A stretch of 41,531 nt of DNA, from contig JAQYVF010000039.1 in the NCBI GenBank assembly GCA_030145625.1, forward strand, positions 1 to 41,531, in the 5' to 3' direction. Positions 1 through 41,531 of the stretch are shown piece by piece (the stretch's first letter is position 1; each line of letters begins with the position of its first letter). The notes under the pieces were generated by a model. The model made no database searches and was not told the origin of the DNA. It saw nothing but the letters and a program-made list of their open reading frames with translations. The translations under genes and the position numbers were made by a program. Source of the stretch: Desulfocapsa sp. (GTDB taxonomy: Bacteria; Desulfobacterota; Desulfobulbia; Desulfobulbales; Desulfocapsaceae).

Positions 1-603
1 GTAACCAAGGATCTGCGTGCATTTTTGAATATGCATGCCTTTTTCATTGGCTGTCAGACTTGTCACGCTCGTCCGGAAGGAGAAATGGCCACTGGAGTCT
101 ATAAGTGGTATGGGCGTGAGACTGGTGAGATTATCCCAAGCCCGGTGAATGATGCTCCTCCGGGTACTTACAAGGCTAAAATTATCCCCTTTATCAATGA
201 AAATGGTAATCAGGTACGGATCGACAGTAAGGCAAAGATCGATTTCGTCGAGCAATACAGGCTCAATGAAAAAGAGCTGTCGGAAGGCCAGAAATCTAAG
301 GCTAAGAGTATTATTCATAATATTGTCAGTAAAAAACCGGTGATATGTGAAGAATGCCATTCCAAGGACAACCCTCTCTTACCGCTCGCTGAGCTTGGCT
401 ATCCCCAGAGGAGAGTAGATTCTATTACCAGTACCGAGGTGGTTGGCATGATCAAGAATTACACAAAATTCTATATGCCGAAGATGCTCAATCCTGGTGT
501 GAGTCATCCTGTTGAAACGGTGGAGCCGGTACTTCCGGTTCAGCCGACCCCGTTAACTCCGGAGGTTGAAAGCCATCCGCCCACTACTGGAACGGAAGGA
601 TAG
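1..603 (+). CDS. c-type cytochrome, 3' part only (5' end outside window)
   Basis: The reading frame is open from the first base, so the gene starts upstream of the window; a TTG at 25 is not a credible start because coding-like residues precede it. Two heme c attachment motifs are visible, CQTCH (52-66) and CEECH (346-360), about 100 residues apart. Between them lies a mixed alpha/beta stretch. After the second heme comes a region with an aromatic-rich helix and a Pro/Thr/Glu-rich tail of about 35 residues ending at TAG 601-603, which looks like a flexible C-terminus. I do not recognise the family. The sparse hemes suggest a periplasmic or membrane-anchored carrier rather than a packed multiheme wire. 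It is followed 73 nt later by an NHL gene on the same strand, so it probably belongs to the plus-strand cytochrome cluster. Confidence 0.8.
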   Translation, partial: VTKDLRAFLNMHAFFIGCQTCHARPEGEMATGVYKWYGRETGEIIPSPVNDAPPGTYKAKIIPFINENGNQVRIDSKAKIDFVEQYRLNEKELSEGQKSKAKSIIHNIVSKKPVICEECHSKDNPLLPLAELGYPQRRVDSITSTEVVGMIKNYTKFYMPKMLNPGVSHPVETVEPVLPVQPTPLTPEVESHPPTTGTEG

Positions 604-620
604 ATCGGCGGAAGTTCACT

Positions 621-651
621 GGAGGCGGCTCTTCCTATAAGGGTCGCTTCC
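621..651 (+). terminator. Weak hairpin, possible terminator
   Basis: A 9-bp stem (621-629 with 643-651, two G-T wobbles) closes a 13-nt loop and is followed by AGGATTTTG, only a short T tract. It sits between the truncated cytochrome gene and the NHL gene. It could be a weak intrinsic terminator or an intercistronic stabilising stem. Confidence 0.3.
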
Positions 652-676
652 AGGATTTTGATTGAGTTGAGGTTGT

Positions 677-1648
677 ATGAAAAGAATGGTTGATTGCTCT
701 ATATTGCTTGCCAAGGGCAAACAAGCAGGAGGACTTGTCCGTAACGGACTTATCCTCCTGTTTGTTTTTCTGATGATGGTCGGTCCGGTTTATTCTCTGA
801 ATCTGACATCTGTTACTCATCTGTTTGACATTCAGCATGATTTTAGGCAGCCCAGTGATGTTGCTGTGGCCAGCGATGGTTCCATTTATGTGGTGGATGG
901 TGTCAATCAGTGTATTAAGGTTTTTGATTCGAAGGGGGAATTTGTTTTTTCCTTTGGTGAGGTCGGTGGCGGACCGGGGCAGTTTAACTATCCGTTGGGC
1001 ATGGATATTGATGGCGCAGACAGGATTTATGTGGCTGACAGTGGAAATCATAGGGTTCAGATCTTTTCGACCAAAGGGCGCTTTCTCAATGAAATCAAGA
1101 TGAAAAACAAAAATGGGAAGATGCCTGATCCAACTGATGTTGCCGTGGATAGTCATGGGACCGAGCTCTTTGTGGTCGATAACGACAATCACTGTATTTA
1201 CAAATATGATCTGAAAACTCTCCAGCTGCTTGACGTTATCGGTCATGCGGGAATTGAGCGGATGGAGTTTCGCTATCCCTTTCTGATCACCATGGATAAA
1301 GATAAGTATCTTTATATTGTTGATGTGATCAATACCCGGGTCCAGGAGATGACCAACGATGGGAAGTTTGTCCAATTCATAGGTGACTGGGGGGTTGAGA
1401 AGGGTCAGTTCTTCAGACCTAAAGGAGTGGCTGTCGATTCAGAGGGAATGGTCTATGTGAGTGACTCTTATATGGGAGTTGTTCAGGTCTTTGATGGTGG
1501 AGTTTTCCATTCTGTGGTTGGAGACGTGAGTACGAATGAGTTGTGGAGGTATAAGTCCCCGGTTGGACTTTTTGTAGATCAAAAAGATCGCCTTTATGTA
1601 GTCGAAATGTTTGCAGAACGAGTAAGTGTCTTCCAGATTAACCGATAA
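677..1648 (+). CDS. Secreted six-bladed NHL-repeat beta-propeller protein
   Basis: A protein of 323 residues with a long N-terminal signal or anchor (basic start, then a hydrophobic stretch to about residue 40 ending near VYSLN). The rest is NHL repeats. Recurring blocks of the type PSDVAVASDGSIYVVD, YPLGMDIDGADRIYVAD and RPKGVAVDSEGMVYVSD occur at roughly 45-residue spacing, about six in all, which fits a closed six-bladed propeller. The ATG is preceded by GAGG at a 5-nt spacing. NHL propellers are protein-, RNA- or ligand-binding scaffolds with no implied redox cofactor. Genes of this type recur next to multiheme cytochromes in Desulfobacterota, and three other propeller genes lie in this window. 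An extracytoplasmic docking or assembly role in the cytochrome complex is inference. Confidence 0.9.
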   Translation: MKRMVDCSILLAKGKQAGGLVRNGLILLFVFLMMVGPVYSLNLTSVTHLFDIQHDFRQPSDVAVASDGSIYVVDGVNQCIKVFDSKGEFVFSFGEVGGGPGQFNYPLGMDIDGADRIYVADSGNHRVQIFSTKGRFLNEIKMKNKNGKMPDPTDVAVDSHGTELFVVDNDNHCIYKYDLKTLQLLDVIGHAGIERMEFRYPFLITMDKDKYLYIVDVINTRVQEMTNDGKFVQFIGDWGVEKGQFFRPKGVAVDSEGMVYVSDSYMGVVQVFDGGVFHSVVGDVSTNELWRYKSPVGLFVDQKDRLYVVEMFAERVSVFQINR

Positions 1649-1678
1649 TTTCATCAGTCTCTCAGGTGGTTTTGTTGT

Positions 1679-1792
1679 ATGAAAAGAAAAGTTCAGGTAT
1701 TCCAACGTTACGTGATTGGCCAGGCTTACAGAGCAGGTTCCGGATTTGTCATGTCGATTGCGGGAAGCAGTGGCACTGATAAACTCTTTTAG
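1679..1792 (+). CDS. Possible 37-residue small protein
   Basis: This short frame runs from ATG 1679 to TAG 1790-1792 and is basic at its N-terminus (MKRKVQVFQRY). It is preceded by an AGGTGG-type ribosome-binding sequence and fills the gap between the NHL gene and the 18-heme cytochrome gene. There is no heme motif and no clear membrane segment. Its leader resembles the one at 7492-7510, and its first codons resemble those of the NHL gene at 677, so it may instead be a remnant of a duplicated gene start. Translation is unproven. Confidence 0.25.
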   Translation: MKRKVQVFQRYVIGQAYRAGSGFVMSIAGSSGTDKLF

Positions 1793-1810
1793 TACAGAGG
1801 GACAATCAAC

Positions 1811-4060
1811 ATGGTATTTTTTCTTGGTGAACAGTTACATATGAAACAGCTCCATTGTCTTATCTCTTGCGTGTTTCTTTTTTTTACTCTTCTTTTTCCT
1901 CAAATTGGTTTGGCCGAAGTCGAGGCCCCAAGCAATCCGAGTTCTGCAAAGGAATGTGCCCTCTGTCATTATCGCTGGATCGACACCTTCTTTCTTTATG
2001 GCAAAGGATCTGATCTGGTTCCCTATCAGGCGGACAAGGTTGTGGCTGAGGCAGAGATTTGTCATTCTTGTCATGATGGCAGTGTCGCCGATTCCCGTGC
2101 TCGGGTCTATAATGATCAGCATCATCCTATAAATAAACCGCCTCCTGCCGGCATGGAAATTCCAGAGATATTTCCTCTGGATAAAAAGGGTTTTATGCAA
2201 TGTGCAACCTGTCATACTGCCCATGGAGTGCCAAGCGAAATGGGAATGGATAAGACGATTTTTGTCCGTACCTCAAACGATGACTCAGGGATGTGTCGAC
2301 AGTGTCACAAGGACAAAGACGGTGGAGTAGATCAGGGAAACCACCCTATCGATTCGACCAAGATCAAGTTTTCTGCAGAAATTCGTAAATTGGGGGCCAT
2401 GGAGGGAACCAGGGAAAATCAGGTTATCTGTGAGAGTTGTCACAGGGTGCATGGCGCTCCCAACGATAAATTCCTCATTGATAGTGTTCAGGGAGGCGGA
2501 CATCTTTGTCTCGACTGTCACAGTGACAAGGAAGGGTTGCTTGATACGGTTCACGATCTGCGGATTAGTGCTCCTGATTCAACCAATCTGAAAGGCAAGA
2601 CTCCAGCCCAGTCCGGAATCTGCGGTGTCTGTCATCTGGTACATGGGGCCAGTGAGGTGATGTTGTGGGCTCGAAAGATGCCGGAAAAGTCAACTGGGCA
2701 TAAGGCCATGGATCTTTGCGTCAGTTGTCATCAAAAAGGCGGGATTGCCAAAAAGAAAATACTCTCGAAAAATTCTCATCCCTATAATGTCTCGATGAGC
2801 GACAAAGGGATGAATCCGAAATTACCTGTTTTCAATGTCGAAGGCAGGCGGGTTTCTCTGGGTAAGGGGATTCTTTCCTGTCCGACCTGCCATGATCCCC
2901 ACAAGGGTAGAAAGATACAGCCTGGAGAGGAGATTGCTACTGGCGATAAATTTCTCCGTTTGACGAATAAACCTTCACCTGTGCTGTGCAGGGAATGTCA
3001 TCCGGCAGAGAGCCGGGTGGAACTGACTGACCATGATCTTTTGGCGGCTGGTTCCAAATCGATGAACAGCCAGGGGCAGAGTCCGGTAGAGTCCGGAACC
3101 TGTGGAGTATGTCATCTGATTCATATGGCTGATAATGATGGACTGTGGGCAATTGACAGTAAAAAAGGGTCCAGACAGCCGGCAGAGGCGGTTTGCCTTG
3201 CCTGCCATAACAGTGACGGTGTGGCGGCAAGCAAGGTCCTTGGTAAGCGCTCCCATCCTGTGAATATCAATCCCAAAAAACGGGGAGTGACAACGACCCT
3301 GCCTCTTTATGACAGAAAAGGAAAAAAAGGAGAGGCGGGTTTGGTGACCTGTCTCACCTGTCATAATCCCCATCAGTGGGATCCGGCAAAAGAGCGGATT
3401 GGTCATTATCTCGGTCGGGAGGGTGATGGTAAAAATAGTTTCCTTCGTTTAAAAAGTGCAGAAGCTCCCACTCTCTGTGCTAACTGCCATACTGATCAGT
3501 CGTATGTGGCAATGACAGATCATGATATGACTATTCTTGCCCCCGGTTCCAGAAATTCGCTGGGCCAGACCCCGGATCAATCAGGTACCTGCGGAGCCTG
3601 TCATCTGGTTCATAACGGGAAAATCAGGGTGCGTCTCTGGGCACGTCAATTGGGAAGTGGGAATGGAATAATGGATAAGATGTGCAAATCCTGCCATAAC
3701 AAGAAGGATATTGGAGTGAAAAAGGTACCCATTGTGGATTCTCACCCGCCAGGTATGCTGATTACCAATGTCGGGCGGAATACTAAGGGGGAATCGAACT
3801 ATTTTCCTCTCTTTCAACGAAGAACGGGAAAAAAGGTGACCGTGGGCGATATTTCCTGTTCCTCCTGTCATGACGTGCATCGTTGGGATCCAAAGGTTGC
3901 CGGTCCAGGAACTGGAGAAAATTTGGAAGGACGGACCACTAATAGCTTCTTACGGATGCAGACGTATAAATTGATGTGTATAGACTGCCACGGGCTCGAT
4001 GCCCTTTTCAGATTTAAGTATTATCACAATAGTAAACAAAGAGGACCGGTTGTAAATTAA
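1811..4060 (+). CDS. 18-heme c-type cytochrome with tandem tetraheme repeats
   Basis: A protein of 749 residues with a Sec signal peptide (hydrophobic core about residues 14-34, cleavage after QIGLA). I count 18 CXXCH motifs from CALCH near residue 49 to CIDCH near the C-terminus, many followed by xxHG or DPH as in doubled-CXXCH cytochromes. Three copies of a four-heme module start with SGxCGxCHLxH at residues 271, 431 and 594. Each copy runs through Cxx-CHN/Q, a SHP element, CxxCHxPH and LCxxCH, with a TDHDL linker before the next copy. The start at 1811 has AGAGGG upstream; an ATG at 1841 would also leave a signal peptide. It is probably periplasmic or extracellular and moves electrons along a heme chain. 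No substrate-binding domain is visible, and the exact partner is unknown. Confidence 0.93.
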   Translation: MVFFLGEQLHMKQLHCLISCVFLFFTLLFPQIGLAEVEAPSNPSSAKECALCHYRWIDTFFLYGKGSDLVPYQADKVVAEAEICHSCHDGSVADSRARVYNDQHHPINKPPPAGMEIPEIFPLDKKGFMQCATCHTAHGVPSEMGMDKTIFVRTSNDDSGMCRQCHKDKDGGVDQGNHPIDSTKIKFSAEIRKLGAMEGTRENQVICESCHRVHGAPNDKFLIDSVQGGGHLCLDCHSDKEGLLDTVHDLRISAPDSTNLKGKTPAQSGICGVCHLVHGASEVMLWARKMPEKSTGHKAMDLCVSCHQKGGIAKKKILSKNSHPYNVSMSDKGMNPKLPVFNVEGRRVSLGKGILSCPTCHDPHKGRKIQPGEEIATGDKFLRLTNKPSPVLCRECHPAESRVELTDHDLLAAGSKSMNSQGQSPVESGTCGVCHLIHMADNDGLWAIDSKKGSRQPAEAVCLACHNSDGVAASKVLGKRSHPVNINPKKRGVTTTLPLYDRKGKKGEAGLVTCLTCHNPHQWDPAKERIGHYLGREGDGKNSFLRLKSAEAPTLCANCHTDQSYVAMTDHDMTILAPGSRNSLGQTPDQSGTCGACHLVHNGKIRVRLWARQLGSGNGIMDKMCKSCHNKKDIGVKKVPIVDSHPPGMLITNVGRNTKGESNYFPLFQRRTGKKVTVGDISCSSCHDVHRWDPKVAGPGTGENLEGRTTNSFLRMQTYKLMCIDCHGLDALFRFKYYHNSKQRGPVVN

Positions 4061-4185
4061 TCAGATATTGGGAGGGTTTTGCAATATACTGGGAACAATT
4101 CACACTTCTTAGTTACTAAATTGCCGAGGAAAGTCTTGAAAAAACATTCTTTTCTTGTTCTAACCCTAAATGTAGTAGCTTCAAT

Positions 4186-4216
4186 TTCAGTTAAATGACT
4201 CATTCATTTAACTGAA
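4186..4216. repeat. Perfect 13-bp inverted repeat (hairpin)
   Basis: Arms 4186-4198 and 4204-4216 are perfectly complementary around a 5-nt loop. It is AT-rich and not followed by a T tract in either direction. It lies in the 261-nt gap between the 18-heme gene and the next cytochrome gene. It could be an operator, an mRNA-stabilising stem or an atypical terminator. Confidence 0.75.
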
Positions 4217-4321
4217 TTGACTGTACTGGGAGAAGAGGGAAGAGGAAGAATTGGGAGACTCGGATTGTATGTAGTCCCTGAAATGTGCTTTACAGCAAAA
4301 AAGAACATTGAAGGAGGAATA

Positions 4322-6103
4322 ATGGTAGTTGGGAAAAGATCAAAAATGAAGGAAGGCAGAAAATACCAGGTTTTCAACAGTCCTTCGAGCCTGCTGTTTG
4401 CAGCTTTGGCTCTGTTGCTTCTGTTGGCTGCTCCAGTGCTTTGTACAGCTGCAGCGAAGGAAAAAAAAGCTGTTCCCAAAGTGACGGTGGTTTCTCCGCC
4501 GGATGGTGCTTTTATTACGGAACAGAAGGTCTTTCTATCCGGTTTTATCAGTGGTGCTAAAGCAGATAGTGTCAAGATATCCGGAAGTGGAATCAAGGTT
4601 GCCAAGGCCGTGGTGCCTGTTAAAGACGGGACCTTTGGTTCATTCATTACCTTTCAGAAGGGGAAAAACCAGTTTACAGTCTCAGCGGCTGGGGTGACCA
4701 GGCAAATTAAAGTCTATTATACGCCTAAAAAGGAACTGAAAAAAGGGCAAAAGGCTCCGGATGGGTATAAGCGTTTTTATATTCATAGTAATCCTGGTGA
4801 ACTTAACTGCAAAGAATGTCACAGTTTTCGGCGTGGTAAATTCAATTTCGGGCGTATTTCGCCTGCCCGCAGTACCTGTACTACAGGTGAATGTCATCCC
4901 AAAATAGGTAAAGATGCGGCCCATGTTCATGGACCGGTTGGTGCCGGAGTCTGCATATCCTGTCATAATCCCCATGGTTCCTCCGAGCCGATGCAGATGG
5001 AACGCACCGGTCAGGAACTCTGTCTCGTCTGTCATGAGGCCAAACGTAAGGAATTTGATCAAGATGTCATTCATCCTCCGGTAGAAGAGGGATGTGTTGA
5101 CTGCCATGATCCACATCAATCTCCCATGCGTTTTCAGCTGCGAGGCACAGGCAAACAGGTAAGCAGTCTTTGTTTCAATTGCCACGAAGAGGAAATCTTC
5201 ACCAAGAAACATCAGCATGGTCCGGTGGCAACAGGTGACTGTATTGCCTGTCATTTTCCACATGCTTCAGCCAACGACAAATTACTGATTGCCCCACTTG
5301 AAAAAGGTTTGCTCTGCTACGAGTGTCATGAAAATGTTAAGGAACAGATGGGGAGAAAAGTGATCCATGAGCCAGTGGAAGAGGATTGCGGCAACTGTCA
5401 TGATCCACATAGTTCTGAGACACGATTTCAGCTGGTAGCTCCCACCGAAAAACTTTGCGAGAGCTGTCACCGCGATGTTTCTCCGGATATCTATGAGGCC
5501 ATAGATAATGCGGTCTACAAGCATGAGCCGGTTGCTAAAGGTCGGTGTGTCGATTGTCATGTACCACATGGCTCTGAAGTGGCCTCTCTGCTTAAAGGGA
5601 AAGGAATCAATCTCTGCGGTACCTGTCATGAAGAGCTGGCAGATGAAATCGCCAGCAGTAAGAATATGCATGGTCCTGTAAAAACTGGGGCGTGTGCTGA
5701 GTGTCACAATGTTCACGGTTCAGCGTTCAGTCGTCTTCTGGTACGATATTTTCCGGAAGATTTTTATAATGAGTATAAACCTGAAGAGTATGACCTCTGT
5801 TTTGGCTGTCATAACAAGGACGTGGCCAAGACCAGGAATACAAACAAATTGACCAATTTCCGGGATAAGGAGTACAACCTCCATTTCTTCCATGTGAACA
5901 TGAAGAAAGGAAGAAGTTGTCTCGCCTGTCATAGTCCCCATGCCAGTAATCAGGCCAAGCATATTCGCTACGAAGTTCCTTTCGGCAGATGGTCTTATCC
6001 TGTCGAATATACACCTGACAAGAATGGCGGCGGTTGTCTGGTCGGTTGCCATGCTCCGAAAAAGTATAATCGCAATAAAGCAGTCGGAAAACCGAGTAGA
6101 TAA
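4322..6103 (+). CDS. Multiheme c-type cytochrome (14 CXXCH plus CX4CH and CX3CH) with N-terminal Ig-like domain
   Basis: The start is taken at ATG 4322, which has AAGGAGG four bases upstream; the frame is open from TTG 4217, but that has no ribosome-binding site. The product has 593 residues. A signal peptide (hydrophobic core about residues 22-43) is followed by a beta-rich, Cys-free domain of about 90 residues with a PPDGAFI...FLSGFI pattern typical of Ig/cadherin-like modules. Then come 14 CXXCH motifs alternating as CxxCHxPHG and LCxxCH with HxPV between them, the doubled-CXXCH architecture. Two further motifs are expanded: C-TTGE-CH at 4877-4897 and C-LVG-CH at 6035-6052. CX4CH is a known heme site in tetraheme cytochrome c3; CX3CH is rarer. 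A periplasmic or surface electron carrier is likely. The Ig-like domain may anchor it to a partner (inference). Confidence 0.92.
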   Translation: MVVGKRSKMKEGRKYQVFNSPSSLLFAALALLLLLAAPVLCTAAAKEKKAVPKVTVVSPPDGAFITEQKVFLSGFISGAKADSVKISGSGIKVAKAVVPVKDGTFGSFITFQKGKNQFTVSAAGVTRQIKVYYTPKKELKKGQKAPDGYKRFYIHSNPGELNCKECHSFRRGKFNFGRISPARSTCTTGECHPKIGKDAAHVHGPVGAGVCISCHNPHGSSEPMQMERTGQELCLVCHEAKRKEFDQDVIHPPVEEGCVDCHDPHQSPMRFQLRGTGKQVSSLCFNCHEEEIFTKKHQHGPVATGDCIACHFPHASANDKLLIAPLEKGLLCYECHENVKEQMGRKVIHEPVEEDCGNCHDPHSSETRFQLVAPTEKLCESCHRDVSPDIYEAIDNAVYKHEPVAKGRCVDCHVPHGSEVASLLKGKGINLCGTCHEELADEIASSKNMHGPVKTGACAECHNVHGSAFSRLLVRYFPEDFYNEYKPEEYDLCFGCHNKDVAKTRNTNKLTNFRDKEYNLHFFHVNMKKGRSCLACHSPHASNQAKHIRYEVPFGRWSYPVEYTPDKNGGGCLVGCHAPKKYNRNKAVGKPSR

Positions 6104-6114
6104 CACCGGAGATT

Positions 6115-6146
6115 TTCTCTCCCTATTGATAAGGGTAGGGGGAGAA
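6115..6146. repeat. 11-bp inverted repeat just after a cytochrome stop codon
   Basis: TTCTCTCCCTA pairs with TAGGGGGAGAA (one G-T wobble) across a 10-nt loop, 11 nt after the stop of the upstream cytochrome gene. No T tract follows, so a classic intrinsic terminator is unlikely; a 3'-end stabilising stem is possible. Confidence 0.55.
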
Positions 6147-6171
6147 AGGTGAGTGATACGGTTTTTAACTC

Positions 6172-6210
6172 ATTCAGCCATTGGCGGGCATTAATCGCTA
6201 ATGGCTGAAT
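6172..6210. repeat. Perfect 11-bp inverted repeat, 17-nt loop
   Basis: ATTCAGCCATT at 6172 is the exact reverse complement of AATGGCTGAAT at 6200. It lies 200 nt before the thioredoxin-fold gene. This may be an operator or RNA stem; no T tract is present. Confidence 0.65.
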
Positions 6211-6410
6211 TACAGTAAGGGTTGTATTCCCATAGCTAAGTAAGTCCAATGAGATATTCTCATCTCCTCCTGATTGCTTCAGAATGAAGAGGGGGAACGT
6301 AGAGTGCTCAGTGAACGAATCTCAATTGCCGGTAAATTCATATAGTTTGAAGTTTTGTAGAAGTGTATAGGCCCAGGTGAATTATTATGAATATTTAGGA
6401 AGGAGTATCT

Positions 6411-7469
6411 ATGTTGTGGAGAAAGCAAACCGATTCTTATCGGAATAAACACCTGATTGTCTTGATCCTGTATTTTACCGGGCTGCTGATTCTGACCGAT
6501 AGTAGTCTTGCCAAATCTTTTCCTTTCCGTGCCTTAAGTGTCGGCAAGCCCGTACCGGAAGCGAAGTTTGTTGGCTACAAAGGAGAGGAAGCAAAGAGTA
6601 TTAGTTCCTTTGCAGGTAAACCGCTACTCCTTGCCCTTTGGGGTGGGGATCTTGCAGCCAAGAAAAAGAGGGCTGTCAAGACTCTCAAGGCAGTTCAGAA
6701 ATTGGATACCTATCTGAAGGAAAAAGGGGTTTCTGTTCTGGTTATTAATATGCAGAATGATCAGCAGAACGTGGTCGATGAGGTTTCTGAGTTGGCCGGT
6801 TTAACAATGCCGGTTTACAAGGATGCTTCTCAGGAGGCCTATAGCAGTTTTGGCGTTTATGTTCTGCCATCCCTTCTTTTGATTGATACAAATGGAAATG
6901 TGAGTGGTGGTACCGGTTACAGTAAGGATATCGCACAGCGTCTACGTGGTGAGGTCGATGTGATGCTGGGACTGATAACCCCTGAAGAGCTTGAAGCTGA
7001 ACTGAACCCTGTGATGAAGGAAGTGCCGAAAGAGGAGAAACTTGCCCTGCGTCATATGCAGATGGGCACGGTCATGAAAAACAAAGGGATGCCAGATGCT
7101 GCCATCCGTGAGCTTCTAACAGCCCTTAAACTTAATCCTTCCCTGTATGAGGCGAAGGTTGAGTTAGGTTGTCTGTACCTTGAAAAGGGTGACCTCGATG
7201 ACGCTATCAGGGAACTTGAAGCTGGTCTTGAGGGTAAGCCGGAATCGATTGAGGCGGAGATCTGTCTGGCACGGGTGAGTGCTGCAATGGGTGAGGTGGA
7301 TGAGGCCGTGATGGACCTCAAGGCCTTGCTGTTCCGTAATGGTCGTAATTCTGACCTGCACTTTTTCCTGGGAACTTTCCAGGAACTGCAGGGAAAGCAT
7401 AAAGAATCTGCACAGTCGTATCGCAAGGCCTTTGAGCTTCTTCAGCGAAAGACCATGTTTCATGAATAG
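6411..7469 (+). CDS. Secreted thioredoxin-fold protein (no CXXC) fused to TPR repeats
   Basis: A protein of 352 residues with a signal peptide (hydrophobic residues about 14-33, cleavage near SLAKS). Residues about 40-180 have the TlpA/AhpC-TSA pattern: VGKPVPE at the start, a beta strand LLLALWGG, then VSVLVINMQ, and the cis-Pro element VYVLPSLLLID. At residues 77-83, where an active protein would have WCxxC, the sequence is WGGDLAA, so both redox cysteines are missing. Residues about 205-345 form three or more TPR-like helical pairs (e.g. DAAIRELLTALKLNPS, DDAIRELEAGLEGKPE). A strong GGAAGGAG precedes the ATG. A structural or scaffold role for cytochrome or thiol-pathway partners is more likely than disulphide chemistry; that is inference. 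Confidence 0.9.
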   Translation: MLWRKQTDSYRNKHLIVLILYFTGLLILTDSSLAKSFPFRALSVGKPVPEAKFVGYKGEEAKSISSFAGKPLLLALWGGDLAAKKKRAVKTLKAVQKLDTYLKEKGVSVLVINMQNDQQNVVDEVSELAGLTMPVYKDASQEAYSSFGVYVLPSLLLIDTNGNVSGGTGYSKDIAQRLRGEVDVMLGLITPEELEAELNPVMKEVPKEEKLALRHMQMGTVMKNKGMPDAAIRELLTALKLNPSLYEAKVELGCLYLEKGDLDDAIRELEAGLEGKPESIEAEICLARVSAAMGEVDEAVMDLKALLFRNGRNSDLHFFLGTFQELQGKHKESAQSYRKAFELLQRKTMFHE

Positions 7470-7716
7470 GCTGTAACAAAATTCTTCTTGAAGGTGGTTT
7501 TGGTTGTATGACCAATTCTGCCTTCAGGAAGGGTGGGTCCTCTCTGTTAAATCCTTCCTATACTATACTATCACAAAAGGTCTTGCCCTTGCCGCTTTGC
7601 CAGGTGAGTTGTCACGCGACAGTGATCAGCAAGATCGTGAGCGCCTTTCCCCACTGTTTTTTGATTCTTGATGGGTCGAATTTAGGCCAAAAAATCCTTG
7701 TCTTGCTCTTTACACT
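7470..7716. other. Convergent intergenic region between two cytochrome clusters
   Basis: The plus-strand block (ending 7469) and the minus-strand block (ending 7717) meet here. I see no clear hairpin plus T-tract terminator for either direction. A 72-codon frame starts at 7508 after an AGGTGG-type leader and contains CQVSCH. It overlaps the end of the opposite gene and is not called as a gene. Confidence 0.5.
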
Positions 7717-9018
7717 CTACAGGTAAATGGGTTCGGGAAAGAAAAGGTCTCCCTCTTCACCTTTAATATCCGGAGGTGTTAACTCCTCATCGTAGGGTAT
7801 GTTTTCCTGTTCCGGATTCTGAAACAGTGGAAATTGGTATTCAAACTTGACATTGAGAATCTGTACACGTTGGTTGAAGAGATCGGCAACAATCAGGTTC
7901 CCTTGCCTGTTGAGAGCGAGACCTACAGGATATTGAAACCAACCCGGACCGGTTCCCATCCCGCCAAATTCATACATGAACTTGCCTCCAAGATCAAAAA
8001 TCAGGATGGTATGTCTCATATAATCTACTACATAGAGAGCCTTTTTCATTTCGTCAACCACCAGGGACTTGGGACGACTCATCTTGCCGGTTGATCCACC
8101 TTTCTGGCCAAAGGAGAAGAGCAGCTCTTCAGTGTGGCTGTAGACGTAGATTTTACTGGTTTCTTCGCTGAGAACGTAGAGGTGTCCTTCAGAATCTGTG
8201 GCGACATGTGCCACCTGAACCGGTTCCAGTTCCTGGTTTATGATTGTTTCACCATTTTCATCTATTGTTGGCTGCAGATTAGGGGGAAGAAGGTCCCTCA
8301 TGTCAGTTATACTGCTCTCTTTTTGGGCAGGATCTTCAATCGCTTCAGTCACCGCAAGCAGTTCCGGGAGCCCATCGGCTCCTTCATCAACAGGCATCAC
8401 TAAGGTGTTCTCAGTGATGAGTTTGTCCATAGGTTTTAGCCAGTGAGAGAAATTGCCTTCGGGGTCCAGGACCAGAAGACCTCGAGTGTTTTGGCCGGAA
8501 ATATACATGTTGCCGGATAAACCAATGACCATGTTCTTGGGAATAAAATTTTCAGCTTCCGGTATGGAGGAAAAGACTATTTCTTTTTCAGGGAAAAAGG
8601 CGGGGTTAAAAGAGGTGATCCGGGCAGGTTTGTCTTCTGAGTTGGATTGACAGAGATAGATCGTACTGGATTTGTCGACATAGACTCCCCTTGGAGAGTC
8701 GGCCCCTCGGCCTTTGCCAAGGGAGACAGTGGGGAAAAAGTTGGAACCATAGACAATAACTTTGCCCTCACCACCGGCAACGACGTATGTCTCATCCATC
8801 TGCCTGTCGTACATGACGGCTGACGGATAACGGAGTTTTTTCCCAAGTTCATCAGTGTTGAGAATAGCTACAACCTCAACACCCACTTTCCCTTCTTCTT
8901 CAACTATGGCAAAGCTCTGGCCTGACAGACTCAAAAAGAGACAAGTTACCAACAAAATGGCTGGGAGAAGTCTTTTTTGAAAATTAATTGTTATGGCATT
9001 TACTGCATACATGTCCAC
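7717..9018 (-). CDS. Secreted NHL/beta-propeller protein
   Basis: A protein of 433 residues. Translation probably starts at GTG 9018 (GGAG nine bases upstream); ATG 9012 is an alternative. A signal peptide spans about residues 14-37 (QKRLLPAILLV to GQSFA). The rest alternates short strands and NHL-like blocks such as YPVGLALNRQGNLIVAD, RPKSLVVDEMKKALYVVD and PRGVYVDKSSTIYLCQ, followed by an acidic, Pro-rich tail. The start overlaps the end of the upstream 10-heme gene by 35 nt, so the two are very likely translationally coupled and functionally paired. Pairing of a propeller with a doubled-CXXCH cytochrome recurs at 16795-18972. The role is probably periplasmic or surface scaffolding (inference). 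Confidence 0.9.
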   Translation of the reverse strand: MDMYAVNAITINFQKRLLPAILLVTCLFLSLSGQSFAIVEEEGKVGVEVVAILNTDELGKKLRYPSAVMYDRQMDETYVVAGGEGKVIVYGSNFFPTVSLGKGRGADSPRGVYVDKSSTIYLCQSNSEDKPARITSFNPAFFPEKEIVFSSIPEAENFIPKNMVIGLSGNMYISGQNTRGLLVLDPEGNFSHWLKPMDKLITENTLVMPVDEGADGLPELLAVTEAIEDPAQKESSITDMRDLLPPNLQPTIDENGETIINQELEPVQVAHVATDSEGHLYVLSEETSKIYVYSHTEELLFSFGQKGGSTGKMSRPKSLVVDEMKKALYVVDYMRHTILIFDLGGKFMYEFGGMGTGPGWFQYPVGLALNRQGNLIVADLFNQRVQILNVKFEYQFPLFQNPEQENIPYDEELTPPDIKGEEGDLFFPEPIYL

Positions 9019-10171
9019 CTAATATATCTCCAATAAGTAGGTATCGGTAACTGGAACCATGGGGGTTGTGACAACTGGTACAGGCAAGTTCCCGATCTTT
9101 ACGGCGAGGATCGATTTTTCCTTTTAAAGGATGGTTGCCAACCGGGTGACCCTTTTCTACATCGATCAAATTAATATGGCAACTGACACAAAGTTCGTTT
9201 ATCGGTTTGTATAATTGAAAGCGGTTGCCACTGGCATGGGGACTGTGACATGCGACGCAGCCTCCACCAATGACTATGCCATGGGAGTAAAAACCTATGG
9301 ACTTTTTACCGGTATTCTTCTTGTCGCCATGGCAGCCGATGCAGAGGGCAGTTTTCCCTTCGGCCCAGAGTTGAAATTCAAAGGCATCTCCATGGGGATC
9401 GTGACAGATGGTGCAGTCACCGGTGCCGACTGGTCCATGGACGTGTTCTTGATTTCTAAATTTTATTTTGTTGATATGGCATTGAAAACAAACATCATCT
9501 ACTCGGCCGGTGAGCAGGGTGATTTTGGTATTGCCAACCCCTTTTCTGTGGCAGCTCATGCAGTAGATATTTGCAGCTGGTCCGTGCAGCCACTCTCCTT
9601 TACTGTGCAGGGCGCGGTGGCAGGAAAAACAGACGGGTGAATAATCCGCATTTTTTTTCAGGCGCTTCACATCCAGGCCATGACCATTTGGTAGCTGCTC
9701 GCTGTGGCAGAGGCCACATTCTTTTGGGACCACTGCTGTTCGATGAAAAAGGAAGGCCTTTGGATCTTCAAAGTTGATGTTGAGCAGGGTTCGCACCGGG
9801 ATATAGTGGATTTTCAGTTCCGCTTCTCCGGGGTTGATGACAAAGGTGTTATCTCCCTTTTTCAAAGGGAGTGTGTAGTGAATGTAAGACAAACCATCTT
9901 TTTCATAAAGCCCCATGGGATCTATCACCTGATCTTCTCCAGCCCTGTTTTGGGCGGTGGCCACTCGTAAACTGGACAACTCATCTTTGCTGGAGAGTTT
10001 GAGGATCAGGGTGGACTGGGGACGCCTTGCCTGGATCATGATGGGATTGGGCGAGACAGGAGAAATGATGGTGTAGGCAAAGGATACGTCTGCCAGGGGC
10101 AGGGAAAGAAAAAGACAGGTGAGTACTATCCTTTTGATATTGCAGAAAAATGGGCTGAGTGTGACTGGCAT
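8984..10171 (-). CDS. Decaheme c-type cytochrome
   Basis: A protein of 395 residues. A signal peptide (core about residues 12-31) is followed by a heme-free beta-rich domain to about residue 145 that resembles the N-terminal domain of the plus-strand 593-residue cytochrome (both end in a strand with YxP, then FxH and a first CxxCH). Ten CXXCH motifs follow: CGLCH, CFSCH, CMSCH, CFQCH, CTICH, CIGCH, CVACH, CVSCH, CTSCH and CSKCH. Several sit in HGPVGTGDCTICHDPHG-type doubled-CXXCH units. The last heme motif is three residues from the C-terminus and is encoded in the segment that overlaps the next gene. It is probably a periplasmic or outer-surface electron carrier. It starts a two-gene unit with the following propeller gene; 276 nt separate it from the HAMP gene upstream. 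Confidence 0.93.
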   Translation of the reverse strand: MPVTLSPFFCNIKRIVLTCLFLSLPLADVSFAYTIISPVSPNPIMIQARRPQSTLILKLSSKDELSSLRVATAQNRAGEDQVIDPMGLYEKDGLSYIHYTLPLKKGDNTFVINPGEAELKIHYIPVRTLLNINFEDPKAFLFHRTAVVPKECGLCHSEQLPNGHGLDVKRLKKNADYSPVCFSCHRALHSKGEWLHGPAANIYCMSCHRKGVGNTKITLLTGRVDDVCFQCHINKIKFRNQEHVHGPVGTGDCTICHDPHGDAFEFQLWAEGKTALCIGCHGDKKNTGKKSIGFYSHGIVIGGGCVACHSPHASGNRFQLYKPINELCVSCHINLIDVEKGHPVGNHPLKGKIDPRRKDRELACTSCHNPHGSSYRYLLIGDILGGHVCSKCHNN

Positions 10172-10447
10172 GGGGTTCTGGTTCCCGGGCTGCTCCTAAG
10201 CGGGTGTTTGTCTATAAATGGTTGTTTTTTCCTTACCTTTTATTGCCCTTAAGATTTAAACCTATAAATATCAACTGGATACCTGTGGTTAAATTTGCCG
10301 AGCGGCTCGATTTAGAAAAAACTATCTCGTTAATGGACAGACGCTTAAGAGGAGTATGTTTCATTTCATAAATATTTTGAAAAGTTTATAACAAATACTC
10401 AGTTATGATGAAAATAACTACACTTTTCTTTATATTTTTCGCGATTA
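10172..10447. other. 276-nt AT-rich spacer
   Basis: No gene found. It holds a short symmetrical element CGAGC-G-GCTCG at 10299-10309 and several A/T-rich blocks that could contain the promoter of the minus-strand decaheme gene. I could not assign -35/-10 boxes with confidence. Confidence 0.4.
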
Positions 10448-10990
10448 TCAGGTCTTAAACTGGGCCAGGGCTTTCTCAAGTTCTTTGACCCGCTCTTGCA
10501 CACCACTATCTTCTGTCGTTATGTCTATGGCTTCAGTCAGGGCTGCCAGTGCATCCTTGCTCTTTTGTACCCTGCCCCTGGTCTTAATGGTTGTCTTGTT
10601 TACCTCTTCGGCAAGATCCTTAAGCACATCATTTTTTCGCAGACAGATAAGCGTGGTGAGGTCGCCTTCCTGGATAGGTTTGAGACTTTGTTCTATGCGG
10701 AAAATAGGTCCGGCAATTTTCTGGGGTAGAAACAGAGAAAGGATTATGCCACTGACAAGGGCAATAACACTACCGGCAGCCACCACAGGCAAGAGGAGAT
10801 CGCTGACTCGTCGTATCTTGATATGGGCGTCAAAAAAAGAGGAGGTAAGCTCATGCCTAGCATAGAAGTACAGTATCAGGGCGGCAACCAGAGAACTCAA
10901 AATAACCATTAGCAGAATGCGGATTAGGAGCCATTTCTGGAAAAATTTTTTTACATTCAGATTTAGTCGTTTTCTCTTCTGGACGGGCAT
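10448..10990 (-). CDS. Two-TM membrane protein with HAMP domain and no output domain
   Basis: A protein of 180 residues. A basic N-terminus (MPVQKRKRLN) is followed by a first TM (about residues 20-43), a short extracytoplasmic loop of about 25 residues, and a second TM (about 68-90). A HAMP-type helix pair follows (LPQKIAGPIFRIEQSLKPIQEGDLT), with the conserved GPI/RIE pattern, then a C-terminal coiled coil. HAMP domains relay conformational signals in chemoreceptors and sensor kinases, but no kinase, cyclase or MCP signalling domain follows. AAGGAAA sits upstream of the ATG. Small HAMP proteins are seen among cytochrome gene clusters of Desulfobacterota; their function is not established. 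It may sense periplasmic or redox state through a partner, or be purely structural. Confidence 0.85.
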   Translation of the reverse strand: MPVQKRKRLNLNVKKFFQKWLLIRILLMVILSSLVAALILYFYARHELTSSFFDAHIKIRRVSDLLLPVVAAGSVIALVSGIILSLFLPQKIAGPIFRIEQSLKPIQEGDLTTLICLRKNDVLKDLAEEVNKTTIKTRGRVQKSKDALAALTEAIDITTEDSGVQERVKELEKALAQFKT

Positions 10991-11062
10991 TGTTTTTCCT
11001 TATAGATAATTTGCTGTTACTACGATGGGAACACACTGGCAGACAGGCAGCAGTGTGGTAAA

Positions 11063-12259
11063 TCAATCATAATTTTTGTGACAGCCGAGACAGAGCTCCT
11101 GTTTGGTTCGGCGTCTTATTCTGGCAATATTGTCTGAAGAATGCATGTCGTGGCAGGTCATACAGTGCATTTTACCGTTATCGAGTAACGGTAAATCAGC
11201 AGGAAAGATCATTCCACGTTTGGGAAGGACATTGATAGGGTGACTGGAATCGTCCTGAAATTCCTTGTGACAGTTCAGGCATGAAGTGATGTTGGTGTCA
11301 TAGCTGCTTTTCATGATAACATGCTGGACAGGCTCGCCATGCGTCAAGTTATTGGCAGGCATAATGATCTGCGAACGTAATTCTTGATGACTGCCGATAC
11401 TCAAGTGCGTCGGCTGATTGGCAGTGATGGTTATGAAGTAATCTTCTCCAACGGCTGATAGTTGATGATTGAGTTCTTCCTGGAAGGAGGATTGTCTGGC
11501 TGGTGTATTTCTGCCTGAAGTTTCGCTTGAGCCGATCGACCTGGTTGAAAAGGTAAGGGGCTGAGAGACCGTCTTGTTGCCGTGCATATCCGTTGATATC
11601 ACTGTGTAGGTGTAATCTTTACCGGGAGTAACCGGGGCAATATTAATGGTATGATTGGTTCTAAGATGATGGTTAATCCGTGTCTTGTGGTTGAGGTTCC
11701 CCATGCCGTAGTGGATTTGCGCGTCTGACGGCTCGTCTGTCCTCCAGCCGATAGTAGCTGAATAAAGGATACCCCGTTTTACTCCGAGAAACTGAATGTT
11801 GGATAGTTGAGGAGGCTGTTCATCTTTGGCGAGTTGTGAGAGCTTTTCGACTGGAGGCAGTTTAATGGACGTCACTTTTGATTGACCATTTCTGCCTGCT
11901 GTTTGGATAAAAAGGGTGTTGTCCACTTTGCTGGACGGAAGCAGGAAAAAGTGTGTCCGGGCGGGCTCATAATGTTTCTGGTGCCAGGTGACTTTCTGTC
12001 TGTTTTCACGTCTTGTGGTAGTAGAGGGGCGATTGTTCACTGGACTGGCGTATTCGTCAATGTGACAGGTGCTACATTTCTTGTCAAGGAAAGGTGGGTG
12101 GATGTGAGAGTTGTTGAGACTCTTCTTGTAGGTATTGTCGTGGCATGTGAGACAGTTATCCCCTTCAGTGGTGGTGCTGCTGACAGTTGCCCAGGAGAGC
12201 AGCACTGCTAAAACCGCGAGAGGTATACTTTTCAGGTAGTATGTCATTGTGCAGACCAT
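11063..12259 (-). CDS. Pentaheme c-type cytochrome with central fibronectin III-like domain
   Basis: A protein of 398 residues with a signal peptide (about residues 5-28). Two hemes lie near the N-terminus (CLTCH, CSTCH) and three at the C-terminus (CLNCH, CMTCH, CLGCH), separated by about 270 residues. The middle contains a domain at about 150-245 with IGWRTDEPSDAQIHYG...HTINIAPVTPGKDYTYTV, the pattern of FN3 or purple acid phosphatase N-terminal domains. The CMTCHDMHSSDN and TKQELCLGCHKNY endings are standard doubled-CXXCH. The split heme arrangement suggests two small heme modules held apart by a beta-sandwich spacer, possibly for binding a partner, carbohydrate or mineral surface (inference). 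No clear ribosome-binding site is seen at 12259; ATG 12247 is an alternative start. Confidence 0.9.
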   Translation of the reverse strand: MVCTMTYYLKSIPLAVLAVLLSWATVSSTTTEGDNCLTCHDNTYKKSLNNSHIHPPFLDKKCSTCHIDEYASPVNNRPSTTTRRENRQKVTWHQKHYEPARTHFFLLPSSKVDNTLFIQTAGRNGQSKVTSIKLPPVEKLSQLAKDEQPPQLSNIQFLGVKRGILYSATIGWRTDEPSDAQIHYGMGNLNHKTRINHHLRTNHTINIAPVTPGKDYTYTVISTDMHGNKTVSQPLTFSTRSIGSSETSGRNTPARQSSFQEELNHQLSAVGEDYFITITANQPTHLSIGSHQELRSQIIMPANNLTHGEPVQHVIMKSSYDTNITSCLNCHKEFQDDSSHPINVLPKRGMIFPADLPLLDNGKMHCMTCHDMHSSDNIARIRRRTKQELCLGCHKNYD

Positions 12260-12434
12260 GTGGTGAATAATAGAAAGGTGAGATTGGTTCTCCTTATCCC
12301 GTATGTTATTTTATCGTGGAAAGGGAGAGTAGTCACCTATTATTTTTAAAAATACTACCAGCACGTCTTAAGACATCTCTTTTATATACTTTTTTAACTC
12401 CTGTGGGATAAGGGGCAGAAAGGGGGCAGTTCAG

Positions 12435-13880
12435 TTAATTCAAGACTGCCATACCCTTTGGCCGGGCCCCTAGCGGAATACGACCCACTATTTTGCTGGT
12501 TACGGGGTCAATGATTTCTAGGGACTTTGTTGACCCATTTCCAGCGTAAATCCATTTGTTGGTCGGGCTGTAAGCCAGTTCAAGAGGGGTGCCGCTAAGA
12601 GTGATGGTTCGTGACACCCCCAGTTGACCATGCTTGAGAATGGAGATGGAATTGGAGCTATGGTTCGTCACATAAATGAGACCATTCGCTTCCAGGATAC
12701 GCATGGGGGATAAATCAACCGGGATTCGTCTGAGAAGTTGGTTGCGGCTGAGGTCATAGACCATCACCGAATTACCACCTGATTCTGCGATGTAGAGGTA
12801 GTTGTCCCTGTAAAGCATCAAGCCTTCAGGACGACTGCCCGTACTGATTGTTTGCACCTGGGTCAAGGTCTCCGGATCCAAAAGAAGCACAGTCTGGGAG
12901 AGAGACAGGGTCACGGCGAGAAGATTCTGTTTTTCAAGGTAGAGGATATACGATGGTTCGTATCCTAGTCGATTTCGTATCTCTATGGAACCTGATTGGA
13001 GATTGATCTTTAAGATATTGCCACGTTTCCTGTCGACAACATAGGCCCATTGACTGTCAGGGCTCACTGCAAAATGGAGAGGTTTGCCGACCATCGACAG
13101 ATGATACGTCTCTATGACTCGATTGGCTTCCGGGCCGATCTGTTTGATATTTTTGTCCTTTTCAGTAAGAGCAAAGAGATTGGCTGTCGGATTAATCGGA
13201 GTGCTGATCAGGTAGCTCGGTTCACCAGTGACTCCCAGGGAATCACAAACCCAGTTTTTATTGGTGCATATCATGTATACCGTATTGATTTCCGGGCAGG
13301 CTACATAGGCCACATCCACCTGCATGTTTTTGAGCTTGGGGGCCAGGCTGAAACTTGCTCTATCTCTATTCTCGGCGACAAAGGAAGCCATAACGTCCCA
13401 GGTCAAAAAAAGTGACTGGGAGTCACCTTTTGCAACATAGAGGAGATTGCGTATCTCCAGCACTGTTGCAGTGGGATCAGCTGTTGTATCAGTGGACTGG
13501 ACATTGCGGCTGCTGGTAATGCGAAGCTGGCTGTAATAGCCGGGAGTGATGTAGGACCTGCCAAGAAAAATCTGTCCGCCGAGAATCAGTTGTGAATCAG
13601 CACCAATGGGATCGGGGATCAACGGAATCCAGCGGTTATTTTCTGCCAGTATTTCGATTGAGTGGATAAGGATTTTCAGGTCGGGACCTGTTTTCTCCTT
13701 GAGATTGAGAAAGAGAGAAATCTGTCCGACTTTATCTGAATCTCCTCCTGGGGAGCCCTGTTGAGAACCGGAAGGAGTAAACGTTCCATCGGAAGTTGCA
13801 CAGCCGGAAAGCAACAGGAGAAGACAGCCAAGGAGTAGACGAGTAGCTTGTCGGTATCTGATTCTTTTTGTGGTATGCAT
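12435..13880 (-). CDS. Lipoprotein with DUF4382-like N-domain and YVTN-type beta-propeller
   Basis: A protein of 481 residues. The signal ends in a lipobox LLSGC with the lipid Cys at residue 27, followed by a Ser/Gly-rich linker. Residues about 40-190 (VGQISLFLNL..., ILIHSIEIL, LGRSYITPGYYSQLRI) match the pattern of DUF4382-type beta domains. From about 200 onward there are repeated propeller blades (DSQWAYVVDRKRGNILKINL, RDNYLYIAESGGNSVMVYDL, TNKWIYAGNGSTKSLEIIDP), i.e. a YVTN/SMP-30-like propeller. AAGG lies six bases before the ATG. The next gene upstream ends only 46 nt away, so it is probably co-transcribed with the octaheme cytochrome. An outer-membrane-anchored partner or display scaffold is inferred. 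Confidence 0.9.
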   Translation of the reverse strand: MHTTKRIRYRQATRLLLGCLLLLLSGCATSDGTFTPSGSQQGSPGGDSDKVGQISLFLNLKEKTGPDLKILIHSIEILAENNRWIPLIPDPIGADSQLILGGQIFLGRSYITPGYYSQLRITSSRNVQSTDTTADPTATVLEIRNLLYVAKGDSQSLFLTWDVMASFVAENRDRASFSLAPKLKNMQVDVAYVACPEINTVYMICTNKNWVCDSLGVTGEPSYLISTPINPTANLFALTEKDKNIKQIGPEANRVIETYHLSMVGKPLHFAVSPDSQWAYVVDRKRGNILKINLQSGSIEIRNRLGYEPSYILYLEKQNLLAVTLSLSQTVLLLDPETLTQVQTISTGSRPEGLMLYRDNYLYIAESGGNSVMVYDLSRNQLLRRIPVDLSPMRILEANGLIYVTNHSSNSISILKHGQLGVSRTITLSGTPLELAYSPTNKWIYAGNGSTKSLEIIDPVTSKIVGRIPLGARPKGMAVLN

Positions 13881-13926
13881 CTGGGCCTTTTAAGTGAGGT
13901 AGCTGTGAGTTATTATGGTCCTTGCT

Positions 13927-15234
13927 TTAAAAAGGTATTCGGTAAGTACCTATGCCAGAACCTTGAGTATCTGCTTTTGTAGGTGTACCGCTATGGGTAT
14001 GGCATTCCTGGCAGTCAATGGGAAAGCCAGCCCCCCTTGTATGGCAGCCAGTGCATGGGCCATCTTTGTAGTAGGGGGCGTCAGATACCTGGTGGTGTAC
14101 ATATTCCCAATAATTTGCATTACCGATACCTGCTTCGTCATCATCTATGTGACATTTCAGACAGATCAGGCCCCAATCTTTGGTCTCGAAAGTGTCGATG
14201 GTACCGGTGAGATCGGAGCCGTTGGCACGTCTTCTCATGAGCATTACACTCCCTGAGCCATGGGCTTCATGGCAATCGAGGCAGGAGAGAACAAAGTCAG
14301 TTCCGCCTGAGCTGGGGTCATAGGGCTCCTTGGTGGAGACAGTCCCATCCATTAGGCGAAGACCATGTTTGTCACCGGTATTGCCCCAGTCGATGGTCGA
14401 GAGGTTCCGATTGAGACTGGTGCTGAAGATAGTATCGGTGGTGGTGTGGCAGGTAACACAGAAGGCCACATAATCCGGAGTGCTGGCACGGCCAGCCGCA
14501 TCATCGACACTGGCATCCGGTTCTCGGGTCAGTAGACTGCTTGAACAAAAGGGTGGTTCATATTTGGTGTTGTAGCTGCTGTCCATGGTTTCGGTCGTTC
14601 CCCACAGGGCGAAGTGGTCCGTGGGTTTTGACATGACCGAAAAGGTGGGGTCTTTGGCATTGGCCCAGTTCCTCTTGGCCAGGTGAGGGTTATGGCAGGC
14701 ATCACAGGGATTGGAGTCGGCGGTGAACCAGGCAAAATTATCTTTGGCCAGGAGCCATATATCGTAGAGGTTGTGATAGGAGCGCTGGTTCATGGTGGTC
14801 ATGATTGTGGTTGCTCCCTGGGGAGCACAACCAAAACTCTGGCTGTAATCGTTATTCAATACAGCTTGCGCAGATGTGGGAGAATTGTGGCAGTAAAAGC
14901 AGAAGTTATCTGCTTCGATAAAGGGTCCTGTTTTCTGGGCGGTGTCGATGTTTCTGGCGAAAAGCTCATATGAGGACGGCCCACCGGTGCTCGGTGCTGG
15001 TTCACTGCCTTCTATACTGGCATGTTGTTCATGACAATGGGCGCAGTTTCCTCGTGAATAATTAAAACCTGATGGAGGGCTATTACCGATTATCGGGCGA
15101 AAAACTCCTATGCTGCTTGAGCCGTGAGCAGAATCAAGATATTCGCCGGCCAAAAGAGAGGATGCCGATAAAAGAAAAGCGAAACAAGTCAGGAAAATAA
15201 GGATAGATCTCTTGACCAATAGATCTTGGGACAT
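13927..15234 (-). CDS. Octaheme c-type cytochrome
   Basis: The start is placed at ATG 15234 (435 residues), which has AAGGAA eight bases upstream and leads straight into a signal peptide (LLVKRSILIFLTCFAFLL to SLLAG). The frame is open to ATG 15285, but that falls in a palindrome and has no ribosome-binding site. Eight CXXCH motifs are present: CAHCH, CFYCH, CDACH, CVTCH, CLDCH, CLKCH, CTGCH and CQECH, spaced by long linkers of 30-110 residues. The mature protein opens with GEYLDSAHGSS, and HG or HN residues recur as possible distal ligands. It lies between the YVTN lipoprotein gene and an OmcS-like gene. An extracellular or surface location is suggested by the loose heme spacing and Ser/Thr/Asn-rich linkers (inference). 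I do not recognise a named family. Confidence 0.92.
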   Translation of the reverse strand: MSQDLLVKRSILIFLTCFAFLLSASSLLAGEYLDSAHGSSSIGVFRPIIGNSPPSGFNYSRGNCAHCHEQHASIEGSEPAPSTGGPSSYELFARNIDTAQKTGPFIEADNFCFYCHNSPTSAQAVLNNDYSQSFGCAPQGATTIMTTMNQRSYHNLYDIWLLAKDNFAWFTADSNPCDACHNPHLAKRNWANAKDPTFSVMSKPTDHFALWGTTETMDSSYNTKYEPPFCSSSLLTREPDASVDDAAGRASTPDYVAFCVTCHTTTDTIFSTSLNRNLSTIDWGNTGDKHGLRLMDGTVSTKEPYDPSSGGTDFVLSCLDCHEAHGSGSVMLMRRRANGSDLTGTIDTFETKDWGLICLKCHIDDDEAGIGNANYWEYVHHQVSDAPYYKDGPCTGCHTRGAGFPIDCQECHTHSGTPTKADTQGSGIGTYRIPF

Positions 15235-15265
15235 GGGATGTTTCCTTTGTAGATTAAGATTAGAT

Positions 15266-15282
15266 AGACGTTTTAAACGTCT
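15266..15282. promoter_or_regulatory. 17-bp palindrome (8-1-8) upstream of octaheme gene
   Basis: AGACGTTT, one T, then AAACGTCT: a perfect palindrome 32 nt upstream of the chosen start of the octaheme gene. The size and symmetry fit a dimeric regulator site, but it also overlaps one arm of a longer stem (15279-15286), so an RNA role is equally possible. Confidence 0.45.
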
Positions 15283-15338
15283 CATTCCAGTTGCTTCTTT
15301 GGAGCGGCAAAAATGAGACTACAGTTCAGAGAAGCAAC
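15279..15338. repeat. Two interlocking inverted repeats between cytochrome genes
   Basis: GTCTCATT 15279-15286 pairs perfectly with AATGAGAC 15312-15319, and GTTGCTTCT 15290-15298 pairs perfectly with AGAAGCAAC 15330-15338. The second 5' arm lies in the loop of the first, so the pairs form a pseudoknot or are mutually exclusive. They fill the spacer between the OmcS-like and octaheme genes. Confidence 0.65.
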
Positions 15339-15346
15339 GAAAAAAA

Positions 15347-16405
15347 TTAATTTTTAGCGGTATGGCAGATAGCACATCCATTGTATCCATCAGCAGGCCA
15401 GCCCTTATAATTCCAGCGCAAGGCACCTGAATAAGGGCTGCCGTGGGCTCGATGGCAGGAGAGACACATTACCACCGCATCATTTGCCTGAGAGAAAACC
15501 TTTGTGTTCACGGTCGTGGAGGTATCGGCCGTGGCCAGAGGAGAAATGACACTGTATATATTATTCCCGTAAGTAGCACTGTTATTATACAGTTGGTATT
15601 CATCGGAAGAGACAGCGTTCGACATGTCATAGTCGGTTGGATGACGCAGCCATACACCTGTTCCGAAAGTTCCGCTGGAAGTCAGGCTGCCGGCTCCGTT
15701 ATGAAAATATTTATGGCATTGAGAGCATAGGGAGCTGATGGTGCCGATGGAGGTTTCGGATTCGGCAGTACGATCGATTCCGTAATATTTATTGTGTTGT
15801 AGATCGGTGGGACGATATTCGTAGTCTCGATCACCAAACCCTTGGATACCATTGAGCATTCGATAACTGGTCGCAAGAGTTGCTCCAAGCTGCCAGGTCG
15901 TATGGTCTTTGTAATGATGACTTCCTTTGACGGCGGAGATCTGTTCGGTAACAGTTCTGTCTCCATGACAGCCCATGGTTCCGGAACAGCGGAGCTGACC
16001 GCTAAATGTCCCATCTCCTCCGGGAGGGACGGTGAGGAGCTGATCAGGGCCGACAAGACCATAGATGTTATGCCCCCTCCGATCATCTATATTGGAGACC
16101 CAGTAAAAGTTTCCACCGGCGAGGGTGTTGGAGTCGGCTTCCGTGCCTGTCTCTTTGTATTGCGGCGAGGTGGTGTCGAAGACGTAGGGAACCTTATTGA
16201 TCCCGGTGTTCTGCCCGGTGTGGCAGCCAATGCAGTTGGCCACCAAAAGAGCAGGATTAGGGACCCCGCTGTCGGCCATCCAGAAGTTGTCCTGCGAGTT
16301 GTGCATGGTGTGGCAGGAAACACACGGCCCTGTAACGCTAGCCAGGGAGCAAAGAGGTAACAGTACTAAAAAGATAACTGTGAATAACCTGACAATGTTT
16401 ATCAT
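15347..16405 (-). CDS. OmcS-like hexaheme c-type cytochrome (copy 1)
   Basis: The start is placed at ATG 16405, giving 352 residues with a short signal peptide (INIVRLFTVIFLVLLPLCSLA). Upstream codons are open to 16489 but look non-coding. Five CXXCH motifs (CVSCH, CIGCH, CSQCH, CLSCH, CAICH) and one CX5CH (C-SGTMG-CH, 15965-15988) give six potential hemes. The order of landmarks, CxxCHTMHNSQ at the N-terminus, a second heme about 30 residues later, GHN, the third heme, a YR(M/I)L-G element, CxxCHxxFHN, LRHP, CLSCHRAH and a final CxxCH five residues from the end, matches what I recall of Geobacter OmcS, the nanowire-forming cytochrome. In OmcS the third motif is a normal CSSCH. It is about 80 residues shorter than OmcS. 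It is a paralog of the gene at 27673-28785. Filament formation is inference. Confidence 0.92.
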   Translation of the reverse strand: MINIVRLFTVIFLVLLPLCSLASVTGPCVSCHTMHNSQDNFWMADSGVPNPALLVANCIGCHTGQNTGINKVPYVFDTTSPQYKETGTEADSNTLAGGNFYWVSNIDDRRGHNIYGLVGPDQLLTVPPGGDGTFSGQLRCSGTMGCHGDRTVTEQISAVKGSHHYKDHTTWQLGATLATSYRMLNGIQGFGDRDYEYRPTDLQHNKYYGIDRTAESETSIGTISSLCSQCHKYFHNGAGSLTSSGTFGTGVWLRHPTDYDMSNAVSSDEYQLYNNSATYGNNIYSVISPLATADTSTTVNTKVFSQANDAVVMCLSCHRAHGSPYSGALRWNYKGWPADGYNGCAICHTAKN

Positions 16406-16794
16406 AATCGTCCCGTTCCATAGAGGATTCCATTGCGGTGGCTTCCCTCTTTTGCAGGGTAAGGGGACCCCGCTGTGACAGTCCTGCAACGGCAGGTTAA
16501 TTTGCCTGACAGGCTTGAGCCTTTAAATTGAATTTGCCGGCTGAAGCCATGAACTACCATATTTTTTGTAATGCTTTCGGCTTTCCGTTTTTTGTCCATC
16601 TGTACATGCTCAGGTGAACTCATTGTTGATCTCACCCGGCCAGGCCAAGATGATTTCAATTGCAGGAGTTACCTTTAGCCCTCAGTCTCTTATGGCCACC
16701 TTGTAAAATTTCCTTTTCGCCCAAACTCTTCCTCATGCTTCGATTTTGAACGAAAATTCTAATTTTTCAAGTTACCCATATGTTACCATTTCAT
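16406..16794 (-). other. 389-nt leader/intergenic region upstream of OmcS-like copy 1
   Basis: No plausible gene on either strand. Read in the direction of the downstream cytochrome gene, it contains several small stem-forming blocks (e.g. GGCTTCAGCC, CGGAAAGCCG, and AACCTGCCGTTGCAGG). A GGAAAGCC core recalls the conserved core of GEMM-type cyclic dinucleotide riboswitches, but I cannot fold the full aptamer around it. It probably carries the promoter and a long 5' leader. Confidence 0.4.
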
Positions 16795-17688
16795 TTATCG
16801 TTTGAAAATCTCCACTCTGGCATTTCCTTCATCCACCAGGCAGAGTCTTCCCCAGGGATCAAAGCGAATTTCACTTGGGTAATAGAGTTGTCCTCGGGCT
16901 ATACCCTTCTCCAGGAAACGGTATTTAAATACTCCGTTTCTATCGTACACGACTATATTGCGTCTTTGACGATCCAGCACGTACATAAACCCGGTTTGCT
17001 CTATGGCAAGCGATACCGGGAAGTTGACGGTCTTTCCCAACTCGAACGTCTTGATCAGCTTACCATTCAGGTTGAAACAGCGGATGGTTTTGTTGGCCTG
17101 ATCCAGTGCCCAGAGTTTCTGATTGTGAATTTTAAAATCAACAAATCCCCAAGGGCATTCCGAACAGGAAAAACGATTGAGAGCCTCAAGCTTATTTGAG
17201 TAACTGATAATGTTACCGGTTGCCTTGTTCAAAACGTACAGGATGTCTGAATCGGCTTCTATCCTGTCAGGGTAAACGAGTTCTCCTTTGTAGGTGAGGG
17301 TGTTTGGGGTGACCTTTTTTTCTTTGAGTGCGATATAACTGAGGCTGTTACGCCCTTTTTCAACTATCCACAAACCGTCTGCATCATTTTTTACGATGTC
17401 AAAGGGGATACTGAGCGCCTTGCCGGCATTGAAGATATTGAGCAGATCACCATTTCGGCTAAATGAGAGAAGGCGATTACGACCGCTGTCCACAATATAA
17501 TAGAGTTCTTTGTCCGCATCTATGTAGAGGGCGGTGGGCATCTTCATGGCATCTTGGACCATGTCCTGTTTGAGGACACGGTCCCAAAGCCAGGGAGAGC
17601 CGGCGTCAGCTCTTTCGCTTTGGTATCCCAGGACAAGGATAAGAACCAATACTGCTTTGAGAATCCGGAATGTGAGTTTGGTATTCAT
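16795..17688 (-). CDS. Secreted NHL-repeat beta-propeller protein
   Basis: A protein of 297 residues with a signal peptide (RILKAVLVLILVLGYQ, cleavage near RADAG). Propeller blades recur as MPTALYIDADKELYYIVDSGRN, FPVSLAIEQTGFMYVLDRQR and YPSEIRFDPWGRLCLVDEGN, about six in all. Two cysteines in FSCSECPW might form a disulphide but are not a heme site. It is the last gene of the conduit operon, 102 nt after the 16-heme gene. It is the third propeller found next to a multiheme cytochrome here, arguing for a specific partner role such as docking the cytochrome or closing the complex (inference). The ATG has only a distant GGAG. Confidence 0.9.
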   Translation of the reverse strand: MNTKLTFRILKAVLVLILVLGYQSERADAGSPWLWDRVLKQDMVQDAMKMPTALYIDADKELYYIVDSGRNRLLSFSRNGDLLNIFNAGKALSIPFDIVKNDADGLWIVEKGRNSLSYIALKEKKVTPNTLTYKGELVYPDRIEADSDILYVLNKATGNIISYSNKLEALNRFSCSECPWGFVDFKIHNQKLWALDQANKTIRCFNLNGKLIKTFELGKTVNFPVSLAIEQTGFMYVLDRQRRNIVVYDRNGVFKYRFLEKGIARGQLYYPSEIRFDPWGRLCLVDEGNARVEIFKR

Positions 17689-17790
17689 GTCTTTTGTTGG
17701 TTCTCCAATTATTCGCCTTTCCGGTGGTCAGACTTTTCAGTTCTCAAAAAGAGAGATGAAAGTCTGGCTGGCAATCCCACCCCAAAAATA

Positions 17791-18972
17791 TCAATAGGTC
17801 CGGTGACACAGTACGCACAGGGCGCGTTTTCCTTCCTGGAGCAGATGGTCTTTATGGTTGGTTCCCATTGGGTTGTGACAGGAAACACAGGTGACCATCT
17901 GGCCCGTGTGCGATTCCAGAACTTCCGGGCCAACAGGGTGGGTAAATTTCCCCTGAGTTTCGTGGCACTGAACACAGATCGCATTGCCGTCACCCTTGAG
18001 CATCGCCAGGTTTTTGCTGCCATGGGAATCATGGCAAGTGGAGCATTTTTTGACCGGTGGATGCGGGGTGGTCTTCTGTTTGTAACGGATAAGGGTCTCT
18101 GCATGGCAGGAGTTACAGACCTGGCGCTCTCTGTGTTTGAGTAGGGCCTTGTCATCTCCGGCATGTGGTGAGTGACAGTTGAGGCAGCTATTGCCATCCT
18201 GCAGAGTAATATGGCTGTGGTTGGCCTGAAGTTCTTGACCTGTTTTTTCGTGACATTTCAGACAAGTGGCCATGCTCACCTTGGCTGTTCCTTGATGACA
18301 GGATGCACATCCTTCAACATATGGTTGGTGGAGAAAATTCCGTATAAGTCCTTTGCGTTCACTGCCATGCGGGTTGTGACAGGAGAGACAGTCCTTGAGG
18401 GCAAGGGGGTAATCCGGGTGCGATGTCTGCAGCGTTTCTGCAGCGTGGCAGCCGAGGCAGAGGGCATCGGGTGTATCGGATAAGAGTTGCAGGTTGTCGG
18501 CTTGATGAGAATTGTGACAGGCCGTGCAGTTACCATCTGCAAATGGTTTGTGGGTTTTTTTATACTCTTTGGGCAGTTCTTTATGGCAGGCAAAACAATC
18601 CTTGGCCAGATCTTTGTTGATCAGGCCCTTGTCGCTGCTTGCATGAGGAGAGTGGCAGGCACTGCAGTTTCCCTCGGCAACCGGGGCGTGGATGATCCCC
18701 TTGGCAAATTCTTTTTTGCTTTTTTTGTGGCAGGAGTAACAGAGTTTGCCTTCATGCTCACGCAATAAGCCTTTGTACTTGGCAACATGAGGATTATGGC
18801 AGACACTGCATTTTGACTCAGCCACTGGTTGATGGACGATTTTGTCCGTGAACAGTGCCTTGTCATGACAACTGAAACAGACCTTGGCGGCCAATGCAGG
18901 ATTTGCAGTTACTAAAAGAGATGCTGCACAAAAACAAAGCAGAGTTGAAAACAGAGTAAACAGAGGCCGCAT
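17791..18972 (-). CDS. 16-heme c-type cytochrome, probably periplasmic part of the outer-membrane conduit
   Basis: A protein of 393 residues with a cleavable signal peptide (FSTLLCFCAASLLVTANPALA) and no lipobox, so a soluble periplasmic form is likely. Sixteen CXXCH motifs in about 365 residues give very dense packing of about 23 residues per heme. The pattern is doubled-CXXCH: CSVCHNPHVAKYKGLL, LCYSCHKK, HxPVxEGNCSACHSPHA. The ATG overlaps the stop of the 26-heme lipoprotein by one base (TAATG), which indicates translational coupling and near-equal synthesis. With the barrel and the 26-heme protein it would form the inner half of a trans-outer-membrane electron wire; that arrangement is inferred from operon content and from known porin-cytochrome complexes. 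Confidence 0.94.
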   Translation of the reverse strand: MRPLFTLFSTLLCFCAASLLVTANPALAAKVCFSCHDKALFTDKIVHQPVAESKCSVCHNPHVAKYKGLLREHEGKLCYSCHKKSKKEFAKGIIHAPVAEGNCSACHSPHASSDKGLINKDLAKDCFACHKELPKEYKKTHKPFADGNCTACHNSHQADNLQLLSDTPDALCLGCHAAETLQTSHPDYPLALKDCLSCHNPHGSERKGLIRNFLHQPYVEGCASCHQGTAKVSMATCLKCHEKTGQELQANHSHITLQDGNSCLNCHSPHAGDDKALLKHRERQVCNSCHAETLIRYKQKTTPHPPVKKCSTCHDSHGSKNLAMLKGDGNAICVQCHETQGKFTHPVGPEVLESHTGQMVTCVSCHNPMGTNHKDHLLQEGKRALCVLCHRTY

Positions 18973-20957
18973 TAGTTTGCCCTCCCATCGTGACAGGGGC
19001 TACAGTTCCCCTCCTTGAAAGGCGCATGACCAACTGGATAGAGTAACCCTTTCTCAGGACTGCCATGCGGGTCATGACAGCTGTTGCAGGAATCAGGCCC
19101 GGGTTTAATGTCTTTGTGAACTTTGATGAAATCAACACCCGTGACAACGTGACAGTCCGCGCAGAGCCGACTTCCTTTTTTGGTGAGCATCCCCTCTTCG
19201 TCGGAACCATGGGCCTGATGACACTGCAGACAGTTTTTGACTGCGGGTTTGTGGACTATTCCTCCACGCCAATACTCTGCAATTTCACTATGGCAACTGA
19301 GACACACTACCGGCTGCCCTTTTTTGAGGATGTGATCATGGGGGGAGCCATGGGCTGCGTGACAGGTGATGCAGTTTTCATCGACAGCAGGTTTATGGGG
19401 GAACTTGGAGTGCTGAATGGTCTTGTTTACGTCCTTGTGGCATTCAAGGCAGAGTTTTCCTGGTTTTTTCTTTACGACAAAGGCAAAGTCTGCAGAATGT
19501 GGGGAGTGACAACGATCACATTCACCTTTAGCTACGGGGACGTGTGTTTGGATGGTGTCACCGGCATCTTGGATGGATTGGTGGCAAGTTGCACAAAGGT
19601 CTCCATTTTTGGAGTTTGCCTTGAGATAGGTGTTCTCGCTGGCGCCATGGAGTTGGTGGCATCCGGTGCAGTTTGCAGTGGCAAAGGGTTGATGGAGGCT
19701 GAAGCGACCTCTTTCATCGGACTCTTTTTTATGACAAGAGAAGCAGAGCGTACTCTGGGGACTGGCTAAAAGATTGAGGTTCGGTGATTGATGGGGCAGG
19801 TGGCAAGTATCGCAGGCCTGCTTGGGCCCAGGTTGATGGCTGACACCGGTGTCACTGTAAGTTTTCTTTTCATGACACGTCAGGCAAAGACTCTTTTTGT
19901 CGAGTTTGAGCAGAGATTTGCGGGGCGCGTCATGGCCATTATGACATGCCAGGCATTGGCCTTTGACCACTGGCTGGTGCTGACTCATCATTTTCACCGG
20001 CTCCTGTTCCTCACTCTCTTCTTCTTTGCTAATCGGTCCCGTATCATGACAGTCGAGGCAGATCAGCTCCGCAGGTTTGGCCAGGAGCAGGCGTTCGTCG
20101 CTGGCATGTACGGAATGGCAGCTGACACACTGCTTGTTCAGGTAGGGTTTATGGATACTGTCTGGCCCTGTCATCGGTTTGTCATGGCAGTCGAGACAGA
20201 GTTGATTGGCTGGGGCCTTGGTAATTATTTTCTGCTCTTGTACCTGGTGGCAGGAATCACATTCTCCTTTTGCCACAGGTTTGTGCAGATTGTTTTTAAG
20301 GAGATTGGGGGCGTCGCTTGCATGCGGAGTGTGGCACTGCAGGCAGCCGCTCTCTACAGGATAGTTGTAATGGGACTTTTTAAAAGTTTCTCTATCAGTT
20401 GGGTGACAGGAGCGGCATCCAGCATCTGGTTCACTGGTTAAGAGTGAGACATTGTCGGATTTGTGAGGGTTATGACAGGTTTTGCAACCTTGTTCCAGAG
20501 GAAGGTGGACGTATTTCTTTTGGAAGTTACTCTCATCGTGGCAACTGAAGCAGGTCTTTTCTGAGGATTCTTTTAAGAGCTGGGGGTGTTTCGAATTGTG
20601 AGGGCTATGACAGCTGCTGCACTTTCCCTTGGCAACAGGAGGGTGCGTTGATTTCTGGTTCACGCCGGGGGCTATTGCCGGGTGGCAGGTGTAGCAGAGT
20701 GTCGGCTGTTCCTGACGGAGAAAGATGCCGCCGACAAGACCGTGAGGCAGATGGCACTTGTCGCAGCGGTCATTTTTTACCGGGGCATGGACATAGCCCT
20801 GTTTGAGCTTTGCAGTCAGCTCGGGATGGCAGTCGAGACATTTTTTGGCCACTGCTCTGGTAGAGCGAGTGGATTGAACACATGAGAACAGCAAGGCTGT
20901 AATAACAAGGATAAAAAAAGTTACTACCTTCTTGCTATTTAAAATATTCTTAATCAT
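18972..20957 (-). CDS. 26-heme c-type cytochrome lipoprotein
   Basis: The start is ATG 20957 (661 residues): ATGATTAA overlaps the upstream stop, and GGAG lies five bases before it. The frame is open to 20999, but that would bury the start in the upstream gene. The N-terminus is basic, then hydrophobic, ending LLFSC with a probable lipid Cys at residue 26, so the protein is likely an outer-membrane lipoprotein. I count 26 CXXCH motifs in about 610 residues, again doubled-CXXCH with CHxPH(G/A)S and HxPVxKGxC spacers; no other domain is visible. An acidic insert (EEESEEQEP) lies between hemes 12 and 13. It most likely spans the barrel or projects from it as the main electron wire. Twenty-six hemes is well above the 10-12 of MtrC- or OmcB-type proteins. 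Confidence 0.94.
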   Translation of the reverse strand: MIKNILNSKKVVTFFILVITALLFSCVQSTRSTRAVAKKCLDCHPELTAKLKQGYVHAPVKNDRCDKCHLPHGLVGGIFLRQEQPTLCYTCHPAIAPGVNQKSTHPPVAKGKCSSCHSPHNSKHPQLLKESSEKTCFSCHDESNFQKKYVHLPLEQGCKTCHNPHKSDNVSLLTSEPDAGCRSCHPTDRETFKKSHYNYPVESGCLQCHTPHASDAPNLLKNNLHKPVAKGECDSCHQVQEQKIITKAPANQLCLDCHDKPMTGPDSIHKPYLNKQCVSCHSVHASDERLLLAKPAELICLDCHDTGPISKEEESEEQEPVKMMSQHQPVVKGQCLACHNGHDAPRKSLLKLDKKSLCLTCHEKKTYSDTGVSHQPGPKQACDTCHLPHQSPNLNLLASPQSTLCFSCHKKESDERGRFSLHQPFATANCTGCHQLHGASENTYLKANSKNGDLCATCHQSIQDAGDTIQTHVPVAKGECDRCHSPHSADFAFVVKKKPGKLCLECHKDVNKTIQHSKFPHKPAVDENCITCHAAHGSPHDHILKKGQPVVCLSCHSEIAEYWRGGIVHKPAVKNCLQCHQAHGSDEEGMLTKKGSRLCADCHVVTGVDFIKVHKDIKPGPDSCNSCHDPHGSPEKGLLYPVGHAPFKEGNCSPCHDGRAN

Positions 20958-22572
20958 CTTGCTCCATCTCTTTTTTGAGATTCTGCCAGGCAGTGTCATT
21001 GATTTTTACTGCGTACTCCATTCGCAGTTTAGCTATATAGTCTTGGCGGAGTGCGGCCATTTTCGCAGTGTACAGTGATTGTTCAATCTCTTTTTTCACT
21101 TCGGACAGGGGCATGGTCTGTTCAGGGGTGCGATCTATCAGTTGCACAAGGCTTATATGCTTATCCACCGTAAAGGCCTTGCTCACTTCATTCTTGGTTA
21201 ACTTGTTAACCACGTCTTTCACCTGTGGGTGGAGGTGATTGGCCGGGATATCTCGGATGGGAACATCACCACCGGTACGTTTCCGGGCAAGGGTCATGAA
21301 GTCTTCGCCCAGGGCAACCTCCAGCCACAGATCATTGAGAGCCTTTTCACTGCCCTCAATGATTGCCATTCGAATAACCTCGGGCTGAGTATAGAGGAAA
21401 AGGTTTTGCTGATAATAGGCCTTAATCTCTTCCTCGGTTACCTTAGCCTGAGGGGCAAAAATTCGTTCTTCCAGTATCCTGGTCATACGATGCTGGCAGT
21501 AGAATTTGTATATGGCCTCAAGGGGTGGTTCCTGCTCATAGTTTCTGGCCAGTCCCTCCCAGGAAGTTAAGGTCTGATCTATGATACCATTGACAACCTG
21601 ATTTTTGAATTGAAAATTGTTTTCTACCTTGAAACCGTTTTGTCTTCTGAAGCGTTGAAGCTGGTGAATTTTGGCGAGAACGACCTTTTCTGAGATTTCG
21701 CCCCTGTCTGTGAAAATCAAGGGGGCATCGGTTCCGGTGTAATCAGGTGTTGTGATGTCCAGCTGTTCCAGACGTTCATCGTCTATCTTTACATGGTATT
21801 GCTGGCGAAGTGTAGTGAGCAGGGCAACAGTCAGCCTGTTTTCTTCTTCTTTCCACACTGCTTCCTGTACCTGCTTTTTCACTATCTCAAAATCATCCCT
21901 GTTTCCTTCAACGATATCTTGCAGTCTCAGGACAACAAAGTCGGCTTTGTAGGGAACCGGCGGGCTTGTTTTTCCCTTTTCAAGTTTATGGAGAATGGGG
22001 AGCCATCCGGGGTTTACGGCCAGGGGGCGATACAACTCGTTACGTTGGGAAAAATAGCCGTCTTCTCTCCCATGGCTGGTGGCGAATGCTTCATTGCTCA
22101 AAGATTCCTGTTCCAGTTTGTCTACGAATGCCTGAGCAATTTCCTGTTTGTTGAAAAAGAAGATGTTGAGTTGATATTGAGGCGCATAACTCTTCAGATA
22201 CTTTTTCCAAAGCTTATCGTCGCTGAGTTGAATTTTATTGTCTATTTCTTCGGCCTTCAGATACATCAAGGTCCTGGCCTTGAGAAAGGTGAGTGCTTTT
22301 TGACGGTACGCTGGAGACTCGTAGAGTTTCATCCGTTCCGCCTCTTTAAAGAGAAGGAGCCAGTCGACAAAAAGGGATGGGTTTTCCGGAAACAGCATGT
22401 CTTTTTCCTGCCAGTTTTCCCACCAGGACTTAAAATCGTCGGTGCTGAAGTCTTCATCCCCTATGGAGACAAGGGTCTGACTGCTCCAGGGAAACCATCC
22501 TGCGTGAAGAGGGAGGGCGGCAGATAATAAGAGGGCAAAGCTGATAAAGATGATTTTGCTTATTCGGGACAT
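20950..22572 (-). CDS. SurA/parvulin-like periplasmic peptidyl-prolyl isomerase, duplicated architecture
   Basis: A protein of 540 residues with a signal peptide (KIIFISFALLLSAALPLHA). It has helical SurA-N-like segments (residues about 40-120) and parvulin-type core elements at about 395-500 (EVIRMAIIEGSEKALNDLW, LARKRTGGDVPIRDI, VSKAFTVDKHISLVQLIDR). A degenerate first unit (about 130-270) has the same end element: LRQQYHVKI-DDERLEQL near 255 and LRMEYAVKI-NDTAWQNL near 520. Parvulin-family chaperones fold and escort periplasmic and outer-membrane proteins. Its position inside the conduit operon, overlapping the next lipoprotein gene by 13 nt and the 26-heme gene by 8 nt, suggests a dedicated assembly factor for the barrel or the very long cytochromes (inference). 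Confidence 0.88.
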   Translation of the reverse strand: MSRISKIIFISFALLLSAALPLHAGWFPWSSQTLVSIGDEDFSTDDFKSWWENWQEKDMLFPENPSLFVDWLLLFKEAERMKLYESPAYRQKALTFLKARTLMYLKAEEIDNKIQLSDDKLWKKYLKSYAPQYQLNIFFFNKQEIAQAFVDKLEQESLSNEAFATSHGREDGYFSQRNELYRPLAVNPGWLPILHKLEKGKTSPPVPYKADFVVLRLQDIVEGNRDDFEIVKKQVQEAVWKEEENRLTVALLTTLRQQYHVKIDDERLEQLDITTPDYTGTDAPLIFTDRGEISEKVVLAKIHQLQRFRRQNGFKVENNFQFKNQVVNGIIDQTLTSWEGLARNYEQEPPLEAIYKFYCQHRMTRILEERIFAPQAKVTEEEIKAYYQQNLFLYTQPEVIRMAIIEGSEKALNDLWLEVALGEDFMTLARKRTGGDVPIRDIPANHLHPQVKDVVNKLTKNEVSKAFTVDKHISLVQLIDRTPEQTMPLSEVKKEIEQSLYTAKMAALRQDYIAKLRMEYAVKINDTAWQNLKKEMEQDD

Positions 22573-23153
22573 GGTATCATTCCTTGTTCGAGCCAGTCGG
22601 CTATAATTTCCTGAGACATGCGACGCGCCAGGGCGGTGATGGAGTTTATTCTCCCCAGGTGCATGATCTGCTGGTACTCACTGCCGAGGCGACGATGGTA
22701 GGTGGACCACAGTAGTTGTCCGGATTTACCATCGTAGAGGTCGAGAACGAAGGTTATTTCAGTATCGACATAGTCGGCGTGTTTTTTCTCGTACATCTTG
22801 AGTATGGTGCCGCCGAGAAAGAGGTCGGGGGTAAGCCGGCCGCCAATCATTTCCAGTTGTTCACGGTTGGGTTGTTGCAGGGGATAAATAAGAAGCTGTT
22901 GGTATATTTCCAGAATGTCTCCTTCCGGGAATACTTGAAAGCGGCCTGTGGCCACCAGTTCGGAAAGGAGTATTTTGTTGACAATGGCTCCGCCCTGAGG
23001 AAAGGAAATTTTGTTAATGAGTGGGAGGACTGCGATTTTACAGCTGCCCTGGGCAGGTAACGGTGCCAGTTTCTGGATGATTGGCACCTCTTTTGCGCAG
23101 CCGGCCAAGAGGAAAAGGAAAAAAATGAGAGATAAACGGGTCCAGTATTTCAC
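22560..23153 (-). CDS. CsgG/LpoB-like lipoprotein (third of a trio)
   Basis: A protein of 197 residues; lipobox LLAGC with the lipid Cys at residue 19. The mature part begins with the strand-helix pattern of TolB-N/CsgG/LpoB-type alpha-beta domains: KIAVLPLINKISFPQGG, then helices and ILLSELVATGRFQVF, followed by LTPDLFLGGTILKMYEKK and VLDLYDGKSGQLLWST. These folds occur in curli export (CsgG), penicillin-binding-protein activation (LpoB) and other envelope machines. The ATG is three bases after the preceding stop. The residue after the lipid Cys is Ala, not Asp, so outer-membrane sorting is likely. Its role in cytochrome conduit assembly is inferred from the operon only. Confidence 0.85.
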   Translation of the reverse strand: MKYWTRLSLIFFLFLLAGCAKEVPIIQKLAPLPAQGSCKIAVLPLINKISFPQGGAIVNKILLSELVATGRFQVFPEGDILEIYQQLLIYPLQQPNREQLEMIGGRLTPDLFLGGTILKMYEKKHADYVDTEITFVLDLYDGKSGQLLWSTYHRRLGSEYQQIMHLGRINSITALARRMSQEIIADWLEQGMIPCPE

Positions 23154-23156
23154 TAT

Positions 23157-24698
23157 TTAGAACTCCTCTACCCATTCGGTTTCGATGCTGAACTCTTCTC
23201 CGTCAGCTCCACTCTCTGACAGTTGAAACAGGTTTGCAATATTTTGTTGGCTCTGGTTGCCGAGGATGTCTCTGGCTGTCAGCAGGCACTGGATCTTGTA
23301 TTCTGGATCAGGACTGCTGTCAAGTTCAATGGTCACCGGGAGCTCAGTACCCTGCACCAATTTGAGCAACTCTCCGTCTTCTCCAAAAAATTTGGCCCAC
23401 CAAAAGTAGATGGGGGTGTCGATGGTGTTGTCCAGATCGACCAGCACTCGATCCAGATCTTGATTTACATCCACGACGATCAGTGGCGGTTCAGGCCTGA
23501 ACTGAACCTTTGCCTCGGCAGAGGACTCACGTTGGGCTCGATCCCATACTGTGAAGGTGATCCAGTAGTTACCGGCAGGTGCAATACCGCCCAGTGAGGT
23601 CTTTCCCTGCCAGGTAATGCGCCTTGGCATAAGACCGGAAGCTCCCATGAGGACTATGGCCTCTTCCTCTTCATCAATAACGGTGATTTCCCACCGGGAA
23701 ATTGGCTCAGGTTCCAGAAGCTTAGGGATAATAATAAGTTTGTCGCTGAATAATATTTCCCCGTCAAGTTCCGTGCCGATCAGGTGGAGTTTGACGGTTG
23801 GTTTTTCAACATCGATACTGTAGGAGCCGACTATCCCTTCTTGAGAGATACCTGACGGCCAAGTGGCCTTTAAGGTTATGAGAAAGGTGCCGGCATCCTC
23901 TACTGCTGGCCAGGAGGTTTGCAGATAATATCCTTCCTCATCGGGAATGAGGGGGTGCTCCTGTCCGTTTGCCTGAACGATGAGTTGGGGTTGGGGAGCT
24001 TCTTCATCCAGCAAATTGTGCATCTTTATTTTACATGATACATTTTCACCAGGTCTGAGATATTGGGGGGAGATGATAACTGTGTCGATATCTAAGTTAC
24101 TCAGTGGTTCCCCTCCCAGATCAACATGTTCCGGCATGGTGGCAAAAAGACTGGTGAAGAAAGGCTCGTAGAGATCTTCAAGTTTGTGTGGATCTTCTAT
24201 GCCCAGGAAACTGATCATGTCCGAGTAGTAGAGATGCTCTGTCTGTGCCCAGACAATCCGTTCGTCCGAAGTCCTGCTGAGCTGAAGATTAAGGCTTAAC
24301 AGGGGGGTGTCACTCTCTTCAATTTGGCAGACCGTGGACTGGAGCACCAGGTCTGCTCCTAGTTCTTTGCGTATCAGTGAGGTTTGGTAACTGGTGAGTT
24401 TGCCAAGGGATCTGATGCGGTTACGAACCAGAAAATGCATGACCTCTTCAGCCGGAATAAGAATTTTACCTCGTTTGAGGAGTTCCTGGCGTACCTTTTC
24501 GGTGAGCTGGCTGTTGATCCCATTGGGGTCAATACTCAGATCGAGTAGGGGGAAAAAGGCTATGGACTGGGCAGATGCTATCCCGGCGCAGGAGAATATT
24601 GCTATGAGCAGGCTAAGGCATAGTACGCGCAACAGAACAGATTTTTGGTCTTTTGCACGTACCTTGCGGGTGGAGAGTTGTCCTGCCATTGTACTCAC
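23157..24698 (-). CDS. Envelope protein with CsgG-like N-domain and Ig-like C-domains
   Basis: A protein of 513 residues. The start is GTG 24698, overlapping the upstream stop (GTGA); ATG 24689 is an alternative. A signal peptide (LLRVLCLSLLIAIFSCAGIASA) is followed at about 44-190 by the same alpha-beta pattern as its two neighbours: SIAFFPLLDLS, LTEKVRQELLKRGKILIPAEE, LIRKELGADLVLQSTVCQI and DERIVWAQTEHL. Residues about 205-490 are beta-rich Ig/FN3-like modules (IISPQYLRPGENVSCKIKM, GIAPAGNYWITFTVWDRA), ending in an acidic tail. It carries no hemes. A large beta-sandwich extension on a CsgG-like base could reach peptidoglycan or partners in the periplasm or at the surface (inference). Confidence 0.85.
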   Translation of the reverse strand: MSTMAGQLSTRKVRAKDQKSVLLRVLCLSLLIAIFSCAGIASAQSIAFFPLLDLSIDPNGINSQLTEKVRQELLKRGKILIPAEEVMHFLVRNRIRSLGKLTSYQTSLIRKELGADLVLQSTVCQIEESDTPLLSLNLQLSRTSDERIVWAQTEHLYYSDMISFLGIEDPHKLEDLYEPFFTSLFATMPEHVDLGGEPLSNLDIDTVIISPQYLRPGENVSCKIKMHNLLDEEAPQPQLIVQANGQEHPLIPDEEGYYLQTSWPAVEDAGTFLITLKATWPSGISQEGIVGSYSIDVEKPTVKLHLIGTELDGEILFSDKLIIIPKLLEPEPISRWEITVIDEEEEAIVLMGASGLMPRRITWQGKTSLGGIAPAGNYWITFTVWDRAQRESSAEAKVQFRPEPPLIVVDVNQDLDRVLVDLDNTIDTPIYFWWAKFFGEDGELLKLVQGTELPVTIELDSSPDPEYKIQCLLTARDILGNQSQQNIANLFQLSESGADGEEFSIETEWVEEF

Positions 24699-25273
24699 TT
24701 AGGAATAGTTGAAAGCATATTGTTCAGCAACTCAACAGTGATTTGAAAGGCATCCATGGGATCTAATCCAAACAGCCGGTCGGACAGGGAATATCCACTC
24801 AGGGTGTCGCTGGTTCGCCAGAGTATCAGAGCAGATTCCCCATCCAGAAGCTGCAGAGTTAACGACATCTCCGGATAGCTGAAAGAACCCTGACGACTTT
24901 GTCCGATATTGTTGACCGTACCAACAACGATACTCTGGACATTGAGTCTCTGGGTTAACCTTTTAATCAGTGGAGCATCCAGAGGGGTGCTCGGGTCTAT
25001 ACCCATCTCGTTAAGGGCGCTGTCGACAACTCCCTTGTCTGCAACATCAAAGATGCCCATGGCCATGATCTGCGTGGCTGTCACATCGCGGATGCGCTTG
25101 GAGGCGTATTCATCCTGGGTGTTGTTTTCAAAAGGGAGGATAGCAACCCTGGTGACGTAGCTCAGATCTATACCTTCCCGGAGATAGGTCTGGGTGGATG
25201 AGCTTTTGGATGAACATCCGTAGCTTGTAAGCAGGGATAAGGTCAGGAGGATTATGCATGTGATCGTTTTCAT
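24695..25273 (-). CDS. CsgG/LpoB-like lipoprotein (first of a trio)
   Basis: A protein of 192 residues with a lipoprotein-like signal (IILLTLSLLTSYGC, lipid Cys at residue 20; the lipobox is weak because Ser replaces the usual Leu at -3). The mature domain reads VTRVAILPFENNTQDEYASKRI, then TATQIMAMGIFDVADKGVVD, LTQRLNVQSIVVGTVNNI and LTLQLLDGESALILWRT, the typical CsgG/LpoB/TolB-N alternation. It starts three nucleotides after the barrel gene, so it is almost certainly co-expressed with it. An outer-membrane accessory or secretion role is inferred. Three such domains in consecutive genes suggest they form a hetero-oligomer. Confidence 0.86.
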   Translation of the reverse strand: MKTITCIILLTLSLLTSYGCSSKSSSTQTYLREGIDLSYVTRVAILPFENNTQDEYASKRIRDVTATQIMAMGIFDVADKGVVDSALNEMGIDPSTPLDAPLIKRLTQRLNVQSIVVGTVNNIGQSRQGSFSYPEMSLTLQLLDGESALILWRTSDTLSGYSLSDRLFGLDPMDAFQITVELLNNMLSTIPK

Positions 25274-25276
25274 AGG

Positions 25277-27373
25277 CTAAAACCTTGCTGTGAGGCGGGC
25301 ATTGACGAACCAGCCGTTGTCTTCTTGGGTTATGAGGTAATTGGCTATGGACTGCATGGTTAAAAATTCGCTTATGTTCCAACTCCAGTTGGCATTAAAG
25401 TTATTCACGGTCTCTTCTTCCGTGCTGCTGATCTTGTGACCGACAGTAACCTGTGTCTTGGAATTGCGAATCAAGGACACGTTGGTGTCTAAGCGAAAGC
25501 TTTGATAATTGGACCAATCCTCCCCATAGCCCTGGGATGCGTTGGCCAGTATCGAGAGCAGTTCAGAGGGGCGCCAGTTCACATTGATCGTGGCTCGGCC
25601 TCCAGACTCCTCGGTATCAACAATTTCTGTGAACCCGACCCCGGTACTTCCATGTTCTGCGATAAGATCGACCAGAAGGGTAGGACGCAGGCGCGCGGTG
25701 AGGGTCCAGCGTAATGCGAGATTTTCACTCGTACTATTCTCAAGTTCATTCTTGTTGAAGATGGTGTTAATATCCAGAGTTGTGTCCAGATTCGGGTAGA
25801 GAGCAGCGATTAAATTAAGATGGATGTTGTTGTTCGACGTCTCCAGGACATCATCAGTGGAATTCTCGTTTCTGGTTATGCCAATATTTGTTTCAAGGGT
25901 TGGCAGGAATGTTGATTGAACGGTCAAGGCATAAGAGCGTTGGCTGGTGTCGGAAATCTCGCTGTTGGTCGTGATTGTGTCGTTGATGGTAAATGAGGGG
26001 ATGAAGTACTGATTGTACCACCATCTGGCATTTGCTGTTTGAAAAAGACGCCTGCGGTCGTTGCCGCCGGTCGTGTAGTCAGAATCATCCCATACCATGG
26101 AATAGCTGAGGCTGGTGTCTGTGCTTGGTGTGTAGCGGAGATTCAGGTCGGTCAAGGTCCTGGTGTATTCCTGGGTTTCGGCGAGACTTGTACCGGAACT
26201 GGTCTGGTGGCGATAAGCCTCAATTTCGGTTACCGGAATGGCAAGAGTCAAAGGCCAGTTAGTAACTACCAGTTTCAGGTAGATTCGTTGTATGCCGCCG
26301 GTGTTTACCTGGAAACGGAATCTGTCCTGGTCATAGGTCGTGCCTGCATTGATCACTTCTCTCTGCCAGTTCACACCGTCATCACTTGAATAGAGATCCC
26401 AGCGCAGTGAACTGGTCTCGGCGATGAGCAATGGGTCAATCTGACTGGTGTAAACGTAGAGGAAATCAACGGCTTGGAAGTCTGCCTTGATTCCGAGGTT
26501 GGCTATCTCGTGGAGGTTGATGGTAAAGGCTGTATTGTTCCTGTTACCGTCTATGAGAGCGGGTGATGAAGGGAGTCTTCCAGTAAGGGGAGTGGGATCC
26601 ACCCCGGCCAATCCCTGGCTGAGCCCTACTCTCACGGCGATGTTGTCACCTTCAGCGGTGATGTCGGTGCTGGTGTTGGTTATTTGTCCTGAAAAAGTCA
26701 GGTTCATCCGGTTGGTAAAAAAAGAACGATTGTAATCGACGCGGCCGAAGTGTTTTTTCTCGTCGTAGCTGCTCTGTTCAACGAAGTCATCCCGTAGTTG
26801 GGTGTAATAACTGTAATATGCCTCAAAGTGATCTACCTCCCACTGGGCAATAAATTCTGACCATTTTCGGCTGGTGTCGGTCACAGGGACCTCTTCGTCG
26901 TCACTTAACCAGTTTTGGCCTATGTTGATGCTCACGTTTGGCCAGAAACGATAATCCCAGTTGGAGGCGAGAATGGCTTCCCAGTTGGAGTCGGTCTGGT
27001 TGTAGCTTTGGGAGTTGTTGGTCTTGTTCATGAACCCACTGATTTCGGCGAGAAAGATGTCGTTTTCAACCTGAAGGCTGCCGGTGGGTGAAAGGGTTTC
27101 CCGGACAATATTGCCGGTTGTCTCGTTCCGGGAATAATTGACGTTGGTGTCAAGAAAAATAGCTCGTGTTACTCTGGGATTCCATTGCAGACCATAGCGC
27201 TGATTGAAGGCATTGATGTCCTCCTCTTCACCTGCATGGTTTGCGCTGGCTTGCCAGGAGGCATCAAGGGCAATTTCCTCACCATGGACATGGCTGGCAA
27301 TAAGTAGGGAAAGGCAACAAAAGGAGAGCCAAGAGCGAAGAATAAGCTTTATATGAAACCCTTGACTGTTCAC
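25277..27373 (-). CDS. Outer-membrane beta-barrel, likely porin sheath of the cytochrome conduit, with discoidin-like insert
   Basis: A protein of 698 residues from a GTG start; signal peptide LILRSWLSFCCLSLLIASHVHG. The mature protein has no cysteine, alternates polar/hydrophobic and aromatic residues in strand after strand (SINIGQNWL, NLTFSGQITNTS, LNLRYTPSTDTSLSYSMVW, ATINVNWRPSELLSILANAS), and ends with NARLTARF, a C-terminal Phe that is the classic BAM recognition signal. At residues about 290-390 a different module interrupts the barrel pattern: FLYVYTSQID, WDLYSSDDGVNWQREV and RIYLKLVVTNW...VTEIEAY, as in F5/8 type C (discoidin) domains. The size suits a barrel of more than 20 strands. 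Leading an operon with 26- and 16-heme cytochromes, it would be the insulating sheath (inference by analogy with MtrB and OetI). Confidence 0.88.
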   Translation of the reverse strand: MNSQGFHIKLILRSWLSFCCLSLLIASHVHGEEIALDASWQASANHAGEEEDINAFNQRYGLQWNPRVTRAIFLDTNVNYSRNETTGNIVRETLSPTGSLQVENDIFLAEISGFMNKTNNSQSYNQTDSNWEAILASNWDYRFWPNVSINIGQNWLSDDEEVPVTDTSRKWSEFIAQWEVDHFEAYYSYYTQLRDDFVEQSSYDEKKHFGRVDYNRSFFTNRMNLTFSGQITNTSTDITAEGDNIAVRVGLSQGLAGVDPTPLTGRLPSSPALIDGNRNNTAFTINLHEIANLGIKADFQAVDFLYVYTSQIDPLLIAETSSLRWDLYSSDDGVNWQREVINAGTTYDQDRFRFQVNTGGIQRIYLKLVVTNWPLTLAIPVTEIEAYRHQTSSGTSLAETQEYTRTLTDLNLRYTPSTDTSLSYSMVWDDSDYTTGGNDRRRLFQTANARWWYNQYFIPSFTINDTITTNSEISDTSQRSYALTVQSTFLPTLETNIGITRNENSTDDVLETSNNNIHLNLIAALYPNLDTTLDINTIFNKNELENSTSENLALRWTLTARLRPTLLVDLIAEHGSTGVGFTEIVDTEESGGRATINVNWRPSELLSILANASQGYGEDWSNYQSFRLDTNVSLIRNSKTQVTVGHKISSTEEETVNNFNANWSWNISEFLTMQSIANYLITQEDNGWFVNARLTARF

Positions 27374-27482
27374 AATTGCCTGGTTTTTTCTTTACAGAAA
27401 AAGAATGCTGAATTTTTGTTAGTACCTGTAAAAATCATGGCCAATATTTCTGGTGATGGCCACCCTCACTTACGACATTCTG

Positions 27483-27511
27483 TATATAAAACAGAGTGGG
27501 AAATAAGGCAA
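27483..27511 (-). promoter_or_regulatory. Candidate sigma-70 promoter for the conduit operon
   Basis: On the minus strand, TTGCCT (27506-27511) and TATATA (27483-27488) are separated by 17 nt and lie about 110 nt before the barrel start codon. Each box matches four of six consensus bases. It is the best candidate in the 299-nt gap, but untested. Confidence 0.4.
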
Positions 27512-27543
27512 ATTATCCTTGCTGACTGGCCACAGAGGCGGGG

Positions 27544-27577
27544 CCACCTGCAATGAATATTTGTCTGCCACAGGTGG
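27544..27577. repeat. 7-bp inverted repeat upstream of the conduit promoter candidate
   Basis: CCACCTG (27544-27550) and CAGGTGG (27571-27577) are separated by 20 nt, between the terminator of the OmcS-like gene and the promoter candidate. Centre-to-centre spacing of 27 nt could suit two half-sites of a regulator. Confidence 0.35.
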
Positions 27578-27595
27578 ATCACAGGGAAGTGCTAC

Positions 27596-27634
27596 AAAAA
27601 ATCCCCCTGTTCACGATAAAATGGAACAGGGGGA
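27596..27634 (-). terminator. Rho-independent terminator of OmcS-like copy 2
   Basis: A perfect 11-bp stem (27602-27612 with 27624-27634, core CCCCCTGTTC) with an 11-nt loop is followed on the minus strand by six T. It lies 39 nt past the stop codon of the cytochrome gene at 27673. Confidence 0.9.
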
Positions 27635-27672
27635 AGCGGTGGTCAGTGTGTATACCTTACAGGGGCGTGATC

Positions 27673-28785
27673 TTAATTTTTGGTGGTATGACACTCAAAA
27701 CATGCACCAGAGCCGCCGGTTCCGGCAGAAACTGCCGAATAATCCCAGCGCAGCAGGTCGGAATAGCTTGACCCATGAGCCCGATGGCAGGAGATACAGG
27801 TAACAATTGCATCATCACCTGTGAAGGTGATAGCATTTTTGACAGCACTGACATCGTCACTGGCCACGGGGGCGGAAACCACGTAAGGGTTGCCGGCTCC
27901 GCCATAACTACGGTATTCAGAAGTTCCGCCGGTGTTGGCCATGTCAAAGTCTGTTGGGTGACGAACCCAGGGACTGGCAAAGGCTCCTGTGGTCGGGTTG
28001 GTTCCTCCTACTTCGCCGGCACCGTTGTGGAAGTCATTGTGGCAGCGGGCACAGAGAGAGGAAATGGTGTCGGTTTGATCTGTGGTGTCGGTGGTTCTGT
28101 CAACACCCTTGTACTGATTATGAGCGGTAACTGTGGGCTGATATTCCCAGTCGGGATCTTCCAGGCCTATTACGCCAAGGAGAAAACGGAAACTTGTGGC
28201 TGTGGTGCTACCGTCAATGGTACTGTCATCGGCATGGTGTGTCCCGGAGATGGCAGCGAAATCGCTGGTTTCAGCGCTGTCACCATGGCAGCCATTGGCG
28301 CCGGCACATCTGAGCTGGGCTGTAAGGCCGACAAGGGCTCCCGGAGGCATATTGAGCAATACTGCATCCTGAGGCGCCATGCCGTCAGTGGCTACGTTAT
28401 GTCCGGTTTGATCAGTAAGTGATCCGTCGGCGCCTGCTGTGCGACTGGCAACCCAGTAGAAAGAGCCGCCGGCCAAGGTGTCACCTGTGGTGCCGTCAAC
28501 GCCGTAAGTTGGGGCGCTGGTGTCGGAGACATAAGGGATAACGTTGGTACCGTCGTTGGATCCGGTATGGCAGGCGACGCATCCTCTAAGGAGCAGGACA
28601 TCATTCGGTGCTGTCTGAGCGGCGCCGGCAGCGTCGAAAGCCATGGGGGCTCCGTCCTGACTGTTATGCATGGTGTGACATATGGCACACTGGCCTGCAA
28701 CTTTTGCGGCTGCAGGGGCAGCAAGCAGAAGCACTCCCATGCTCGCCAAGGCCCCATAGTGATACCATTTCTTGTTTAATTTCAT
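27673..28785 (-). CDS. OmcS-like hexaheme c-type cytochrome (copy 2)
   Basis: A protein of 370 residues; signal peptide GALASMGVLLLAAPAAA, with a strong GGGAGGG ribosome-binding site. Five CXXCH motifs (CAICH, CVACH, CARCH, CISCH, CFECH) plus C-AGANG-CH (28285-28308), the same CX5CH position as in copy 1, give six potential hemes. Shared landmarks with copy 1 include CHTMHNSQD, LAGG(S/N)FYWV, GHN, MPPG, an aromatic EYQPT/EYRPT element, ISSLCxxCHxxFHNGAG, W(V/L)RHPTD(F/Y)DM, CxSCHRAHGSxYS and a terminal CHT(T/A)KN. These landmarks recall OmcS-family extracellular cytochromes. It is monocistronic: its own promoter candidate lies upstream and a strong terminator downstream. A high-output secreted, possibly filamentous, cytochrome is inferred. 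Confidence 0.93.
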   Translation of the reverse strand: MKLNKKWYHYGALASMGVLLLAAPAAAKVAGQCAICHTMHNSQDGAPMAFDAAGAAQTAPNDVLLLRGCVACHTGSNDGTNVIPYVSDTSAPTYGVDGTTGDTLAGGSFYWVASRTAGADGSLTDQTGHNVATDGMAPQDAVLLNMPPGALVGLTAQLRCAGANGCHGDSAETSDFAAISGTHHADDSTIDGSTTATSFRFLLGVIGLEDPDWEYQPTVTAHNQYKGVDRTTDTTDQTDTISSLCARCHNDFHNGAGEVGGTNPTTGAFASPWVRHPTDFDMANTGGTSEYRSYGGAGNPYVVSAPVASDDVSAVKNAITFTGDDAIVTCISCHRAHGSSYSDLLRWDYSAVSAGTGGSGACFECHTTKN

Positions 28786-29416
28786 TTTACCCTCCCATTG
28801 TGTTTACGGTCCATCTGTCGCCAGGGATATTCCTGAAAGGCGATGAGTAGTGTCTTCTTCCCAAAGGCACTTCCGCAGGTGCAGCCATCGCTGGATGACA
28901 TTTGTTTTATCGTATCTACTAATTTCACTATAAAAGGTTTTTGGTCAATTTCACAAGAGAAATTGTGATATATCTCGGTATTTTTTTTTGTACTGCGCTT
29001 TTTTTGTACTGATAGTGTAATTTTTATATTTTTATTTTAGCGAGTTATCTTTGTTGCATGTTAGGATTCATTCTTATTTTTTATCATGTTGGTGTTTATC
29101 GATTTGTTACCATGTCTATTGTATTCACAACCATTGTAGAGAGTCGTTGCGCTCTACCTAACTATCAGTTATATTTATTTAATTGTTTTGTGAAACAAAA
29201 GATTGAGGAGAGTTTTTGGCGCCACGGAGGACTAAAATGTAATTGGATTACCAGGTGTCGCTAAATTTTCTACCCGGACGTGGTATCCTCTGTTGTGGTA
29301 CCGGCTTGGACCTGAAGAAAATTATCTTTTGAGATCATGCTTGCGAGCGCTTTTTTTTTGATACCTTACGCTACATCAGGGAGATAGCTGCCGGGTGCGC
29401 TTTTTTTTGTAGTTTA
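28786..29416. other. 631-nt AT-rich gap between OmcS-like copy 2 and glgX
   Basis: I see no convincing gene. It holds a promoter candidate for the minus-strand cytochrome gene and a structured leader (GCGATG 28840-28845 pairing with CATCGC 28886-28891 around an inner GCAC/GTGC stem). Close to glgX are two copies of GCGC followed by eight or nine T (29347-29359 and 29397-29408). A 68-codon plus-strand frame at 29058-29264 has no ribosome-binding site and atypical composition. Confidence 0.5.
28927..28956 (-). promoter_or_regulatory. Candidate promoter of OmcS-like copy 2
   Basis: Minus-strand TTGTGA (28951-28956) and TATAGT (28927-28932) with an 18-nt spacer, giving a predicted leader of about 130 nt. 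The surrounding sequence is very AT-rich, so chance matches are easy. Confidence 0.3.
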
Positions 29417-31528
29417 TCAAGAGCTTGGTATAGACTGGAGGACAATGACTGCCATGTTTTTGACCACTATTGCGTCGCCATCGTGTCTCTTTGCTGCCAG
29501 CTTGGGAGGAGGGAAGTCAAGGGGTGTTGTTCGAGCGGTATCAATAATCTGTTTCCATATTTTTCTGTTTCCTGATGGCGGGGGAATGACAAAAGTGGCA
29601 TTTTCTGTGCGGTGGCCGTTGAGCATGATGAAAAAATCGTCACTTTGTACTCTTTCTTTTTCCTTGCCTCGCAGGTGAAAGGCCAGGGTGTGACAGGTAT
29701 CTGACCAGTCTTCTTTTTCTGGTCGCAGGGATTGCCAGCTGATATCCGTTTCCCGATCTGAGTCTTTTGTGCTGTCTTGCGAACTGAAAAAGTCGTGACG
29801 TCGAAAGATCTGATGCTCTTTGCGAAGATTAAGACATTTTCTAAAAAAACGGAGCAACCCACTGTTGCTCTGGGCCAGATCCCAGTTGAGCCAACTCACA
29901 CCATTGTCTTGGCACCAGCAGTTGTTGTTTCCTTTCTGGCTGCGTCCGAATTCGTCACCGGCTGTGAGCATAGGTACTCCTTGGGAGAGGATGAGGATCA
30001 AGGCCATAGTGCGCATGCGACGAAAGCGGAACTCCTGAATTGCCTGATCGTTTGTTTCCCCTTCAATACCACTGTTCCAGCTGATATTATGATTGTCACC
30101 ATCTCGGTTTACTTCTCCGTTCCTGCTGTTATGCTTTTGGTTGTAACTGACGAGGTCGTAAAGGGTGAACCCGTCGTGACTGGTGATAAAATTGACGGAG
30201 TTACAGGGGGTGCGGGAGTTGGACTGGTAGAGGTCGGAGCTGCCGGCAATGCGTGTGGCCAGGTTGGCAACCGACTTATTGTGGCCAGCCATGAAGGTAC
30301 GGACGTCATCTCTGAATTTACCATTCCATTCGGCCCAGCGGGCATCGGTGGAAAAGCTCCCCACCTGGTAAAGTCCGGCCGCGTCCCAGGCCTCGGCAAT
30401 GATTTTGGTGTCGCGGAGGATGGGGTCCTGGGCAATCATTTCGATCATGGGTGGGTTGGCAAGGACGTGTCCCTGCCTGTCACGACCAAGAATGGAGGCC
30501 AGGTCAAAGCGAAAACCATCTATGTGCATCTCCATGACCCAGTAGCGCAGCGAATCTCGAATAAATTCTCTGACCACCGGGTGGTTGCAGTTGAAGGTAT
30601 TGCCGCAACCGGAGTAATTGAGATATTCACGGCTCTGTTGGTCGAGGAGATAGTAGATGGGGTTGTCGATCCCACGGAAGCTGGAAGTCTTTCCCTGGTA
30701 GTCACCCTCCCCGGTGTGGTTGTAAACCATGTCGAGTATGACCTCGATACCTGCCTGATGCAGGCTGCGGACCATGGTCTTGAATTCGTTGACATGGTTG
30801 TCCGGTTGAGCAGCATATCCTGATTTGAGGGCAAAAAAGGAGACTGGGTTGTAACCCCAGTAGTTTTTTAATCTCTTTTTGGTGACCGGATCGTGAAAGA
30901 CATTGTCGTTCTCATCCCACTCAGTCACCGGCATCAGTTCCACGGCAGTGACACCGAGCTCTTTCAGGTAGGGTATTTTTTCTGTAATCCCCAGATAGGT
31001 TCCAGGGTGTTTTACCTTCGAACTGCTGTCCTGGGTAAAGCCGCGAACATGCAGCTCGTAGATGACGGAATCCACCATGGGGGTTTTCAGGGGTCTGTCA
31101 TTTTGCCAGTCAAAATCATGTTTGATAAGGTGGCAGAGAGGAGTTTTTCCGTCTTGAAAAGCTTCTCCCCATTTGCGCCCGCTTAAGGCGTGCGACAGCG
31201 GGTCGAGAAGGATTTGTTTCCCGTTGTAAATTACCCCCTGTTTCTCTATGTCGGTTTGGCCGTTGAAGCGATAGCCATAGCAGATCTCACGCTCTTCGGT
31301 GACCAGGAATATATGCCAGATGTCGCCGGTGCGGTTCACCTTTGGGTCCAGTTCAATTTCTTGAGCGATGGGCCTGCTATTTGACAAGTTTTTGATCAGA
31401 ATAACAAGCGTTACCCCCTTGGCGTGCCGGGAGAAGACAGCAAAGTTGATGCCGTGATCAAGGGCAGTTGCGCCACCGGGCAGCGGATCACCTTGTTCCA
31501 GCACAAAAGGTTTTTTTTTCTTGCTCAT
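29417..31528 (-). CDS. glgX: Glycogen debranching enzyme GlgX (isoamylase type)
   Basis: A cytoplasmic enzyme of 703 residues, the usual GlgX length, that hydrolyses alpha-1,6 branches of phosphorylase-limit glycogen. The N-terminal CBM48-like domain (GINFAVFSRHAKGVTLVI) is followed by the GH13 barrel. Region I is DMVYNHT (about 266-272), the nucleophile is Asp342 in DGFRFD, the acid/base is Glu379 in IIAEAWD, and the third carboxylate is Asp452 in SHDGF. The signature YELHVRGFT and the insertion GEGDYQGKTSSFRG are typical of bacterial debranching enzymes. There is no signal peptide. Two poly-T-like tracts lie downstream. It stands alone here, with no other glycogen gene in the window. Confidence 0.97.
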   Translation of the reverse strand: MSKKKKPFVLEQGDPLPGGATALDHGINFAVFSRHAKGVTLVILIKNLSNSRPIAQEIELDPKVNRTGDIWHIFLVTEEREICYGYRFNGQTDIEKQGVIYNGKQILLDPLSHALSGRKWGEAFQDGKTPLCHLIKHDFDWQNDRPLKTPMVDSVIYELHVRGFTQDSSSKVKHPGTYLGITEKIPYLKELGVTAVELMPVTEWDENDNVFHDPVTKKRLKNYWGYNPVSFFALKSGYAAQPDNHVNEFKTMVRSLHQAGIEVILDMVYNHTGEGDYQGKTSSFRGIDNPIYYLLDQQSREYLNYSGCGNTFNCNHPVVREFIRDSLRYWVMEMHIDGFRFDLASILGRDRQGHVLANPPMIEMIAQDPILRDTKIIAEAWDAAGLYQVGSFSTDARWAEWNGKFRDDVRTFMAGHNKSVANLATRIAGSSDLYQSNSRTPCNSVNFITSHDGFTLYDLVSYNQKHNSRNGEVNRDGDNHNISWNSGIEGETNDQAIQEFRFRRMRTMALILILSQGVPMLTAGDEFGRSQKGNNNCWCQDNGVSWLNWDLAQSNSGLLRFFRKCLNLRKEHQIFRRHDFFSSQDSTKDSDRETDISWQSLRPEKEDWSDTCHTLAFHLRGKEKERVQSDDFFIMLNGHRTENATFVIPPPSGNRKIWKQIIDTARTTPLDFPPPKLAAKRHDGDAIVVKNMAVIVLQSIPSS

Positions 31529-31725
31529 TGTGATAATAGTAATTATAATTAAATTATTAGAATTGGAACAGGAAGGAATTCTTACTGTTTCCTGTAAGGA
31601 TACACCAGCATGAAAAAAAGCTGAAATACTTTGTGGGTGCCTCCTTGTACAAAAACGGTTTTGGTACCGACAAGTAAATCTAAAATCAGGTCTTGCATCA
31701 CGCCACTACAGAAAAGGAGCTTGTT

Positions 31726-32664
31726 ATGGGTATGTTTCAAAAATTGGAGATCGGTGGTGACGTCACCCCGGCAATCGATTGGGAAATGACACCGGATATG
31801 ACCTTTGGGACATTCGAGTCCTGGGGGGGACGGGAGCGGGTGCGGAGCAATGGGGAACGTATCTACTACTTTTTTATCGATAACTGGGAAGATGAACCGA
31901 AACTCTGCCTCATGGAGCGTGGAATTAAACACGCCAAGATACTAGCTGAGATCAGGGCCCCGGAAAAGATGATTAAGAGTTGTGTCAAAAAACAGGGGAG
32001 TTCATCTCTCTTTGAAAAGAGCTACGCTATTGATGATGCTATCAAGGAGTGGTTGATTGGCAATGTACTGGAAGCTGAGGATAGCTCTGCTGTAGTTCCA
32101 AGAATTGAAGAAAAACAGGTTGAGGATATGGGGGCTCCCCTGCCTCTTTCTGCAGATTCTTTATCTCAGGGACAAGTGACAGAGCTACCTGCAGTCCACG
32201 CTTTTATCAATGATGATCAGATTGAGGATGTTGTAAAGAAATGGAACTTCTTTGATAGTGAGTATAATCCTGATGGGCTTTTTGAGAACATGCTGGTGGA
32301 TCCAGGTGACGGACTGACTGTGGTAGATTTGAAAACCGGACTCATGTGGCAACGGGCAGGCCTGGATATTGCCTCTGTCCGTACCATGAAACGTAACATT
32401 GAAGAGTTGAACAAAGAAGGTTTTGCAGGTCACCATGACTGGCGGATGCCAACCATGGAAGAGGCCATGTCCCTTATGGAGCCCGAGGTCAACAGTAAGG
32501 GGACACATCTCCAACCCTGTTTTTCCAAAGAACAACCCTTTATTTTTGTGAACGCTCAACGCAAACCCGGTGGCTACTGGTTTGTGGATTACAAGCAGGG
32601 ACGTGCCTTCTGGTCCTCCGGCACTATTCCAGGGGCCTTTGCCAGGCTCTGTAGAAAAGCATAG
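31726..32664 (+). CDS. DUF1566 (Lcl C-terminal) domain protein
   Basis: The start is taken at ATG 31726, with AAAAGGAG six bases upstream; 312 residues and no signal peptide. Residues 1-100 form an unrecognised domain (DWEMTPDMTFGTFESWGG, AKILAEIRAPEKMIKSC) followed by a variable linker. Residues about 205-312 match DUF1566/Lcl C-terminal: LVDPGDGLTVVDLKTGLMWQ, GFAGHHDWRMPTMEEAMSLM, GYWFVDYKQGRAFWSSG and a final ARLCRKA. The domain is common in Desulfobacterota and related to surface or ligand-binding modules; the function of most members is unknown. It is transcribed divergently from glgX and ends at a strong terminator, so it is probably a single-gene unit. Confidence 0.9.
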   Translation: MGMFQKLEIGGDVTPAIDWEMTPDMTFGTFESWGGRERVRSNGERIYYFFIDNWEDEPKLCLMERGIKHAKILAEIRAPEKMIKSCVKKQGSSSLFEKSYAIDDAIKEWLIGNVLEAEDSSAVVPRIEEKQVEDMGAPLPLSADSLSQGQVTELPAVHAFINDDQIEDVVKKWNFFDSEYNPDGLFENMLVDPGDGLTVVDLKTGLMWQRAGLDIASVRTMKRNIEELNKEGFAGHHDWRMPTMEEAMSLMEPEVNSKGTHLQPCFSKEQPFIFVNAQRKPGGYWFVDYKQGRAFWSSGTIPGAFARLCRKA

Positions 32665-33000
32665 TCGTATCTTCTTCCCCCCCTCCCTGCCCGGGAGGGA
32701 ACATTCTCCCGGGCATCCTTTTTTCATTATCCTTTGCTCTGTTTTATAAGAGCAGCTTTTCAGCCGCGAGCATCCTTCTCCAAATGTCAGATTAAACAGA
32801 CGAGCAAATCGTCGCATCTCCTGTTCCCGGATCAATTCACCACAGCATATAATCCCTAAAAAAACAAGATTTGCCATTCTTCTGGTTTTTTCCTATGATA
32901 ACAAACGGAACAGATGGGTATCCCCTACAACTGATGGCTGTTGCGTTTTTTTGATCGAAAAGACATGTTTCTCATCCCATGAGACAGGAATGGTTTTCTA
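32665..33000. other. 336-nt intergenic region with terminators and efflux operon leader
   Basis: It contains the terminator at 32688-32724 and a second, weaker stem (TGCTCT 32735-32740 with AGAGCA 32749-32754, then GCTTTT). The rest is AT-rich and presumably carries the promoter of the efflux operon; I could not pick the boxes. No gene. Confidence 0.5.
32688..32724 (+). terminator. Rho-independent terminator of the DUF1566 gene
   Basis: TGCCCGGGAG (32688-32697) pairs perfectly with CTCCCGGGCA (32706-32715), an 8-nt loop, then TCCTTTTTT. It starts 24 nt after the stop codon. Confidence 0.92.
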
Positions 33001-34446
33001 ATGAGCATCGGACATCTTTTATTGAATGTGAACCGTCTGTTAACTCCGGCGTCTCGTTCCGCTCCGTTCTCTTTGGTTTCCTGTCTGATTTTTCTGTTCC
33101 TCTTCTCCGGCTGCAGTCATGTGGTTGAAGAAAATATCCATCCCTTGGTTGTTGCAAATTCATCGTTTACGATCAGTCCGTTAGCGCCTCAAGAAACGAG
33201 TTCGCCTCATTGGTGGCTGGTCTTTGATGATCAACTTCTTAACGACTATATTCAGACTGCCTTGACTGGCAATTTTACCCTGCAAGAGGGCTATGCCAGA
33301 TTGAAACAGGCCCGCTTTTCCCAAAAACAGGCCGACTCTTCTCTCTATCCTTCTCTTGATGGTCGGCTGAATGCTGATTCCACCTGGGATTCGGATGGTG
33401 AACGTGACGATAGCAGTGGTATTGGAATTGAATTTGCTTGGGAAGTGGATCTCTGGGGGAGGCTGTCATCGGCTGCCAAGGCGGCAGCTTTTGAGGCGCA
33501 GGCAGCAGAGGATGATGTGCAGGGAATGGCACTGCTTCTCAGCACAGAGGTGGCGGACACCTATTATCAACTCATTGAGCAGTCTCTTTACCAGGAGTTG
33601 CTGAAAAGACAGATTACGGCCAATGAAACCTCTTTGGATTTGATCAAACTCCGCTTTGCCCATGGCGTTTCCTCTCTGGTCGATGTCTATCAGCAGCAGG
33701 AACTGGTGGCCTCGGTCAGGGCTCAGCTTCCCTTAAATGAGGCGCGGATGGTTGTTCTGCGCAACAGGTTGCATGTGCTCCTTGGGCGGGCACCGCAATC
33801 TACTTCTTTGTCTCTTGGCAGTTCGCTGCCATTGATACCTTCGCTGCCGGAACTAGGGATTCCTGCAGACCTGCTTCGCAATAGACCGGATCTTCGGCAG
33901 TTGCAACGAGAACTGGTGGCGGCCGATTATCGGGTGGCCGAGGCCGTGGCCGACCGCTTGCCAAGTATCAAAGTCGGCAGCTCTGCAGGCTTTGTCAGTG
34001 GTGATTTTATCTTTTCGCTCTTTGCGGATGCACTGGGTACCATTGTAGACTGGGGGTATAAAAAGAGTGAAGTTGAAAAACAGAAGGCCGTAGTAGAGGA
34101 AAAAACAGCTCGTTATTCTCAGGGATACCTGGTGGCCATTGAAGAGGTGGAAAATAGTCTATGGCAGGAACGGCAGCATGAACGGCTGCTCGCTGCCTTG
34201 AATAAGCAATTAATTATTTCCCAGGCAACGTTACGTGAGAGTCGTAATCGTTATATTCAGGGAATAACAGATTATCTCCCGGTACTAGCTGCCCTGGTTT
34301 CACTTCAGGACCTGGAGCGGACCTTGCTGCAGCGGCAACGGGAACTTGTCTCGTATAGGCTCTTGCTCTGTCGAGCTCTGGGGGGAGATATTCTTGTCCC
34401 CGGGCAGAAACGAATTAACATTAAACGCATTGTTATTGAAAATTAA
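33001..34446 (+). CDS. NodT-family outer-membrane factor (TolC-like lipoprotein) of an RND efflux system
   Basis: A protein of 481 residues; lipobox LFSGC with the lipid Cys at residue 38. It is typical of OEP/NodT lipoproteins: two internally repeated halves, each with long amphipathic helices and strand pairs (first half ending ...LHVLLGRAPQ, second starting IPADLLRNRPDLRQLQRELVAADYRVAEA). The conserved RPDL motif is present. It forms the trimeric outer-membrane exit duct for a tripartite efflux pump and opens a four-gene operon. Its leader AGGAATGGTTTTCT at 32986-32999 is repeated exactly before the pump gene. AGGA is about 11 nt from the start. Confidence 0.95.
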   Translation: MSIGHLLLNVNRLLTPASRSAPFSLVSCLIFLFLFSGCSHVVEENIHPLVVANSSFTISPLAPQETSSPHWWLVFDDQLLNDYIQTALTGNFTLQEGYARLKQARFSQKQADSSLYPSLDGRLNADSTWDSDGERDDSSGIGIEFAWEVDLWGRLSSAAKAAAFEAQAAEDDVQGMALLLSTEVADTYYQLIEQSLYQELLKRQITANETSLDLIKLRFAHGVSSLVDVYQQQELVASVRAQLPLNEARMVVLRNRLHVLLGRAPQSTSLSLGSSLPLIPSLPELGIPADLLRNRPDLRQLQRELVAADYRVAEAVADRLPSIKVGSSAGFVSGDFIFSLFADALGTIVDWGYKKSEVEKQKAVVEEKTARYSQGYLVAIEEVENSLWQERQHERLLAALNKQLIISQATLRESRNRYIQGITDYLPVLAALVSLQDLERTLLQRQRELVSYRLLLCRALGGDILVPGQKRINIKRIVIEN

Positions 34447-34456
34447 ATACTCCACT

Positions 34457-35668
34457 ATGAAAACCATTCTCTCTATTCTTGTCCTCATACTGGCAGCAGG
34501 AGTCTCATTCTGGCTCTATGGGCATAAGCCGCAGACGAAAAAGATCAAACCGCAGCGTCCTGTGCCGGTGGTTAGGACAGTGGCTGTGCAGGCAAGCAGT
34601 GAACTTGTGCTGTTTGAGGCCTCCGGAACGGTGATACCGGCAAGAAGGGTGCAGTTACTGAGTGAAGTGGAGGGGCGTATAATTGAGCAGAACCCTGAAC
34701 TGGTTCCAGGCGGTATTATTGGTGGGGATGATTTGGTTATTCAAATTGATCCTCTGGATTACAGCTTACAGGTCAGTGAGCGTCAGGCAGAGGTAGCTAC
34801 GGCCCAGTATGAACTAGAGGTGGAAGAGGGACGACAGGTTATTGCCCGTCAGGAGTGGCAGATTTTGGAAAGAGAACTTCTGGGTGATAAGGTCAGTAAG
34901 ACTCTGGCCTTGCGGGAGCCTCATTTGAAAAATAGTCGAGCCCGTCTTGGGGCTGCAGAAAGTCGTCTGGCGACAGCAAAACTTGCAGAAAAACGGACAA
35001 CGATCCGTGCTCCTTTTACAGGCTTGGTTCTGGAAGAATTCGTGGAAAAGGGCCAGTTTGTTGGAAGGCAGACAGCCATTGCAACCTTGGTGGCCACTGA
35101 TCAGTTTTGGGTTCGGGTTTCAGTCCCTCTTTCACTGCTTGATCGTATCCGTTTTCCTGACAAGTCGGGAGGAGCCGGCAGTCCTGCTCTGGTTATCATG
35201 GAAAAGGGGTATGGCGGCAAGCCTACTGTCCGTGAGGGAAGGCTCTTTAAAATGTTGGCAGATCTTGATCCTAAATGGCGCATGGCCAGAATCCTGGTGA
35301 CGGTTCAGGACCCCCTTAATGTGCAGAAATTAAAAACGATTGGCGATAAAAACGAAAAAGATGGAGGAAAGATCTTGCTTGACAGCTATGTCAAGGTGCG
35401 GATCGATGCCGGTGTGCTGGATGGGGTGTATGTTATTCCCCGTGAAGCCTTGCGCGAAGGAGATCGGTTATGGTTGGTCAACGGTAAGGGACTTCTGGAT
35501 ATCCGTGAAGTCAAGGTTCTCTGGCGGCGTGTTGATGAGGTATTGGTGGATACGCACCTTGCACCTGATGAACGGATTGTCGTCAGTCGCCTGCAGTCGC
35601 CGGTACCGGGAATGGTGCTCCGCGATAACAGCCGCGAGGGGGACCTGCAGCAGGTTCGCGGGGAATAA
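34457..35668 (+). CDS. HlyD/AcrA-type periplasmic adaptor (membrane fusion protein)
   Basis: The start is ATG 34457, ten bases after the preceding stop; 403 residues with an N-terminal TM or signal segment (ILSILVLILAAGVSFWLYG). A longer frame back to TTG 34346 would overlap the upstream gene and is not credible. The lipoyl/barrel-sandwich halves are SGTVIPARRVQLLSEVEGRI near the N-terminus and KRTTIRAPFTGLVLEEFVEKGQFV after the alpha-hairpin of about 90 residues. The beta-barrel and membrane-proximal domains follow (FWVRVSVPLSLLDRI, VYVIPREALREGDRLW). It bridges the inner-membrane pump and the outer-membrane factor. No ribosome-binding site is obvious, so translation may depend on coupling to the gene before it. 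Confidence 0.95.
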   Translation: MKTILSILVLILAAGVSFWLYGHKPQTKKIKPQRPVPVVRTVAVQASSELVLFEASGTVIPARRVQLLSEVEGRIIEQNPELVPGGIIGGDDLVIQIDPLDYSLQVSERQAEVATAQYELEVEEGRQVIARQEWQILERELLGDKVSKTLALREPHLKNSRARLGAAESRLATAKLAEKRTTIRAPFTGLVLEEFVEKGQFVGRQTAIATLVATDQFWVRVSVPLSLLDRIRFPDKSGGAGSPALVIMEKGYGGKPTVREGRLFKMLADLDPKWRMARILVTVQDPLNVQKLKTIGDKNEKDGGKILLDSYVKVRIDAGVLDGVYVIPREALREGDRLWLVNGKGLLDIREVKVLWRRVDEVLVDTHLAPDERIVVSRLQSPVPGMVLRDNSREGDLQQVRGE

Positions 35669-35686
35669 GAGAGGAATGGTTTTCTC

Positions 35687-38600
35687 ATGCGCATAAATCC
35701 ACCCCAGGAACAGGGCCTGCTTGCCTGGATGGCCGGCAATAGTGTGGCCGCTAATCTGCTGATGCTGATCTTTGTCGTCGGCGGCCTGATCTCCGCGACC
35801 ATGATCACTCAGGAGGTCTTTCCCAGCTATGATCTTGATATTGTAACGGTATCAGTGGGGTACCCCGGGGCCAGCCCGGAAGAGGTGGAAGAGGGGATTA
35901 TCCTGGCCATGGAAGAGGAGATCAGGGCCCTGGAAAATGTGGAACGGGTAACGGCGGTTGCACGGGAGGGCAGGGCGTCGATCAGTGTGGAACTCCTTTC
36001 CGGGGCTGATCCCAACAAGAGTCTGCAGGATATTAAAAATAGCGTTGATCGTATTACCTCGCTTCCCGATGACGTGGAGCGCCCCTTGGTCAGTCTCAAG
36101 ACCAGGCGACGGGAAGTCCTGCGTCTGGCCCTCTATGGTGATCTGGATGAGCGTACTCTCTTTGACTTGGGCGAAACCATCCGTGAGGAACTCATTGATC
36201 TTCCCGAGGTCACCCAAGTGGATTTGAATGGGGTGAGGGACCCGGAGCTGGCCATTGAAGTATCGCAGGATGTGCTCCGTGCACATAATCTTACTCTGGA
36301 AGACGTGGCCGACACGGTGAAGAAACGGGCCGTGGATGTCCCGGCAGGTGGAATCAAGACACCGGGGGGAGAGATCCTGCTTCGAACCATCGAACGACGG
36401 GAGCTGGCCAGCGAGTTCTCCAATCTGGCTTTGGTCAGTCTGGAGGATGGTACTGAGCTCACCCTTGGAACAGTTGCTGATATTAAAAAGGGCTTTGAGG
36501 AGAGCGATCGGGAGGCCTATTATAACGGGAAACGGGCGGCCCTTCTCTATGTTTACCGGACCGGAGATCAGACTCCCGTTGAGATTTCCCGGGCCGTTCA
36601 TGCCTATATGGAGGAGTTGGCTCCTACTCTGCCGTCGACAGTGAGTCTTACGGCCTACAGAGATCGGTCGGAACTCTATCAGGATCGAATGGAACTCCTG
36701 CTCAGCAACGGTGCTTTGGGGCTTTGTCTGGTCCTGCTTATTCTAGGTCTCTTTCTGGAGCCGCGTCTTGCCTTCTGGGTCTCCATGGGAATTCCCATTT
36801 CCATCATTGGTTCGTTTCTCATCCTCTTCAGTGCCGGCGGCAGTATTAATATGGTTTCCATGTTTGCCTTTATCATTACCTTGGGGATTGTGGTGGATGA
36901 TGCCGTGGTGGTGGGCGAAAATATCTTTTATAAACGGCAGCTAGGCCTCAAGCCACTCCAGGCCGCAGTGGAAGGGGTGCGGGAGATGTCGGCACCCGTG
37001 CTGATTGCTGTGGCTACCAATATCATTGCCTTTCTCCCCCTGCTCTTCGTCTCAGGATCCACTGGTCGCTTCTTTGCCATTTTACCGGCTGTAGTTATCT
37101 CGGTCTTTCTTATTTCTCTGGTGGAATGTCTTTACGTGCTGCCAGCCCACCTCAGTTACCGTAAAAGGGAGCGGAAGGGGAGAGTGTTTCAGTTCCTGGA
37201 ACGGATTCCTCACTTTTGTGGTTACTGGTTGGATCGTTTTGTGAACGGACCCTTTGCCAGGATGCTACGTCTGGTTCTCTCTTCAAGGTATCTGGTGGCG
37301 GCCGTCTCTCTGGCAGTATTGCTTATGGCCTATTCCTATTGGGATAGTGGTTGGATTAATTTTTCTTTTCGTCCCAATATTCAGACTGACTCCATTGACG
37401 CTGAGATAGAACTGCCCTACGGAGTCAGCATGGATGAAGTGAAAGAGATTGCACGCCGGGTCGAAGAGGGCGGGATGCGTGCTGTGGAGGGCAACGGAGG
37501 CAGAGATATCCTGGTTGGGATGCGAACGGATATCGGCCGTAACGGCAGCAATACCGCAGAGGTCTCCATCACCTTGGTTCCACAGAATCAGCGTCGGATT
37601 ACCACCCGGGAATTCAGTGTGCAGTGGAGAAAGGAGGTGGGTGAGATCGCAGGCCTGGAGAAGCTCTTTTTTGATTATCTGGTTGGTCCCGGAGGTTCAG
37701 CTGCAATCAATGTGGAGCTCACTCACCCAGACCCGCAGACACTGGAGCTGGCTGCTGCAGATCTGGCGCTTGCTATCTCCCAGTACAATGGGGTGACTGA
37801 CATCAATGATGGCTTTGCCAGGGGGAAGCCGCAGTATGATTTTAAGATGCTCCCCGAAGGGCAGTCTCTGGGCTTGACTGCCAAAGATCTTGGCAGTCAG
37901 ATCAGGCATGCATTCTACGGAGCAGAGGCTTTGAGGCAGCAGCAGGGAAGGCATGAGGTGAAGGTTGTGGTGCGCCTGCCCGAGGCCGAGCGACGTTCTC
38001 TTTTTCACCTGGAACAGATGCTGATCCGGACTCCCGACGGTGGAGAGATACCGCTTGACCGGGCGGCCAGGATGATCCAGAGCCGTGCCTATACAGAGAT
38101 TAACCGTGTCGATGGCAAGAGGGTCCTCAATGTTACGGCCAATGTGGTTGCAGGCAAGGCCAATGAAAATAAGATCCTGGCCAGTCTGAAGAGTGATTTC
38201 CTGCCCCAGCTCCTTGCTGATTACAGTGGGCTCAGCTATTCCTTTCAGGGCAGGCAGCGGGAAAAACGTGAGGCTGTACATGACCTCCTCTTTGGTATCT
38301 GCTTTAGCCTTCCGGCTATTTTCTGTCTGCTGGCCATACTCTTTCGCAGTTATGGTCAGGCCTTGCTGGTGATGATTTCCATTCCCTTTGGCCTGGTCAG
38401 CGCCCTCCTCGGACATATCATTATGGGCTACAATCTGAGTATCATCTCTATTTTCGGGATGATTGCCCTCTGCGGGGTGGTCATCAACGGTGGACTGGTC
38501 TTTATGGTGACTGCCAACCGTTACCGTGATGAGGGGGCGGTGGTGGCTGAGGCAGCGTTTAGGGCCTCTGTCCGACGTTTCCGCCCCATTATGCTTACCT

Positions 38601-38800
38601 CGCTGACCACCTTTTTCGGTCTGGCCCCCATGATCTTTGAACAGTCGGTTCAGGCCCGTTTTCTTGTCCCCATGGCCATTTCTCTGGGCTACGGGATACT
38701 CTTCACTACTGTTATCATTCTCTTTCTCATGCCTGCCCTCTATGTCATCTATTACGATGTGCGCACTCTGGCAGGAGGAGAGAAGGAGCAGGAGAGATGA
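35687..38800 (+). CDS. RND-family efflux transporter (HAE/AcrB-like)
   Basis: A protein of 1037 residues, the standard RND length, with twelve predicted TM segments in two homologous halves (N-terminal TM about 17-36; TM clusters about 340-480 and 865-1025). The proton-relay pair is visible in TM4 as Asp404-Asp405 (GIVVDDAVVVGEN), equivalent to AcrB D407/D408. Large periplasmic porter and docking loops follow TM1 and TM7. The N-terminal EVFPSYDLDIVTVSVGYPGASPEEVEEGI pattern is canonical. It uses the proton gradient to export substrates through the adaptor and outer-membrane factor encoded just upstream. The substrate cannot be assigned: heavy-metal-type methionine clusters were not evident, so multidrug or lipid-like substrates are more likely (inference). 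It shares ATGA with the next gene. Confidence 0.96.
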   Translation: MRINPPQEQGLLAWMAGNSVAANLLMLIFVVGGLISATMITQEVFPSYDLDIVTVSVGYPGASPEEVEEGIILAMEEEIRALENVERVTAVAREGRASISVELLSGADPNKSLQDIKNSVDRITSLPDDVERPLVSLKTRRREVLRLALYGDLDERTLFDLGETIREELIDLPEVTQVDLNGVRDPELAIEVSQDVLRAHNLTLEDVADTVKKRAVDVPAGGIKTPGGEILLRTIERRELASEFSNLALVSLEDGTELTLGTVADIKKGFEESDREAYYNGKRAALLYVYRTGDQTPVEISRAVHAYMEELAPTLPSTVSLTAYRDRSELYQDRMELLLSNGALGLCLVLLILGLFLEPRLAFWVSMGIPISIIGSFLILFSAGGSINMVSMFAFIITLGIVVDDAVVVGENIFYKRQLGLKPLQAAVEGVREMSAPVLIAVATNIIAFLPLLFVSGSTGRFFAILPAVVISVFLISLVECLYVLPAHLSYRKRERKGRVFQFLERIPHFCGYWLDRFVNGPFARMLRLVLSSRYLVAAVSLAVLLMAYSYWDSGWINFSFRPNIQTDSIDAEIELPYGVSMDEVKEIARRVEEGGMRAVEGNGGRDILVGMRTDIGRNGSNTAEVSITLVPQNQRRITTREFSVQWRKEVGEIAGLEKLFFDYLVGPGGSAAINVELTHPDPQTLELAAADLALAISQYNGVTDINDGFARGKPQYDFKMLPEGQSLGLTAKDLGSQIRHAFYGAEALRQQQGRHEVKVVVRLPEAERRSLFHLEQMLIRTPDGGEIPLDRAARMIQSRAYTEINRVDGKRVLNVTANVVAGKANENKILASLKSDFLPQLLADYSGLSYSFQGRQREKREAVHDLLFGICFSLPAIFCLLAILFRSYGQALLVMISIPFGLVSALLGHIIMGYNLSIISIFGMIALCGVVINGGLVFMVTANRYRDEGAVVAEAAFRASVRRFRPIMLTSLTTFFGLAPMIFEQSVQARFLVPMAISLGYGILFTTVIILFLMPALYVIYYDVRTLAGGEKEQER

Positions 38801-39489
38801 AAACTGTCGGTCTGATCGGCGGAATGAGCTGGGAATCCACTGCCCTCTACTATCAACTCCTCAACCAGGGGATACGAGAGAGGCTGGGCGGTCTGCATTC
38901 TGCCCGAATTCTTCTGGCAAGTGTGGATTTTTATGAAATCGAGAGCATGCAGCAGCAGGGGCGTTGGCAGGAGGCTGGGGTTCTGCTGGCTGCCTTGGGA
39001 CTCCAACTGGAGCGGGCCGGAGCCGATTGTATTCTCCTCTGTTCCAATACCATGCACAAGGTGTCCCCTCAGATCGAGGCAGTCCTTTCCATTCCTTTCC
39101 TCCACCTGGCCGATGCCACTGCCCGGGCGGTGAAAGAGAGGAAGTATACCCGGGTGGGACTGCTCGGCACCTCTTTTACCATGGAAGAGGACTTTTACCG
39201 CGGACGTCTTACGGCCCAGGGGCTGGATGTCCTGGTCCCGGAGCAGAACCGGCGCCGGGAGGTGAGCAGGATTATCTTCGATGAGCTCTGCTGCGGTCAG
39301 GTTGTGGAAGAGTCACGGATAACCTATCTCAAGACAATTGACGACCTTGCAGAACAGGGAGCCCAGGCCGTGATTCTGGGCTGTACCGAGATCGGTATGC
39401 TGGTCAAATCCCCACAGAGTTCCCTGCCTCTGGTGGATACTACTGCTGTTCATGTGGAGGCTGCCATTGAGATGATGCTGTCTCCTTGA
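38797..39489 (+). CDS. Aspartate/glutamate (broad-specificity amino acid) racemase family
   Basis: A protein of 230 residues, the usual length for the family. The N-terminal MKTVGLIGGMSWEST is the family signature. The two catalytic cysteines are in place: Cys82 in LLCSNTMHK and Cys196 in GCTEIGML. These PLP-independent enzymes invert the alpha-carbon by a two-thiol mechanism; YgeA- and RacX-type members act on several amino acids, so calling it aspartate-specific would be too precise. The start overlaps the pump stop by four bases (ATGA), meaning co-translation with the efflux pump, an unusual partnership. It has no signal peptide and is therefore cytoplasmic. Confidence 0.93.
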   Translation: MKTVGLIGGMSWESTALYYQLLNQGIRERLGGLHSARILLASVDFYEIESMQQQGRWQEAGVLLAALGLQLERAGADCILLCSNTMHKVSPQIEAVLSIPFLHLADATARAVKERKYTRVGLLGTSFTMEEDFYRGRLTAQGLDVLVPEQNRRREVSRIIFDELCCGQVVEESRITYLKTIDDLAEQGAQAVILGCTEIGMLVKSPQSSLPLVDTTAVHVEAAIEMMLSP

Positions 39490-39550
39490 TTTTTTTGTTT
39501 TTTATGTAGCCTGGAGGCCTGCGCTTACAGGTAAAAAATGAGGAAAAGGA

Positions 39551-40540
39551 ATGCATAGCGTGTCAAAACACCCATCACCACCCACTGTACTCTTCAGGCA
39601 ATGTCTTTTCATGCTGCTGACTGGCTGTCTGGCTTTTTTTCATGCCCAGACAGCGTATGCCGAGCTCGTCATCAATGAGGTTGACGCCGATCAGGAGGGC
39701 GTGGATTCGGCCGAGTTCATTGAACTCTATAACAGCGGCCCGACCACTATTGATTTGTCCGGTTATCAGCTGGTTTTGTTTAATGGCAGCAATGATGAGG
39801 CATACCAGGTGTTCTCCCTTATCGGCTCAATTGCCGCGGGCGACTATTTTGTTCTCTGCAGTACTTCCGGGACGGTTGCGAATTGCAATATGTCTGTCAG
39901 CCCCGCCACAGATCTGCTTCAGAATGGAGCGGATGCGGTCGCCCTTTATGACAGCCCAATATCTGGGTCAGCCGTTACAACAACAAACCTCGTCGATGCC
40001 CTCGTCTATGACACCGATGATGGGGATGACGCCGGACTCCTCGTCCTCCTCAATCCCGGGCAACCGCAGGTGAATGAAAACGGTCCAGGCAACAAGGCCT
40101 ATGATTCCAACCAGCGTATCCCCAACGGTTCGGGTGGCCAGCGCAATACATCAACCTACACGCAGGCCCTGCCCACTCCTGGGGCGAGCAACAACATCTG
40201 CGGCGACGGAGTCGTCCAGAGTGATGAAGGATGTGACGACGGCGGCACTCAGGTCGGCGACGGTTGTTCGGATACCTGCAGGATTGAAAACGGCTGGCTT
40301 TGTTCCGGTGAACCTTCGCTATGCAGTATGCAACCGAGCAATATCTGCGGAGACGGAGTTGTCCTGGGTGCTGAAGAATGCGATGACGGCGACACTCTGG
40401 TCGGCGACGGTTGTTCAGACACCTGCAGGATTGAAAACGGCTGGCTCTGTTCCGGTGAGCCTTCGCTGTGCAGTATGGAAACGAAAACATTTTACTGGCC
40501 ACTATTCCTCCCGGCTGTACAAAATAATGAGGTGCTATAG
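39551..40540 (+). CDS. Secreted lamin-tail-domain protein with two DUF4215-type Cys-rich repeats
   Basis: A protein of 329 residues; AGGAAAAGGA precedes the ATG. A signal peptide (CLFMLLTGCLAFFHAQTAYA) leads to a lamin-tail domain at about 38-190: ELVINEVDADQEG, AEFIELYNSGPTTIDLSGYQLVLFNG and AAGDYFVLC. After a Pro/Thr linker there are two 45-residue units starting ICGDGVV and containing CDDG, GDGCSDTCRIENGWLCSG and LCSM, the DUF4215 (Myxococcus-type Cys-rich) repeat. Six cysteines per unit suggest disulphide-bonded, calcium-like acidic loops outside the cell. The C-terminus ends YWPLFLPAVQNN, hydrophobic and aromatic but without a typical sorting tail. Surface adhesion or a structural role is inferred. 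Confidence 0.9.
   Translation: MHSVSKHPSPPTVLFRQCLFMLLTGCLAFFHAQTAYAELVINEVDADQEGVDSAEFIELYNSGPTTIDLSGYQLVLFNGSNDEAYQVFSLIGSIAAGDYFVLCSTSGTVANCNMSVSPATDLLQNGADAVALYDSPISGSAVTTTNLVDALVYDTDDGDDAGLLVLLNPGQPQVNENGPGNKAYDSNQRIPNGSGGQRNTSTYTQALPTPGASNNICGDGVVQSDEGCDDGGTQVGDGCSDTCRIENGWLCSGEPSLCSMQPSNICGDGVVLGAEECDDGDTLVGDGCSDTCRIENGWLCSGEPSLCSMETKTFYWPLFLPAVQNNEVL
40196..40477 (+). repeat. Two near-identical 135-nt coding repeats
   Basis: Units at 40196-40330 and 40343-40477 encode the Cys-rich modules, separated by 12 nt. The 3' two-thirds of the units differ at only a few, mostly silent, positions, pointing to recent duplication or gene conversion. Confidence 0.9.
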
Positions 40541-40619
40541 AGCGAAAGTATAATGACTTATCAGGCAGTTGTCTTTTGCTGAACAGCTGGTTGGGTTTCT
40601 GGAAAGGAGGTTAACTAAT

Positions 40620-41264
40620 ATGAGTAAAACAAAATCGTTTTGGACAACGTTACCTGGGGTTTTAACAGGGATAGCTGGTGTAATAACCGCCATTGGCGGT
40701 CTTCTTGTTGTTCTTGATCAGATAGGGGCGATAAAGCTCGATACAAGCCCAAATGTGATAGAACAAACAAGAACAGTGCCAGAAGGGAGAGAGGAGATAG
40801 AATTCGAACCAAACCTGACTGCCAAAGGGATTGAAGAGTTAAGAGGCCAGCTGGCTGAGATTGAGATGAAAATCAAAATTTCGGAAGAGGGTTTAGAGCG
40901 CAGTTCTCAACCGCAAGGTTTTCTTCATGAGTTGCAAGTTACAAGGCGAGAGAGGGAAAAACGACTTGAGGAAATTGAAAACATGCAGACAGCGTTGAGA
41001 ACTGAAGTTGAACAATTACGTCTGCAGGCAACTAGTGATCCGGACGCTATGCGAAGAATCGAACAAATAGAAGGAGAAACTATACTGGACCTGGAGAATG
41101 AAAGCCAAGCCGTGCAGAGGCAAGTTCAGGAATCGAAAGATATGATTCGTAATGCAGGAAAAAATGGTGAATTAAAGGGCAGAATTGAGGATCTCAGAAA
41201 GCAAAAACAGTCTCTGCAGGAAGAGATTGAAAACCTGACAAGGCAAATGCAGCCGATGCAGTAA
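40620..41264 (+). CDS. Single-TM coiled-coil protein of unknown function
   Basis: The start is ATG 40620, with AGGAGG nine bases upstream; the frame extends to 40569 without a better start. 214 residues. A basic N-terminus is followed by one TM (TLPGVLTGIAGVITAIGGLLVVLDQIG, given here by position: about residues 9-35). The remainder is highly charged and helical (AEIEMKIKISEEGLERS, RREREKRLEEIENMQTALRTE), with heptads giving a coiled coil to the C-terminus. There is no enzymatic motif and no cysteine. It could be a membrane-tethered scaffold or spacer. It lies downstream of the lamin-tail gene but is separated by 79 nt, and no functional link is evident. Confidence 0.85.
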   Translation: MSKTKSFWTTLPGVLTGIAGVITAIGGLLVVLDQIGAIKLDTSPNVIEQTRTVPEGREEIEFEPNLTAKGIEELRGQLAEIEMKIKISEEGLERSSQPQGFLHELQVTRREREKRLEEIENMQTALRTEVEQLRLQATSDPDAMRRIEQIEGETILDLENESQAVQRQVQESKDMIRNAGKNGELKGRIEDLRKQKQSLQEEIENLTRQMQPMQ

Positions 41265-41333
41265 GCCACGCGACTGACTGGCACTACGTTTGGCAGGTAC
41301 ATAAAATGAGTGACAACAGAGTTGCTGATTTTC

Positions 41334-41359
41334 GTAATCTTCTTGAATAAGAAGATTAC
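41334..41359. repeat. Perfect 11-bp hairpin after the last gene
   Basis: GTAATCTTCTT (41334-41344) pairs with AAGAAGATTAC (41349-41359) around GAAT. It lies 69 nt past the coiled-coil gene stop with no T tract. The remaining sequence to 41531 shows no gene. Confidence 0.6.
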
Positions 41360-41531
41360 ACGACAGAATCGAGCCAAGGCTGGTAAAAAGAGGAAAGGGG
41401 TCACCCATTAAAAGGCCCCTTGTCAAGGCACATATCTCCCCATTAAGGAAAAAATGATCATTTTCCTTGCAAGGGTTTAGTCAAGTTCTAGCTATTCTCT
41501 CTGTCTTCGTAACGATTCCTTTCTTCCGCAC

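Follow-up and report, generated by a model that had tools for sequence, protein, structure and literature searches.

What kind of electron conduit is encoded by an operon of Desulfocapsa sp. that joins an outer membrane barrel to two large multiheme cytochromes? The window is the whole stretch of DNA that was analysed (41,531 nt). A preliminary description of it had set this operon apart from the Oet conduits. However, the core of the operon, comprising the 26-heme, 16-heme, peptidyl-prolyl isomerase (PPIase) and propeller genes, was published earlier (Skennerton 2017; PMC5539420), and the name OetABI, with the barrel included, was given in 2023 (Murali 2023; PMC10553843). The locus belongs to the known OetI-type conduits and is not an unusual variant. 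The features, all on the minus strand, are as follows.

27673..28785, minus: OmcS-like filament-type cytochrome with 5 CXXCH and one CX5CH (PDB 6ef8 OmcS, E 2.7e-9)
25277..27373, minus: OetI-type outer-membrane beta-barrel, 698 aa, C-terminal Phe (ORF, predicted model, fold search)
24695..25273, minus: PelC/LpoB-like lipoprotein 1, 192 aa (profile comparison, lipobox)
23157..24698, minus: 513-aa protein with a PelC/LpoB-like N-domain and, after it, about three Ig-like domains (hhalign, secondary structure)
22560..23153, minus: PelC/LpoB-like lipoprotein 3, 197 aa (profile comparison, lipobox)
20950..22572, minus: SurA/PpiC-type PPIase, 540 aa (Pfam)
18972..20999, minus: 26-heme MtrA-like cytochrome lipoprotein, OetB type (CXXCH count, solved relatives)
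17791..18972, minus: 16-heme MtrA-like cytochrome with cleavable-type signal peptide, OetA type (CXXCH count, solved relatives)
16795..17688, minus: NHL/six-bladed beta-propeller protein, 297 aa (Pfam NHL match)
15347..16489, minus: second OmcS-like cytochrome, 5 CXXCH and CX5CH, gene start likely inside the listed ORF (shared profile and motif)
7717..15285, minus: trailing set of 8-heme, propeller, 5-heme, small protein, 10-heme and NHL genes

Layout and conservation of the operon

The operon is a real and well-conserved eight-gene set. All eight ORFs were verified at these coordinates, and the intergenic distances from the barrel to the NHL gene are 3, -4, 3, -13, -50, -1 and 102 nt. The overlap of 50 nt between the PPIase and 26-heme genes arises from the longest ORF of the latter. 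An in-frame alternative ATG at 20957 (MIKNILNSKK...) is the likelier start; the overlap is then 8 nt, which fits the range of 1-13 nt claimed earlier. The PPIase matches the Pfam PPIC rotamase (Rotamase_2, E 1.2e-28). The propeller protein matches Pfam NHL (E 3.2e-6), its blade number being taken from the type name.

The preliminary description had proposed a comparison of gene neighbourhoods, and this bears out the linkage. Searches with the barrel found 33 loci; 8 of these offered less than 8 kb of downstream sequence and were excluded, so that 25 were counted. In 20 of the 25, both cytochrome genes, the PPIase gene and the propeller gene all lie downstream of the barrel on the same strand, and the propeller gene is likewise present in 20. 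PPIase, 26-heme and LpoB-family genes are found in 24/25, so nearly all orthologous loci keep the 26-heme cytochrome; loss of the cytochromes had been named as a ground for abandoning the conduit. The number of LpoB-family genes is exactly three in 20/25. The composition once called unusual is therefore the usual one, and the lipoprotein trio was rejected as a distinguishing trait. The heme numbers are constant: of the barrel-found loci, 24 have an ORF with 24-37 CXXCH and 21 have one with 14-17, and the count is exactly 26 in every one of the former and exactly 16 in every one of the latter. The median gap from the PPIase gene to the 26-heme gene is -8 nt across the loci compared. The sole barrel-found locus without the operon is L044, a weak barrel match (E 9.7e-4) that was kept among the 25. 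The sequences of L057, L063 and L064 stop shortly past the 26-heme gene, and no propeller gene was seen downstream in L038.

A second set of 31 loci, found via the 26-heme protein and having a barrel and 8 kb downstream, is biased and was counted separately; 28 of them carry both cytochrome genes together with those of the PPIase and the propeller. Barrels matched by the profile are encoded ahead of this gene set in Geobacter sp. AOG1 (282 bits) and in two Geomonas species (233 and 258 bits). The four Geobacter/Geomonas loci (L086, L089, L093, L097) have two LpoB-family genes, not three. Alignments were built from subsets of the sequences: PPIase 18/26, barrel 25/32, 513-aa protein 20/27, 26-heme protein 18/24 and then 6, 16-heme protein 17/20, lipoprotein 1 29/35 (window's own included) and lipoprotein 3 25/35.

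The barrel, the cytochromes and the lipoproteins

A barrel fold is predicted with confidence (pLDDT 88, pTM 0.66), where a non-porin fold had been named as evidence against the conduit, and about 28 strands were counted by hand in the model. Among the best 50 of 867 fold-search matches, the TM-score is highest for MtrB from the Mtr complex (0.41/0.43). By E-value MtrB ranks 22, and the 21 better matches are mostly TonB-dependent receptors. The MtrB family HMM suggested for the barrel gave no support: there is no NCBIfam match at E 0.1, hence none to the MtrB/PioB family. There is no Pfam match either, and therefore no TPR domain was found. An F5/8-type-C-like insert, which in the model is probably on the outer side of the barrel, occupies about residues 244-391, after strand 11. 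PF00754 is matched by 4 of the 25 aligned barrel orthologues at E <= 0.05 (best 1.7e-4), with the match in L042 placed at residues 252-321 (E 0.024); the window's own barrel has no PF00754 match at E <= 0.05.

The operon cytochromes contain 26 and 16 CXXCH motifs, which agrees with the 42-heme load reported previously. The lipobox of the 26-heme protein (LLFSC), the cleavable-type signal of the 16-heme protein and the C-terminal Phe of the barrel, all three noted before, are likewise seen in the sequences. By a crude pattern, a lipobox is present in 43 of 67 26-heme ORFs and absent from 24. The best solved relative of both cytochromes is 6r2q_A, which we take to be MtrA (E 2.9e-30 for the 26-heme and 7.7e-31 for the 16-heme protein). 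The DmsE/MtrA-type family TIGR03508, with a cut-off of 192 bits, is passed by the 26-heme protein (285 bits) and scores below cut-off for the 16-heme protein (164 bits). For the MtrC/OmcA family TIGR03507 the two reach 31 and 39 bits against a cut-off of 209. Judged by these profiles, both are MtrA relatives, and together with the barrel model and its similarity to MtrB they support a porin-cytochrome conduit.

The two cytochromes are fused in some loci. Among 114 loci examined, an ORF whose CXXCH count is exactly 26 or 42 occurs in 78; 11 of these carry a single 42-heme ORF (8 when overlap-filtered ORFs are used, 11 in the unfiltered count) and the genes are unfused in 67. L069, L079 and L127 are repeats of other loci and were removed from this tally; they are still inside the operon-order, gap-median, OmcS-like-gene, CX5CH and 31-locus counts. 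The junction between motifs 26 and 27 is 11-23 residues long and holds no signal peptide. An artefact of two joined genes would leave a signal peptide there, which speaks against such an artefact. For the earlier fusions of sufficient length the hydropathy of the junction was calculated, and L092, L099 and L101 were judged by eye. In L112, a fused ORF with 40 motifs is ended by the contig end. The repeated 26+16 fusions suggest that the two cytochromes share an end.

The remaining three proteins had been called CsgG-like or LpoB-like. They are related to one another, and by solved relatives PelC-like is a better reading than CsgG-like. Pfam LpoB matches them at E 0.0011, 0.0012 and 0.00071, each below Pfam's cut-off, and Pfam CsgG gives no match at E 0.1 in any of the window's three. 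At E <= 0.001, LpoB matches 25/29 and CsgG 15/29 of the lipoprotein 1 orthologues (window's own included), the window's own protein matching neither; for lipoprotein 3 each family matches 1/25 (CsgG at E <= 0.001). The lipobox cysteines are invariant, Cys20 in the 29 aligned sequences of lipoprotein 1 and Cys19 in the 25 of lipoprotein 3. Among solved structures, the lipoprotein 1 profile matches PelC 9h80_C (E 7.3e-7) and 5t11_A (E 4.9e-9), presumably also PelC, and reaches LpoB only at E 0.66. The best solved relative of lipoprotein 3 is also PelC 9h80_C (E 2.2e-8). Comparison by hhalign links lipoprotein 1 with lipoprotein 3 (E 1.8e-32) and the 513-aa protein with lipoprotein 1 (E 1.4e-21) and lipoprotein 3 (E 3.3e-25). 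All three thus appear to be paralogues, with PelC nearest among solved structures. The 513-aa profile matches PelC chains weakly (E 0.0006 to 0.05), and the best 50 Foldseek matches listed are mostly Ig/FN3-like, complement and macroglobulin chains, with no PelC or LpoB among them; its PelC-like N-domain therefore rests on hhalign, the weak PelC matches and secondary structure. At the position aligned with the membrane-embedded Trp-149 of PelC (numbering by hand) there is a Tyr (SGYS). Elsewhere in the same genome, CsgG was found in two places, both off this locus (contigs C122, C135), and LpoB in four, two of which are the lipoprotein 1 and lipoprotein 3 genes.

The surroundings belong to the same system: OmcS-like cytochromes stand on both sides and further multiheme cytochromes lie leftward. 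The protein at 15347..16489 alone matched no OmcS structure at E <= 1, and it is linked to OmcS through the profile and the motif that the two flanking cytochromes have in common. CX5CH is conserved in the flanking OmcS-like cytochromes, where it replaces one OmcS heme motif. The literature covered makes no mention of an OmcS-like CX5CH, and nothing pairing CX5CH with heme was found in the open-licence literature. Of the 25 barrel-found loci, 17 have an OmcS-like gene within the stretch that was fetched and 8 do not; among the named loci it occurs in only 25/80. L096 has a similar trailing gene set behind the operon.

Possible architectures of the conduit

Operon conservation, the MtrA relatives, the barrel model and its MtrB match, the fusions, the PelC relatives, the OmcS-like neighbours and the published models together make it likely that the locus encodes an OetI-type trans-outer-membrane electron conduit. 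OetI would form a wide barrel of about 28 strands. An MtrA-like repeat heme wire would run through it and link periplasmic carriers to the outside, where OmcS-like cytochromes would take the electrons over; the flow and its direction are those that we infer. Whether the two cytochromes, the 26-heme lipoprotein and the 16-heme protein, are joined end-on into a single wire is about evenly balanced. A continuous 42-heme MtrA-like wire, which would start close to the inner membrane, cross a PelC-like collar and the barrel, reach the surface and need no soluble shuttles, seems unlikely; its length would be about 31 nm, by arithmetic from a spacing of about 7.4 Angstrom per heme (PMC7096707). PelC is a 12-mer lipoprotein ring beneath the PelB barrel, with a PelB:PelC ratio of 1:12 (PMC12141448). 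By analogy, the three PelC-like lipoproteins may form a collar on the periplasmic barrel rim that holds or guides the wire, a proposal that we hold at somewhat below even. Such a ring, the topology and the choice of cytochrome within the barrel are likewise inferred. The PPIase is probably a folding or escort chaperone of the barrel or the wire.

Several observations speak against the conduit or the collar: the TonB-dependent receptors that outrank MtrB by E-value, the barrel without an NCBIfam match, the LpoB scores below cut-off, the 26-heme ORFs without a lipobox, the two-gene Geobacter/Geomonas loci and the scarcity of OmcS-like genes among the named loci. In published work, several cultured species reportedly did not express homologues while respiring metals, the core proteins were placed in the periplasm (PMC5539420), and GSU2495 is termed periplasmic (PMC10599522).

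The strongest rival disputes the wire and the collar, not the conduit itself, and its probability falls just short of one half. It takes the Oet conduit as published (Murali 2023; PMC10553843), with the 26-heme lipoprotein on the cell surface, the 16-heme protein either in the periplasm or inside the barrel, and the LpoB-like proteins as generic lipoproteins of the envelope that might, for instance, contact peptidoglycan. The separate genes and different signal peptides in the window, the prevalence of unfused genes and the fact that lipoprotein 1 sequences match LpoB more often than any other Pfam family agree with it, whereas the repeated fusions suggest a shared end and the lipoprotein 1 profile finds PelC far ahead of LpoB among solved structures. 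We give little weight to an export machine, made of the barrel, a PelC/CsgG-like ring and the chaperone, that would serve OmcS-like filament cytochromes and leave the 26- and 16-heme proteins as a separate electron path. CsgG is part of an export system. So is PelC (PMC12141448), and most barrel-found loci have an OmcS-like gene in the fetched stretch; however, that gene is missing from 8 of the 25 while the 26-heme gene is present in 24, and the latter trails the PPIase gene closely. A chance neighbourhood of envelope genes with no conduit is extremely improbable, because 20/25 barrel-found loci carry the four core genes downstream on the same strand, and because content, order and short gaps are kept within Desulfobacterota, as they are in loci whose titles name Acidobacteria, Nitrospirae and Anaeromyxobacter.

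The PelC-like lipoproteins and 42-heme fusions hint at a way in which the OetI-type conduit could be assembled. Together with the barrel insert, they turn an annotation into a testable structural model and bear on the question of electron passage across the periplasm. The lipoproteins, the insert and the fused form are not described in the literature covered. The words CsgG, LpoB, '26 heme' and fusion are absent from the main text of Murali 2023 (PMC10553843); open-licence literature yielded nothing that links CsgG to multiheme proteins in extracellular electron transfer, and among the matches listed for '42 heme' all were loose, and unrelated where visible.

Relation to known conduits and exporters

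Oet-type conduits have been proposed as electron carriers between methane-oxidising archaea and sulfate reducers, with roles given, in the text covered, to OetA, OetB and OetI alone (PMC10553843); the further operon proteins are of unknown function according to Skennerton (PMC5539420). The G. sulfurreducens form of OetABI would be the GSU2494-GSU2495 region, GSU2495 being termed 26 heme (PMC12977616); nearby, within GSU2494-GSU2500, GSU2497 carries a lipoprotein annotation. Here, the 26- and 16-heme genes are adjacent, the operon holds PPIase and NHL-propeller genes, and a Geobacteraceae barrel orthologue precedes the same genes. The locus shares with OetABI both cytochromes, the PPIase, the six-bladed propeller, the barrel and nearby OmcS-like cytochromes, and in these traits no difference in kind was found.

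The Geobacter Omb-Oma-Omc and Ext conduits consist of a barrel, a periplasmic cytochrome and a surface cytochrome. This general principle, also touched on elsewhere (PMC7096707), is common to both, while those conduits differ in heme number, with 8- and 12-heme cytochromes. MtrCAB of Shewanella likewise has MtrA-like heme rods and a large barrel, MtrB, whose fold the barrel here partly resembles. It differs in having 10+10 hemes where there are 26+16 here; moreover, the barrel here lacks an MtrB family match, both operon cytochromes score under the MtrC/OmcA cut-off, and the lipoproteins, PPIase and propeller are extra. The PelBC exopolysaccharide exporter resembles the locus in that PelC-like lipoproteins are encoded beside an outer-membrane barrel. 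Compared by features, PelB has 16 strands and TPRs (PMC12141448), whereas the barrel here has about 28 strands and no Pfam match, the lipoproteins are three paralogues, one with Ig-like domains, and their partners are cytochromes.

An OetI-type operon and its distribution

The eight genes between 27373 and 16795 on the minus strand have the positions and order proposed in the preliminary description, as read from the ORFs of the window. Seven are linked via overlaps or few-base gaps, and the NHL gene follows 102 nt further on. The two cytochromes carry 26 and 16 CXXCH motifs, the former with a lipobox and the latter with a cleavable-type signal.

Barrel and PelC-like genes of the operon
25277-27373, minus strand: barrel (OetI)
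24695-25273, minus strand: lipoprotein 1
23157-24698, minus strand: 513-aa paralogue with about three Ig-like domains
22560-23153, minus strand: lipoprotein 3

The proposal that this operon is a distinct version of an electron conduit was not borne out. The published OetI-type conduit shares its core and agrees with the window on every point tested; the operon is therefore a member of this type and not a new version, and it is most likely an electron conduit, which may serve uptake or release. Excerpts of Skennerton 2017 (PMC5539420) describe a conserved operon of 26-heme and 16-heme cytochromes, a peptidyl-prolyl isomerase (PPIase) and a six-bladed propeller protein in SEEP-SRB1, Desulfuromonadales, Thermodesulfobacterales, Anaeromyxobacter and Desulfurivibrio, and state that homologues were not expressed during metal respiration in several species. 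Murali 2023 (PMC10553843, in part) added the barrel, named the set OetABI, noted adjoining OmcS/OmcX-like cytochromes and cites an omcB mutant in which expression was observed on Fe(III) oxide.

A search with the barrel only (297 genomes drawn from the phylum, E <= 0.001) gave matches in 31 other genomes. From these, 33 loci were fetched, and the 25 that extend 8 kb or more downstream from the barrel were used for counting. The PPIase gene, the 26-heme gene and at least one LpoB-family gene were each present in 24 of the 25, the 16-heme gene in 21, the propeller gene in 20 and exactly three LpoB-family genes in 20. The motif count was exactly 26 in all 24 26-heme genes (the label admitted 24-37) and exactly 16 in all 21 16-heme genes (14-17 admitted). 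Median gaps of the seven main gene pairs were -10 to 18 nt, using longest ORFs. When the 26-heme alignment was searched against named genomes, 314 places were confirmed; the 80 best of these included 34 with a barrel above 100 bits, 31 of them with 8 kb downstream; loci with barrel and operon were titled Geobacter, Geomonas, Anaeromyxobacter, Acidobacteria, Nitrospirae, Krumholzibacteriia and others. Two genomes each hold two diverged operon copies (loci L050 and L051; L034 and L055), as likewise reported for Desulfurivibrio (Skennerton 2017, PMC5539420, in part). Locus L080, on a contig binned as an archaeon (record titled Heimdallarchaeota), has PPIase, 26-heme, 15-heme, NHL and OmcS-like genes; it is placed among Desulfobacterota in the tree and is therefore probably a misbinned contig.

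OmcS-like cytochromes and surroundings

An OmcS relative (27673-28785; E 2.7e-9) precedes the barrel gene and a second OmcS-like gene (15347-16489) is located after the propeller gene. Across loci, 49 of 69 OmcS-like ORFs (repeats included) have five CXXCH motifs, and 47 of these 49 contain a CX5CH. It aligns, nearly always, with the third CXXCH of OmcS, where six-motif kin have CXXCH. CX5CH also occurs in 6 of 12 ORFs with six CXXCH and in none of the five with seven. It may be a non-canonical heme c motif or mark a lost heme; a literature search for 'CX5CH' together with 'heme' found nothing.

Conserved CX5CH motifs (CAGxxGCHG type) in the window
27673-28785: residues 160-167
15347-16489: residues 168-175 of the listed ORF

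The stretch 677-10171 encodes further multiheme cytochromes (18, 14 and 10 CXXCH) together with NHL proteins, in part from the opposite strand, and indicates a larger cytochrome island. An RND efflux system (OEP, HlyD, AcrB family) at 33001-38800 is unrelated to the conduit. The genome contains dsrA, consistent with a sulfur-cycling anaerobe.

Fusion and reach of the two cytochromes

Among solved structures, 6r2q_A is the best relative for each of the two cytochromes; this chain is presumably MtrA from the Mtr complex (its file carries another molecule name). Among 114 loci examined, 78 have an ORF with a motif count of exactly 26 or 42, and in 11 of the 78 (L076, L078, L092, L099, L101, L102, L106, L107, L109, L115, L130) the 26-heme and 16-heme proteins are fused into a single 42-heme ORF. 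Fusions occur in Desulfobulbaceae/Desulfurivibrionaceae and other phyla. Motifs 26 and 27 are 11-23 residues apart, and no signal peptide was found at this junction in the 11 fused ORFs. In a quick tree built from the 26-heme portion (75 rows, after removal of three identical ones), whose deepest forks are weak, the fused state needs 5 changes, at least 2 forced by well-supported branches, so the fusion was gained, or reversed, repeatedly. The fusions suggest that the 26-heme C-terminal end and the 16-heme N-terminal end adjoin in space. An excerpt of PMC7096707 allots about 27 hemes to a periplasm 200 Angstrom wide and a length of 630 Angstrom to 86 hemes; on this scale we calculate that 42 hemes would reach about 310 Angstrom; periplasm-bridging cytochromes of 21-24 hemes are already raised there for iron oxidisers.

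Barrel, PelC-like lipoproteins and known conduits

The AlphaFold2 model of the barrel (25 sequences; pLDDT 88, pTM 0.66) has about 28 strands by hand count from DSSP, 11 before and 17 after a predicted insert at about residues 244-391. The odd number before it would put the insert on the outer side, provided that the N-terminus lies in the periplasm. It bears a faint F5/8-type-C signature in 4 of 25 members (residues 252-321 in the L042 barrel), the window's own barrel not being among the 4. In Foldseek, TonB-dependent receptors came top by E-value and MtrB (6r2q_B), at rank 22, had the highest TM-score among the 50 matches listed, fold matches between large barrels being weak evidence.

The three 'CsgG-like' proteins are mutually paralogous (hhalign E 1.8e-32, 1.4e-21, 3.3e-25). 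Proteins 1 and 3 of the trio are lipoproteins whose lipobox cysteine is invariant in 29 and 25 aligned sequences, respectively. Against solved structures, the lipoprotein 1 profile matched 5t11 (E 4.9e-9), 9h80 (E 7.3e-7), 5t10 and 5t0z, with LpoB at E 0.66; lipoprotein 3 matched 9h80 (E 2.2e-8), then GNA1162 (E 8.1e-5). The structure file names 9h80 as PelC; 5t11, 5t10 and 5t0z (uncharacterised or putative lipoprotein in their files) are presumably PelC as well. Within its own genome, the lipoprotein 1 profile matched two places, both inside the operon.

A similar operon in an excerpt of PMC12246660, on a contig broken downstream, has 26 and 12 hemes, whereas the second cytochrome has 16 in the window and loci here. 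In PelBC, twelve PelC lipoproteins form a ring at the periplasmic face of the PelB barrel (PMC12141448, in part); by analogy, we infer that the PelC-like lipoproteins may form a collar beneath OetI, similar to the PelC ring on PelB.
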